DNA from: Polytrichum commune
Taxonomy: Eukaryota; Streptophyta; Polytrichopsida; Polytrichales; Polytrichaceae
Assembly (NCBI GenBank): GCA_950295325.1
Contig: OX485803.1
Coordinates: 56,993,554-57,057,553, forward strand
Length of the DNA stretch: 64,000 nt
Reading direction: 5' to 3'
Positions 1-64,000 of the stretch are shown one piece after another (the stretch's first letter is position 1; every line of letters starts with the position of its first letter). Both the position numbers and the translations under genes were made by a program. The notes below the pieces were generated by a model. The model was not told the origin of the DNA. It searched no databases and worked only from the letters and a program-made list of their open reading frames with translations.

Positions 1-7
1 GACTACA

Positions 8-106
8 TGTAGTCTAATGTATCAATGTTTTATTGACTGACTATAGTCTAATGTAAAGTTCAAAAGCATAGTCTAATGTACATACCCAGCCCATAGTCTA
101 ATGTAC
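8..106. repeat. Short direct repeats, TAGTCTAATGTA
   Basis: The motif TAGTCTAATGTA occurs four times in about 100 bases at irregular 30-40 base spacing. The sequence between copies is not conserved. This looks like the decayed edge of a repeat array cut by the start of the window. Confidence 0.6.
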
Positions 107-151
107 ACCATGTGTTTTAGACTGCGTAACATTTGACTATGCCTTATTAGA

Positions 152-450
152 CTAACCTGAAACGACTAGGAAGTCAAAAAGTATTTGAGTGTTTTGTAAA
201 CTCAAAGTAGTCATATGTCCAGTCATATAAGCCATGTTTTTGTAGTAGTGAACGGTGGGGAACAGTGGGACAATGACTTGACCACCATAACCATCATCAA
301 AGTCTTCCATTGTATATAGATAGTATGGAGCCATGCCATCATGCCCTTACACGTGTACTATGACACATCACTCCCTCATCTTTTTGAAATGATGGGGAAC
401 GGTGGGGAACGGCCTCACCACACCACCATGTTGTCCATTGTATATAAGGT
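152..450 (-). other. Duplicated segment of unknown origin
   Basis: Two adjacent stretches, about 235-320 and 380-450, share the order GGTGGGGAAC, a run rich in ACCAC, then TCCATTGTATATA. On the minus strand the first reads as an open peptide containing YTMEDF and PLFPTV. The second looks like a frameshifted version of it. I do not recognise a family. It is either a tandem-duplicated exon relic or part of a repeat. Confidence 0.3.
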
Positions 451-664
451 GGATGAGTCTTAAGTGGCTTTTTCTTAATTAGACCCCTATACATTGATTT
501 AGTATGTGATTTAGTGAGGATCAAAGATCAAAGTGCAACTAGAGAGCGGACTCACCAAGGGGGCTGTGCAACAGAGAAGTTGCAGGCTCAAGAAAGAATA
601 TGAATTGGGGAATGCGGGTGAAGAAGGCATTCCGAATGATGAAGAGTGGCCAACCTTCTGATTT

Positions 665-749
665 GGGCGAAACCAACCCATACACTCGTTCCTTGTTGGA
701 TGCCTAAACCCTTGCCTCCAAGGAACCAGTGTACGGGTTGGTTCGCCCC
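665..749. repeat. Foldback hairpin, 31-bp arms
   Basis: Bases 665-695 and 719-749 are near-perfect inverted repeats (GGGCGAA..CAACCC.TACACT.GTTCCTTG) around a loop of about 23 bases. Arm differences are scattered single bases. Weaker complementarity continues outside the arms. It resembles a MITE end pair or a precursor-type hairpin. No target duplication was found. Confidence 0.65.
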
Positions 750-885
750 AACCCCAACCTTCTCCACTGCATTCCTTTTTTTCTTCCTGGATGCCCATGC
801 TTTTACTTACAAGGAAGGTGAACATGTGGTGCACGAATCTCGTAGCTGGGCTGATGTAGTAAAAGGAAACCGATGCAGTCCCTAA

Positions 886-3225
886 GACCCGTAAATTCTA
901 GGTCCCCACCCATTGTCCCAGTGAAAATTACACTAGCATCTTAACATGCTCTCCACCCATCATGTGCAACAAATAACAAGAACTCTAGAAACGTATAGTT
1001 GCTAGACTTGGCGCTAGAGGCCGGACCCACCTTAGGAGGAAATGAATAACGCTATGTTTTCAGTAAAATTTAGACTTCGTCACAAGTTCTGGACATAATG
1101 AAATTCTACATGTGCAGTTCTATCGGTCAACCCTATGATGGGATTGATAGCAAATCTACCTAGATATGGACTGCATCTTTTGTTGTAGCATGCTTTAGTT
1201 GCATGCATATTGTGTTATTTGTGGGAAAATACACATCTACAAAGAGTATTTGATCATATTGCTTTCTCAAAGTATATATAATTGGAGTTTCATCATATTC
1301 TCCTAGTTTCTTCCTCCAAATAAATTGTTTTACAATGTGCATATCTTAATTGCGCAAAAAACACTTTCATAAGCATTATTATTTCGGTACAAGTCTTTTG
1401 TCCAAATCACTTCAATATATCAACATTGTGTTGCTCGATGTGATCAGTTTGGTTAAAGACAAGGTTGCATGGGGGGTGCACTGTGCAATGCAGTACCTAA
1501 GGCGCAAGCACGGTCAGTTACACAACTCCATTACCTTGCACAAGTTTAAGTGAAACTGATTAAAAACTATATACTAACTTTGAATTTTTCCACTGTGCTG
1601 TACAATGTAATACCTACTCATATGGACACATAAATTCGGGTGTTAGATGAAGAGGTCGTGTACATTATACACATAGGAGGGTTATTGTCGACGGTGGGGT
1701 TTGTCATGGCATTAAATGATTGTTTCATTCAAATCGCCAAATCGATCTTCAGATTACATTGTTTATGATAATTGGAGTCATATACACTACTTGTGAACAA
1801 CCAGTAAATTGTCTACAACCCTAGAACATGCCACATCTACTAGATATCAATTTCACATTAGTTGTCGATATAAGGTCATTGTATTGGATTTAATATATCA
1901 TACAAGTTGTTAAAAATGACATTGAAGTATATAATAAAATCTAATTTCTACCAGCCTTATATGCTCAATAATCTTATAATCATAACCAAGACGTGCATTC
2001 TTATTAGATTCCACTGAGATGTTGAGTTTGATACAACTTTGGAACTTTCTTCTAACTTAGGTTTTGCATATTATTTGTCGTGTCACTAATTGGAAACGTG
2101 CGGGCAATTAGTGTAACCTATATATTGGTTTCAATACAAGGTAAGTGACAATGTTGCCAAGATGGTGACATAAGTTGACATCCGTGTCATAATGTGCAAA
2201 ATAGGAAAGTGTTCAAAATGAACAGTATACAAGACTTTTATTTCTATGCCTCAATGTTAGATGTTACTGATGGTGGAAGATGCTATGTTTCATAACCTTC
2301 AATATAAAATTACTGAAATTTGCCATATTTTCAAATAGGAACTCAAAGTTGAATGATATGTATGGCGTTAAAGTGATGCAAGCACCCTGTCAGAATTGGA
2401 CTAAGTAAGTTGCAAGTGTAATGAACATGCATGATAAAATGGTATTCCAAAAAGGAATCTTTTGGTGCCATCAATATATTATGTACTTCACTATAATGCA
2501 ATTTTATTTTAATTTTTTTGGAGGGGAGGGGGGTGATACAATTCGGGTCTAATTAAGACCTTGCTTGGATTAATTAAGACAATTCAATATGTGCCTTTGA
2601 AAATAGTTGTGAATGGCCCCAACCTCATGCACTTCACTCAACCCTTTTTCCTACAATTATGTAAATGGGCACTAGTTAAACTTATATATGACGTAGGACC
2701 CCAAGTGGCAACCACTTTAGGAGTGGTGGAGCCAATGACATCCTTCTTAATAGAGAAGATTATGCTTAAAAACACACATCCTCGTTCACGTACGTGCATA
2801 CTCATCCGTAATATGACAACTTGATCATCATTTCCTATTCCAGACAACAAGAGGGAATTATCACACATGAACTCTCCTCTCATTCATCCAACATAAATGC
2901 CATGAATTAATATGAACCCTAAGGTCACTTCATTTAGATTTGATATGGCACATGTAGTAGCTTCAACAAAGACCCTGAATTAAATTATTTGGTCGAGGTT
3001 GTTTGAGATAAATCAGCCACAAGCCTAAAGAGGTTCAAGTTTTTATGTTGGATGGGATAAGGGGTACGCTTGCATGCGATAGTTTGCCCTTGACACGTTA
3101 GACCTGTAGTTGGGGTTGTGATCTTTTGGGTTTTCTTTATCAATTTGAAGCATATTCCATAGATTCCTCTAAATATATTGGTAGTTTTCTGAAGTCTTAG
3201 ATTTTCAACCGGTTCATTTGTCACT
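886..3225. other. AT-rich spacer, no gene seen
   Basis: No coding stretch with a recognisable domain on either strand. The open frames are short, start at chance ATGs and have no splice-consistent partners. No tandem repeat stands out. Confidence 0.6.
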
Positions 3226-3248
3226 ACACTAAATATGATATTTAGTGT
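3226..3248. repeat. Palindrome ACACTAAATAT/ATATTTAGTGT
   Basis: A perfect 11-base arm palindrome around one central base. The same palindrome is at 28308-28330 and a diverged copy is at 56095-56117, so it belongs to a small dispersed family (possibly MITE termini). The adjoining CACTA letters are suggestive but not enough to assign a CACTA transposon. Confidence 0.6.
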
Positions 3249-3697
3249 CATATGGTATTTCATGTCACTATGCTGACTATTTTAGAAGACACTTCATTGA
3301 TTGGAAAGCAATTACAATATATTCCCATTATATTCATGAATTTGAGATTATTTGAAGTTTCAATTTAAATGACTACCTTGATGGCACCCTAACATTGGGC
3401 AAAACTTATTCAAGAATATTTAGACGTAGAATATTGTGGCATTGTGACTAGTTATAATCAATTGATGCAAGTAAGAATAGTGTAGAAAACAAATATTACT
3501 AAAAATATAATCTCATTAAATTTACATATACTAAATTTGAACACGCACATCAACCACACCTTGCAATCACAAAATATCATCCAATCCAAAAGCTCAATAT
3601 ATTTTACCAAATTTATTTATTATGTAATGGATGTAATCGTGATATAATCCAAAAGAAAAAATTGTCAGAGATCACATTGGTGATCCCTCTTACAATG

Positions 3698-5444
3698 TGT
3701 GAGCCCAAAATGGTGCCCACATGTGGTGATTAAGTCTTCGAAACCAATTTTAGTGTGACTTTGATGTGCTATGATTATTCACAAAACATAAAGAGTGATA
3801 AAGAGTGAAGTGTGGTATGGATTTAAGTTTAGGCATTAGAATGTGTTGTGTAGTAATTTCAAGGTTTAACTTCAATAAGAGGATGCCTTGATTAGGTGAG
3901 TGGGGGGTAAGGTGAAGCAAGGTGAGCTCCGCGAGTTAAATGCCCACTTTTGGATCCACCTTGGTAGTTTGGGAAGAAGGAAGCTTGGTGGATGGGGATT
4001 AGTCCCTACTTTGGAGGAGAGGGTTAAAGGATTGTGATTGGAGGTGCCAATCCTCTCACCCTATCCTCACCTCTTTCCCCCTCTCTCCCTCTCTCCCTCT
4101 TTGCTACTTAAGGTGTTTTTTCTCTCATTTCTCTCTCTCTTCATCAAGCGCTCTCAAGGGAGCAAGCTCTTAAAAGCTTGAGCTACGCGTGTAGGACATT
4201 AGTTTTTAGTGAATTTAATTAGTTAAGTTCTCTCTCTCAATTCCTCTCAAGTGGAGTGAGCTCTTAGAGCTTGAGACAACATGTGGGGATTAGGTAGTTA
4301 TTTAGTGGAATTAGTGGGTTAGATTAATTCATTAGTAAAGGATCGAAAACAAAGACTTAGGGAAATGCTCGATTAGCGGCTAGGGGAGACTGTATCAAGA
4401 GGCAACTGGTTAACTGCGGCTGCGACTGCATTGGAGGCAGCTGGTTAGCTGCAGTTGCGACTGCATTGGAGGCAGCTGGTTAGCTGTGGCCGGGACTGTA
4501 TCAGGAGGCAGCTGGTTAGCTGTGGTTGCGACTGCATTGGAGGCAGCTGGTTAGCTGTGGTTGTGATTGCATTGGAGGCAGCTGGTTAGCTGTGGTTGCG
4601 ACTGCATTGGAGGCAGCTGGTTAGCTGTGGCCGGGACTGTATCAGGAGGCAGCTGGTTAGCTGTGGTTGTGAGTGCATTGGAGGCAGCTGGTTCGCTGTG
4701 GCCGGGACTGTATCAAGAGGCAACTGGTTAACTGCGGCTGCGACTGCATCGGAGGCAGCTGGTTAGCTGTGGTTGCGACTGCATTGGAGGCAGCTGGCTA
4801 GCTGTGGTTGTGATTGCATTGGAGGCAGCTGGTTAGCTGTGGCCGGGACTGTATCAAGAGGCAACTGGTTAACTGCGGCTGCGACTGCATCGGAGGCAGC
4901 TGGTTAGCTGTGGTTGCGACTGCATTGGAGGCAGCTGGTTAGCTGTGGTTGTGACTGATTAGTTTATATTATTACATTAGTTTATAGACTATATTAGACT
5001 ATATTAGTTTATAGATAAGTAGTTGGCCACATTAGGTTAGATGGAGGCACGTGTGGGTTTCATAAGTAATTGCACTTAGGATTGATTATGGGAAATAGCG
5101 TTTTTTAACGCTTGTATCCTCTCTATTAAATAAATCAAGTGCACAAGTAATGGAGAAGGTGGAGGACTTCCGCGAGGGGAAGACAAAGGAGGTTGGGTCA
5201 AAGTATGCAAGGGGAAAATCATTGAGGGCATGTGCGGCTAAAGCCGCGGGTTGGACTCTTGAGAAAGCCAACTCTAGCACAAGCCAAGAGGCCAACATTA
5301 ATAAAGTACAATGAGTGAGACAATGCATGTTCATTTAAACATGAAAATCACCTTGCATATGGTTCCATGTTGTGATAGATAAATGTGATTCTCAAAGTCA
5401 TCACCCGGACTAGGACGCTTAAGGGTGGTGGATTTGGTCTCACA
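3698..5444 (+). mobile_element. Solo-LTR-like element, copy 1
   Basis: The element begins TGTGAGCCCAAA and ends TTTGGTCTCACA. It is flanked by the perfect 5-bp duplication CAATG (3693-3697 and 5445-5449). TG...CA ends with a 5-bp duplication are the signature of LTR-retrotransposon integration. No internal coding region or second LTR is present, so I read it as a solo LTR or a gene-less derivative. It has a pyrimidine-rich CTCTCT tract near 4075-4145, a GCGCTCTCAAGGGAGC stretch after it, and an AATAAA-like signal near 5300. It shares both ends and most non-repetitive sequence with the element at 23455-25362 and, more distantly, with 41049-43693 on the minus strand. Confidence 0.82.
4399..4958 (+). 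repeat. 35-bp minisatellite inside LTR copy 1
   Basis: About 16 head-to-tail units of roughly 35 bases, each containing GAGGCAGCTGGTTAGCTGTGG then a variable GACTGCATTG or GACTGTATCA end. Variant types recur in blocks, indicating multi-unit duplications. The period is not a multiple of three, so it is not a coding repeat. Confidence 0.9.
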
Positions 5445-5529
5445 CAATGTTATGCCATTTGAAGAGCAATGCATAATTGCGCTATATCTAAGTTAGATTG
5501 ATGTCATACTACATCTAAATTAGATTGAT

Positions 5530-6310
5530 ATGAAAATTTGTTTATTCATTGGATTCTTCAGATCCATAGCCAATTCTGAGCCATTGACACAAGATGTTTT
5601 GTCCTTTGCATGTTTAATATGCTTTGCCGGGAAAAAAATTTGGGCCGTTCCCCTTCACTCATTGCTTCCAAGCAATGAGTATTGCATCTATGTCTATCCA
5701 ATCCTGGGAAAATTTTGAATCAACAAATCCACTTGAAGGCCTTTTTGGTATCCCCTCCAATGTCTACATTCTTCCCATAAGGATGGAAGTATTCCATCTA
5801 GATTTGTCAAAAATGTGGACTAGTTGTCACAATATTTCGGTGCAGACAAAGCTTTTGCCAATCCCATGGGTTTTGGAAACTCTTCATTCACTGGGTGCGA
5901 CAACACCATGACAATCCACTTCCACTTAAATAGATTGTTGCAGGCGATCACACTATGAACCGACATGGGGTTCAATTGGGTGAGGTCCAAAAAAGTTTCT
6001 ATTTCATCGTTGGGGAGACATTCAACGCGCATATAAACCCAAAATTGTTGAGGTTTTGTGTGCTACAAGACGGTCCTTACCATCAACAATATAAGGTTTT
6101 ATGAAGGCCCTGGAATCATGAACCTCTTCAATCAGATGGTGAATCATTGGGATAGTGTCCAAATTCATATAAGGTTTCTACAAATTGTGTGGCCCATGGT
6201 TCGAGGGCTTGAGTCGTGTGTGATGAAATCTCTAGCCTATGGGATGAACATTACGATGAGCACTAGAAGAGTAGAACCAACTTTTGCAAGCTTTATCGAA
6301 CCCAATTGAA
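5530..6310 (-). pseudogene. DUF7869-type transposase fragment, decayed
   Basis: On the minus strand, 5820-6032 encodes a piece ending NEEFPKPMGLAKALSAP, matching DEEHPKPIWLVKALSSP in the larger gene at 20263-23398. Nucleotide order also matches on either side: 5640-5750 parallels the larger copy's C-terminal part (about 20390-20490), and 6090-6185 parallels its 21225-21310. The sequence between those two blocks is missing, so this copy has an internal deletion of about 0.5 kb plus many stops. It lies directly beside LTR copy 1. It has no coding capacity left. Confidence 0.72.
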
Positions 6311-7034
6311 TCAAGTTCATCCTTCAAGAATACGTATTTGAATGAATTGCAAAATATCCAATTTCGGGTACGAGACCAAAAATGGTCATTGCAGTTCAAG
6401 GATGAAGGGGCCTGTGGGTTCTCATGTCTATTTGGAAACCCTTTTTGTGGTGGTTATATTGGTTTTCGCTTTCCACATATACGCTCCAATTATGGATGAA
6501 ACACAAGTTCAATGGAGGTCCTGTGCAGCCCAGGGCTCAAAGTGAAGATGATATTGACGGACTCTCATTCATGAAGAAGAATGACATCAAGGTGTATTTG
6601 TGAACTAAGCAGAAAGAAAGAGATGACCTAGTTGAGAGGGAAGTTGGTAATAGGATTTAAGTAAATATGGACAAAAGACTTGTTCAAAATTCAGTTAGAT
6701 TTATATGAATATGTATTTGAACGTATTTTTATGCATTCTTAATTCATACACATTGTATTTGGGGAAAAAAAAACTGAAGAATTTGATATAAACCTTAGTT
6801 AGACATGCTTTGAGAAGCACTGTGGTCAAATAATCACTCTAGGTGTATATTATTCACAAACAACAAAGTGTGCATGCAACTAAAACATGTTATAAGAGAA
6901 CATGTAGTCTACGCCTAATAAAACTAGTATTTGTCATTTCTATCATAGGGTTTGCTAATAAAAGTACATGTGTACATATCCACTATGTTCAAAATTCATG
7001 CATAAGTCTAGACCTACTTAAACTCCATGTTTGG
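6311..7034. other. Spacer downstream of SUVH gene
   Basis: AT-rich sequence between the transposase fragment and the SUVH stop codon. It probably contains the SUVH 3' UTR, since that gene runs on the minus strand and ends at 7035. I see no other gene here. Confidence 0.45.
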
Positions 7035-10000
7035 TCAAAACATTTGTTTGCGACACTCTGCAGCTCCACAGTAACATGGCATTTTCTTGATAGTTCCGTC
7101 CGCTTGCACCACACTGTTCACGGCAAAGCCATAATCGTAGCTCAATTCCTGTAAAAGAAACCTCCAATGATCAAAAGTTGTATCAAGTTATCATAAACCC
7201 ATGACCTCCATCAATGACCTCACCAATTCACCTAGTATATAACTTTGATGTGGCCTACCTCATGCCACAAATCTACCCAAGCACATAATTATCATGCCCC
7301 AAAGAGCTAATCTTAGTAATACGATGTCAGGCAATTTCACGACTAGATTATTAGAACAGAGGTGACTAAAAAACTTCATGTCCCTTGTCACATTTTGTCT
7401 ATAATGACGAAGTGTATGACGTTGCTTGACAACTATATTAGATTGTCTAAAAGGGCAAGGAGAATATAGAGAAATGCAATAGATCTGGTCAAAATGGTTA
7501 ATTGGTCACAATAGGTCTTCAGAAATGAACAAGGTCAACAACGAATGGAGGAAACCATGCAGTCTTTTGTAAAAACAAATCTAAAGTATGTGAGGTGACT
7601 TAATATGAACGATAATAACTTTTTTCCAATCACATGATGTGTCTCAGTATGCTTTGACCACATTATGACATAGAATTGTGCAAAAAACTTCACAACATAA
7701 AATCAACAGCAATCATTAAGAAGCCACATCTTGGTTGAGATTGAAAACTAGCCGATATAAAACATGAAAGAGCTGACCCATATGCAATAGAAATGAGATT
7801 TTGCAAGCAAATGTACCTCCAGAGGATGTATATGATCCGCAGCAAACATAGCAATCCGAGGCAGAGAAAAATCATCATGGCTGCTGAGCACACACTGGAT
7901 GAACACGTTGGGATCACAACTATGATTGAGAAACCTTGAAACATTTCCAAAGTCTTGAGCATCGATAACATACTTTGGAAACTCTCGCCTCAGTTCCTCT
8001 CCATTGAACTTAGCGACAACATCACCTACTCGCTTCTGCACAAACAACAAGTTAAGGATGAGAGGAATCAAATGACCTTTTCCTTTTTGATCCCTTGAGT
8101 TATTGAACAACATTTAATAAACAAGTTGAATTGCATCGTAGATAGACCTGAAAGCTGTCAAGAAACAAAACAATCTTGAAGAATTTGTTTCACACCTCTA
8201 TCAAAATTTGTGAAATACACGTTCCACACATCCAAGTGGTAGCTAAACAACTAATTATATTGGTCCCACACTAGAACGCACTTCTCTAGGATTCAGCCAG
8301 AACAATGCACCTTGCGTCCTTCCAAGCCCTTCATAGTTTCCACCAAGTCGAGCTCAAGGATGTAGGTGTTGTCCACCAAATGCTCGATCCGGTGATCATT
8401 CCGTTTTAGTTTCCCAACATATTCACAAATGAATGCTCCGGCTGGAATGTAATCCCACGACCGACAACCCCACCCCTTTGAAGCTGTTTTGAAGACCTGC
8501 CATAATCTCAAGGTCTGTCTCAATCACTTGGGAACCAACAGTGGCACACTGGGCTCAAAATTTGAAGTACATCATATTATGAATCGGCTCTATTTGAACT
8601 CCTGAGATAAAAACATCAAGCCAATAACTTCAGTGGTTGGGATTCATCTTCAAGTGGTGCCACTTTCACTCCATCAAACTGCTCTACTGTTACATGTTAT
8701 AGTCCACCCGTCAGTGTGGGGTTTACTAGATCAACGAATCATCTGCAAAGTTGTGGGTATTGAGGGGTTAAGTGAGCCTAGTTAGAAGAGGAAGACTGGG
8801 TGAATTAAAAGTTGTCTTAATTATAGTTTTTGAAAAGAGTCCACCCAAGTAATGGGCAGAATTTAAAGGCCCTCAACCAAGATTCTAAGCGACACTTTAC
8901 TTTAGACCTTGAGGCATGTAACTATTTTCCTTGATAAATGAAGATTTGGTGGTATAACAATTGTTTCATCACACGGTGAATTGAAAATTTTCCTCTTTTT
9001 TCTTAACCAAATGAAACAAGTTTGCCATCCCCCAAAAAACATGTACAAAGCCACTAGAGACCCGACGTGGCATCCCATGGTGCACTCAATTGTCACACAT
9101 ATGTTTGTGACAACTTACAAGGATAATCTTGGTAGATGTGAGGACTTGAAATAGGGTAAGATGCCAAAGTGACACAGTGCATGATTCGTATAAAATAGAT
9201 TTGTGTCAAACCTCAAGGTTGTATTGTAGGCCTTGTTGAGATGCACGATTGATACATTGAGGGCCGCATGCACATTGCGGACCACACTCGTACACAACAT
9301 CCACGGGTTGCACCAGCCTGCAGATCAATTGAACCTTAGGAAAATTGAAGTTACAAAATACGAGATATGAATGGAGCAACAAGTGACCAAATCTCCAAAG
9401 CCCAAATTAGGGGTTGCATCTCATGAGAACATCACACAGAAAGTCACCATAAACTTCTACATGCTTAAATATCATGTAAGAACAATAAAATGTCAAAATA
9501 ACATCATAAATTCACAATCAACGTCATGATAATTGCATAATTGGTTTTTTTCAATGTTTCTCTAGTATTATATGCCACAATATATTGCTACAAAAGATTA
9601 ATGTGTACATTATTATAAGATAAATCAATTATCCAAGATGATGTGCAAAAGTGGTAGAATTTTCCACAGCTAGTCCTACAAATAAATACACTTACCTCAC
9701 ACCCCGATTGGATACATAAGGAAACTTTGATCCATTCTTCTTGGCACAAGCACACGTTTGATGATCTGTGCACGAGCCCACACAGCTGCATCCCTTTGCT
9801 CGATAAGGAATCGGGACATCCTTTGACACAATGGTTCGGCTGATGTATGTGAACTCTGTTGTCAACCGGTGGATCGCACATCAGGCTTTGAAGGAACAAT
9901 TACTAAGACAGAAATAAGTCCAATGTCTGTCAACACTCCCATGAGTTGAGGGTCTCTTCACTCAATGCACTAGTTTGTCAATTGGAAGGTGGAAACTTTG

Positions 10001-13000
10001 CAACAAGCCATAACTAGGATGACAGGATGTATTTATAGCCCAATATTTTGTAGAGTCTGTGCTTGGTACTTGCATTCTTTCTTTTCGATGATCGGTTGAC
10101 TAGGGAACCCCACTGTAGTTGAATGACTATCACAAGCATTCTTGACATAGTATGTTTTGATGCAAAACGAAATCAACACTACTCACAAGGCGGAAGTGAA
10201 TGCAACCAATGAAGCCATTGCCACATGATTAAATCCTGCACAACAATGATAGAATGTACAATAACTTAAGATAATAAATGTTTCTTGATTCATGAAAGTT
10301 GCAAGTTGAAGTGTACTCGTAGGAGGTCGTGGAGGTTATCAACAATATTTGATGCAGGCACACGAATCCGTTCTAGGCCATTTGAAATGTCTTGACATAT
10401 CAACCTGGAGACATTCAACCCTACTACTTACATTAGGATTGGTGGTAGTAAAAAAATTAAGATTAAAAACCAATAATTGCGGGACACCCTGTTTTCTAAA
10501 GATAAAGAGTTGACAGATGGCAACCAAAACACTTACGGTATATCCCGTTCAAATTTTCGCCCACCTCCTTGAACAAATTGTACCTGCCAAAGGTGAGAAT
10601 CTTATTGTGATCAAGAGGGCTCTAGTGATGATTCAAGAAAGAGAACTTTTAAAATTTAACCTCAAATAGCGTCTGCATCTCAACCCCAATTTTAGAGCTT
10701 AAAATGACTTAAAACAACATGAGTGATTCTCAATTGCTAATCAAATGAGCACTTCTCAATTCAATCCAATAGTCAAAGTTGTCTACAGAGTTAGGAGCGC
10801 CCACAAAAGGCCCTATTCCTCAAGTTACGGCCCAAATGGTTTGCTACTGTACTCACAAGTGGACATAATAAGTAGCATACCTTGTTGGATATTGTGAGCT
10901 TTGGTTGGCCGGCCAAACGTTGGAGTTTGTACTTACACACCATGAACCCAGAATGACCTCTCTCTGTCCAAAAATCGGTCACCTGAAAGCATGCAAATTT
11001 GTTGCTAGGATGTTGGTACATCTATTGAATGGCACGAAATGTTAACACAAAGCATGACATGATTGAGAGGCTCTTCATCTTAACAACTCTGAACTCCATA
11101 ACCAACAAGAGAAGAGTGTCTGAATGATGCATTACAATGGTAGCAAAACATCCATCAACTCAAGTCGATCAAGGGGCATAAATGGTTTGCTCATGAGATA
11201 GCACAATCATGCTCTTTGCGTGGATAGAATAGCACAATCATGGAATTATTGAAAACTAAACTTGTGTGTACATCTCTTGAAAAAACTCAAAGTTTCAATG
11301 AAATGGAAAAAATCGATGACTTACATTATACAACCCATCATATGTATAGAACTTGCCACCATATTTATTTTGGACATCCATATGGCCACGAATAACACGG
11401 ACAGGCGTAGAACCCTCCATACTGTTCTGTAACATCAAATAGTTGAAACAGCTCGTTTGTGTAAGTGCAACATAGATGTCTATCTAGTGATGAATATTGC
11501 AGGTGAGATATTTGTAGGCAAGAACATTGTAGGCCAAGAGAGATACCATTCATGAGGAACACCATCTCATAGAATTGTTGATTAGTGTAGTGCATTCTCC
11601 CTAAATCAACAACTCCCAAGTATATACTAGTATGTGCAAGGTACAAATTTTGAAGTAGAGTGCACCCCTCAAGATCTGATGTAAGTTTAGAAAGAGGACA
11701 TGGGAGACCCTAATAGGATTGTTATGCATATATAGGAATTCCTCTGTGCTCTGTTTCTAAATAAATCATGGCTTGCTATCATTAGTCAACAGACAATTCT
11801 TTAAGGACATATTCTCTGATATAATCTTGTACATCATGTACAAGAATATCTCAGGGAGGTTCTATTTGGTGGTGTCACTCCATCAATGTACTATAGAATT
11901 TCATGAAAGATTTTACATCATCAACACTACCAAGTTGGGTAAAGCAAACATACCCTTTTTGGGTGGGAAGCAAAGAATAATCCTCATAATGCATTGTTCC
12001 CATAAACATATAAGTCACTTACTTTGAGGGATAAATTGCTCTTGTCAAATACTCGCTGGTCTCGGTATTGCCTTCGGTCGCCCCTCAAATCATTCCCTCC
12101 TTGGCCAGTGTAGATCAATTCATCTAGTTTGTCCACATCATCTTCATAGCATCCAGACATGACAATGGCTGTAGCAATCGGTAGCTTTGCACGTGGCCAT
12201 TCCGTTTTTATTTGGATTTTCCTCTGCGAAAATGAGGAGCTTAGAAGAAACCTCCATTCAAACCTTGTCAATATCAAACATTCCATTACAAGGAACCCTC
12301 TATCCCCTTCTCTTGGACTTGTTTAGTTAGTCTTTGAAAAAAATAAAAAATTCTTCTGAAAACTGTCTTTCCTTAGTGGTTGTAATTCTTCTGAAAAGGT
12401 TCTTGTTTATGGCAAGGTTGAATGATACAATTGGAATGGAAGCTCACTTTGTAATAAAAGAGAAATGGGATTGAAACCAGGTTGGTTGGACCGATGTTAT
12501 GTAGATGAATGCGAGGTGTCAATCAAAAAGGTTAATCATAGCTAATAGTATGAAAGAACCTCCTAGCCCATTTTCAAGTTGTGAAACTAGTCACATATTG
12601 TTAATCACTGGACATCACAAGATGAGAGAATCTATGCAAACCCAAGTCATTATGTGTTTCAATACCTTCATAGTGCCATGTTCATATTAGATAATTATAC
12701 CCTGGTATGAAACTATGTGGATGGTATATGATATAAAAAATAAACATCTACAAATATGCATATCATATCAATACTAAAAATATATAAATATAAATATTAT
12801 ATATCCTTGAGTGATATGAATAATAAGGTAGGATTCTACATTTTCCTTCAAAGATATGTGTATTGTTTTAATGGTGACCAGCAAGTAGTTTTCCACTTAA
12901 TATCCACTTAATGACTAAATAGCCAGGCCTTACATCAACCACATAATTATCTAAGGAGACTCTTGGTTTGAATTCAAAACCACCACTTACTTTGTCTGTG

Positions 13001-15091
13001 GCTTTGTCAACAAAGTCAATGCCTTTCAAGGAATGACTATGAAGGCCTATGGATACCATCTCAGCTCTTGAAAAAAACTTATGCCCCACATTGAGACCTG
13101 CAGAAAAACAGAAAACAATGCAACATGGTTAGTATTAAACTTTAAGTGCCCAAGATTGGGCAACTTGAATGTGTTTTCTGTATCTTACATTAAATACTTG
13201 TTTGAAATTTTATCCTTCTTGCCTACCATAATCCTAGTTTAGATGATCCATACTTTTTTATTGTACTCTTTCAACTAGAGAGACACATAAATTTGGATAC
13301 AATAACGGATTCTAAAAATTGAACACATATGAACACCATAGTATGAAGAATAGAATAATGAAGTCAAGTGTTGTTTTTGTTGCACCTGGAAAGCTACCAA
13401 TTATCTTCTCAGAGTGGAGAAGCGCTTTGAGCTTAGCCATCTGTACATAACCAACCAAAACACTGAAAATTGAAAATTGCAATTATAGAGATTGACCACA
13501 AACTACACATCTACCTTGATCATTATTTGGAGGGGGGGAGTGGATGTCTCTTATATCCATACATGTTCGATGTTCCAAGAATCGGAACCGCTAAAGGCTA
13601 GAATTAAAGTGCAGGATGTCTGCATCAGATCTCATACTCAGAGTCTAAAGTTGAAATGTGCAAGGAGACAGAAAATGAGTTCTATTGAGAATAGTAAGAG
13701 AACAAGGTTGGCATGCTGATTGAACTATGGTTTGTTGCCCAAGCGTTGGAAGGTCTTATTATGATTTCCTTGACAGGTTCTTGTATCCCGCATTGAGTTT
13801 TGTCTAAATTATTGTGGAGTCCTGTCTATGCCTGGAAGTTGAACAAGTTGGCACTAGGAATTATGCATGCAAGCACAAGGCTGGAATATTTTAGATTTTG
13901 GTGAAGGTAATATAGTCTGATGGGAGGAATAGTTTCACTTGCATCATTAACAACAAAATTTTCTATCTTAAGGAGATAAAACCTCCATCTTGTATTTCTC
14001 TCTTTTTGTTCATCATGCCCAAAAATAAATCCTGCATATCATGCTTCTCACCATTGCCAGGGCCTTCAAATCAGGTCGTTGTAATGCTTTCTTTCCAGAA
14101 CCAGAAGTAGCTCGTTTCTCTGCACGGGTCTTCTCAACCTGGAAGTACACACAGGAAATGTTGGTGGATCAGATGGACATAACATACCAATCAAGTGCTT
14201 GTATACAAGCAGGAGGTAGTGAGATCAAAAGGTTAGAGAAGCGGGAAACCCAAAAAGAAACAGACAGGGACAGAGTCTCGTATAGCTTCAAAGTCCTCTG
14301 ATTCCACTCTTTACTGACACTTTCAAGACGATAGATTGTATGAACTATATTATGCTAGTTAGATTGTGGCAATATCTCAAATTCCACAATTAATACAAGA
14401 ACGAAAAATTTCCAGTTTTGTCAATTATTGTGCGATTATAGAGCTATAGGACTCAACACTTGCAAGACGAAAATAAATCTCAAAGAACTCAAACTACGGG
14501 TTTAGTCTTCACTTCGATACACATAATAATAAAAGGAAAGAAATTTGGATTCATGATGTCAAACATAACAAGCACGGCGAACAAACAGATGAAGAGCAAT
14601 TTGCTATTAGCACATTTTCATGTGGATAAAATGAGGTATATTTTGATTACCTGAGTGGCTCTGAGATGCAGCATGTTGTAGATCCGAAACGTGATTCGAA
14701 TTTGCTTAGCATTTGCCAATCTACTCCGATCTTCCAATATCTTCAAAACACCAACTGTATTGCCATCACTATCATGACATGTAGCATCATGTGCAACCTC
14801 ATTCACATCCATGTGAGAATCTTGCAAGTTGTGCTCTTTCTTGGACTCTACAATCTCTTCACCGTCAACTGGGGAAACTCTCCTACGCTTCTTTCTTCGG
14901 GAGTCTCCCACCACTACTACCCTTGCCCTTGATCTTGATCTCGATCTCTTTCTCTTTGCCATCCATTTAAGAATAGGACGCGGTTCCGGCAAGAGTTTGT
15001 GCTCCACTGCTTTGAGTGAATTCCCTGCAGCTGTACTTAAGAAGTTCTTTCCCGTTCGATTTGGTGACGCCATGGCTAAGTCTAGTACCAA
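7035..15091 (-). CDS. SUVH-type histone H3K9 methyltransferase, 13 coding exons
   Basis: Predicted coding exons (5' to 3'): 15091-14651, 14138-14052, 13440-13386, 13097-12991, 12223-12023, 11426-11325, 10982-10881, 10583-10537, 9885-9696, 9317-9212, 8496-8311, 8035-7817, 7148-7035, about 650 residues. All junctions are GT-AG and phases agree except in exon 9. The N-terminus is basic with RSRSRSR. The SRA domain runs from VGHKFFSRAEM to the GQP region and contains YTGQGGND, which binds methylated cytosine in known SUVH proteins. Pre-SET cysteines include GCSCVGSC and YECGPQCACGPQC. The SET domain has GWGCRSWDYIPAGAF, NHSCDPN and SYDYG. The post-SET CYCGAAEC ends CRKQMF instead of the usual CRGRL-type tail. 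It is expected to act on chromatin as a DNA-methylation-guided H3K9 methylase. Exon 9 is 190 nt where 189 keeps frame; an extra A near the GAC-AAC-AGA stretch shifts from DPPVDN to EFTYIS. Either a lesion or a sequence error. The start could instead be the ATG at 15073. Confidence 0.88.
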
Positions 15092-18000
15092 GTGTTCACT
15101 TATCCTCCCTTCTCAACCCTTTGCAAATGCTTTACAAAATCCTTTCTTCAATAAAGCACAGACTTCCTTCGCCTTTGCCTCGACTCGGCGACAACCACTG
15201 TGAGCTTGACACTAGGAGTAGTGAAGAGACAATTTGCCGTGATAAGTTGAAAGAAGTTTCTAAGGTTCAACTCCAAGCTCCAACTATTGCATGCAGCATC
15301 TTGATGCTCTTAACCTGATTATTCCCACACCCCCAAGTGCTCCCAACTATGAGAGAAAATCACGACTTTATGTTAGCACTGCAAAAAGAAAAGTGATTTT
15401 CATCTACTTTTCATCTGGTTTTCAGTCATCTACTTTGCATCTACTTTCATGAGGCCTATGACGTAGAAGCACATCCAAGTGGAGTCCAGGAGATTAACTC
15501 CTTAGAGTGTAGTGACCTTTGTAAAAAATGGCTAATATCAACATGATGATCAAGTTGGTAGAAAAACTTGAGATTACCTTGCAATACATTCTGAAATAGG
15601 AAAGCAAATTGAGCTCTCTAATCAAAAAGAATTTTTAGCACAAAGCAAATTATGTATTCCAATGTAGAGCATGGTTGAGCAAGTGATTGAATTAGCAACA
15701 TCATGCTCCACTACCATTACAAGGGCCTTCAAACCATGTAATTTTAATGCTCCTATTCCAGATTCAGATCCCCGTTAAGCTCGTAGATATTCCTACATAT
15801 GTCTTCTCGGTCTAGAAGTACCCACAAGTCTTTGCACAAATCCTAGTTTAGGGGGCACTTATTATGTTTGGATCTCTTTTTGCAACTTGATTTATTGGCA
15901 CCAGTACCTCTCTGTTATGCTAGTAGTTGAAGGGGCAAAAAAGGATCCACACCATGACAAAAGTGAGAAATTTCTTATCCACATGGTTCAAGTGCAAACT
16001 TGTGATTGAATTAGCGGAAAGGACAAGTTGTCTACATAGAAGTTGTCTCTTATATAAATGTCCACACAACCACCCCCCCCCCCCCCCCATTTCTCAACCA
16101 TGTAAATGGCATTGACTAACTTAAATGGCAACCACCTTCCATTCTCAAACACTGAGTGTTCTGTTGACCCCCAAATTTACATTTGAATTTGCAGCTTCGA
16201 TCAATGGTGAAACGTCTCTCATTCACATGACCCTCTGGCAGCCCAAAAATTGTATATAAGGGTATTAATTTAATAGCAAATGCACAAGTCATTCATCATG
16301 ATATTGAAGTGTGGCTGTCTGTAGACACAAGTTCAACTTTGTGATTAGTACAAATGCAATACATCGCAAGGCTTGACTCCCTTACTACAAATTTTGGTTT
16401 GTGCACTAGAAGGCAATAATTTAGGTGCTCCAATCTAATAGCATGGCATGCCAGTGCATGAAATCATAGCGTTTCTAAAGATTATCAAGCCTGCAGTGGT
16501 AACTGAACAAAGAACAGTAGCATCTCTTGAGAATCTCGGATCATAAGAGTCACCAAAGCTTTTTGGGAAATGATTCCACCTTTTTTGCCGTCTGGCACAT
16601 GGAGACCTTTCGAATCCCGGCAAAACCTCTATTTCGGATGCACATGAAGAAGCCTTGATATCGATGGTGAAGGTTAGTATCAATACTAACACTGCCAGTG
16701 ATGATATGGATTGAAGTTAATATGCCTTGAAGTTATGCAAATGTGGAATTCTATCTTCAGGTCTAGTACAAGCATTGATTTGGTTTGTTTTCTACCGTAC
16801 ATGTACCATAAAATTGTGTACTACTAATTGAATCTCTGCAACAGGATTTTTGTTTCTTCATGTTCAAACACTAGAAGCCACTTGCAGCTTCACTACTGGA
16901 TTTTGGACTCTAAAGGCCTTTGAGTTTAACATTTTCTTTGAAATGATTCATTGCTTATCCAAAATCAATTCTTGAAATGGTCTCAAGTCCTCATTCCATG
17001 CTATCCCCTCCTCCAAGTAAAAAATATGAATGCTATGAGGCTATTCTGTAATTCACATCTTCTATGGACAAACGAAACTTGATGAATCTCTGGTGTGTCA
17101 AAAATTAAGCTTCCAGTTTAGCATATTCTAGTCCAAACTCCAGTGCAAAACTTCCTGATGTTGTTGTACCAATATTTTTGAATATACTGAATTCCTCCTG
17201 GAGTCAACATGCAAGGCAAAGTTCAACTGCAGGCCCGCTACAAAGCACAAATACATTATCACCCAGTCCAGAACAGTAACAAACACATCCAGGTAGATGC
17301 ATGCCTCGAGTTGAGAGCATTGTAGTTGCTGGTAAGGAATATCACATGGTCTTAAAAGGAAGAAGGTTTGTCTGTACAAAGCAGATACCTAAAACAAATT
17401 TATAAAATTTGGTTTGTTCTGCTATCCCCAAGCTCACATAATGCTCTGATAATCTTGGTAGTGTCTCTAATTCATTACTAGTCATGACAAACTGACATTA
17501 TCTCTTGTTACTGGAGATGGACCTGTATGGCAATATAGACATGGACCTTTACATAATAGTGCAGTAGCAACTTCTTTTAACAAGATATTGCAGCCATGCA
17601 ATTGTAACAAGTTCTATAAAGATCAAAATGCGGAACAAAAAACCTCAAAAACTGTGCAAACAAGTGGATAACAACATGTGGATGTTCTGTAGAACGTATG
17701 TACCATTCATTATGATACTAATCAAATATCTATATCAAGTATATTCAAGCTTCGAATATCTTAGCTTTCAAGCTTTGCTTATTTTCAGCTTTAAACACCC
17801 AAAAAAACTTGGAAAGAGTTTCAATAACCTAATAGAGTTACCTTGAAAGCAGGTTAAAGGCACTGAGCTTTGTTTAAGTGAATCTAGACATATTCTCAAA
17901 ATCTTGACTTCTTGGTTGCTTCAATTCTACTATACTAGGATCCTACAAGACACTTCTAATATACCTGAATCCTATGGAAGATATGTGAATCCTTAATGAC

Positions 18001-18439
18001 TACTTGATTTTTATGTTGTTAAAATATGATGAAAAAATCAAATCATCAATTATTGATGTTACTTATATATGAATAAATTTTGAATGATATAGGTACAATC
18101 AAAACAACTACTATACTATTAGCATTACCAACTGTGCAAATTCTATCCAAGGATCTTACCGCACAATCCTATCATAAGATCCTATGATAAAGTGGTCATG
18201 TTATAATTTTAGACGTGAACTTAGTCTAGTTTTACTTGAATATGTGTTCTTAGTGAACGTTAAAAAATTCTCTTAGTTAAGTTATGGCTCACCTCTCACT
18301 TGTCAAAATCTAAAACAATAGTGGAGGAAAACCCATTCTTTCTCACCAATATGAATAGCCACTTTTCTACTTGTGAAACTTGATTTGCAGAGTGCATTAC
18401 AACAAACATCACCATCTCCACTTTTTGCTTTTCTTTGCA

Positions 18440-18560
18440 CAAAACACTCTCCTCCCTTGGCTCAGATGTACATTGCAATGCCAACTTTGCATTGCAAGGA
18501 TGTCGTCAAGTCGCCCATCAATTTCATTCTGACTCATTGCCCGTGCGTGTGGGGGCCAAT
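18440..18560 (+). repeat. Dispersed repeat, GCAAGGATGT..GAGTCGCCC family
   Basis: A block with TTGCATTGCAAGGATGTCG then AAGTCGCCCATCAATTTCA. It recurs with changes at 19490-19830, where it is itself tandemly repeated around TTGCCGTGTTGATTCAG, and at 54505-54640. Its nature is unknown; it is likely non-coding transposon debris. Confidence 0.55.
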
Positions 18561-19489
18561 CAAGCTTTTCACTTGCAAGTTGCTATCTTCTGGGTGTTGA
18601 GGAGTAATCCAAGCTTGTAGAAATTTCAACAACCTCTTCACTTGCATCTCGTTGTAGAATACAAATCTAGCCCCTCCCCTCCCCTCCCCTTCTTGTGTGT
18701 TGAACAAGACACAGATGTATTGTTTAAGAATTCGAGCTTTCTTTTAGTGCCAATTCGTTGATAATAGAATTGGGTGTTTCTCATTTCAAGTCTGTGTGAC
18801 CAAAAATCCTTTTATTACATTGCAGTTGGATGTTGAATTTTTGGGAGACTTTTTATATAACTTAGTGCACAATCATACCTTGCTAAGTCATGCACTATTA
18901 GATTAAGCTAACAAACTTGTGACCACTATAACTGTGATCAACATCCATACCTGCATGTTAGCGCCACCTCTTAACATCTTGGTAACCTATTGTGGTTTAT
19001 GAATTTGCCCGCTCTAATTGGAAAAAGTTGGAGGTTGAATAATTGGATAATATCCATGCCAACCTCCAATGCATTGGTAGCAACCTTGTTTGTAACATTC
19101 AAGCATTGATGGGTAAGTTAATTTTAGTTAGGGCCATTTTTGACATGATTCACTTAGTATGCAAATCTGTGACTTAAACACATTGTTTTATTTCTTATTT
19201 TAAAGTAATTTTAAATCATTGAAAGACCCTCTCGGATGCTTAGGGATTAACTCATGTACAAATTGTTGTGCACATGGATCTTGATTGGCTTAAGAGAATG
19301 AAACAAGTGTGAAGAGGAATCATGGATAGTTAGTAAATACCAGCTAGTCTCCAATGCATTGATAGCAAACTTGCCTCTTCGTAATATTCAACCATTGTAT
19401 AACATCCCAACAAACATCACACTCTTAAGTTTTTCTAAATTCTTACATTCTCTTAAAGTTGATGTTGTCCAAGTTATTTGAAACTCTTT

Positions 19490-19830
19490 GCCGTGTTGAT
19501 TCAGATTGAGAGTGAGTCCATTGGACCTCTTTGCCGTATTGATTCAGATTGAGAATGAGTCCATTGGACCTCTTTGCTTTACAAAGATGTGGTTGAGCCG
19601 CCCTTCCATCTCAATCAATTTCTACTTTCTTACTTTTTTGAAGTGGATGTTGTCCTTCAAAACTCTTTGCCGTGTTGATTCAGGTTGAAAGTGAGTCCAT
19701 TGCACATCTTTGCATTACAAGGATGTGGTTGAGTCACCCCTCCGTTCAATTAGTTTATGTTATCTTGTTTCTTGATGTTAATGTTGTCCTTCAAAACTCT
19801 TTGCCATGTTGATTCAAGTGTGAAAGTCTC
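19490..19830 (+). repeat. Tandem and dispersed repeat, same family
   Basis: CTCTTTGCCGTGTTGATTCAG followed by GAGTCCATTG occurs about four times with variable spacers. Two of the copies are followed by the AAGGATGTGGTTGAG block shared with 18440-18560 and 54505-54640. Confidence 0.6.
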
Positions 19831-20262
19831 AATTTGCAAGTGTAGGGGATTCTTATCTAACACTATATTCGTTAATTGGAGACTTTTGAAAGTCTCAAAA
19901 TAAAATATGCCCATAGTTTGGGATGCCAATATTGTGGGCATACGGAATATTGGAAACATCAAGAACATGACGATTTAAAAATTCGTACGTAAAGGATATT
20001 CTTATTACTAAAAATAGAGAATTTCAATTAAAATGAAAAGTGAGCTCCATGTGGAAAATAACAATCCACTCCAAAAAAAAACAAATGGTTTATGTCATTA
20101 TAGAGTTTGGGGTGCGCATCCCATAAGTAAGGCTCTTATGAATTTGGATGGCACATCCCAAACGTATACCACAATGGAGTGTGACAAGTCCACTAAGTCT
20201 ATTAAAAACCAAATCTACTAATCGCCCATGTTTTTCGCCATTAACTCCCACCTATGTTATGT

Positions 20263-23200
20263 TTACACATCTCCATCTTCCGCTTCATATCCATTCTCGA
20301 CGTCATTTTCTGCCGCTGCAATACGTGCCAAGTTGTCTTTGGCAAAATCTATATGTTTTTGGGGGATGGTCATTGTTTCTGTTTTGGACCCTTTGCGCGG
20401 CTTCCAAGCACAAAGTATAGTATCCGTGTTTATCCAAACCGGTGTGTACGCTGAGTCCACTGTCCACTTAAAATTCTTTTTGGTGTCCCAACCTAAATAA
20501 GTGCGTAACACGTTCTGGTCTTTAGTACTTGGACAACAATATTCCACCTCAATCTGACGAAAGTTGGGGCTAGTTCAAACAAAATTGGGTGAAGACAATG
20601 CTTTCACCAACCAAATTGGCTTGGGATGTTCCTCATCCCCTGCTCGTACAAGGACCAAATAACCTTCATGGCAATCAACACCTACATGAAACGACGGTGC
20701 CGGTCGATTGCGGGCAGGGCCAACGTAATGCTCGTCCATTGCGAACTCTTCACGAACGTCTCCATTGCTAAAAACCATGGTGTCGGACTCGACAAACGGC
20801 AAACGACTTTGTGGCCAAAATCCTTGTGTTAAAGTTGTACGGATGTCACCACCAAGTGTCATTAGGGCGGAACGAATGCGATCCCAATACGCAATCAAAG
20901 GTTCATGAGTATCTCTAACACATCTAGTAATGTCCTCCTCACACAACTCTTTCCAATATTCAATGAATCCGGATATGCCTTTGATGATTTCCGGCCCATT
21001 CCTCATGGGGTCGGGTTTGCAAGGCTTTGGATCCCCATCCGGGAGCAAACATTTGCCATCATTGTCTTGACGCCATACAAGTATACCATCATCCGGGCCC
21101 CAATTAGGAGATGTGCACAAAAGCTTGAATTGCATGGCTAGCAGACCATCATCCCTTATATAGAATCGGAATTGTTGTGCTTTGGTATGCCCCACCAAAC
21201 GGTCCCCTCCCTTCAACATGTATGACTTGATGAAGGCCTTGAAATCTGGTACTTCCTCAATCATGTGCGGAATTACTGGCATATGGTCCAAATCCATATA
21301 CGATTTCATAAAAAGAGATATGGTTGGAAAATCTTCTTCATGCAACTTCATGCTCCACCGTCCGAATGATGCATCAATGTCGTCGTGTGTATGTCCCACC
21401 ATAAAAAATGACACAAACACCTCCTTGAAGATTCCTTTCGCCACGAGCAATGACCAAAAACAAAATACATATCGACATTTGTTGTCTTTCGCGCAATTAT
21501 CAAGTTGAACGTGAAGAGTTGGAGGCAATGGTTTTGCACAAATAGGTTCTCCCGGTGGTTCTGGCAATGACGACATACAAACCTCCTTCCCCGCAAGCAC
21601 TGCTTCGTAAAGGGGTGTCGTTCCACAACCATCAAAAAGTGCACGTGATGAATGTAACGGCAGCTTCTCCAGATCGCGCAAGAGTTTGCAAATGAACCCA
21701 CTGTGTGGTTAGCATCGCCAGGGTAAAAATCCAACCCATAATGGGCATACTTTACGTCTCCATGGCCGTGGGCAATCATCCCTGCGGAAAAAAACAAACG
21801 ATGCTTGAACAACAACAATAACAACGACAACTCCAAACGGAGGTATGAAATTGGACATTTGACAAACATACCCAGTAAAATTTGAGAGAATTTGAATACA
21901 TATTTGTGATTCAATACAAACCTGTGACAGATACGGGCAACTTGAAGAGACCATCCGTGGCCTTTATTTTGCGTGCATAACAAGGGCATGCGGTCTTGGC
22001 GTGGTCCATTTTATCATGGATGATTGTTAGAACCTCTGTAGGCCTCATTATGGATAGAGCATGGTTCTTGTAGTAATCTTGACGGTGAGCCTCTTGGTTG
22101 TTGACATGTTCAATATATTTTGCTTGGTGTCTAGTGTAGGATTCGGTGCCTATAGGGTGGGCGTTTCGAAGACCTTTGTATTTTTCACACGTCGTACACC
22201 TAGCGAACTTGTACCCAGGTCTCTTCAAAATGTATTCGGCAAACTGTTGGTTTTTAATCACACTCAACTTGGACAAAGAAATGGGCCCACATCCCGCTAT
22301 ACGACCCACTTCATTGATGTCCGTTAATATGTTCTTCCATTTTGTACCCGTGGGCAACACCATTTGTACAACTTTCTCCCCTGACGACAATGTCCTCGTC
22401 TTGTGGGGCATTGCATCGGCCAATGGGACTATGATGGTGGAGAGTGTCGCGGAGGCTTGGAGTGTAGCCTCCCTAGATTTCTTTGTGCCCGAATTGCCAT
22501 GAAATCGAGAGCGGCGACCCAACGATGAATACTTTTGAAACCTATAAAAGTCAGACTTTGACACGGCGTGGATAGTATACCACGCAGTACAACACACTTC
22601 CACATTTTCAAGTGTGACCACCTTATGCCCATGGGTGTCAATGTGGACATTTCTGTGGACCTCGAGTTTCTTTGCCGATCTCATACGGAAATCCGCAAGC
22701 CACATCTCTTGACGTAGGGACTTAATTTTCTCCCGCGGGAAAAATTGGCAACATTTCCTCTCGCAACAGTCCTTGGCGGACACAAGACGGATAGATTCGT
22801 CTCCCAATATGCGATCCCGTCGACGTTATTTATCTCCACGAGGCACACGGTTAAAATCATATCTGTGTAGGCCTTTGCGAGGACGTATTTTGGCCAACAA
22901 AGCTAATTGCGTTTGCTTATGGCGGCGCTCATGGTCCAACAAGCTTACTCCGTCATGGAGAACCCGACAAAGAGGCCATCGACGTAAAGAAAATCTCCAT
23001 GTCACCGAGACGTCAAGCGGAAGCAAAGAATTCAAGATGCACACACCCACATCATCGGGACCAAGGGGGTTGGCATCCACACAATCACGGGGATCGGAGT
23101 TTCTACATATGCCATCTGCCACCGGGATACCAACATCGTTGAAAAGAACAACATCAAGGCCCACCCATTGCTCCCTACCGAAACCGGCACATAACGGAAT

Positions 23201-23398
23201 GTCATCATTGTCATCCCCGGAACGTATAGATTATTCGTGCGCTTCAAATGATTCGTGGGAGGATGCATCCACAAACCCACCCATGGCATTTGCCATGCCA
23301 TGACTACCCGCCGATGCCGAAGATAGTTCACAGTCACCATCGGAAGAGGAAGCTTTTGTGGACAACTCCAATGAACTATATCCAACGTGCATCGCCAT
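20263..23398 (-). pseudogene. DUF7869-type transposase-like gene, broken
   Basis: Two exons are predicted: 23398-21922, then an intron with GTTTGT donor and TTCCGCAG acceptor, then 21781-20263. The product would be about 1,000 residues. Visible features are a CTTCEKYKG zinc-knuckle-like stretch, a D-x-N motif (VQLDNCAKDN), then GHTHDDIDASFGRWS, the pattern I associate with DUF7869 proteins of plant and oomycete mobile elements. They are suspected DDE-like nucleases, though the activity is unproven. Breaks: in-frame TAA at 23231-23233 and 22826-22828, a probable 1-nt deletion near 21688 (FAN to LLRDLE), and an in-frame TGA at 20575-20577 inside what looks like a small duplication of SSPNF. It is therefore not expected to make a full protein. 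Its 5' end faces the palindrome cluster at 25.4-26.8 kb, now separated from it by LTR copy 2. A second decayed copy is at 5530-6310. Confidence 0.75.
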
Positions 23399-24104
23399 CC
23401 AACCTAAACAAACCACCAATAAATGACCAACACAACAACAACCGCAATGCATACTGTGAGCCCAAAATGGTGCCCACATGTGGTGATTAACTCTTTGAAA
23501 CCAATTTTAGTTTGACTTTGATGTGTTATGATTATTCACAAAACATAAAAAGAGTGAAGTATGGTGTGGATTTAAGTTTAGGCATTAGAATGTGTTGTGT
23601 AGTTATTTCAAGGTTTGATTTCAATAAGAGGATGCCTTGATGACGTGAGTAAAGGGTAAGGTGAGGCAAGGTGAGCTCCGCGGGTTAAATGCCCACTTTT
23701 GGATCCACCTTGGTAGTTTAGGAAGAAGGAAGCTTGGTGGAAGGGGATTAATCCCTACTTTGAAGGTGAAGGTTAAGGGATTGTGATTGGAGGTGCTAAT
23801 CCTCCCACCCTATCCTCACCTCTCTCTCCCTCTCTCCCTCTCTCCCTCTTTGCTACTTAAGGTGTTCTTTCTCTCATTTGCAACTCTCTCCATCAAGCGC
23901 TCTCAAGGGAGCAAGCTCTTAAAGAGCTTGAGCCACGTGTGTGTGACATTAGTTTTAGTGAAGTTAGTTAGTTAAGCTCTCTCTCTCAAGGCCTCCCAAG
24001 TGAGGGAGCTCTAGAGCTTAAGTTTACATGTAGTGATTAGGTGGTAGTAGCAAAATTAGTGTGTTAGATTAGTTCATGACTTAGGAGCAAGGAAAAGAAG
24101 AACA

Positions 24105-24126
24105 AAAAAAAAAAAAAAAAAAAAAA
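24105..24126 (+). repeat. Poly-A tract inside LTR copy 2
   Basis: A run of about 22 A residues just before the minisatellite. Copy 1 lacks it. Confidence 0.85.
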
Positions 24127-24199
24127 ACCTTTGATTAGTGAATTAGAGGGGTTGCATTAAGGGTAGCTAGCCAAATAGAATTAGCATATAGTCAATAGG

Positions 24200-24750
24200 A
24201 CCCTTGCTGGCCTTAGGATGTGGAGCCAAGACTGTAACCTTTGCTAGTTCAGGCTGTGGAGCCGAGACTGTAACCTTTGCTGGTTCAGGCTGTGGAGCCG
24301 AGACTGTAACCTTTGCTGGTTTCAGCTGGAGCAGCCGAGACTGCTGACCTTTCTGGTTCAGGCTGTGGAGCCGAAACTGTAACCTTTGTTGGTTTCAGCT
24401 GTGGAGCCGAGACCGTGACCTTTGTTGGTTTCAGCTGGAGCAGCCGCGACTGCTGACCTTCTGGTTCAGGCTGTGGGGCCAAGACTGTAACCTTTGCTGG
24501 TTTCAGCTGGAGCAGCCGCGACTGCTGACCTTCTGGTTCAGGCTGTGGGGCCGAGACTATAACCTTTGCTGGTTTCAGCTGGAGCAGCCGAGACTGCTAA
24601 CCTTCTGGTTCAGGCTGTGGGGCCGAGACTGTAACCTTTGCTGGTTTCAGCTGGAGCGGCCGAGACTGCTGACCTTTCTGGTTCAGGCTGTGGAGCCGAG
24701 ACCGTAACCTTTGCTGGTATAAGCTGGGCAGCCGAGACTGTGACCTTGCT
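24200..24750 (+). repeat. Approximately 36/72-bp minisatellite inside LTR copy 2
   Basis: Alternating half-units of about 36 bases: one with GTGGAGCCGAGACTGTAACC and one with GAGCAGCCGAGACTGCTGACC, joined by CTGGTT(T)CAG. It sits at the position in the LTR where copy 1 carries a different 35-bp array. Confidence 0.87.
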
Positions 24751-25453
24751 GGTATTAAGAGTACTAAGTTGTGGAATCCGAGGCTATCAAGGGGCCGCCG
24801 GTAACTAGGTGGGAGTTGTACCCATGGCTAATTAGACAGTTGGTAGAATTAGTGAGCTAAGGCTAAAATTGTGTGGAGGGTGCCACTAAACTACCCAATA
24901 GGGTGTTAGACCAATCGTAAACTAGAATAGTTATTAGGCAAGTGTTAGGCTCAATAGGATAGGCAAGGAGTGTGGAAGTCTCATATGATTAAATGTAACA
25001 TTGACTATAGAATAAAGTGTTTTTCAACACTTGCACCTATCGTTCAAAATAACTTACTTGCATTATTAATGGAGAATGTGAAGGACTCTTGCAATGGCAA
25101 GATAGATGGGGTGAAGATCAAAAGAGTAAGGGGAATGTCCGTAAGGGCATGCGCGGCTAAAGCCGCGGGTTGGACTCTTGAGAAAGCCAACTCTAGCACA
25201 AGCCTAGAGGCCAACATTAATAAAGCACAATGAGTGATACAATACGTGTTCATTCGAACATGAAAAATTCCTTGCATATGGTTCAATGTTGTAATAGATA
25301 ATGTGATTCTCAAAGTCATCACCCGGACTAGGACGCTTAAGGGTGGTGGATTTGGCCTCACACATACAAAAGTGGATACGAGATATGCCTACATATATGG
25401 CTGAAAAATCACAACCAACACTCGACACACCGTTGAGGGACCTCACATATGAA

Positions 25454-26759
25454 GACGAACGTGCGTTCGACAACAGCCCCATGACATACAAATCCTACAC
25501 GGGACTCAAACGTCCCTGCACAATGGAACCCCATTCCGATATATATTACCCATGAAGGGCTTTGGGTGGAGTCGCAAATAAAACATTGGAAGGGTTTTCC
25601 ACCACCAAGGGATAACACAAGCACATATATTCACGAACGCGAGGACGAAAACATCAACCCAATATACAATAAATTCTAAATGGAACATACTATAAGAGCA
25701 CCAAAAATATACTTGCCACTTTATTCACATGCAGTAAGCATCATATTTGAGGGGCGTGTATTTGATGGGCGAGTGTTTACGAACGATCGTTCGTTAGCTA
25801 CAGCCGAAATTGAGGGCTTATGTACACGAACGATCGTTCGTAAGTTCCAGCCGAAACATAGGGGCGGATGCATACAACCGATCATATGTATGTTACAGCC
25901 GTGACAGTGTTAGGCAAAAATGATTGGACACGTCCGAATAGAGATATCTATAGCCACGTTATAGGGATACATGAAATCCAATATCCAGTGGAAAATGACA
26001 ATCGACATCTATCACTAAAATCATGATTGAACAGATACGAACGAGCGTTCGTATCTATCATTAACACGGTGTAGTCCTCTACACATGCTTGCGTCAACAG
26101 GTCTGTTGGTGGATGCGTGGACGGTGGACAGGTGGTATTTACGAACGTGCGTTCGTAAAATTGGAAAACATAATTCTCCGTGGACATAAATGGTAGTGCG
26201 AAATACGAACGAGCGTTCGTATCTATCCTAAACATGGTGTAGTCCTCCACACATGTTTGCGTTAACAGGTCTGTTGGTGGATGCGTGGACGGTGGACAGG
26301 TGGTATTTACGAACATGTGTTCGTAAAATTGGAAAACATATTTCTCCATGGACATAAATGGTAGTGCGAAATACGAACGAGCGTTCGTATTTAACTTCCA
26401 TATTGTTAACGTGGCCAATGCACGGAAGTGTATAAATTAAGGAATGTTTATGGATTCTTGAAAAATAATCCCAGGTGATATTTACGAACGCACGTTCGTA
26501 AATATCCCATCATCAGATGTTCCGTTGGAGAAAACGGTTACACGGGAACTCATGCGCGTCTGGGTCTTGAAGGCATATATACGAACGTACGTTCGTATAT
26601 AATCGATACAATTTTCGTGCCTAGTTCTGTCTATAAGTAACTCAATGTCGAGTACGGTTGTGATCAACTTACGAACGCACGTTCGTAAACAATTCACATC
26701 ATCTCTATGTACCTCTTGTGCATGTGCTACCAACTCACGTTTACGAACGTGCGTTCGTA
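25454..26759. repeat. Palindrome cluster A, TACGAACGNNCGTTCGTA, 13 copies
   Basis: Eighteen-base dyads start at 25454, 25778, 25825, 25873 (degenerate), 26036, 26140, 26204, 26308, 26372, 26483, 26580, 26670 and 26742. The arms are mostly invariant while the central two bases vary (AT, AG, TG, CA, TA). The copy at 26308 has changes in both arms that keep the dyad (GAACA/TGTTC). The last copy extends to a 28-base dyad. Flanks are often TTT and AAA. Spacing ranges from about 47 to over 300 bases and is not uniform. No gene is recognised within the cluster. Confidence 0.95.
26036..26371 (+). repeat. 168-bp tandem duplication carrying two palindromes per unit
   Basis: Units 26036-26203 and 26204-26371 are near-identical (GTGTAGTCCTC.ACACATG, GGACGGTGGACAGGTGG). 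Each carries one palindrome at its start and one 104 bases in. A third unit starts at 26372 and ends quickly. This shows how some palindromes multiplied locally. Confidence 0.9.
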
Positions 26760-29030
26760 AACGTCCGGTATTTGCGGCGGTATATACGGGTATGTGCAGT
26801 CTGTAGTGGACCTGGGAGGTGTAGGGTTGGCGCACAAGAAAATGGTTTGAGCGCGTTCCAGTCAGGTCTGTGGAGCGCACACTTGGATGTGCCGCAGAAA
26901 AGAGCTCTTCTGTGGGGGGAAGAGCTTTAAGTACCTTTCCCCCGATGGTTCAAAATCCCTTGGATGCTATTTAAAAAGCGGATTCCTACCGCCTACTTTG
27001 ACCTAACAATATGTCATTCCATCCATGCACAATATATAAATAGCATTATGTATGGAACATGTGTTGCGTGCACGCAACATATTGTAAATCTATAAATCCG
27101 TCGCACACCTTAGTTGTTACCAAGGTAGCACGAAAATATGTCTATATGTCTATATGTCTATATGTTTATATTTATATGTATATATATATGTATAATTTAT
27201 ATTTTACTATTTTATATATAGGTTATTGTATTATATATATATGGGTTGATGGGTTAATATTGAGTATTAAATTATTTGCGACTAAGGTGTGAAGTCCAAG
27301 TGAATTGATGAAGGTCTAAGTGATATATATATATTCACACACACAATGAGGTAAGAGTGGCTAAGAACATATTGTAGAATCCCCTAAAATTGTAGGTATC
27401 ATATGATTCACATAAAAAAAAATGCTTGTAATATGGTCACCAAGTGCATGAATACCAATAAAAAGTCGCTTAATCCATAGTGGCTTGTGCTAGGTAGATT
27501 GAGGACATTTGGAACTGGAGGCTCACCAAACATCGCCCCATATTAATATGACTCATTGTTGCAATTCATCATTGGTGAAAATTAAAGTTTAATGCACTAG
27601 TATTCGATCGTTAGTTCAAGTTGACACCTAATTAAATGACTTGACGTCCTATTGGAAATTCACTTTAGGTCCACCATGGTGTGAAAATGGATAACTAATT
27701 TGGAATGGTGCATACAATAGTATGCACTTACAATTATATATTTGTATTATTTGCAACAAGAAGTATGTGCATGACCATAGCTTAAACTGTTGATTTAAGT
27801 TGAAGTCTTAAACCATTCATGTTATAATAAGACTAAGTGTGTATTTTGTGATCAAATTGCACTCAAAACTATTAAGGTGAAAGGGCTAGCATTTCAAAAT
27901 TCACTCTTCACTCCCTAAACCAATGTTTTATATCAAAATGACAATTATTGGCATGAGTCTAGATTATTATAGTTGCTATGACCCAAATAAGGCAAGTTCC
28001 AATCGAACCAACATTGGTAGACCATTTTGACATGATGCGCATAGACCACAACATGGCCATATATAAGAAAGGTTGGTAAGACAAAAAGATGTAGGGTTTA
28101 GGGTTTGGGGTTAGGGTATAGAGTTTGTGAAAGTTGTCTATGTGGTTTGCGGGCTTAGGGTTTAGATCGTTACTTCAATGCATTATATACACAAACAATA
28201 TCGACTCCTAAATAATCCATATCGCACTAACTTAATTTATGGGAAGCTCATACTATCAATTATTGATACTACTAGCAAAACATACGACCACATGGCTAAA
28301 ATACACTACACTAAATATGATATTTAGTGTTTGATTGTATAATATAGTGTTGTTACACTATCATGGTCAACACTAAATTTCAATTCTTTGATAATTACTG
28401 TTGGACATATTAAATGGACCACCACATTTCCTACTACCATGTCCTTTATGCTTTTATCATTGTTAATTGTTTTTTTCATATTAATTTCCTTACACAAAAT
28501 TTGTGCATGCGACATCCACATATTACCATTATAGTTGAAATTAAGTGTTTGAGTTCACAATGAATAGTAGTTACTTTCATAGGGTTACTGATATTTAGTG
28601 TACTATGCGTTTGTATTTAGAGTATCTAACACTAAATATCATATTAAGGGTGGTTCAAGCTAACACCTCATTAAATTAATGACATCATATTGAAAATTGA
28701 ATTTTCATCCACCTCTTGTGGAGAATCAGATAGCCCCTCTCCACAATTCAAATTGAGTCATTTATATATGTAATATGTATTTGAGGAACCATTGAAGAAC
28801 TTTAAAGATGCCTCGTTCATGAAAACGACATTTGCATCTTGGGGGTGGATTCTTCATCGAAAACCTACTAAATGACATGAATTGTTAAATACAAATTATC
28901 TGAACATACTTTTCTAAAATATGTTTACAAGGAATCCATATGTCGAGGTACTAAGGGGATACGGAAAGTTAAATTTATGTCCCTAAACTAAGCTCCTCCT
29001 ATCTCCTATTTCATTTTTCCTGAACCCTCA
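26760..29030. other. AT-rich spacer, no gene
   Basis: It contains TATATG-rich stretches (27140-27240), a short run of telomere-like TTTAGGG variants (about 28090-28120) and the palindrome relatives at 28308-28645. I see no coding region. Confidence 0.55.
28308..28645. repeat. Possible MITE with ACACTAAATAT palindromic ends
   Basis: A perfect ACACTAAATAT/ATATTTAGTGT palindrome opens at 28308-28330. Related pieces GATATTTAGTGTA (about 28590) and ACACTAAATATCATATT (about 28629) close it about 340 bases later. No clear target duplication was seen. Confidence 0.45.
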
Positions 29031-29039
29031 TCCCTCCAT

Positions 29040-29262
29040 GTCCCCATGGTATCCCCTCATCCCCATCCCCTCCCCCTCCCCCTCCCCCTCTCCCATCCCA
29101 TCCTCATCCCATCCTCATCCCATCCCCCTCCCCTCCCCATCCCCTCCCCATCCCCTCCCCCCCATCCCCCCCATCCCCCCCATCCCATCCCATCCCATCC
29201 CATCCCCTCCCCATTCCCTCCATCCCCATCCCCATCCCCATCCCCCTCCCCCATCCCAGCCC
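29040..29262 (+). repeat. CCCCAT/CCCCTC simple-sequence tract
   Basis: About 220 bases of CCCATCC and CCCCTCC repeats. Open frames across it on both strands are low-complexity artefacts. It lies just upstream of the predicted promoter and leader of the gene starting at 30847. Confidence 0.9.
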
Positions 29263-29943
29263 TAGCCAGTGGCCACTAGCCACGTGGCTGCCGCTTGGAA
29301 ACCCTAGCGGCGCCGACTACCTCCCCGCGCCCCTCTCTCTCCTCCTCATTTGTCATTTGGAGTAGAGGAGGAGAGGAGCTCTTAGGTGCGGCGAAGCCCT
29401 TGCCAATTTTAGAGCCTCATTGTGAATGTTGTTTTGTTGTGTTGTCAGAACCTTGAGAATAGGAAAGCTAGAGAGTAGGAAAGGTCGAGAGGTTGAGAGT
29501 TATAGAAAGCTTGAGAGGTTGAGAGTTATAGAAAGCTTGAGAGGTTTAGAGTTTTAGAAAGCTTGAGAGGTTTAGAGTTTTAGAAAGCTTGAGAGCTTGA
29601 GTTTTAGAAAGATTGACAAGTGGAGAGTTTTAGAAAGGTTGAGAGCTTGAGAGTTTCAGAAAGGTTGAGAGCTTAAGAGTTTTGGAAAGCTTGAGAGCTT
29701 GAGAGTAGGAAAACTTGAGAGCTTGAGAGTTTCAGAAAGCTTGAGATTTCTGAAGGTTGTGAGTTGTGTACATCAGGGTTTGTGTAGGATTTGCATATAA
29801 GTTGTGAAGGCTTGAGAGTGTGACAAAGTGAAATTGCAATTGAAAGCGAATTCAGCGCTTTTGAAAGACAATTTGGTGTGCATTTGTGAGGATTTCTGGA
29901 TTTCTCAGTAGGAGGCAGGAGGTTTTCTGTGCAACAATTCAAT
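29263..29943 (+). promoter_or_regulatory. Predicted promoter and 5' UTR exon of ParB/methyltransferase-like gene
   Basis: GC-rich sequence with AAACCCTAG and CT-rich stretches resembles a plant core promoter and leader. A purine-rich transcribed-looking stretch ends in the strong donor AAT|GTGAGT at 29944. The matching acceptor CTCTGCAG lies at 30839-30846, directly before the ATG at 30847. This implies a 5' UTR intron of 903 bases that carries seven palindromes. The transcription start is not determined. Confidence 0.5.
29459..29755 (+). repeat. 26-bp minisatellite in the predicted 5' UTR
   Basis: About eleven units of the form GAGAGGTTTAGAGTTTTAGAAAGCTT, with GAGAGCTTGAGAG variants. The strand is strongly purine-rich. 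Confidence 0.85.
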
Positions 29944-30306
29944 GTGAGTACAGGTTTCCTTTACAAATCAGTCCTTCACAATCTGAAATTGTTGTTTGAT
30001 GAATTCCTTGTGATTTGTTTTCTGCATTATGAGGTATGGCATGTTTTGTATGAAATAACACTTTCCTCTTCATTCTGAATTATCAATCACTGACTCGCAA
30101 TTTTGTTCTGATTCCATTTTTCACTTGTGTTTCATCAATCTGATCACGAGTTGCAGGTTCATGAACAATGCAAGATCGCAACATTCATACCAACATATAT
30201 ACGTATCCGTATATGTATATGTACGGATATATATATGTATATAAATAAATATACCATTTCCTAATCCCAGATGACCAACACAAACATGCCTTACCCCACA
30301 AACATA

Positions 30307-30814
30307 TACGAACGTGCGTTCGTAAATACGCACCTCACCCTCCATTTTTACGAACGCACGTTCGTATATTCATCTATACCCTGTACATCAGACAAATCCT
30401 CAAATCAAATTACACATACAAAAATACGAACGAACGTTCGTAATCACAAACTATAACAATATACCAAACCCTTCATTGTAATTGTCTGCTTTCCCTAATA
30501 GCATAATTTACGAACGCACGTTCGTAAATAAGAACTAAAGTATTAATTCACCTATTTCGAAGAAGCTCATGGAAATTAGAACAATCCTCGTGGAAATTAG
30601 ATAACCCTGGACAACGCGTAGACTTGTTTAGAAACAATACGAACGCACGTTCGTAAACTTTAGCCAAATACACCTTAGCAACCACATTCTTTACGAATGA
30701 TCGTTCGTAAATGAAATCAGCGAAGACATAATTAAAACTCCTCCGGGTACCCATAGCCAGCGTTCATTGATTAGTATATATGATTTGCTTGTCAATTACG
30801 AACGCTCGTTCGTA
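30307..30814. repeat. Palindrome cluster B, seven copies in predicted 5' UTR intron
   Basis: Copies of TACGAACGNNCGTTCGTA start at 30307, 30349, 30425, 30509, 30638, 30692 (one arm GAATG) and 30797. The central dinucleotides are TG, CA, AA, CA, CA, AT and CT. The last one ends 32 bases before the start codon. Confidence 0.95.
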
Positions 30815-30846
30815 AACACAATACTAAATGTTTATGTGCTCTGCAG

Positions 30847-33800
30847 ATGGCTAGACCGAGCAGGAGCGCCATTGAGATGTTCGCAGTGCAGATAGATCAG
30901 CTTCCAGAGTCAGTGTCCGACCCCAACGGAAACGATAATTATGTCCCGAAGGAGGACTTCATTGGGGAATGGACGGCACTGCCAGAGAAGACATCAGACG
31001 GTCTTTTCTGTCTTCGCTTCACCTACGAGCTGGAAACGACGCCGGACCAACCAGAGCAATGGGTGCAGATGAAGACTTGGGAAGTAGAATCAATTGAGGC
31101 ACAAGGAGATTATGTGATTTTAGACATGAAAAATAAGAAGGATCACATTAACCTCCTGTTAGAGTACAGGAGACATAGTTTCTCCTACACATACGCAGAA
31201 AATAACGTAGTGGCTGATGCCAAACACTTCCTCAAGGGCATGTTCACGAAGTACGCCCTGAGCTCGTACTGGACAACAAGGAAGTTGGCCGCGCTTTCCT
31301 TGAATATCTCCAAGTACAATAGCGCGGTCGCCGAAGCCAACAAGAAAAAGAAGAGCATACGAAAACCATCCGCATCCGGGGCAGGAGGATCGAGAAGTGC
31401 ACCCAGGCCGGTGCCTTCTGCGAGTAGGGTGACGGAGGGTCCCAGCCGATATTCCACGCCATCGAAGAGGTCCCGGGACGAAATGGAGAGGTCTGGGGTA
31501 ACAGAGGGCGCTGAGGTGAGCTCTCCTCCCCTGATGCCAACCCCTTTAAAGAAGGGTGAGAATCCAGATGCAGTGAAGGCAACAAAGATCCTACGAGATT
31601 TCAATAATTACTCAAAGGATTGCTGGCCCATGGGGCGCCACTTCACGTTCAACGTGGACTGCTTCAAGTGCGAAAAGTCCCCCAACAAGTGGGTGGTAAG
31701 GTCTCGCGAGAGCGGTGGGGTGAAGTGGCAGATCAACAACCTCATGAACAACGTCAAGTGGGATAGGCAGACCGTCTGCGTCATGCCCAAGGGGTTGACA
31801 TCCCGACCGACAGAGATGGATTGGCCGCGAATCCAGAATGGAGAATTCTGGATTATAGATGGTCAGCATAGCTTGAAGGCGTCGCAACAGATCCTCAAGG
31901 ACGACAACTTCCAGCACGAGCTGAAGGCTAACCTGCGGTACTGGAAGGCGTTCTTGGTCTGGTTAGACGATTGGGACAAGCTGCGCAAGACTTCAACCTT
32001 CCTGAACTCGGGGAACAAAATCAAGGCGTTTGAGGCTTCGTGGGCGGCTAACATAGTGGCTGCGAGAGACGTCTGGGTGGCACACGGATGCCCACCAAAG
32101 GAGAGGGAGAACGCCAAGGACCAGTCTCCTCAATGGAAGGTGAGTTTACGAACGAACGTTCGTAAAGTGTTGGACTCACGAAAACATCAATTACTGACTC
32201 AATTTACGAACGTGCGTTCGTATTATGTGCAACACTGACATCTTGTTTTGTGCAGGCATTTTGCGACGTGATGGTAGACAAGTTCTCTTCCATCGATATG
32301 AAGTCCACCACCACAAAGTCTGTGCTTGAGCTGAAGGGTGAGCTCAGACTCATCTGCTGCAACAGGGACACTTGGGACTTGTGGACCCAGTTTTTTGATG
32401 CACACAGCTCGGGCGATTTGGTCAACCCCAACACGGAGGAGAAGTACAGCACGGAAAAAACCGGTGAAGCGCCCCCACTACTGAGGGAGTTCTTTAGACA
32501 CCTCCAGGGATTGACGGAGTCAGAGCTGAAGAGGTGTGCGATTCATGTTCTTGGGAATACCGTGGGAAGAACCCTTCCCTATCCCAAGATCTTTTTGAAG
32601 AGGCCAAAGCACAAGCCCGGCACGTACTCTATCAAGGAGTGGTGTGACCACGGGAAGCTGAAGACTGCAGCCATGAGAGAGTTGAGCGTACTCGTACCAT
32701 AGTACAAAATCTTTGAAGTCGACGGCGACATCAACTGGCCGCAATGGCAATTGTTAAAGGTCGACTACAACATCAACAGAGCCTCCATGCGCAGTCTGGT
32801 CAAGGAGCACGCCTCGGTTTTGAAGTTGAAGGGGAACAAAAGAACTAAGAAAACCGACATGGATCCCCATGAGGTAATGCTATACTTAAAATTTTTGGAG
32901 AAGAAGAGGAACGCCACATTCGAAGGAATGGCAAGGTTTTGCGTGATCACCTCCGGCGTGGAGAGGGTCACATTTTCCAAGTGGGACAGCACCATCAGCA
33001 GGGCCGAGGTGAGGGAGGATCGACGGGGTTGCCCTTTTGCCCTCATCGATTTCAGGGGGATCCTGGGTGCGTCAAGGCAGGGGGGGAAGGACATTCCCTT
33101 CTACAACCCTTTCATGGCCAAGTTCATGGAGTTCAAATCGCCGGCCATGAGGGAGCCACACGTTTGGCTGTGGATAGTCGAACAAGAGAAGCTGTCGGTG
33201 GTCACAGAGTTGTACGAGCAGAAGATCAAATTCGAGTACAACATCTTCCACAGCACGTACGTGCCAGCGAAGACGGAGGGGATCGTGGCCATCAACGAGG
33301 CCAGGGGCAACAAGCAGGTGGGAGCGGTCAGCCTGATTTTCTTGACGTACAATGAGCTAAGGGATGGGCGACCGCCTATCAAGGCAAACAACACGTTCAA
33401 GAAAATCTACAGCATCCCGCATCCCCCTCCCAAGGATCTGCTGCAAGAGACCCTCTACACCGTCTTCCCCGCCATGGAACTCAGGATGGAGTTCTACGTC
33501 TCTGTATTGCAGAGTCTGGTTATAAGTGGAGAGACGGTATACAACGTATGTGGAGGCTCCAAATTCATGTATGCGGCCATGGTAAGTTGTCCAGACTCCA
33601 TTTACGAACGCTCGTTCGTAAAGTTAACCAACTTCTCAATGTATTGTTTCACAGTCGCTGCACGTGACGCATTCATGTTTACGAACGCTCGTTCGTAAAC
33701 ATAACCCCTTCGTAATGTAATGCTTGAAACTCGTTGCACGCTACGCTTTGATGTTTACGAACGTGCGTTCGTATTTTCTGACCTTATTGCTCTCTTCTCA

Positions 33801-36599
33801 CAGATGATGGGTCTCGTAGTCAACACATTCGTTGACGCTATCGACGAAGAAGACTTCAAGATCCACCGTGCGAAGGCGTCGACGATGGACCTCAAGGACA
33901 TCTGTGTCCCCAGGATGGACTTCAGTATGCCCGCCGACGAGGGCATACCATTCCACGATTCTGAGGACGACGAGCCCACCCCCTCCGCCAACGTGGACGT
34001 CATTCTGCAGTCCTTCGACGTACCCCCACTTCGGATCTTGCCGCCAACGACGGATCTTCCCGATCCTCAAGGGACGCCGGGTGGTTATACCGGGTCGTCC
34101 GCGGGGACAACCCTGGACGTCCTCCCCGCGAGAACATCTCTTGCAGAGCCTTTTGGAACGCCAGGCGGATGCTCGACGTCACAGTCTCCAAGGCCCGCCG
34201 TGGTTCCGAAGATGGAAACCCTGGACATCCTCGACCAACACTCGCGGCCATCTTTGGACCTCTTCCGCAACACGAGGAGGAGGATGAAGAAGACTCCATA
34301 TGTGGAGTTGCCGCCGGGAGCAATCATCGAGGTCTCGGACGAAGACGAGGGGGACATGGACATCATGGCCGAGCTTGGCGTGGACTACGACAAGAACAAG
34401 CGGGTGAAGGAGGAGGCACTCACCGTCGCTGAGCTCAACGCCAAGCTAGAGGCGAAGATGAAGGAGGAGATGGCTACAGCACAGGAGGAGAGCGCCAAGC
34501 ATCTGGCCAGGCTGCAAGAGCAGCTGAGGGATTCAGCGGCCAAAACCGACGCCATCTTCGAGATGCTCAGAAACATGCAGAGCCTCTCTGCGCCGGTCCA
34601 GCAACCTTACCCCTTCCCCCCTGGAGGATACCCCTCACAGCCCCCACCTCCAGTCATGTACCAAGGAGGGCCTTCCCACCAAACAGCGCCACACCCAACG
34701 CCGGCGGGAAGTCCATTGCCCCGGGAAGTGACGGCGGCCGCCTCAACCTCCCACGATGCAATCACGGCGGCGCTAAGGGAGGACGAAGATTTACGAACGC
34801 GCGTTCGTGAATCTTCAGGTCCGGCAGTCCTCACCCCTCCCCCTTCAAGGGTAGGACTGCCCACAGACATCGACACGGCCTCTTTCACCGTCGTCCCAAG
34901 GGTTCTAGATAGGCGGGGCGATGACACTGCGCAACACACTGACATGGTCATTGTGGAGGAAACGCAGGGGAGCCCCAATGACTCGGCAGGTCCGCGTGGG
35001 ATGGTCGTGGAGAGCCCTGACCAGGAACGACATCCGTCCGCGCACATGGAGGATGTCCGCATGGAGAGACTCGACCTGGGCGGGGACGACAACGTGGAGC
35101 TCATCCAACAGACCCAGTCGTCTCAGGAGGAGCGTCCAGCGGAGGTCATGGAAGCAGAGGCTGCTTCCCCAATGGAGTTTGTGAACGCGCGTTCGTTAAT
35201 CAAAGAGGTAACTCATCTCTGAGAATGCCAAATGTTTTACGAACGCGCGTTCGTAACATCACTAACCCCCCGCGTTGTGTTCTTGGCGCTTCAACTCCAT
35301 CGACATCACGTTGCCCGCGCGAGCATTTTTCTACGTGATCGCTTGGGCCGATCAATTTTGTAGGACACTGCATTTTTTCCTTAGGAAATTGTGATAGATT
35401 ATCACGCGAGACAAATGTACATATTCACCGAATTAATATATGAGCAGACGATCTCTGCTTGCATCCCCTAAACTTATTGCATATTCTCGCGTCTTGTGTT
35501 GTCTGTGCTCTTGCGCGTCCTTGCATTCTTTGCATGCACACCTCACTCACGAACGCTTGTTCGTAAAACTGTGCGACCCCGTCTTGACCTCCTTCGCGAA
35601 CGAGCGTTCGTATATGTATGCATCCGCGCTCACGAACGAGCGTTCGTAAATGATGCGCACCGCCCCGCAGCCTTCATTCACGAACGGTCGTTCGCAATTG
35701 TGCCCTTCTGAACATTTTCCTTGCACCCTCCTCACTTCCTCCTCTTTTCCCATAATGCATCGTCTTTATTTTCAACGCAACAATTTCTTTATTGGATCAT
35801 AGAATTAAACTAGTCGCGTTGTTCATCACAGGACCCCCCGGAGATAGGTCGCAACCCCTCGACCAGTGGACCTCGAACCCGGAACAAACCGTTCCTCGTT
35901 TTTTACCTCAACGGGGTGTTGTGTCACACCCAACACATCCCAAGGGTCCCCACGTGTCCCTTCCGTCACCCCGACGAAAGGGACTACGACGGCGAGCTCG
36001 ACACCCTCATTAACCGCAAGGCTGTCCGCGCCCGTCCCGGCCTGCGGGACTTCCTTCGCGAGGTGGTCGAGTTCGCCCACGTCGTTGTGTGGAGCTCCAT
36101 GGTCATGGAGAACACGGAGCCCATCGTCCACTTCTTGTTCCGTGATCTCCCGAGCCCTTGCCTCGTCCTCGGCCAAGAGGAATGCGACGAGCTGCTCGAC
36201 GAGAAAGGCCGACCGGTGCCCAAGTTTGGCGGTCGAGGCGGAGGACAACAGTTCCTCAAGGTCCTCCGTTCAATACTATGGCAAGGCGTCCCCCGTCTGC
36301 ATGGGACGCCCCACGGGTGGTGGCCGACTCCTGAGAACACCCTCCTCATCGATGACAGCCCCACCAAGAGCGTCTTGAACCCCCCGGGCAACGTCATCTT
36401 CCCGGACACTTGGACCGGCGATAGGCAAGACACATTTTTGGTCGATAGGCTAGCCCCCTACCTTAGAAGGCTCGTGCTCCACGCCGGTAGCATCCCATTT
36501 TTTGTTAGGTCCAACCCCTTCGGCAATGCGGCACTAAGCCCCCGCGATAATGTATTCAAGAGCATCATGAGGCTCGCCAAACTCAATAAATTGATTTGA
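30847..36599 (+). CDS. ParB-like / DNA-methyltransferase-like / FCP1-like multidomain protein
   Basis: Exons 30847-32139, 32256-33581, 33804-35207 and 35832-36599, joined by GT-AG introns that are all phase 0; 1,596 codons if one in-frame TAG (32700-32702) is counted. Residues about 280-430 contain WIIDGQHSLKAS (337-342), resembling the G-Q-H motif of ParB-like nuclease domains. Residues about 600-900 resemble a beta-class N6/N4 DNA methyltransferase: ALIDFRG (696-699) where DPPY is expected, then VYNVCGGSKFMYAAM (861 onward), like the AdoMet-binding D-x-F-x-G-x-G motif, running across an intron into MMGLVV. ParB-methyltransferase fusions are known in phages and bacteria. Residues 874-1341 are acidic, with a coiled coil (about 1075-1133) and proline-rich stretches. 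The last exon is FCP1-like: LVFYLNGVLCH has Tyr1366 where the aspartate nucleophile is expected, then VVVWSS and LLIDDSP (1515-1516). The domains are visible; whether one transcript joins them, and whether any is active, is inference. Confidence 0.68.
32147..32222. repeat. Two palindromes in intron 32140-32255
   Basis: Copies start at 32147 (centre AA) and 32205 (centre TG). The first begins seven bases after the start of the GTGAGT donor, so an RNA hairpin would sit against the 5' splice site. Confidence 0.95.
33603..33773. repeat. Three palindromes in intron 33582-33803
   Basis: Copies start at 33603 (CT), 33680 (CT) and 33756 (TG). The intron has a GTAAGT donor and a TTCTCACAG acceptor. 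The palindromes take up about a quarter of its length. Confidence 0.95.
34786..34817. repeat. Palindrome inside coding exon, 32-base dyad
   Basis: The 18-mer at 34792-34809 (centre CG) is extended by GAAGAT/ATCTTC flanks into a 32-base dyad with one arm mismatch (G for A near 34809). In frame it reads EDLRTRVRES within the proline-rich linker, so it is translated without a stop. Confidence 0.9.
35180..35197. repeat. Degenerate palindrome at exon 3' end
   Basis: The core GAACGCGCGTTC is intact, with altered outer arms (GT before, GTTA after). It reads VNARS in frame and lies 10 bases before the exon's predicted donor at 35208. Confidence 0.85.
35238..35696. repeat. Five palindromes in intron 35208-35831
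   Basis: Copies start at 35238, 35548, 35595, 35631 and 35679. The last four have one altered outer base each (CACG or CGCG starts, or a CGCA end). Centres are CG, CT, AG, AG and GT. Confidence 0.93.
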
Positions 36600-36712
36600 A
36601 ATGCATCCATGTCTTTGCTTGTTATCATGTGGTTCACATATCTAATGCTTGCTCTGTTTTTGGATGTTTGTTTTTGTTTTTTTGTTGTTCTTGTTCTTGT
36701 TCTTGCCCATAG

Positions 36713-37698
36713 TCTGCCCCCATATGCGACGCCCCTGTAGTCGATGGCCCTTCCCGTCCCCTCTCGCCCCCGGCATCCCCTTCCCGCGACGTCACGGACT
36801 TCCAAATGCCATCCCTCTACCACTTCTCGGCGGTCGACGCGGCCTCGGCCGTGGATTACTCCCGCGACGTCGGCATCGACGACGGCGTTGTCAACAGCCC
36901 GCCCCCAGCACTTGTCCCCCGCGCGTACGCCCCGTCGCCCTCCCCCCTCTCCAAGGAGAAACGGACGCTCGTTCGTTTGGGGCACCTCTCGCCCTCTAAG
37001 GACGACGGCGTCGCTCGTCGCGGGCCGAGCCGGCGTCTCCGCATGGAAGGCCCCCGTTGCCACACCTCCCCCGCCGACTCCGTTCCTCCCCCCGCAACGT
37101 CCTCCGTGATCGTGGGCCCTCCACGCCTCGACTCCCCCCCGCCATCCAACAGTGCAATAGTTCCATCGGCTCCGGATGCTCCCGTCGACGCCCCCCTCGT
37201 TCCCACCGTTCCCCGCATGGACGTCCCCAAAGCCAAGGTGCCCTCCTCAACCCTAAACCCCTTTCCCGCTTTTGTTTTGCTTGTCTTCCGTGTGCGTGCC
37301 GTTCTCTTTACGAGCGCCCATCCCAAACCGCCCTCATTATTTTCCCCACTCCATTCCTATTCTTATCTTCCTATGACGTTGTTTCGCAGGTGGCTACCCG
37401 CTCGCTTGGTGCCCGGCCCTCCTCCACATCCTCCTTGGATAGGCACGCCCTCAAGGCCGCATCTTCCGAGTCCGATCGTTGTCTGGCCCTCCGGAGAAGC
37501 GCAAGACGTTCCCTTTCGCAAACGCCCTCGTATTCTACTTATAATACCACCTCGTACAATTCGGGAGCGCGTCCTGAAACATGCAAGAACGACACATATT
37601 CCTGTCCAGGCAACACACAAGGATACAGTCGTGGGCCTGAGATTTTTAGAGCCATGGAGGCCGCCAAAAAAAAAGGACTTAGCCGCAAAAAAAAATAG
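36713..37698 (+). CDS. Downstream exons, Ser/Pro-rich protein with basic tail
   Basis: After a pyrimidine tract and CCCATAG acceptor, 36713-37237 is open in phase 0 and Ser/Pro-rich. It may join across a weak GTGCCC donor to 37390-37698 (TTTCGCAG acceptor), ending in KKKGLSRKKK and a TAG at 37696. The preceding FCP1-like exon stops at 36597 with AATAAA at 36585, so these exons are either a separate gene, an alternative 3' end, or part of an ancestral longer gene. A degenerate palindrome (36958-36977) lies in the first exon. The same phase-0 splicing and GC-rich codons link it to the upstream gene. No domain is recognised. Confidence 0.4.
36958..36977. repeat. Degenerate palindrome in exon
   Basis: AAACGGACGCTCGTTCGTTT matches the family with one changed base in the left arm. 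It is translated as KRTLVRLG. It is the last family member seen before the family disappears from the window. Confidence 0.75.
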
Positions 37699-38349
37699 TG
37701 GGTCGGACTAGTGTGACTAGAAGCGTACTAGTGGGACGGACTCCCTAAATGCTTAGGTGTAGAACATATTTAAGTGCTTACTTTCTAGTATGCTATTCCA
37801 AGTTACTCAAGACATTGATGGTATTTCCATTATAATTGTATTTCAATCCCAATTAATTCATTCAACTTCCATTCATTCTTTGCATCTTCCCTTCCATTCA
37901 TAACGAGTTGTCATTTCATACGCAACTATTTTCATGTATGCCTCACATTTTTGTTCACTTCCATGCCTTTATGTATAATAATAGTAGCATACCATTATAC
38001 ATATGGGATTTTTAGTCGTCATTACTGGTCCAATTTTGAAATGTGCATCCTTATATAGTCTCATAATCAACAAAAAGTCTCCAATTACCGAATATAGTGT
38101 TATCTGATGAAAATATGATTATATCATAAGATCCATGCATAATAAATTTCCTTATTTTTCTTGTATTATTCATTGCTTGCGACAAAATGTATTGCTTAAT
38201 ATCAAAAGTTATTAAGGGCGAAAGAAGAAGGTCCAGGGGGGGACATTGTTGATGAATGTTATTGTTCAAAATAAAAATGATTTAAAAAATTAGATCTTAC
38301 AGGCACACGTCTATAAAATGTCCAATTACAAGTAGTTGAGAAACTCACC
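37699..38349. other. AT-rich spacer between convergent copies
   Basis: Composition drops sharply from the GC-rich exons to AT-rich sequence. It lies between the plus-strand gene and its inverted decayed paralogue. It would include the paralogue's intron that follows the donor at 38344-38349. No palindromes and no gene. Confidence 0.55.
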
Positions 38350-41058
38350 AATGCGGCATAGATGAATTTGGTGCCGCCGAACACATTTTACAATCTCTCC
38401 CCTAGAATAGTCATGACCTTCAAGATGTCAATATAGAAATCCATATGCAACCCAAAAGCTAGGTATTTACTAGTATACAAAGTCTCCTCGATTAGGTACT
38501 TCGAGTGTGGTTGAGGGAATTCGTACATTTTCTTTAAAATCGTATTCTTGATTGGAACCCTTCTTGTTGAGGCTTTTCTGCATGTCAAAAAATATAATTA
38601 AACCGCCCCTACTTGCTTTAAGCACTTGGCCTCCCAAACCACGGTGATGTTGTGATATATTTCGTAGTCGGTGTTTAGAGTTGTTGTACAAATCCAAGAG
38701 TTGCATGCAGCTTCTTTTTCTAGACAATCCACAACCACACATGAGGCTCCAAATGTGAGGAGAACAATGCTTTTGAATGCAATCATAAAGAGGTCTTAGA
38801 ATGGGTTGTCCTTCATTCCAACCTTCCACGCTCTTGGAATTGCCCTGAAATCAAAAATGGCTAAAGGTGACCCCCTTGGGTCTTCCTTGATTGTTGCTCT
38901 AGAGGCGTGGTTGTCATACATGCTAATCTTCATGGTTATTGGGTCGACCGTGGAAAATATTATTAAGCCCTCGAATTGGAGTTTCCCCTCATGTCGAAGT
39001 AGAAAACGTACATAATTATTTCTCTATCATCTAAGGAAGTTTTTTTTTCATTCTTCCCAACCTTTTGCACTAGGAAATATGTGGCCTCTTTTACCAAAGC
39101 TTTCATGGAGGTCTTGTTGATGTTGTATTCAACTTTGAAAGCCCTCCAATTCTCCTAAATTATCTCCCCATGAACATCAACTAGTTGTTTTCCGGGACGA
39201 GCTTGTTGATCTCCCTAACATCCATGATCTTATGCAACTTGTACTCACACCACTCTTTGATGTGATAAGTGGAGGGCCTCATGTGCCTTGGCCACTTGAG
39301 GAAGATTTTTGGGTAGGACAATGTCTTCATGGGTGTCTAAAGCAAGAGTGTTGTGTTATGCAATAAAGCTCCAAATATGTAAGCCCCTTCAGAGGCATGA
39401 AGAAAACTTTGAGAATTGGAGGCATTTGGTCATAAGGTTGCTCTTGTACATCACCTCCTTCTCTAGATTAATGATGTCACTGGTATTGTGGCAATCAAAG
39501 ACCTGACACCACATGGCCCATGTCAGTTCAGTTGAACTTATCAGCTTGAGCCCTCGCTAGAGAGCTCCATCACTATCTTTGTTGCGTTTGTTTTCATGTC
39601 TATGCTTGAGAATTTTGTCACGATGACCTCACAAAATGTTTTCAAAGGCCAAAGACAAATGCAAATCAAAAATTGAATGAAAGCAATGTCAATGCATTGG
39701 AACAATTTACAAACACAAGTCCGTCAATTCAATAAATTCAAAGGACTCAACCCAATTGACTCAACACATGTCCATAAGTAATATAAAACACCTACCTTCC
39801 ACTTTGGATTCTTCATAGTTGCGTTTTCCTTTTTTGAGAGCATTGGTGTGCAATCCACACAGATATTGCCACTACCAGGTTTGTTGCCTAGGATGCCTCA
39901 AATTGCCTAACTTTGTTTCCTTGATTTATGAATCCAATGATAAACATCAATGTAGTGGCATTCTTACAATATACAGCAAACACCTTCCAAAACCACAGAT
40001 TTTGTTTTAAGGGGCTCTTCTAGGCATTTTTGTTCGACAATATCTTTACTACGGCCACTTTGTGTTGCCCATTGATTATGTAGATTTCCCTTTTTTTGTA
40101 TCTACTTCCAGTTTTGTTCGGACACATGCAACTAGGGATCCTTGGAAATCACACATATAGTTTGTCAATCTCACATTGAGTTGTTCATGACATTGTTCAT
40201 CTATCAGTTAGCCCCATCTTTTATTTTTGCCCTCACATTCATGGTGTTCAGAGCCCCGTAATTTTTGAATATATTGACCTCAAAAGTATAGAATGTTCCA
40301 AGAGGCTAGGAATCCTTGGTCGTCTCATCCATCTCTTGGAAGCTTTTGGCCGATAATTATGCATCAGGGGCTTGTCCTCTCTTCAAGAGTGGAGCCACAA
40401 AGAGTATGGAGCTAATCTTTGGACCTTTTGTTACCCTTAAAGTCTCCAACAAAGAGTGCAAGTGTTTAGATTTTCTACTCCGTCTCGATGTCTCGCTTTG
40501 CATTGGTCTAGTTCCTCCAAGAACTGAATTGGGAACATGGCCCACCTTCTCCAACGCAGATATTTTCTTCCCCTTCTTTCCCATCCAAGGTGCGTTCGAC
40601 ACGTAGTCTATAAATTCGTTTGGCAAGTTGAAGCACCCTACATGTGGTTGCTCATCTTGCATTCATTCTTATTGAATGAATGGTTCAAGTGATGCAAAAT
40701 AAATGTAACCTCATAATCTTTCTACTTTTCTAAATCTATCATTACATAAATTATCATCCTAGGTGACAATGCACTCTATTGCCCATGAAGTCAATTTCAC
40801 TCAATTCTCTGTAACATCTATTGGTACTCTAAGTTGGTAAGCAAATCGCAACACAAATTATCCATCCTCGTTTTTTTTTGCTATGTTGGTCAAATTGTCC
40901 ACCATATATTGTTTGGGTTGGTAGTGGTCATTGTTCTTCATGTCCTTTAAGTCATTTGGGTAAGGCTTTGATAGCAAGTTAGAGAACATATGTATAGCAC
41001 GTCTATCCCCCAATTGCAAGAATCCGCAAAATTCAAAGAGTTGTACACTGTCAGCCAT
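38350..41058 (-). pseudogene. Decayed paralogue of the ParB/methyltransferase-like gene
   Basis: Minus-strand fragments align in order with the first two coding exons at 30847-33581: YQPKQYM...EDG-stop-FVLRFAYQL near the start (matching YVPKEDF...SDGLFCLRFTYEL), SSILFVAPLLKRGQAPDA near 40360, FEGLIIF...SPLAIFDFRAIPRA near 38850-38990, and LYTSKYLAFGLHMDFYIDI...NVFGGTKFIYAAL at the end. The exon ends at the equivalent splice donor, GTGAGT (38344-38349). Stops and frameshifts are frequent, so no full protein is possible. The DFR-x-I motif in the place of DPPY is conserved in both copies, so that change predates their split. It contains no TACGAACG palindromes. The putative ATG at 41058 lies in the end of LTR copy 3, so the true start may be lost. 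Confidence 0.8.
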
Positions 41059-42272
41059 AAGCCCCCACCCTTAAGCGTCGTAATCCGGGTGAGAGCCTAG
41101 GACTTACATACCTCTAGTTATTTCCCCCAACTCTAACCCAATACCTCCTCTACATGGTTTTCAACAATGGCTTTCTTTATTCCAGCTCACAAGTCAAAAG
41201 TATTCACAAATACTTAGACTTGCACAACATCACAACACACTTACTCTAACTATTTCTACTAGTAGTCCTACGTAATGTCATGTGCTCACAGCATGACTAA
41301 TTAACTAATAATGCCCAAAGTTTAATCCTAGCTAATATTTCCCTTAGCCTTCACTTAACCCTTCCCACTAATCACCCTCCTCTCAGCTCTGTAATAGCCG
41401 GTGGTCACTAGCTTCAGAAGTTGTCATACCCTGCTCAAATACTACGTGTGCTTCCAGCCTGTAAGCAGGTCTCTCAGCTCTCACTCCCCCGCACTGCTCA
41501 CTCCTTAGCCCCCTGACCATACTCTCCGGCAATGGTCTCTGAACCTTCCCTCTCCTCCTACCCTAGAAGGGCCCTGCCTTCACTCCTCGCCTGTGCTGCC
41601 ACGTGGGCAGCCGGTAGCTGGTCCTCGCCTCTCGGTGATCTGCAGTCTGTCGAGCAGCTGCTCCCAATCGAGGAAGCCCTCGATTTGAGTAGACTCACAT
41701 TCTGCCTCAGAATGTCGGCCTTGAACCTGCCCGGCCACACTCCAGAATAAGAATCCTCCTCTCTGCCGTTTAGCCCTTGTAATAACAAGATTCAAGCTCT
41801 GGTTGCAGAGTTCAAATTTCCACCTCCAGTTGTGTTACACCTACCCTCACATGCCTTGTGGATTCAGGATGTGAGGGATGAAGACTAGGAAATGCCGCTA
41901 ATCCCCCAACCTTCTGGCATTGAAGCTGCCGGTCAAATTCCGCGGCCTCCTCCCTCCCAGTTCAAGGGATGGTCAGCTCCTTCACTCTGTGCCGAATCTA
42001 CTGCTCTTCCAATCTGAGGCGATGGCCTTCCCAGCTCGGTCTTCCTCATTTCCTCCAATTACAGTGGTTACAGAGTCCTCAATCCCGGCATTGGACTCAA
42101 TCCTCTCCACTGCAGCCACATTGTTGGCACTGGCTCACCCTGGTGCCTCATCCTTCCTAACTCCTCTTGATTGAGACCTTGCTCTCTGCTACGCCAGGGC
42201 TTCGCCCCTGTTCCGTCAACAGTTTTCGAGAGAGAGCCAAAGCAGAGAGAGAGCCAGAGTTTTCCCCTGGAC

Positions 42273-43319
42273 CAGGGCTGTTTTTTCACAAAGTTTTTAC
42301 CCGTCCACGTCCCAAAACCTCGAATTGAAAGGCAAAAAAAATTGCAACCCGTCCCAAAACCGGTAATTTCAAAACCAACCCGTCCATGGAAAGGTTGAAG
42401 AAAAAACAACCCGTCCCAAAACCGGTAATTTCTAAACCAACCCGTCCATGAAAAGGTTAAAAGAAAAAACAAATCGATAAAGATAACCCGAAAGATGTCG
42501 GGATGTGATTGGTGCACTTGCCACTTGGAAACAATAATATCTTACTATCTTCGTTCATTTCTATTTTTTCTATTATAATTACCAATTTGCCAGCCTGCCA
42601 CTGCCCCATTTTGTCTGTTTGTCCACAGACTAGTTCAGAGAAACTGAACTAGACTCAGTCACTCAAACTCAACCGGTTCATTTGAAACTAACTCGAATTC
42701 AAGAAGTTGGAGAGTGCCGCTGGAACAATCTCCTCCTACAATCTTGAACTTCAACAGGTGTTTTCTCAAACTCAACTGGTTCATTTGAAACTAACTCGAA
42801 TTCAAGAAGTTGAAGAGTGCCGCTAGAACAATCTTCTCCTGCAATCTTGAACTTCAACAGGTGTTTTCTCAAACTCAACCGGTTCATTTGACGACTGCAA
42901 TCAAGTTATCTCTTACCGGTCTCTCAATTGCTTTAGCTTTCAGTTGCATATGTTCGATTCATTAGCATCCTAAATCTTGAGAGTCTTATTCCTCTCTTTT
43001 GTTGTGGGTTGAGTGCAGATTCCTCTTAATTCTTATTCAATTACTAAGTTTACCTTCAATTGTAATCTTTGACATTATGTTAAAAAGGTTCTAAATTTTG
43101 TGGTTGATGAATTAATGTATGCAGGTGAATCAAGCACTTCAAGATTGATAGTTTGATTGGGTATTAGTGGTTTGATTGCATTATGCTTATATTCACATGT
43201 CATATATGACATAACGTAATTGATATTTGTACCATTTTTTTAATTTTAAAAAATGTTATTTTTAGATCCCGAGAACATGTCCCTAGACATGTTAGGGACC
43301 TTGTGAAAAAACACCCCTG
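42273..43319. mobile_element. Non-autonomous hAT-type element
   Basis: Terminal inverted repeats CAGGGCTGTTTTTTCACAA and, at the other end, the complement of CAGGGGTGTTTTTTCACAA. It is flanked by the perfect 8-bp duplication CCCTGGAC (42265-42272 and 43320-43327). CAGGG ends with an 8-bp duplication are diagnostic of hAT elements. No transposase is encoded. Inside are ACCCGTCCCAAAACCGG subterminal repeats (42340-42450) and a tandem block at 42660-42890. It is inserted into LTR copy 3, giving a relative age. Confidence 0.88.
42660..42890 (+). repeat. Approximately 108-bp tandem repeat inside the hAT element
   Basis: Just over two copies of a unit beginning CTCAAACTCAACCGGTTCATTT and containing CTCGAATTCAAGAAGTTG. 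A related piece lies near 57722-57775, probably a fragment of another copy of this element. Confidence 0.85.
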
Positions 43320-43817
43320 CCCTGGACCCTTCTTGTTGGCCCCAAAAAATCAGGATCTCATCCACTCCCGAAGGGAACCTCCCCCTTTTAACAACACTAC
43401 CCCCACCCAAAACAAACAATTATGAGTGGCTCACGCCACCTTCCTAAGACTATTACTAACCTAGGTCCCAGTCAACTAACTTTTAGGTTTTACTTAGCAT
43501 TAATTAATCCTCAAATCAACACTTCTAGCCTCAAGCCCCCAGTTAACCACTACACTAGTCTTCAACATAATTCCATTCTAAACACAAAGCTTCACTCTTT
43601 TTATCTTTTTGATTGCTTGAATAAATATCAAGCCTAAGTGCTAATGATCTTTTTAGGATTAAGAACACATGTGGGCATCATATTGGGCTCACATTTACAA
43701 GAATTGAATTCTCTACATTGCATTGAAAACAATGTCACTCTACATTCAATATTATAAGCCCTAAATACAAATAGAGGGTTATGGCCACACGTTTGCAACA
43801 CTATAAGTTATGGATGC

Positions 43818-44260
43818 CCATCTATAAACTTTGTGATTTCAAATAGACTAGAGCTTAATGCACAAATTCCATAACCTCGTGTACGTAAATTCCATGGCTT
43901 ATTAGTGTCATTATATACACAAAGTTTAAGGGCTTAGGTATGTAAAATTTGCGGCATACATTCTAGAACATTTAGATGTTCAAAGTTTACAGACGCATGT
44001 CCATAAATTTTGTGATTTTAAATGTCCTAGAGTGTAAGTCATAAATTTCACAAATGCTCATTCATAACCTTTGTGGCTTATTAGTTTTAATATATACATG
44101 GATTTGAAGGGCTTGGGTCTTTGAAATATGTGGTGTACACTCTAAAACATTTAGAATTCTAGATTTTATAGGTGCATGTCGGAAACTTTGTAGGTCTAAA
44201 TATTTTAGAATGCAATCCACAAATTTTACGGACGTTTGTAATCTCTATGGCTTGTTCATC
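43818..44260 (+). repeat. Diverged 180-bp tandem repeat
   Basis: Nearly three units of about 180 bases start near 43818, 43997 and 44178. Each has TGTCCATAAA-TTTGTGATTT-like starts, a GGCTTATTAGT block and a CTAGAACATTTAGA block. The unit length is similar to many plant satellites. Identity is moderate. Confidence 0.6.
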
Positions 44261-47100
44261 ATGTGTTTATATTTGACTTTGTGGCTAGTTAGTTGTTTGA
44301 TGAATGCCGTAGTCGTTCCTTTGCAAAATAGCTAAGAGGACTCACGGTGTAACATCATGTAAATTTATAATCACTTGAAGACTACCATGCCTCATTAATA
44401 TGCTTGATTAATAATTTAGTGACTTCTCTTTCTCCTTGCGATTTGAATATGATTGTTTGGAGTTAAATGATCTCAATCTTAATAAATTCCACTCTCAATG
44501 TAAGGCTCATTGATCGTGAGAACAACTAAGATAGAGGAGGGTCTAGAGGTGTATCAATATTCTAAAGTTCCATCCATATCACTCAAACTATATTATAAAA
44601 ACAATATCATTAATTGTTGGTGACACAATAACTTTTCAAGAGCTTGCATTAAATTTTTCAAAGAAAGTCAAACTTCATAGTTCATTATATAAGTTCCGTA
44701 GTACATATACTTCGATCCCAATTATTCATACATATATATGCGTCATTATGAGTATGTGTAGCTCACTCTTTGATAAGTTATAATAGTAGTGAAGAAAATT
44801 TCATGTTCTTGAGTTTTTCTTCTTTAAGCTCACATGTTATCACTTAGGATATAAGATTATGATCTTTATAATTATAACAAGAATGCATATGACAAGTTTC
44901 ATTACATTGACACACTTATAATATCAATCTTGATTATTGTTAATCATATTACACTTCTCATAATAGCACATTATTCTTCCGTCTCTTAAACACATATTGT
45001 AATTGCTTATAATAATTCAATATCAATACTATGTATTCTTCAATGAAGAGAAGAATAGACTTAAGATTATTTTCAAAATTACTTTACTTATCAAAATTTC
45101 GTTAATCAAGTCATTGATGAGAGTCTCCACAACTTGGCTTCAATATCAAAGTTCCATTAACTCTTCATAACCTTGAGCGCTTGATCTCACCCTTACACTA
45201 CTCTTTTGAGTGTTTTGCTCAAAGAGGCTACTTTCCTCTCAACAATAATCAATTAAGTGTCACGACATCCAACAACTTGCAAGTAAATTGAGAGAGAGAG
45301 AGAGGGAGAGAGAGAGCTGACTTTTCAATGCTTTATGTAAAGCATGAACTTCCTCCTTTCAGAGGCCTAATCCTTCAACATCTTCCTCATTGCTTTGCAA
45401 GGGTGGGTGGGTGGGAACCCTCTTACCACTAAGTCCTTCGAACCACAACCTTCCTATACTATACCTTAATGCTACGAATGCATAATGTACAGTATTTGTA
45501 TCCATGCCTGATTGTATGTAAACAACATAAATGTGCTATGTTATGTCATACTGTGCCTCAAAAGTATGTGCATTATACTCAAGGTTTCAGTATTCATATA
45601 TTGTTCACAAGTACCATTAACAAATTGTGGCTGACTATTCCATACCTTGGTAGATTTAACCACCTATCTTCATGCCTTGCTCCAACATATAAGTAACCTA
45701 ACTACTATACATATGGAATACATACCAGGGTATGCGCCTAGTAGTCTTAACCAAATGAAATGCATAATATGTCATAGTCACAATACACCATTGTATTGAG
45801 AGTGTGAAGGGTCTGCCTCACATGTGCCCATGCAACCAACCAACAAATAATTGAGGATTAGTTACGTACACGAGGTAAATAACAGCAGAACCCAGTTGTT
45901 ATCCATGTCGCACACATAAACTTACATCAAATGCATAATAGTACTTCAAATAATAACACTCATTGCACGATATCAAATGAGTGCTCAAACCTGTTCCTTA
46001 GCCATGTGTGTAACACCACAAGTAGAATACTCCGCTTGGTAAATAGCTCTAGTATCCTTTACTTAACACACGTATCTAGTATCCCAGTAAGTGTGCACTA
46101 AGTTACCGCACCAAGCTCTTGTGTGAATGGTAAAAAAGAGCCTCCTTTAGGGTTTGAGGGTTTATATTGAAGATCTTACCCGTGGTAAGTTATGTCAAAC
46201 CCTAAGTTTACCATGGGTTAAAAACGTGTTCCCCTTCCTTAACCCGGGTTACTTTGCTCCATTCATCCATACCCATGAAAAATGTCTTCACATGGTAATT
46301 GCATTTGCTTTCCATGTATATAACTTAAGATAAATTTCATGATTCCACGTTCGTCTTTTTTATTATTATATTTATAACAAACAAAGCCGTATTTGCAAGG
46401 TGTATAAAGTGAAGGTTCATGAGCTTAGAGTGAACACTTGGCTATAATCCAAAACTAGAGAGAGAGAGAGAGAGAGAGAGAGATTTCAATTTTGAGTAAA
46501 AGAAAGTTGTAAGTCTATTCATAAAGGTGTCTCAAAGAGAGAAAATATAAGATAAGTTCAAGTGTTTTTGATATTAAATTTTAAGATAATTTCGCTGTTA
46601 TGAAATGAGATCCTTGTCCCCAAAAACTCCTTGCTTTATATAGTTATCTATCTCTAACCCTAAATCCATATATTGAATGGTTGTCATCTCCACTTTTCTA
46701 GATATCTACCTATCTACGACGTTTGTAGATTGTGCTATCCTGAACAGTTATACTGTCAAACTACCATATGTTTGTATTTTTAAGTTTTCCACTCTAACCT
46801 TGTTGTGGCTACATAGTAAGACTGTAAACCATTCTTTGAAAATCAATCAATTTTTAGCATAATCAATTGATCTAAACTAAAATGATTTGTTTTTGAAAAA
46901 AAAACTAATTGAATGCAAAACTAGTCCTATATACCCTTCATTACTTTCATAATATGTCCTTACATTCTACACCTAATCATCCTTGTACGTTATCTCTTCA
47001 TTAAACGTTGGTGGTCCTATAGTTGTGGGTAACGGCACCTATAACCATGTGCCTTCTTTCTAACACCGTGTCAGGAGCCCATTACCGTGGCTGAGGTACT
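44261..47100. other. AT-rich spacer, no gene
   Basis: It holds GA dinucleotide tracts (about 45290-45318 and 46455-46484) but no recognisable coding region. Short open frames lack homology or composition of genes. Confidence 0.55.
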
Positions 47101-47109
47101 CGGCAGAGC

Positions 47110-47815
47110 CCTACATTGGGTGCCCATACCCATGCCCATGGGTTTTGGGTGGGCATGAGTGCGATATTATTGTTCATGGGTGGGCATGGGTGGGCATGGC
47201 TGCAATATTATTGTTCATGGGTGGGCATGGGTGGGCAAGGGTGCGATATTATTGTTCATGGGTAGGCATGGGTTCAATATTATAATGGGCGGGCATGGGT
47301 GATCATGAGATCATTGCAGCGGTGAGCTTAGCATTGCCAATGAATCGGGATACCACTACTAAATTCAGTATTATCTTGTGGTGGATGCTGAAAGGAGCCC
47401 CCACATTCCCCATCATGTGGCGCGTGGCGCGTTCGGTTTTGTGCATCCCTGCATCCAACTCCAAATCGGAGTCAAACTTCTCGGATGCAGGGAATACGCT
47501 AACCAAGAAGCACTTCAGGCTGAAGCCAGCGATAGTGAACGACCTTTTACTTGTCCGATCCAATCAAGACTTGGTGTAGGCGGGTAATACACATTACACA
47601 ATTTTTGAATACATGGGCGCAATTTGAATAGCATGGGTGGGCACGTGTCATGCTATGTGTGGGCATGGGTGGGCATGGGTGGGCACATGTCATGCTATGT
47701 GTGGGCATGGGTGGGCATGGGTGGGCATGGGTGCGCACATGTCATGCTATGGGTGGGCACGGGTGGGCATAGGTCGCTGCTGATGGGCATGGTCTGGGTA
47801 TGGGTGCAATTTAAA
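47110..47815 (+). mobile_element. Internally deleted hAT element, C-terminal exon left
   Basis: 47295-47579 encodes the hAT dimerisation region: WWMLKGAPTFPIMWRVARSVL, SNFSDAGNTLTKKHFRLKP and DLLLVRSN, matching the usual L-A-x-x-x-L-x-I-P-x-S, F-S-x-x-G and R-x-x-L-x-P pattern, with no N-terminal or catalytic part. Both sides carry GGGTGGGCATGGG repeats (47100-47290 and 47635-47810), and the outermost parts contain roughly inverted CCCATACCCA motifs. This is the expected form of a deletion derivative keeping its ends. A clean 8-bp duplication was not found. Confidence 0.7.
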
Positions 47816-50800
47816 AGGAAAATGTTGGGCTCTGGTACTCGGTTCCGGGAGTTGCTTCTCTTTACATAGGGCCGCTCCTCTCCGCACATGGCATTCTCTC
47901 CACATGCATTCTCGGCCATTGAATTCAATGTTCCTTCTCTTTGGCCCAACTTGCTTGGCTTGATGCTACATTCTTTTTTTTCTTTTTTTTTCTTCTTGAC
48001 AATGTGGTTACTCATTGTCCAACCCATATATGTAACGTTTTGCATACTAAGAGCAAGAATTAGGTTACTTATGTACTACCGTTTCCTTAGGTAGTATATT
48101 TCGTTAAGTTAGATCTCAACATTTTGGGGTTCATGTTTTTTTATAGCGATAAGGTTACAGACGTATGTACCCTAATTCTTGCTCCTAGGTCCCACAAGCT
48201 CCAAGCAAGGAATTGTAAAGTAAAAAGAACAATAAACATTCAAGTAGCAAGCATGGAAGTGGGGAAAAAATGTTTACTAGTATATCGCACACCTTTTTGT
48301 CTATTTGGTGGATATTTGCTGTCAAATTTATCTTGTTGCCATATTATTTTTGATTGGTCTACATTGTCATGCCAATCCGCTCTTGTTACAATCATTAGAG
48401 CCTTTCGTGTGAACGTTGAGTATGGCGACTATAAACCCTATCAAATCCATAGTGTTTGGACCCATGTAGATCTTGACTAGTGAACCTCTCCATATCCAAT
48501 AGTGAAAAACATGTGGTCCATAGATATTACAAATTGTAATGCATTTATATAAACCCTTATTGTTGAGATCTAGACTCATTTTCACAATGATGACCAAGTA
48601 CTCTCAATGCAAATGTGGATAACAAAGATCCTTTAGTCCAGTCATATTCACACGTAATCAAATTACATGCCAGTAACATTATTGCCTATTGCATTCTTGG
48701 TTGTGTACCGCACTAAGTGAAAACGTGTTCCAAGTAAAACATTTGCCTGGAAGAACAAGGGTTTTTTCTTTTTTCGTTTTTTCTTTTTTCTTTTTCACCG
48801 CAGCACAGTCCACCCATATTTCTGTTGTGTTTTGAATGAGGTCCACACTCAGCCACACTCTTGTATACACTATTGTGTGAGTTCACTGTATGAAGTTGAT
48901 TTGACGTGCCTTAATGGAAGACACGGGTAGATCACTCTAAGTGCACCACGTGCGGCTCGGGGTTTCTTGTTTTGGGGCTATTTACCTTCAAGGGTTGAAT
49001 TAAAGCCTCCCTATAATTACTTAAATTTCAAAAATGGCCCATTTGTTTGCACCCTTTCATTACTTATATTGTCCAAGTCACTGCAATTTTTTGTACTCTA
49101 TATTCCTTTTAATTCATTTTTGGACAGACGGAAATCCCAATTATCATCCATCCCCGTGAGTCCTAAACCCATTTACATATCATACTAAACATACCTTCTA
49201 AGATCCTTATCTTCAGCCCCTATATTAATTTTACAAAAAAATAATGGCCCACGTTTTATGTCCATCTAACTTACTTATAATGGGATTGTCTACATTTAAT
49301 GGCCCCTTCATTATTTGGAATTCCTTATAATTTTATTTCAAATGATTTTAGTCCTCTTTATATTATGCCGCATGTCATTTTTAAAATGCATTAAGTGATC
49401 TACCCGTGATGGAAGACAAGTTTAAGGGCTCGGTGGCAAATATTTGGAAATATACTACAAGCCTGTCATAATCCAATACACTAGCCACATATTATTTATA
49501 TCACAAGCATGGGAAATGGTGCCACACCAAAAAATGGGTGATACCCCAAAAAATATACCACAAATATCTGACATAAAGTTGTGAAGAAGAAGAAGAAGAA
49601 GAACTCCGGTCTCTGAAGGAGGCCGGAGTGAATAGAGTGTATGTTCATAAAACATCCTTGATCATGCCCTAAGGACAATGACGTTAGATGTGAAACTACT
49701 TCACCCCTTCCAGGGAGTAGACACTACATTAGTAATTAGTCATTACTAATAACCGGTAGCATGTGACCATCATTAATAGAAATCATCCAAAAACGTAGCA
49801 ATATTTTAGGGGGAAAGATATAGTGACATAAAATTGTGACATATCATCACAAGTACAAACAAGGTTACAACTACATGACACAAGCATTTGACAACTTTCA
49901 TTTTGTATCGTAAGACACTCTAAACTCTGTAAAAATAACCTCCTTTATGTCACTCCTCCTCTTATATTCCAAAACCCTAGAGGTGGATGTTCTCAATTTA
50001 AATCTCACTCCTTATCGTCATATTTCCCTCCTATATATCATGGATTTTGACATTAAAGTGAACCACCAAAGGATTTAAATCACATGCCTGCACACATCAT
50101 GTTGTCATCATTGCAATCATTATGATTATTGCAAGGTTGACTTTGTGTAATTCCATAAGTTCATATGCTACAATGAATCAGATTCTCTATTATCACGCAT
50201 TCCTGTTAATAGTTAATAACTCCTTAATACCACATGCACTTTGGTTGCCACAAGCATGATATTATGGAGTTTAAATAGGCTGAAGTAGGTTCGGATAGGT
50301 TTGGCACAAAAGGTTCAGTGCTTTACTTCTAAGGTTTGGTACATTAATTTTCCCAATTAGAGCATGTTACTATTTGGAGTTACGTAGTGCTATAACTATA
50401 AAATGAGAATGTAATATTTTATCAAGTAGGGTCATTTGTATTCTATAAAGACCAAACAACCTATTGAACATAATTAATGACCACAATACGAAACTAACTT
50501 TTAGGCACACAATATTTTTTTTTCATGCTACAATTTCATCCTGGTTCTAGCATTGGGTAGCACAATAATTGTCATTTCAAACTCAAAATTGGAGTTGAGA
50601 TGAAAAATTTACAGGAGGTCGTAGTAAGAAATTATTTTCTTTCTTAAGTGATCGTGTAGGTTTTGTTAGTTATGTTTACTATTGATTCTAGAAAGCTTAG
50701 ATTTCTATATTTTGAGCACAATGTACTCCAATCTCATTGATCTTTAATGCAAGACCATTCTGCTACACTTTACATGAAAGCTTGACGGCTTTAGAAAGGA

Positions 50801-52530
50801 GCTTGAATAGATGAAAATCCTACATGACATAAAATGGACAATCTTTTCATGTCTATTGGGTGTTGTGAATACCCACCTAAAAGAGAGGGGTATACCACAT
50901 AACTAATAGACCATGACATTGTAAAATCTTACAACTCTTGATTTAGTACGGGATTAAAGTTGATGTGTCATGTTAATTTATTTGATTTCATGAATTATTG
51001 TGTAGAATCTAACAATGATCAAGTTTATCACTAAGGACCAAATGAAAAGGTGTCTTTACATTTCATAAGGACTCATGTCTGAGGCAATATTATGGTTTAC
51101 CAATTGAAATTACAAATTATTAATAAAATTTGATGACAATATTTATGATTGTGCAAAGTCTTGACTAAAAACCTATGTAAAGTTCAAAATAAAAGCATGA
51201 TAACTAATTAGGGGAGTGTCAAGGATTGTGAAAGAAGGGTGACGTGTGACACAATTTTCGTACACCTTATTGTGGTTGGACCTTGCAAACACTAAGTGTC
51301 ATGTGAGATCCTCTCTAGTTACCACCTAGTGAGACAAAGAATATGGATCAATAGTAAATAACATGGGCCAATGTGAATCAATATTTTGGGATAATTCTAA
51401 ACTTGTCAACATGTGCTTCAAAGAAGCTTGTGGTGTGAAGTTGGCTAGAGCCTTCTCCCTCACCTAAGGCCCAGTTTATACTTGGGGCCAGATTAAGGGT
51501 TGGACCCAAACGTTTGTCATCCTATGTGGTGTCCAAGATGGCAAAAAATTGGCACCAAATCTTTAGGCTAACTTGAATCACGGTCAATCCATGGAAGGTT
51601 AATTTTCTTCACTAAAGTTTCCTTTCAAGAACATCAGAACCTAAAATTGGGCCTTATCACTTTACATGTGACAAAGTTGGGCTTGAAAAAAGCTAATAAA
51701 GTTGGGCATGATCAAGGGCTTAATGCCTGAGAATTGGGTTGGCCTCAAGCTATATATAAAGTCACCCTAAGCGATTGGAGTTTGATTCCTATGTGAGCCA
51801 AATCCAATATATATACATAAATGCATGTAGAGATAATCATACAACTAAGGTGAGTTGCTTGGAAAGGCACCATGCTTTTATTATTATCACTATAAAAAGA
51901 ATGCAAACTATTAATTTTTGATGTTGATTCTTAATGACATACATAGTATCACACAACTTCTTGATTGTGTTATGTGGGACTAGGTCTCACATGAGCATGA
52001 GTTCCCTTTCATTCCGCGATTCCTTGTTTATGAGAAGCACTCAGGATGTGCACTATGAAGTTTTCAACAAGCAATTGTAAATGATCAAAGTTTTTTTTTA
52101 TTGCAACCTCTTTCTATGGAAAAGACCAATGTCATGTAATTATTTAGTAATGTTAAGTGTCAAGGAGGCTCGGAATAGGTTTGAGCAAGGTTGGCCAAGA
52201 TGACAACAACCATGAAAGGAAAATGAGGTTGGGTTGCGAACTTTGGCATAGCTTTCACTAGGACCATCCACGGTTTCTATCAATGGACATTGTAACTAGG
52301 TGTTAATATCATCACCACCTGAAGAATCTCCCATGTCAAAAATGGGTAAAACCAGTGACCATGGACAATGATGATCACTATCACTAAGCATGATAATATT
52401 TTGAATGTTGTTTGCAATGCGAGATGCTATAGCATAGTTGCAATGACAATATTATAAGAAATAAAAATAATATAAAATAACATTGGTGCTTTCTATATGC
52501 ATTGACGTGAATGAGAGCTTGTTCTTTCTT
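47816..52530. other. AT-rich spacer, no gene
   Basis: Contains a T-rich tract near 47970-47996, a GAA microsatellite near 49585-49602 and otherwise unremarkable AT-rich DNA. No coding region is supported. Confidence 0.55.
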
Positions 52531-52703
52531 ATCTTGATCATATTTTACCAGGTGACATGGTAGGCATATTTCCTACCTTCCGTGAGGTGAGCTCCCTTAA
52601 ATAACCATGTTTAGTGTTTTTTTTGTTTTTTATTAATAATTTTTCTTGGGGGGGGGGTGTGTTGTTTGTGAGTTTTTGATGAATTAGGTGTGGGTGTTTG
52701 GGT

Positions 52704-54317
52704 TCATGTGGGTTGGTCAACAAGGGCTTGGATATTATTGAGCTTTCTTTTGTTTAGGACAAGGTATGTGAGGTAATTTATGGCTATTTGATGTATGTGT
52801 TTCATGAGTTTTTTGACTTCTCGAGGGGGTATTTGAAGTTTTTCCAAGGCTTTGAGTATTTGTTTGTGTCCAACTCTTCGTTTCACTACTGTGATGATAA
52901 TAAGGGGGTTAACATTCCATCCTGTAGTTTTTAACGTATGAATGAGGGGGGTCATATTTTATTTTTATTTTTTCCTCCTATGGCAATATTTAGGAATCTA
53001 TCATTGCAATAGGTGAACTCTATGAATTGTATGGTGTTTGATGGGTTTGGGGGGATGGGTGTATGGCTATCTGCGGGGCCCCTTAGTATACATAATATGT
53101 TGGGTCTTAACTGAGCCATGCATGTGCATGTGTTGGGGAGGCATGTGCATAGTATTAACCATTCTAGGATTGTGATGTCTTGGGGTTGGTTGTTGGCATT
53201 TACTAGGGTTTAGCCTTATGTGTATTTTGGATTGCAATATGTGGGCTATTTGGTGTACTACTTTGTTGTGTAGGGCTATGCGAAGGCCTTTTATGTGTGG
53301 ATGGGTGCAAGTGGAGAGTAGGTATGGCCACGTGTCGATTTTGTGGTTTGGGCAAAGCACACAGTTGGGGTTGGGATATGTTAGTGGCTAGAAGATGTTA
53401 TTTTGGTGGTATCCCATGTATTTAAGCGCATTGGAATTTTAAGGTTTATGTAATTTGTGCATAGTATATGCTTAAGGCTTTCCTGAAGTGGTTTGAGAGG
53501 TTTTGATTGATTTGCTCGTTAGACACCCATTTGTCAATGTCTGTGAATTTGGATTTTGCAATTCATAGTTTTCGTTTGCGGTGGTATTTATTTATGTTTG
53601 TTTGGAGGTTGCAAATATCTATGTAATGTTCGCTTGTTGGGATTCCATTGAGCCCATAAGGTTTGGTGTGTGTAATGTGCATGTGGATGTGGGAGTTGGT
53701 TTGTTGCAGGTGGTTCCATCATTTGCTTGTTGGTTTGCGATTTCTTTACCCAAGAGTCCGGTGTGTGCTCTTACTTTTTGTATTGCTATGTTGTATTTGG
53801 TCCATAGAATATGCTGGACTATGGTTGAGATAAGTAGTTTGTCAAGGTGGATGTATTGGGACGAGGGGTGGCGGATGTGATTGTCAATGAGATATATGTT
53901 GTTGAGGTTGTCAGTAAATATGTACGTGTTTTGCAATTGGTCTTTTGTGGTGGTGAGGGCAATGATTAGAGTGTAGAGTATTGGAGGTAGTATGTTTGGT
54001 AGTCCAGGGAGACATTATGAATACGCACATCATTTTTTGGTCTATATACTCCTGAGCTAGCAATGTTTCTTATGTCGTGTTTGTCTAGCGGTATGAAGGA
54101 ACCATTTGTGTATATGCATTGTTGTTGGCTGTATTTGAAAATATCTATGCAGTAGAAACATGTTAGGGAGGGGAGTTGTATTACTATGTAAGGTTGATGG
54201 GGTGGTTTTTGGGGTTGCTCGCCATAGTTTTGTGAATTTGACTCTGTAATCTATGGGTGTGGGTTGTTTGAGGTTGGTTTTTACAGAAGGGTGTGGAAAG
54301 TTGGCAGAAGATGACAA
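52704..54317 (-). pseudogene. LINE-type retrotransposon 3' part, decayed
   Basis: Minus-strand pieces in order: 53619-53936 has TYIFTDNLNNIYLIDNHI...KVRAHTGLLGKEIANQQAN, an RNase H pattern (acidic D in FTDN, then an H-x-G-x-x-G-N/K-E-x-A/D end). 53067-53360 has LCPNHKIDTWPYLLSTCTHPHI followed by GLRIALHN, the Cys/His region that follows RNase H in many plant LINE-like elements. 52704-52955 continues as a conserved tail. Stops and frameshifts separate the pieces. No reverse transcriptase is visible upstream, so it is 5'-truncated or diverged. Confidence 0.65.
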
Positions 54318-54504
54318 ATGGGAATTACCAAAGGTTCACATCTCCAGCACATTGTGATACCAAGCTTGCTAAGAACACTCAAGCTAGTGCTGTACACTCC
54401 AACAGACATCACAATCTTCACCGTCTTGCTTTCTTGCTTTCTTTCTCTTTGAAGTTGTGGTTGCCCCTGAAACTCTAAGACTCTGAGACGTGGTGGAGGA
54501 GAGT

Positions 54505-54640
54505 GAGTCCATAATTGTACCCACCAACTTTACAATGCAAGGATGTGGCTGAGTCGCCCATCCATTTCAGACTAACTTATGCCAGTGATTCATTGCATGT
54601 GGGCTCACTGTCCCCACTGGGCCCAATGCATAGCCTCATC
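54505..54640 (+). repeat. Dispersed repeat, third copy of 18.4/19.5-kb family
   Basis: GAGTGAGTCCAT, then CAAGGATGTGGCTGAGTCGCC and CATCCATTTCA, in the same order as at 18440-18560 and 19490-19830. Confidence 0.55.
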
Positions 54641-57515
54641 AACTGCTGCAAAATATCAATATATTATACGGCGATCAGTTGATATGTGTGGGAATCAATG
54701 CTCGATTGCATCTTCATTGGCTCTTCATACAATATTTGCAGGTGGTGCTAGACTGGGGTATTAATGAGCTCATTGCTAGCAAGCTTCCTGGTAATGTTCA
54801 AGCAATACTCTACAACCAGGCGGGGGCCGGGGGTAAAGTCCCTTCTAAGGATATTATTTGGATATTCTTGGAATATACCTAATATGAAGTCAAAACATAT
54901 GTTTAATAATATCCTATATCTAGTAAATTACTCATTGAATGTTTGAATTTTATTCCATCCTTTAACTTTGTGCACATGGTTCTTACAAAGAGTGACATGT
55001 CCGGGACTCGACATCTCAAATAATATCATATTGGCAATTAGTGGATGTGGCACTTTGAGACCTCTAGGCATCTAATTTAGGTTCTTTGCAAATAATGTAT
55101 GTGACACTAAATATCATAAATGGTGTACTACCAATATTCGCAAGGTGCATGTGTGCAATCAAGTGCACTTTCCGTATTCACAAATGTTGACTTGTATATA
55201 TTTAGTAAAATACTAGACTAACACATTGTATTTTTTTGTCGAGATTCACAAAGTCATTTAGTTGCACAACATCTCTAGTATCTAAGGTATACACTTGACC
55301 CCTTTCTTGATATGCTACGTTTTTCCTAATGCCCATGTAACGGTAAGTATTAAGTATCTCCCTATTATTTTATACTGCCAATTTTTTATCAATAAGCACC
55401 CTATGTAAATCTATTCTAACATTTTCCTCCTAGGAATTAATTGGACCTAAGTTCTAATCCACTACATTTTATAACTTTCCTAAGTGTCTGCCTTGAGAGG
55501 TAACAATTTGCCTTGAATTCACAAGTTTGTTCAACTATCATCAACTTCTTAAAGGTATTGTTTGTCACCCACCAACTTCCAAATGAAACATTTAATACAT
55601 TCACAAATGGTAGAACCAACTCTTTGTTTGTTGTTGAGCCCATGAATGAGACATCATCCTTGGAAACCAAAGCTTGGTAAGAATTGGAGCTTCATAGTCT
55701 CTACACTGCGGGAACTATCGTGTTTCCTTATCACTGGTTGTCTTCTGCTAGACAAGTCTGAAATCTATGAATACAGATTGAAAATCACATATTATACTAT
55801 TATAATAGATCATAAAACCCTCCAGTGAAAGTGAAGGTCCAACAAGGATGTGCGACTCCCGTAGCACTAACTTGTAAGTTTATCCATTTTAACTTAAGGG
55901 GTACGTGAGGTAAAACAGACCTCATTTAATTTGAGAGCTTATTTGCACCAAAGCTGCATGTATCTCGGAAGCAGAAATGTGATAGCGTCATTCTGAATCT
56001 CCATCAAGTGAGTCTAGCTTGAAGTGTATGATCCTTTGAACCAATGGTTGTACTATTTTTTTTTTTAAAAGGGCATTCTATCATTCAAAGGACTACACTA
56101 AATATTGTATTTAGTGCCGTGACCAATTCTATATGACTTGTTCAATAATTATGATTGTAAACCGCCCGTGTAGTGTCACCAACACCAAATGTAAACCCAA
56201 CATTACTTGTCATTCCTTGTAAAAAAATTTGGCCATTGTAGACTTACAATGTTGCAACTACTGTCACTTACTCTGGAATTTTACTTCAATCATTCATGAT
56301 GAACTTAAAGTGATTTGGGATGACAGTAAGTTTTGTAAAAAAATTCATTAGAAAAGTTACCACAGTGGTCACCTAAAATACCATATGACACTATGTGCAT
56401 TATTTAATGTAGATCTTCAATAGAATTGAAATGCCTTAAGACCAACTGTTCCACTGTTCCACACAAAGTTATGTACTACCTCTCATCCATCCATTGAACA
56501 ATTAATCTACCTGGACTCTAAGATTGTGGTTCATTCATCTCACTTGGTTCCCCCTAAGGTAAGTGGGGCCTGATTCAGGTGCTTTAATATTTTAAGCCTA
56601 TACTTCAAAATTTGGGTTGTGTGCAAAGATAGAACTATATCTTAAAAAAGAAACCAAAAAGAGATGTGTTTGAAAAGGACTGGATTACATGGCACTCACA
56701 TTTGTTATTAGCTATTCTAAATTCAATAGGCAATGTATTTGGGAGACTGATCACCATTGAGAAACAAAAAGAATCTTCATTTTTGATGATGATTTTGAGA
56801 TATACATACAAGCTCCATGGCTACAGTGCAATTTGGATTTGTGAGTCAACTTGTAGTAATTGAGTGTTTCCTATGCAAGGAGATATGGGCTCGTAAGAAA
56901 AACTAACAAAACATTAAGACCTGTCAACTTTAGAAATTTTCATGGTCATTCAAGAGCCTATTTGACAAACCAATTTCTTTTCAGAAATCTGGTTTAAGAC
57001 AACAATGTTTCTAATTTTTTCAGTGGGTAAACAGCTATGCATGCAATTTTTGTATGTACAAGTCAATTTGGGCAGAACTTCAAATTCTTGTAACCAAGGT
57101 CACGACTTAGACAAACTGCTTCTAAAATATTACTTGAAACTTTTGGTGTGTGCACCTGTTTTCGGGCACTATTTGAGGATGTAGAGTTTCTTGAGCATGA
57201 TGAGCATTTGCATTGCTGGTCACTAAATTATATTTTTCTGCCAAGTGAGTTATGTCAGGTAGTACTTTATATGCACTAAGTTCCTGAGTGGTGTTGAGGG
57301 CATGTGTTTAACACGTATTATGAACACTTGACATTCATTAACAGAACATTCCAAATAGTAAGCAAGCTCATTCTTTGACAAATTGAATATTGTTCCATAA
57401 TCGCAACACCTGAAGAGATACTTGATTTACACCTAATCTGACCCACATGTAACGCATGTGAACACGTGTAACTTACTATGCAAGAATTGGGCTGAGGCGG
57501 AGAGGTCCCCCTTGC
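54641..57515. other. AT-rich spacer with one palindrome relative
   Basis: Contains the diverged ACACTAAATAT palindrome at 56095-56117 and a GACACTAAATATCAT piece near 55110. No gene recognised. Confidence 0.5.
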
Positions 57516-57516
57516 T

Positions 57517-57850
57517 TACCACACAGCGATGTACTTGGGCCAGAATGCCATTAAAAGAGCGCGAAACCACCAGTGACTGGGGAGTTTTTTGGGCATAATT
57601 GGTTGAGATCCTAGTGTTTGCAAGTCCAACTGGTTACATGTTGACATCCTTCGGTTTTCCTTTATTAAATTGGGGTATATTCTATAAATTCTTCTAAAAT
57701 GATTGATAATTTTCCTGCAGTCTTGAACTTCAACCGGTTATTTCTCAAACTCAACCGGTTCATTTGTAACTAACTGCCATTCTCACTGATCATAGGAGAC
57801 CACACAGCAATGTACTTGGGCCAAAATGCCATTAAAAGAGCGGAAGCCAC
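57517..57850 (+). repeat. Direct repeat flanking a 230-bp insert
   Basis: ACCACACAGC.ATGTACTTGGG and CC.AAATGCCATTAAAAGAGCG occur at about 57519-57565 and again at about 57795-57843. The sequence between includes AACTCAACCGGTTCATTTG, shared with the hAT element at 42273-43319. Confidence 0.6.
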
Positions 57851-58059
57851 AGGTATTTTCATTGTACTGTATCAGGATGCAGTTCTGATTTGTGTGGCAA
57901 GTTGCCAAGTGTACTCAGTGACAGCAAGTGCAGCTCTGGAATTTGCTCAAATCCTGAAGGCTGCCAAGCCACCTTGGCAATAGGACCTCATCTCAATTTA
58001 GAATTGAATCTTCTGTTTAGTGAAGGTTTACAATGTCTTCAGATCTTGGTCGTGTGGAA

Positions 58060-59702
58060 GATTAACATTGTTTGAGAAGCTCGATTGGTGAGAGGCGACA
58101 TAGCTTTTTGGGAAACATTCCCACTCCTGTTGCTATATGGCACATGACAACATTTAATGGAATCCAGGCAAAGCATATTGTGGTGTTAACTTGGTACTCA
58201 GGCTTGTGATTTTGTGTTGCCAGGGATTCCCCAAACCATTTAAAGGTGCACATGGACATGCCTTGATGACAAAAAGAAGACTAGGACGTTATACCGCTGC
58301 CAATGCTGAAGCTGATAAGTCCATCTTATGGATAAAGAGAAGCTATTATCATGCCCCAATTTTATGGTTCCAATATCTTGAATTCAAACATAATTAGCCA
58401 GGTTGAATTTCGTATTTGAGATTATGTCTGTCAATAGATTTTTAACGCTTTAAAGGGAACATCGGGTCACAATGGCATGCCCCAACAATCTCTCGCTTCC
58501 ATGAATATCATATATTCTTGTTTGATAAAGGTGCATTTGCGAGCCTGCATTCAGAGGTACCTTTCAAGTGATGATGAAGGTCTACATGAGAACTCACCTT
58601 GTCAGTGTGGAGGTGCATTGGCAGATCCTATGGACAGGGACAATTTGTAGGCATTCCGTGATTACATGTTTCAAATGCTTGAAATAAAAAAAAGACAGTC
58701 AACCTCAATCTTACATGTGAGGTGTCTGTCAATTGATTTCAATGCTCTAGAAACATGAGTTTGTGGCACGTCATAAGTTTCTCATCCATTGTTTGCCAAC
58801 AGCTAACCTTACAAGAGATGGTGAAGGTTAACATTAATACTAACCCGGCCAGTCTTGAGGCGGAATGATTGATGTTATTGATAGACACAATCTGTTTGGC
58901 ATGCCGCAAGTTATGTTTCTACATGCTTGAAATTAAACAAAGATGGCCAACCTCAATGTCATATGGAAGGTGACTCTCAATGGATTTCAAGGCTTTGGAG
59001 ACATCACCTCATGGCATGCCACAACATTTTCATTTCTTGTTTGTCAATGACTCATTATGCCAGTCGGCCTTCAGAGCTACCTTCCGAGGCATGATGAGGG
59101 TTGAGATGAATACTAACTCTGCCGGTGTTGAGGAGGAATGATTGAGGTTATTGCCAGGCATAACCTGTTTAGCATGCTGTGAGTTGTTGTTTTTAAAAGC
59201 TTGAAATCAAACAAAGATGGCCAACCTCAAATTCGTATGGAAGGTGTCTGTCAATTTATTTTAAGGCTTTGGAAACATTCTCATTTCTTGTTTGTCAGTG
59301 ACTTATTTTGCCAGCGCTAGCTTCCAAGGTATGAATCATGATATGGGTTGACATGAATACTAACCTTACCAGCGCTGATGTGGAATATGGACAAGGAGAC
59401 TCTGTTGGCATGCTGTGATCTTTCGTTTCCAAAAGCTTGAAATCAAACGAAGATAGCCAATCTGGAACTTCACATCTGAGGATGAGTCTGTCAACCGATT
59501 TCAAGGCTCTGGAAACATCATGGCCATGCCGCAATAATCTCACCTTTCCAGCATCAATTATCTTCAAGTTACACATCGGCTGCCTGCCAATGCGGAGCGC
59601 TGTAATCCAGTTGAGGAGGGCAAGTGCGTGATCGGCTTCAAGGTTTTCAAACACGCGACCTCTCTCCAAGCTGCAAGATTCTTCATCTTCCGCCAGAATC
59701 AC
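58060..59702 (-). pseudogene. Repeated gene-like fragments, possibly LRR
   Basis: Three or more diverged blocks of about 250 bases share GGCATGCC.CAA, ATGGCCAACCTCAA and GATTTCAAGGCTTTGGA. On the minus strand the best-preserved block, 59295-59702, is open for 135 residues with leucine spacing (ALKSVDRLILRCEVPDWL) that could be leucine-rich-repeat sequence. No complete domain is visible. A frameshifted copy is at about 61800-62000, and related pieces lie at 16435-16715. The LRR call is weak; tandem debris of an unrecognised gene is equally possible. Confidence 0.35.
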
Positions 59703-60117
59703 TATTTCAATATTTTGACCATTTTACCAGGGCTACATAGCTACAGCGGCATACAAAATAAGAAAGCTATGAAGTTTCCTAATATTTGATGAGCAATGCG
59801 TTCAAGCTTTGACTGGATCTCAGACTTGAAGATAGATTGGCCATGTCATTAGACTAGCTTCCTAAGTAATTACTTAACTACCGGTAGACATGCTGAAATG
59901 CAGTGTGCCAGGCAGTGTGTATGTTTGACAAATTTCATGTGACGTTGAACCTCAAATCCAAAGTGTCACGTAACGTTTTCAAAAACAAAAATGAATGTCA
60001 ATTGACATCTACATTTTATTCCAAAATGTCACCTCAATTTTTGGCTTACAGAATCTTTTAGAAAACTAATATTTTGAATAATAAAAAACAAACTTGATTT
60101 GTAACAAAAAAAAACTA

Positions 60118-60900
60118 TCAATCGAGCGTAAGTATCCTTCGGTCTCGCATGTTTCTCCAAATGTTGAAGGTGGTAGCCCAATCCATTGCATCCACTTCAA
60201 GCCCACAAAGAGAAACCCGCATAAGAGCATCAAGGGTCTTCAAGTTCAACCTATTGCGCAAGTGGCTTTTGATTGCATTTTGTTTGGAAAATCCTCTCTC
60301 ACAAATAGCTATACTTGATGGAATGAGTCTAATTTTTTGCCAAAGTTGCATAAGTTTAGGCCAATTTGTGTGCCATTCCAAATTGCTAACACATATGCGT
60401 CAAGCCTCAAATATCGTTTTGTTCTCACACTCATGTCGAAGTGTTTCCGTAAATTCCAAGAGTTCTCCCTTACACATGTCACTCTCTTCTTCAGTGTATT
60501 GAAACTTCAACAATATCCTTTCGAGCCACAATTCGGTATTTGTGATTCGGTGACTATCATCGCTTGGATAATTACGAGTGCTAAAAAGTTTGGTTGCATT
60601 GAATATTGAAAGGTCTGGGAAACAATCATTCAAAGCATAAACAACTCTTTGCACATAAGATGCACCCAATAACATGCATCGTTGTAGTTCATTGGGCCCA
60701 TCGGTTGCCAATGCATGAATAATACGATCTCCTTTATTATTTTCATAACTCAATTGAAGATTTTTTGTAAATTCCCTCAAGAATTCCCAAATTCCCAAAT
60801 TCTTGCTTGTACGACCAAACATAGGTACATTCCCATATAAAATCCTAACCGAAAGCAGGCGTTGATCTTTGTGCCACTTCTACGTCATTTTTGCAATAAG
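60118..60900 (-). pseudogene. hAT transposase remnant, ZNF862-like C-terminus
   Basis: On the minus strand one frame runs from KWHKDQRLLSVRILYGN through LWLERILLKFQYTEEESD to ICERGFSKQNAIKSHLRNR and LKTLDALMRVSLCGLE. The ERGFSKQN and R-x-x-L-x-x-x-x-L-x-x-L-M-R pattern is the dimerisation region of hAT-like proteins of the ZNF862/DUF4371 type. A TGA at 60400-60402 interrupts it and another stop lies just upstream of KWHKDQ. The N-terminal and catalytic parts are missing or unrecognisable. Confidence 0.75.
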
Positions 60901-61444
60901 AAGCCTCTCCAGCTCCAAGAAAGCTCAAAGGGATTCAAATGCTTTCAACAAGGGAGCTTTGCGATTCAAAGGGAATTGCTCAAAACAACTTTGGTTGAAA
61001 GCAAGAAAAACTCACATTGGTTGGAAGCAAGAAAAAACTCATATGGAGTGGAGGGTGTGCAAGCACCACGGTGATACAAACATTTGCCTCGCCATGTTCC
61101 TAGTTAGTCTCGCTCTCCGATCACCGTCTTAGCTCCCGGTTACAAAGGAAATTGCAAGAGCAAAGTTGAATTTAAGTATGTGAGTGAGTGTAGGAAGTTC
61201 TCCTACTGTTATGGGTTATGTTTTCCGGATACTTGAGCTGCACTTTATAGTACTCAAGTAATACGTGTCATTTCAATTTCTAGTGTGTCAATTGACGTGT
61301 GGTTTTTTTTCTTCACAAGTCACAGTACGTGTCAATTTCTAGATTGTGCGTGTCAATTGATGTGCAATTTTTTTTTAAATTTTTTTTTGCGTGTCAAAAG
61401 AGAAAAACTTGCAAAAACTTTGTCAAACATATACACTGGTGCCA

Positions 61445-62390
61445 GGGGCTCTGTCTCCATATATAATAGCTCTAGTATGAAATTATCTTACACTGTTCCC
61501 CAGCACACATGTACCATATTTTTGTTAACAAAAGTCAAGTCTCCAGAGCAGGAAGTTTGTTCCCTCATGTTCAGATAATAATGGAGTGCAGATTTGCAGT
61601 GTCTATTCCACCTGTGGTGGTCCAAGACAATTGAAATTAGTAAGGCACTGTCAGCTCCATTACCAGATTTGGGGTTGCATACAGACTCTGGAGGCATTTG
61701 AGTGGAGGCATTTGTGTGATATGTTTCTTTGTTTATTCAGTCGTGCTATGTGCTAATTTGGATGATCAGTTCGTGAAAAAGCTTCAACTTCAAGGCTTTG
61801 GAGAAAACATGTCATGGCATGCCACAATACAATCTTGCCCTTGAAGCCATCATCAATTGGCATGTTCAATCTTCAGATCGGCTGCCTCCTAAGGTGAAGC
61901 CCTGTGATCCAATTGTGGAGAGTAAGTTTCTGATCCGCTTCAAGGTTTTCAAACGCGACTTCTCTCCACACTGCAAGATTCTTCATCTTCCACCAAAATC
62001 ATTAATTTTTTGTCATTTGTATCATTTTTGCTACATAGCAACAGTTCCATATACAATAAGGATGACAACTGCTTTCAAGTTTCCCATACTACCTAGTTGA
62101 TGATGAACAATATGGTCAAGGTCTGACTAGGCTTCCTCTGACCTGAAGATGGGAGTCTGTGATCCTCAATCAACATGAAACTCTAGATCTTAGAAATTTA
62201 CTTTCGCTAACAGATAGAACTGCAATGTGCAAGTCTAGGGGTTTTGTCTCCATATATACAGCTCTAAGGTGCAGGAATTATCTTGCACTGTTATCTAGGA
62301 TACGTGGACCATAAATTTCACTATTCATCAAATTTCTTGAGCGGCAGGGATTTTGTTTGGTCATGTTTTCATGATATTATAGTGCAGGGC
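61445..62390 (+). repeat. Segmental duplication pair
   Basis: 61445-61590 and 62228-62390 share CTCCATATAT..AGCTCTA, ATTATCTT.CACTGTT and ATAAT..AGTGCAG in order. Likewise 59571-59850 matches 61873-62150 (CGGCTGCC, TTCAAGGTTTTCAAAC, TGCAAGATTCTTCATCTTCC). The block was duplicated, and the hAT remnant at 60.1-60.9 kb lies between two copies. Confidence 0.6.
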
Positions 62391-62399
62391 CTGCAGTAT

Positions 62400-63377
62400 C
62401 TATTTCACCAAGATGGTCTTCCCTACTGGAATGCAGTGAATGAATGTCATATTCGTTTGTCAACTTTGTGACATTCTAAGTTTTCACTGAGAGAAAGTGT
62501 CATATTTGTGACATTATTGTGTTTAATAAGTTAACGCAGTCAAAATGCATTAGTGAATTGCACCTTGAGTTAGTAAGGCACTTTCATATTCCTTACTAGG
62601 TTTTGGGCTCGAAACATGTTTTGGATTGTGTTGGTACCAAAAAGATCATGGATCACTATGGACTTATGACTTGATAGATCATATCATGGTAGACTTAGAA
62701 ACTATTATTGCACTAGCTACAATAACTTTTGTAGTAGAAAAAAACTTGTATGAGTTACATCCTACGGATGAAAAAGCGTTTAATGATTTTAATAATGATA
62801 AATAAGTACTTTTAAAGTGAACAATTTTCAAGCCTATTTGTTAGACCATGTTTCTCATTGTATACGTAATATGTTGGGCTTTTTCTTTGTAAATTTACTT
62901 TGAAAATATACATACATATATATTACCTTTTATATACATAATATATATGTATGCACATCATATTTTGAATGAAAGAAAAACCATATATAGGGGTATCAAT
63001 TTGGAGGTGACACACACATGTTATACCTGAATTCTAACACTTAGTGCACTCCCCAGGCTATTACTAGAGTAACAATCAAGTGACATGTTCATTGCGATTG
63101 TAGCAATCAACTACCGTGTCGACTGCCATAGTAGCAATCGACTACTATCATAAGCAATCAATTTTATGGTGAAGTTTTAACAAGGACACCATTTGGTAAA
63201 AACATTGTTACCATAGTGATGTCCGATGGAACACAATATTCATTAAAATGAGAGTTTTCCAGTGAATTGAGAGTACATAAAGCAAACTATTAATCCAAGA
63301 ATGAAATGAAAACCACTGGAAAGTTGTAGAGTACAAGTAAAAAAATAACATTTGATTTTCCGCCGTAAATTCCGCCG
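62400..63377. other. AT-rich spacer, no gene
   Basis: Contains TATATACAT-rich sequence near 62900-62960 and two GTAGCAATC.ACTAC motifs near 63090-63155. A fragment of the foldback arm (CATTAAAATGAGAGTTTTCC) lies at about 63242. No coding region seen. Confidence 0.5.
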
Positions 63378-63740
63378 TAGTTTCCATTAAAATGAGAGTA
63401 TGTTAAGCTAGGAAATCGACTCATTTAGGTCGACTCAACCTAAATTGACAACATATTGTCCTCATTTAGGTCGACTCAACCTAAATTGACAACATATTGT
63501 CCTCATTTAGGTCGACTCAACCTAAATTGACTAACATATTGTCCTCATTTAGGTCGACTCAATCTAAATTGACTAACATAATTGTCCTCATTTAGGTCGA
63601 ATCAACCTAAATTGACAACATAATTGTCCTCATTTAGGTCGACTCAACTTAAATTGAGAACATAATGTCCTCATTTAGGTCGACTCAACCTAAATGAATT
63701 GATTTCCCAGCTTCACATACTCTCATTTTAATGGAAACTA
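63378..63740. mobile_element. Foldback/MITE element with internal hairpin array
   Basis: Arms of about 52 bases, 63378-63429 and 63689-63740, are nearly perfect inverted repeats (TAGTTTCCATTAAAATGAGA at the outer end). Between them are seven head-to-tail units of 41-43 bases. Each contains CATTTAGGT then ACCTAAAT, so every unit can fold as its own small hairpin. No target duplication was identified and no protein is encoded. Confidence 0.8.
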
Positions 63741-63883
63741 CACGTCTGAAGTATAATCTAGTATTTATCAACCTAACATGACTTTTAGGTGTCCAAATGG
63801 CCAATATTATTTTGAGAGGATCCCACTCTCTCAAAATATTGAATATCGTGTTATGGGTATCACGCCCAAATGTGACACAACAT

Positions 63884-63981
63884 GATGACATCACATCGTT
63901 TGAGTATGATATCATTTAATGATGTGATGTCATCACGTTTTGTGCTCGTATGACATTCTCTGTGACATGATGACATCACAT
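63884..63981. repeat. TGATGACATCACATC repeats, direct and inverted
   Basis: The 15-mer occurs at about 63884-63898 and 63967-63981 in direct orientation, with its complement between at about 63919-63933. The first pair can form a stem around about 20 bases. It reaches almost to the window edge, so the full structure may continue outside. Confidence 0.7.
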
Positions 63982-64000
63982 CATCATTGCACGCAGGCAA

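Follow-up and report, generated by a model that had tools for sequence, protein, structure and literature searches.

Arrays of family-specific palindromes beside a predicted ParB-like gene in giant DNA transposons of the moss Polytrichum commune

The transposon and its two divergent genes

The window (the whole 64-kb stretch of Polytrichum commune DNA that was analysed) contains an 18.2-kb DNA transposon bounded by terminal inverted repeats (TIR), and the locus is no host gene (Table 1). The same TIR, AACACTATATTCG, stands at both ends of the element, and the window copy (W) can be aligned piecewise, from 19857 to 38105, to two other copies, A and B, which are 99.46% identical to each other over 16,115 bp and lie in unrelated flanks. 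A 4-bp target-site duplication (TSD) was found in 13 of the 15 end pairs inspected; in one batch of 10 pairs, one pair (L041/L042) had an unrecognisable right end. The length of the TSD agrees with that of the Sola superfamily. Membership in a host gene family is ruled out by the TIR and TSD together with the recent, near-identical copies. The first-pass annotation of this DNA had described a spliced gene with palindromes; the spliced plus-strand gene stands, and what had been overlooked is the high-copy transposon, of which the genome has hundreds of copies.

The element carries two divergent genes. The one on the minus strand encodes a transposase-like protein with a DUF7869 domain (copy A against PF25273: 4e-40), and at least 150 DUF7869 transposase matches were scored in the genome among 1,492 candidates. 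Against PDB sequences the transposase gave two chance matches only. The gene on the plus strand is spliced; in W an in-frame stop in exon 2 (32700–32702) disables it, and other copies exist in which exon 2 is open. At least 149 copies of the NIF domain of exon 4 were scored in the genome among 1,267 candidates. A viral origin was considered and rejected after an IMG/VR scan with exon 2 as query, which found no relative; in the search for phage relatives exon 2 of a related family (F3, see below) gave one chance match (E 8) and exon 1 none.

Table 1. Features of the transposon copy W (positions in the window)
Feature	Position	Strand	Basis or remark
Whole TIR DNA transposon, copy W, 18.2 kb	19859..38101		TIR AACACTATATTCG; TSD ATCT at 19855-19858 and 38102-38105
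Transposase-like gene (DUF7869, PF25273), two open stretches	20269..23452	-	86% identical to copy A
12 palindromes between divergent transposase and plus-strand gene	25454..26759		motif scan
5' intron, 7 palindromes (30307-30814)	29944..30846	+	GT..AG predicted from sequence
Exon 1: beta domain (PH-like, weak) and predicted ParB/sulfiredoxin-like domain with DGQHS motif	30847..32139	+	
Intron, 2 palindromes	32140..32255	+	motif scan
Exon 2: helical part, then stretch resembling, by eye, a degenerate permuted DNA methyltransferase	32256..33581	+	
Intron, 3 palindromes	33582..33803	+	motif scan
Exon 3, palindromes in frame at 34792 and 35180	33804..35207	+	
Intron, 5 palindromes	35208..35831	+	motif scan
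Exon 4, NIF/FCP-like phosphatase domain	35832..36596	+	PF03031 3.5e-14
Degenerate palindrome (3 mismatches) in further downstream open frame	36960..36977		motif scan

The palindromes in the window, in the genome and across families

A scan of the window with up to three mismatches found 32 matches to the 18-bp palindrome, all of them at 25454–36977 and none elsewhere; 100 shuffles gave on average 0.06 matches and at most 1. The earlier count of about 33, with thirteen upstream of the gene, is thereby corrected to 32 and 12, and its other placements were borne out: 17 copies in the four introns (7+2+3+5), two in one coding exon, exon 3, and a single one downstream inside an open frame. The density is 3.1 per kb in the non-coding part of the element versus 0.34 per kb in the coding part. 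The stretch between the divergent genes and the 5' intron together hold 19 of the 32 palindromes in W, and 32 of the 42 sites (at most 1 mismatch) in another element, G. Tandem arrays, with periods of 34–168 bp, account for many of the sites. CpG retention in the non-coding part of the element (0.56) is only slightly higher than in the rest of the window (0.39 and 0.43).

That the palindrome is confined to one locus, as had been stated, is true within the window and false for the genome, which holds 4,680 perfect copies, against none of the reversed control pattern; four of the five motifs described below together have more than 17,000 perfect sites. Among the 100 first-listed places with perfect copies, which were read by hand, 96 are clusters with a match to the plus-strand gene or its NIF domain, or belong to the element in C1:639070-648560, and 4 lie outside both. 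An even spread of the palindrome without the gene was not found at the places listed. The element in C1:639070-648560 is itself bounded by TIR and TSD and has kept its palindrome array, with almost all genes missing.

Related DUF7869 families have palindromes that differ in sequence but share one design, with arms of 8–10 bp and a free 2-bp centre. Apart from A, B, and W, 13 more DUF7869 loci were sampled, and every one of these carries one of five motifs. The motif of the fifth family (F5) is an imperfect palindrome, of which 34 imperfect copies were found at one locus (L023) in a mismatch scan. A homologous plus-strand gene, with sites upstream and in its introns, is present in four families (F1–F4) and weakly seen in F5 (E 0.005). 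When A is compared with W, the transposases are 86% identical, exons 1–2 of the plus-strand gene 83–87% and exon 3 65%, and the palindrome is identical; when A is compared with F3, the transposases are 88%/78% identical, exons 1–2 39–54% and exon 3 33%, and the palindrome is different. Judged from these three elements, the motif appears to follow the plus-strand gene and not the transposase.

The switch between the F1 and the F3 motif is symmetric in both arms, and at the F1/F3 position R/Y hybrids number 118 of 6,180, where about 2,200 would be expected under independence. Perfect F1 sites, one or two per stretch, occur in two of three F3 stretches. In a diverged pair of elements (G versus L022) conservation is 95% in the arms, 44% in the centre and 49% in the flanks; in close element pairs arms and flanks are conserved alike. 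A simple tandem repeat is ruled out, since the arms are kept above flanks and centres in diverged pairs. The first-pass annotation had noted conserved arms and two free central bases, an architecture now seen in five motif families (in the fifth imperfectly), and had proposed a binding site for a dimeric protein, which the free-centre dyad in the five families, the arms conserved above centre and flank and the scarcity of R/Y hybrids all favour. Nothing observed favoured a recombination site, which it had named as the other option. Its reading of covariation between the arms was based on one copy, at 26308, in which both inner CpGs have become CA/TG, a change for which two ordinary CpG transitions suffice. 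Of 18 two-mismatch copies in six elements, 5 were matched and 13 unmatched.

The predicted fold of the plus-strand protein

A weak model predicts a ParB/sulfiredoxin-like fold for part of the plus-strand gene product, ParB being a DNA-clamp protein of bacteria. The AlphaFold model of this region, made from an alignment of six sequences, has a mean pLDDT of 52.5. With this model Foldseek returned ParB proteins for all of its top 8 matches (probability 0.97–1.00; best E 4.7e-3, none below E 0.001), and the top 13 in the VIA structure comparison are all ParB, Noc, KorB, or PadC (Z 8.9–7.5 over 90–106 residues; rmsd 2.1–3.9, except for the thirteenth with 5.0). At the sequence level no ParB match was significant, the sub-significant hints being a PHROG ParB-like profile (E 0.019), GmrSD_N (E 0.054), and DGQHR (E 0.09). 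G339, Q340, H341, A345, and N387 are invariant in the six sequences. Canonical ParB proteins have the nucleotide motifs GERR and ENxQR; the NTP motif here is atypical, with GQHS versus GERR. A helix-turn-helix is not visible in the protein, the model of exon 2 (pLDDT 37) being too poor, and Pfam scans of the plus-strand exons found neither DUF1985 nor DUF287, the domains of VANC-type proteins.

Proposed role, rival readings and known systems

The palindromes are, on balance, probably cis recognition sites for the transposon's own plus-strand DNA-binding protein, which would keep the genes of the element expressed despite silencing. They look like self-recognition tags because each family has its own version beside the ParB-like gene and, given the modelled fold, they may be parS-like sites of that protein. 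We infer that the plus-strand protein is the binder, would behave as a clamp and would have anti-silencing as its outcome: a dimer would bind the two half-sites as the ParB family does at parS, would load at 20–45 sites over the upstream region and the introns, and by coating or opening the chromatin of the element would maintain expression of both divergent genes in the face of host silencing. Protein and palindrome of each family would diverge together, so that the protein would act on its own family and the non-autonomous derivatives of that family. The likeliest role would be a VANC-like one in sequence-specific anti-silencing or self-regulation. More tentatively, it is possible, if rather doubtful, that eukaryotic giant transposons have evolved a ParB-parS-like self-recognition code, in which a ParB-fold clamp, loaded at 20–45 palindromes per element, would spread and shield its family from silencing, and protein and palindrome would co-diversify into separate specificities, making a private group of each family together with its non-autonomous followers.

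The predicted ParB-fold protein and the crowding of sites in the 5' intron and in the stretch that separates the divergent genes would also be expected of autoregulatory operators, with KorB-like repression or activation of the two genes and no anti-silencing. However, the sites run on into later introns and exons, far from promoters, and an array persists in the element that lacks most genes; operators alone are in our view unlikely. Alternatively, the transposase or a helper of transposition might bind the palindromes, much as TNPA does its sites in En/Spm. In keeping with this, arrays are present in this derivative and at all 13 further DUF7869 loci, F4 has a site with 1 mismatch roughly 0.2 kb inside its left end, and degenerate copies with 3–4 mismatches occur in the last kilobase of F2. 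Yet nearly all good sites are internal, for example in copy A, whose left end is 3.9 kb away from the first site and whose right end is 2.4 kb away from the last, bar one 3-mismatch copy. Moreover, A shares its motif with W but not with F3, although its transposase resembles that of F3 about as closely as that of W. This makes sites for transposition quite unlikely.

The palindromes could also be sites marked with 6mA or 4mC by a ParB-methyltransferase fusion, as proposed for algal transposon proteins. PMC12477816 describes such a protein, ParB-like plus N4/N6-methyltransferase, opposite a Sola-1 transposase, and strand patterns like those of a methyltransferase can be seen by eye in exon 2; but Pfam, NCBIfam, and PHROGs as well as profiles of PDB entries gave no methyltransferase match for the plus-strand protein, and the catalytic DPPY is, by eye, absent from exon 2, which leaves marking unlikely. 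Passive repeats, spread by tandem duplication or mini-insertions, would explain why many sites lie in tandem arrays, but they are very improbable in view of arms that stay alike in diverged pairs where flanks and centres differ and of the symmetric motif switch.

If recognition of the palindromes by the plus-strand protein does counter silencing, this would be a second transposon-encoded sequence-specific anti-silencing system, with protein machinery unrelated to that of VANC, which to our knowledge is the established one, and the ParB fold would have a chromatin role in eukaryotes. Its code would be easily legible, with a motif that can be read by eye and five variants in one genome, of which at least four each come with a separate version of the gene; therefore protein-motif co-evolution is directly testable by swapping.

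Like the TNPA repeats of En/Spm, the palindromes are many short, element-specific motifs in a DNA transposon that would bind a protein; TNPA sites, however, are subterminal and have no free-centre palindrome. The palindromes, dispersed in large numbers and presumably bound by a dimer, and the predicted ParB-CTPase fold recall ParB-parS, Noc-NBS, KorB, and VirB, the last being a ParB relative that counters silencing (PMC10653881). Unlike these systems, the moss element is a eukaryotic transposon, and its gene is intron-rich, has an atypical GQHS and includes a NIF domain. Another comparable element is Sola1-1_Ec32 of Ectocarpus, a 21.5-kb Sola-1 element and likewise a giant DNA transposon, in which the gene opposite the transposase encodes a ParB-like accessory protein; similar proteins are reported from green and red algal transposons (PMC12477816). 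The moss protein differs from what is described there in its extra NIF domain and in having no methyltransferase profile match. The ParB-like accessory gene has thus already been reported in a brown-algal Sola-1 transposon, and the new part is the family-specific palindromes: the string "palindrom" is absent from the main text of PMC12477816, and no published account of family-specific palindromes in such transposons was found in the open-licence literature.

The VANC proteins of the VANDAL elements (Arabidopsis MULEs; PMC5735166, PMC10398659) are DUF1985/DUF287 proteins with non-palindromic 8–9-mers as motifs, whereas the moss transposons have a dyad of 18–22 bp, a predicted ParB-like protein and a DUF7869 transposase; VANC has been shown to bring about demethylation. 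The likeness between the two is in their organisation. In both, the protein is encoded by the element, the transposase is more conserved than the accessory protein, and a short motif changes from one related element to the next, its copies being concentrated, like the targets of VANC21 (PMC5735166), in non-coding DNA, including introns, and in tandem repeats.

The palindrome array and the transposon that carries it

Scanning the whole window with TACGAACGNNCGTTCGTA at up to three mismatches yielded 32 matches, confined to 25454-36977, where 0.06 are expected from the shuffled window. The range given in the first-pass annotation and its 17 intronic, two exonic and one downstream copies were recovered; its total of 33 and its 13 upstream copies have to be lowered to 32 and 12. 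The palindromes have a density of 3.1 per kb in non-coding versus 0.34 per kb in coding sequence. The two in exon 3 read in frame as LRTRVRES and FVNARSL, and the same exon of copy A, another copy of the element, has one-mismatch palindromes reading LRTRVRES and VTNARSL, so that the exon 3 sites may be under dual constraint.

Features of the window (palindromes assigned to predicted gene parts of element W)
Feature	Position	Number or period	Remark
Element W	19859-38101
Palindromes, upstream		12
Palindromes, four introns		7+2+3+5
Palindromes, exon 3	34792-34809, 35180-35197	2
Palindromes, downstream		1
Minisatellite array	4399-4957	35-141 bp
Minisatellite array	24200-24753	36-109 bp	within W
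Minisatellite array	29479-29746	26-102 bp	within W
Minisatellite array	47146-47774	10-52 bp
Minisatellite array	63420-63695	41-126 bp

The five minisatellite arrays bear no relation to the palindrome. Element W is a DNA transposon with the inverted ends AACACTATATTCG. The relative of its minus-strand gene in copy A matches DUF7869 (4e-40), and the divergent plus-strand gene has a NIF/FCP-like exon (3.5e-14). The plus gene of W is disabled because exon 2, which is open in some other copies, has an in-frame stop. Copies A (contig C1) and B (contig C2) are 99.46% identical across 16.1 kb, the sequences outside being unrelated. A 4-bp target duplication is present in 13 of 15 readable end pairs (A, W, G, H, C640k and eight of nine further F1 copies) and absent at B and L029/L030; at a tenth further F1 pair (L041/L042) the right end is not recognisable. 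The left TIR occurs 199 + 183 times in the genome at up to two mismatches, and the plus-strand exons are high-copy (at least 150 of 947 and at least 149 of 1,267 first-look candidates scored as matches). DUF7869 elements are a large, recently active transposon group. When the 494-aa exon 1 of L007 (G000:C6, family F2) is compared with its 87 scored copies, 28 show 100% protein identity (rounded), a sign of a very recent burst. Compared with copy A, the left part of W (19857-23454, 3.6 kb) is 91% identical and middle pieces (26461-33697) are 69-82% identical; W thus looks like a mosaic, as though families had swapped modules.

Families of palindromes and conservation of the sites

Thirteen further DUF7869 loci were sampled (two copies each of g502 and g692, and nine 6-kb stretches upstream of the DUF7869 domain, some extended), and palindromes were found by unsupervised dyad counting, L023 excepted. 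Each of the 13 has one of five motifs, and the families carry distinct palindromic arrays. Read from the centre outward, the half-sites are CGTTCGTAAA (F1), CGACCCAAAC (F2), CGTCCGTAAA (F3), CACCCGTGGG (F4) and TGCCTCACC (F5; fifth base T in only 55%), which can be aligned with one another base by base. Among perfect dyads with 8-bp arms, spacer 2 is the commonest, with which spacer 4 ties in F2 and F5; odd spacers give 0-3 dyads, and other even spacers also score owing to nested arms. The F5 palindrome is imperfect in L023 and mostly so in L024: its 59-bp arrays (L023, L024+L028) consist of near-palindromes with one arm consistently different, and L024+L028 has a few perfect copies besides, at other positions. 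The F1, F2, F4 and F5 sequences contain no exact or one-mismatch copy of any other family's motif; two of the three F3 stretches contain one or two exact F1 sites, the F1 motif being one step from that of F3.

Perfect copies number 4,680 (F1), 10,011 (F2), 1,382 (F3) and 953 (F4) genome-wide, and reversed-motif controls for these four gave none in the whole genome; a degenerate F5 form occurs 315 and 320 times on the two strands. The arms agree at the position distinguishing F1 from F3: an R/Y search returned 118 asymmetric sites among 6,180, with about 2,200 expected under independence, which is not a count of events because the copies are related.

The claim that the arms are conserved and the central bases free agrees with aligned diverged pairs, in which arms are better kept than centre and flank. 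The identities of arms, centre and flank are 95%, 44% and 49% for G versus L022; 74%, 41% and 48% upstream for W versus A; 88%, 79% and 61% in their 5' intron (81%, 61% and 60% read in the opposite direction); and 93%, 85% and 87% for L018 versus L020. It should be noted that sites were picked by motif in one member and that the aligner was possibly anchored on them, which makes the centre a fairer control than the flank. In the close pairs L018-L019 and L017-L021 arms are no better kept than the rest. The palindromic sites are kept in diverged copies. C1:639070-648560 (9.5 kb, both TIRs, target duplication CATA) has 44 palindromes at up to three mismatches and has lost nearly all coding sequence; in this non-autonomous element (L009+L010) they are expanded as 34-bp and 160-bp tandem arrays.

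The plus gene and its predicted product

Exons 1-2 of the plus gene are 34-41% identical in F2 and 39-54% in F3; F4 matches in exon 1 (26%, E 6e-8) and the NIF exon (E 3e-29), and F5 weakly (E 0.005). The plus genes of four of the five families are clearly homologous, with a ParB-like domain predicted in the product, and in F1-F4 the palindromes occupy corresponding places: upstream of the transposase, before exon 1 and in later introns. Between A and W, which share a motif, identity is 86% in the transposase, 83-87% in plus-gene exons 1-2 and 65% in exon 3; between A and F3, whose motifs differ, the transposase remains at 88% (232 aa) and 78% (440 aa), whereas exons 1-2 are at 39-54% and exon 3 at 33%. 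Judged from the sequences of these three elements, the motif tracks the plus gene. The encoded protein probably binds the palindromes; that it serves in anti-silencing is possible, though somewhat doubtful, and CpG hints faintly at low methylation.

The exon 1 domain is predicted to be ParB-like from structure models, sequence searches by themselves being insufficient (PHROG ParB-like, E 0.019; GmrSD_N, E 0.054; DGQHR, E 0.09). The AlphaFold model, built from six sequences, has a mean pLDDT of 52.5, with ten-residue means of 55-81 in residues 271-380. ParB fills the top eight places of the Foldseek list, with E 4.7e-3 and prob 1.00 for the best. A second structure comparison is led by ParB, Noc, KorB and PadC (Z 8.9-7.5, rmsd 2.1-3.9, one 5.0), followed by serine kinase and sulfiredoxin (Z 6.5-6.2), where Z below 8 may, by the tool's own caution, reflect a common arrangement alone. 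By eye exon 2 looks like a degenerate permuted methyltransferase, a reading supported by none of the profiles searched.

Comparison with known systems

Sulfiredoxin is reported as the commonest eukaryotic ParB-fold protein, and phage ParB folds as frequently fused to N6/N4 methyltransferases (PMC12704722). VirB, a ParB relative, is described as counteracting H-NS silencing (PMC10653881). In Ectocarpus, a protein combining ParB-like and methyltransferase parts is encoded opposite the transposase of a 21.5-kb Sola-1 element; the authors propose that proteins of this kind bind to the transposon encoding them and modify it (PMC12477816). For the VANC/VANDAL system, whose anti-silencing is also treated in PMC10398659, it is reported that the YAGTATTAY sites bound by VANC21 lie in the introns and in the intergenic and terminal non-coding sequence of VANDAL21, that these targets are arranged as tandem repeats, that the VANC6 motifs differ from those of VANC21 and that the transposase is better conserved (PMC5735166). 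The anatomy of the Polytrichum element is similar to that of VANC/VANDAL, but the component parts are different.
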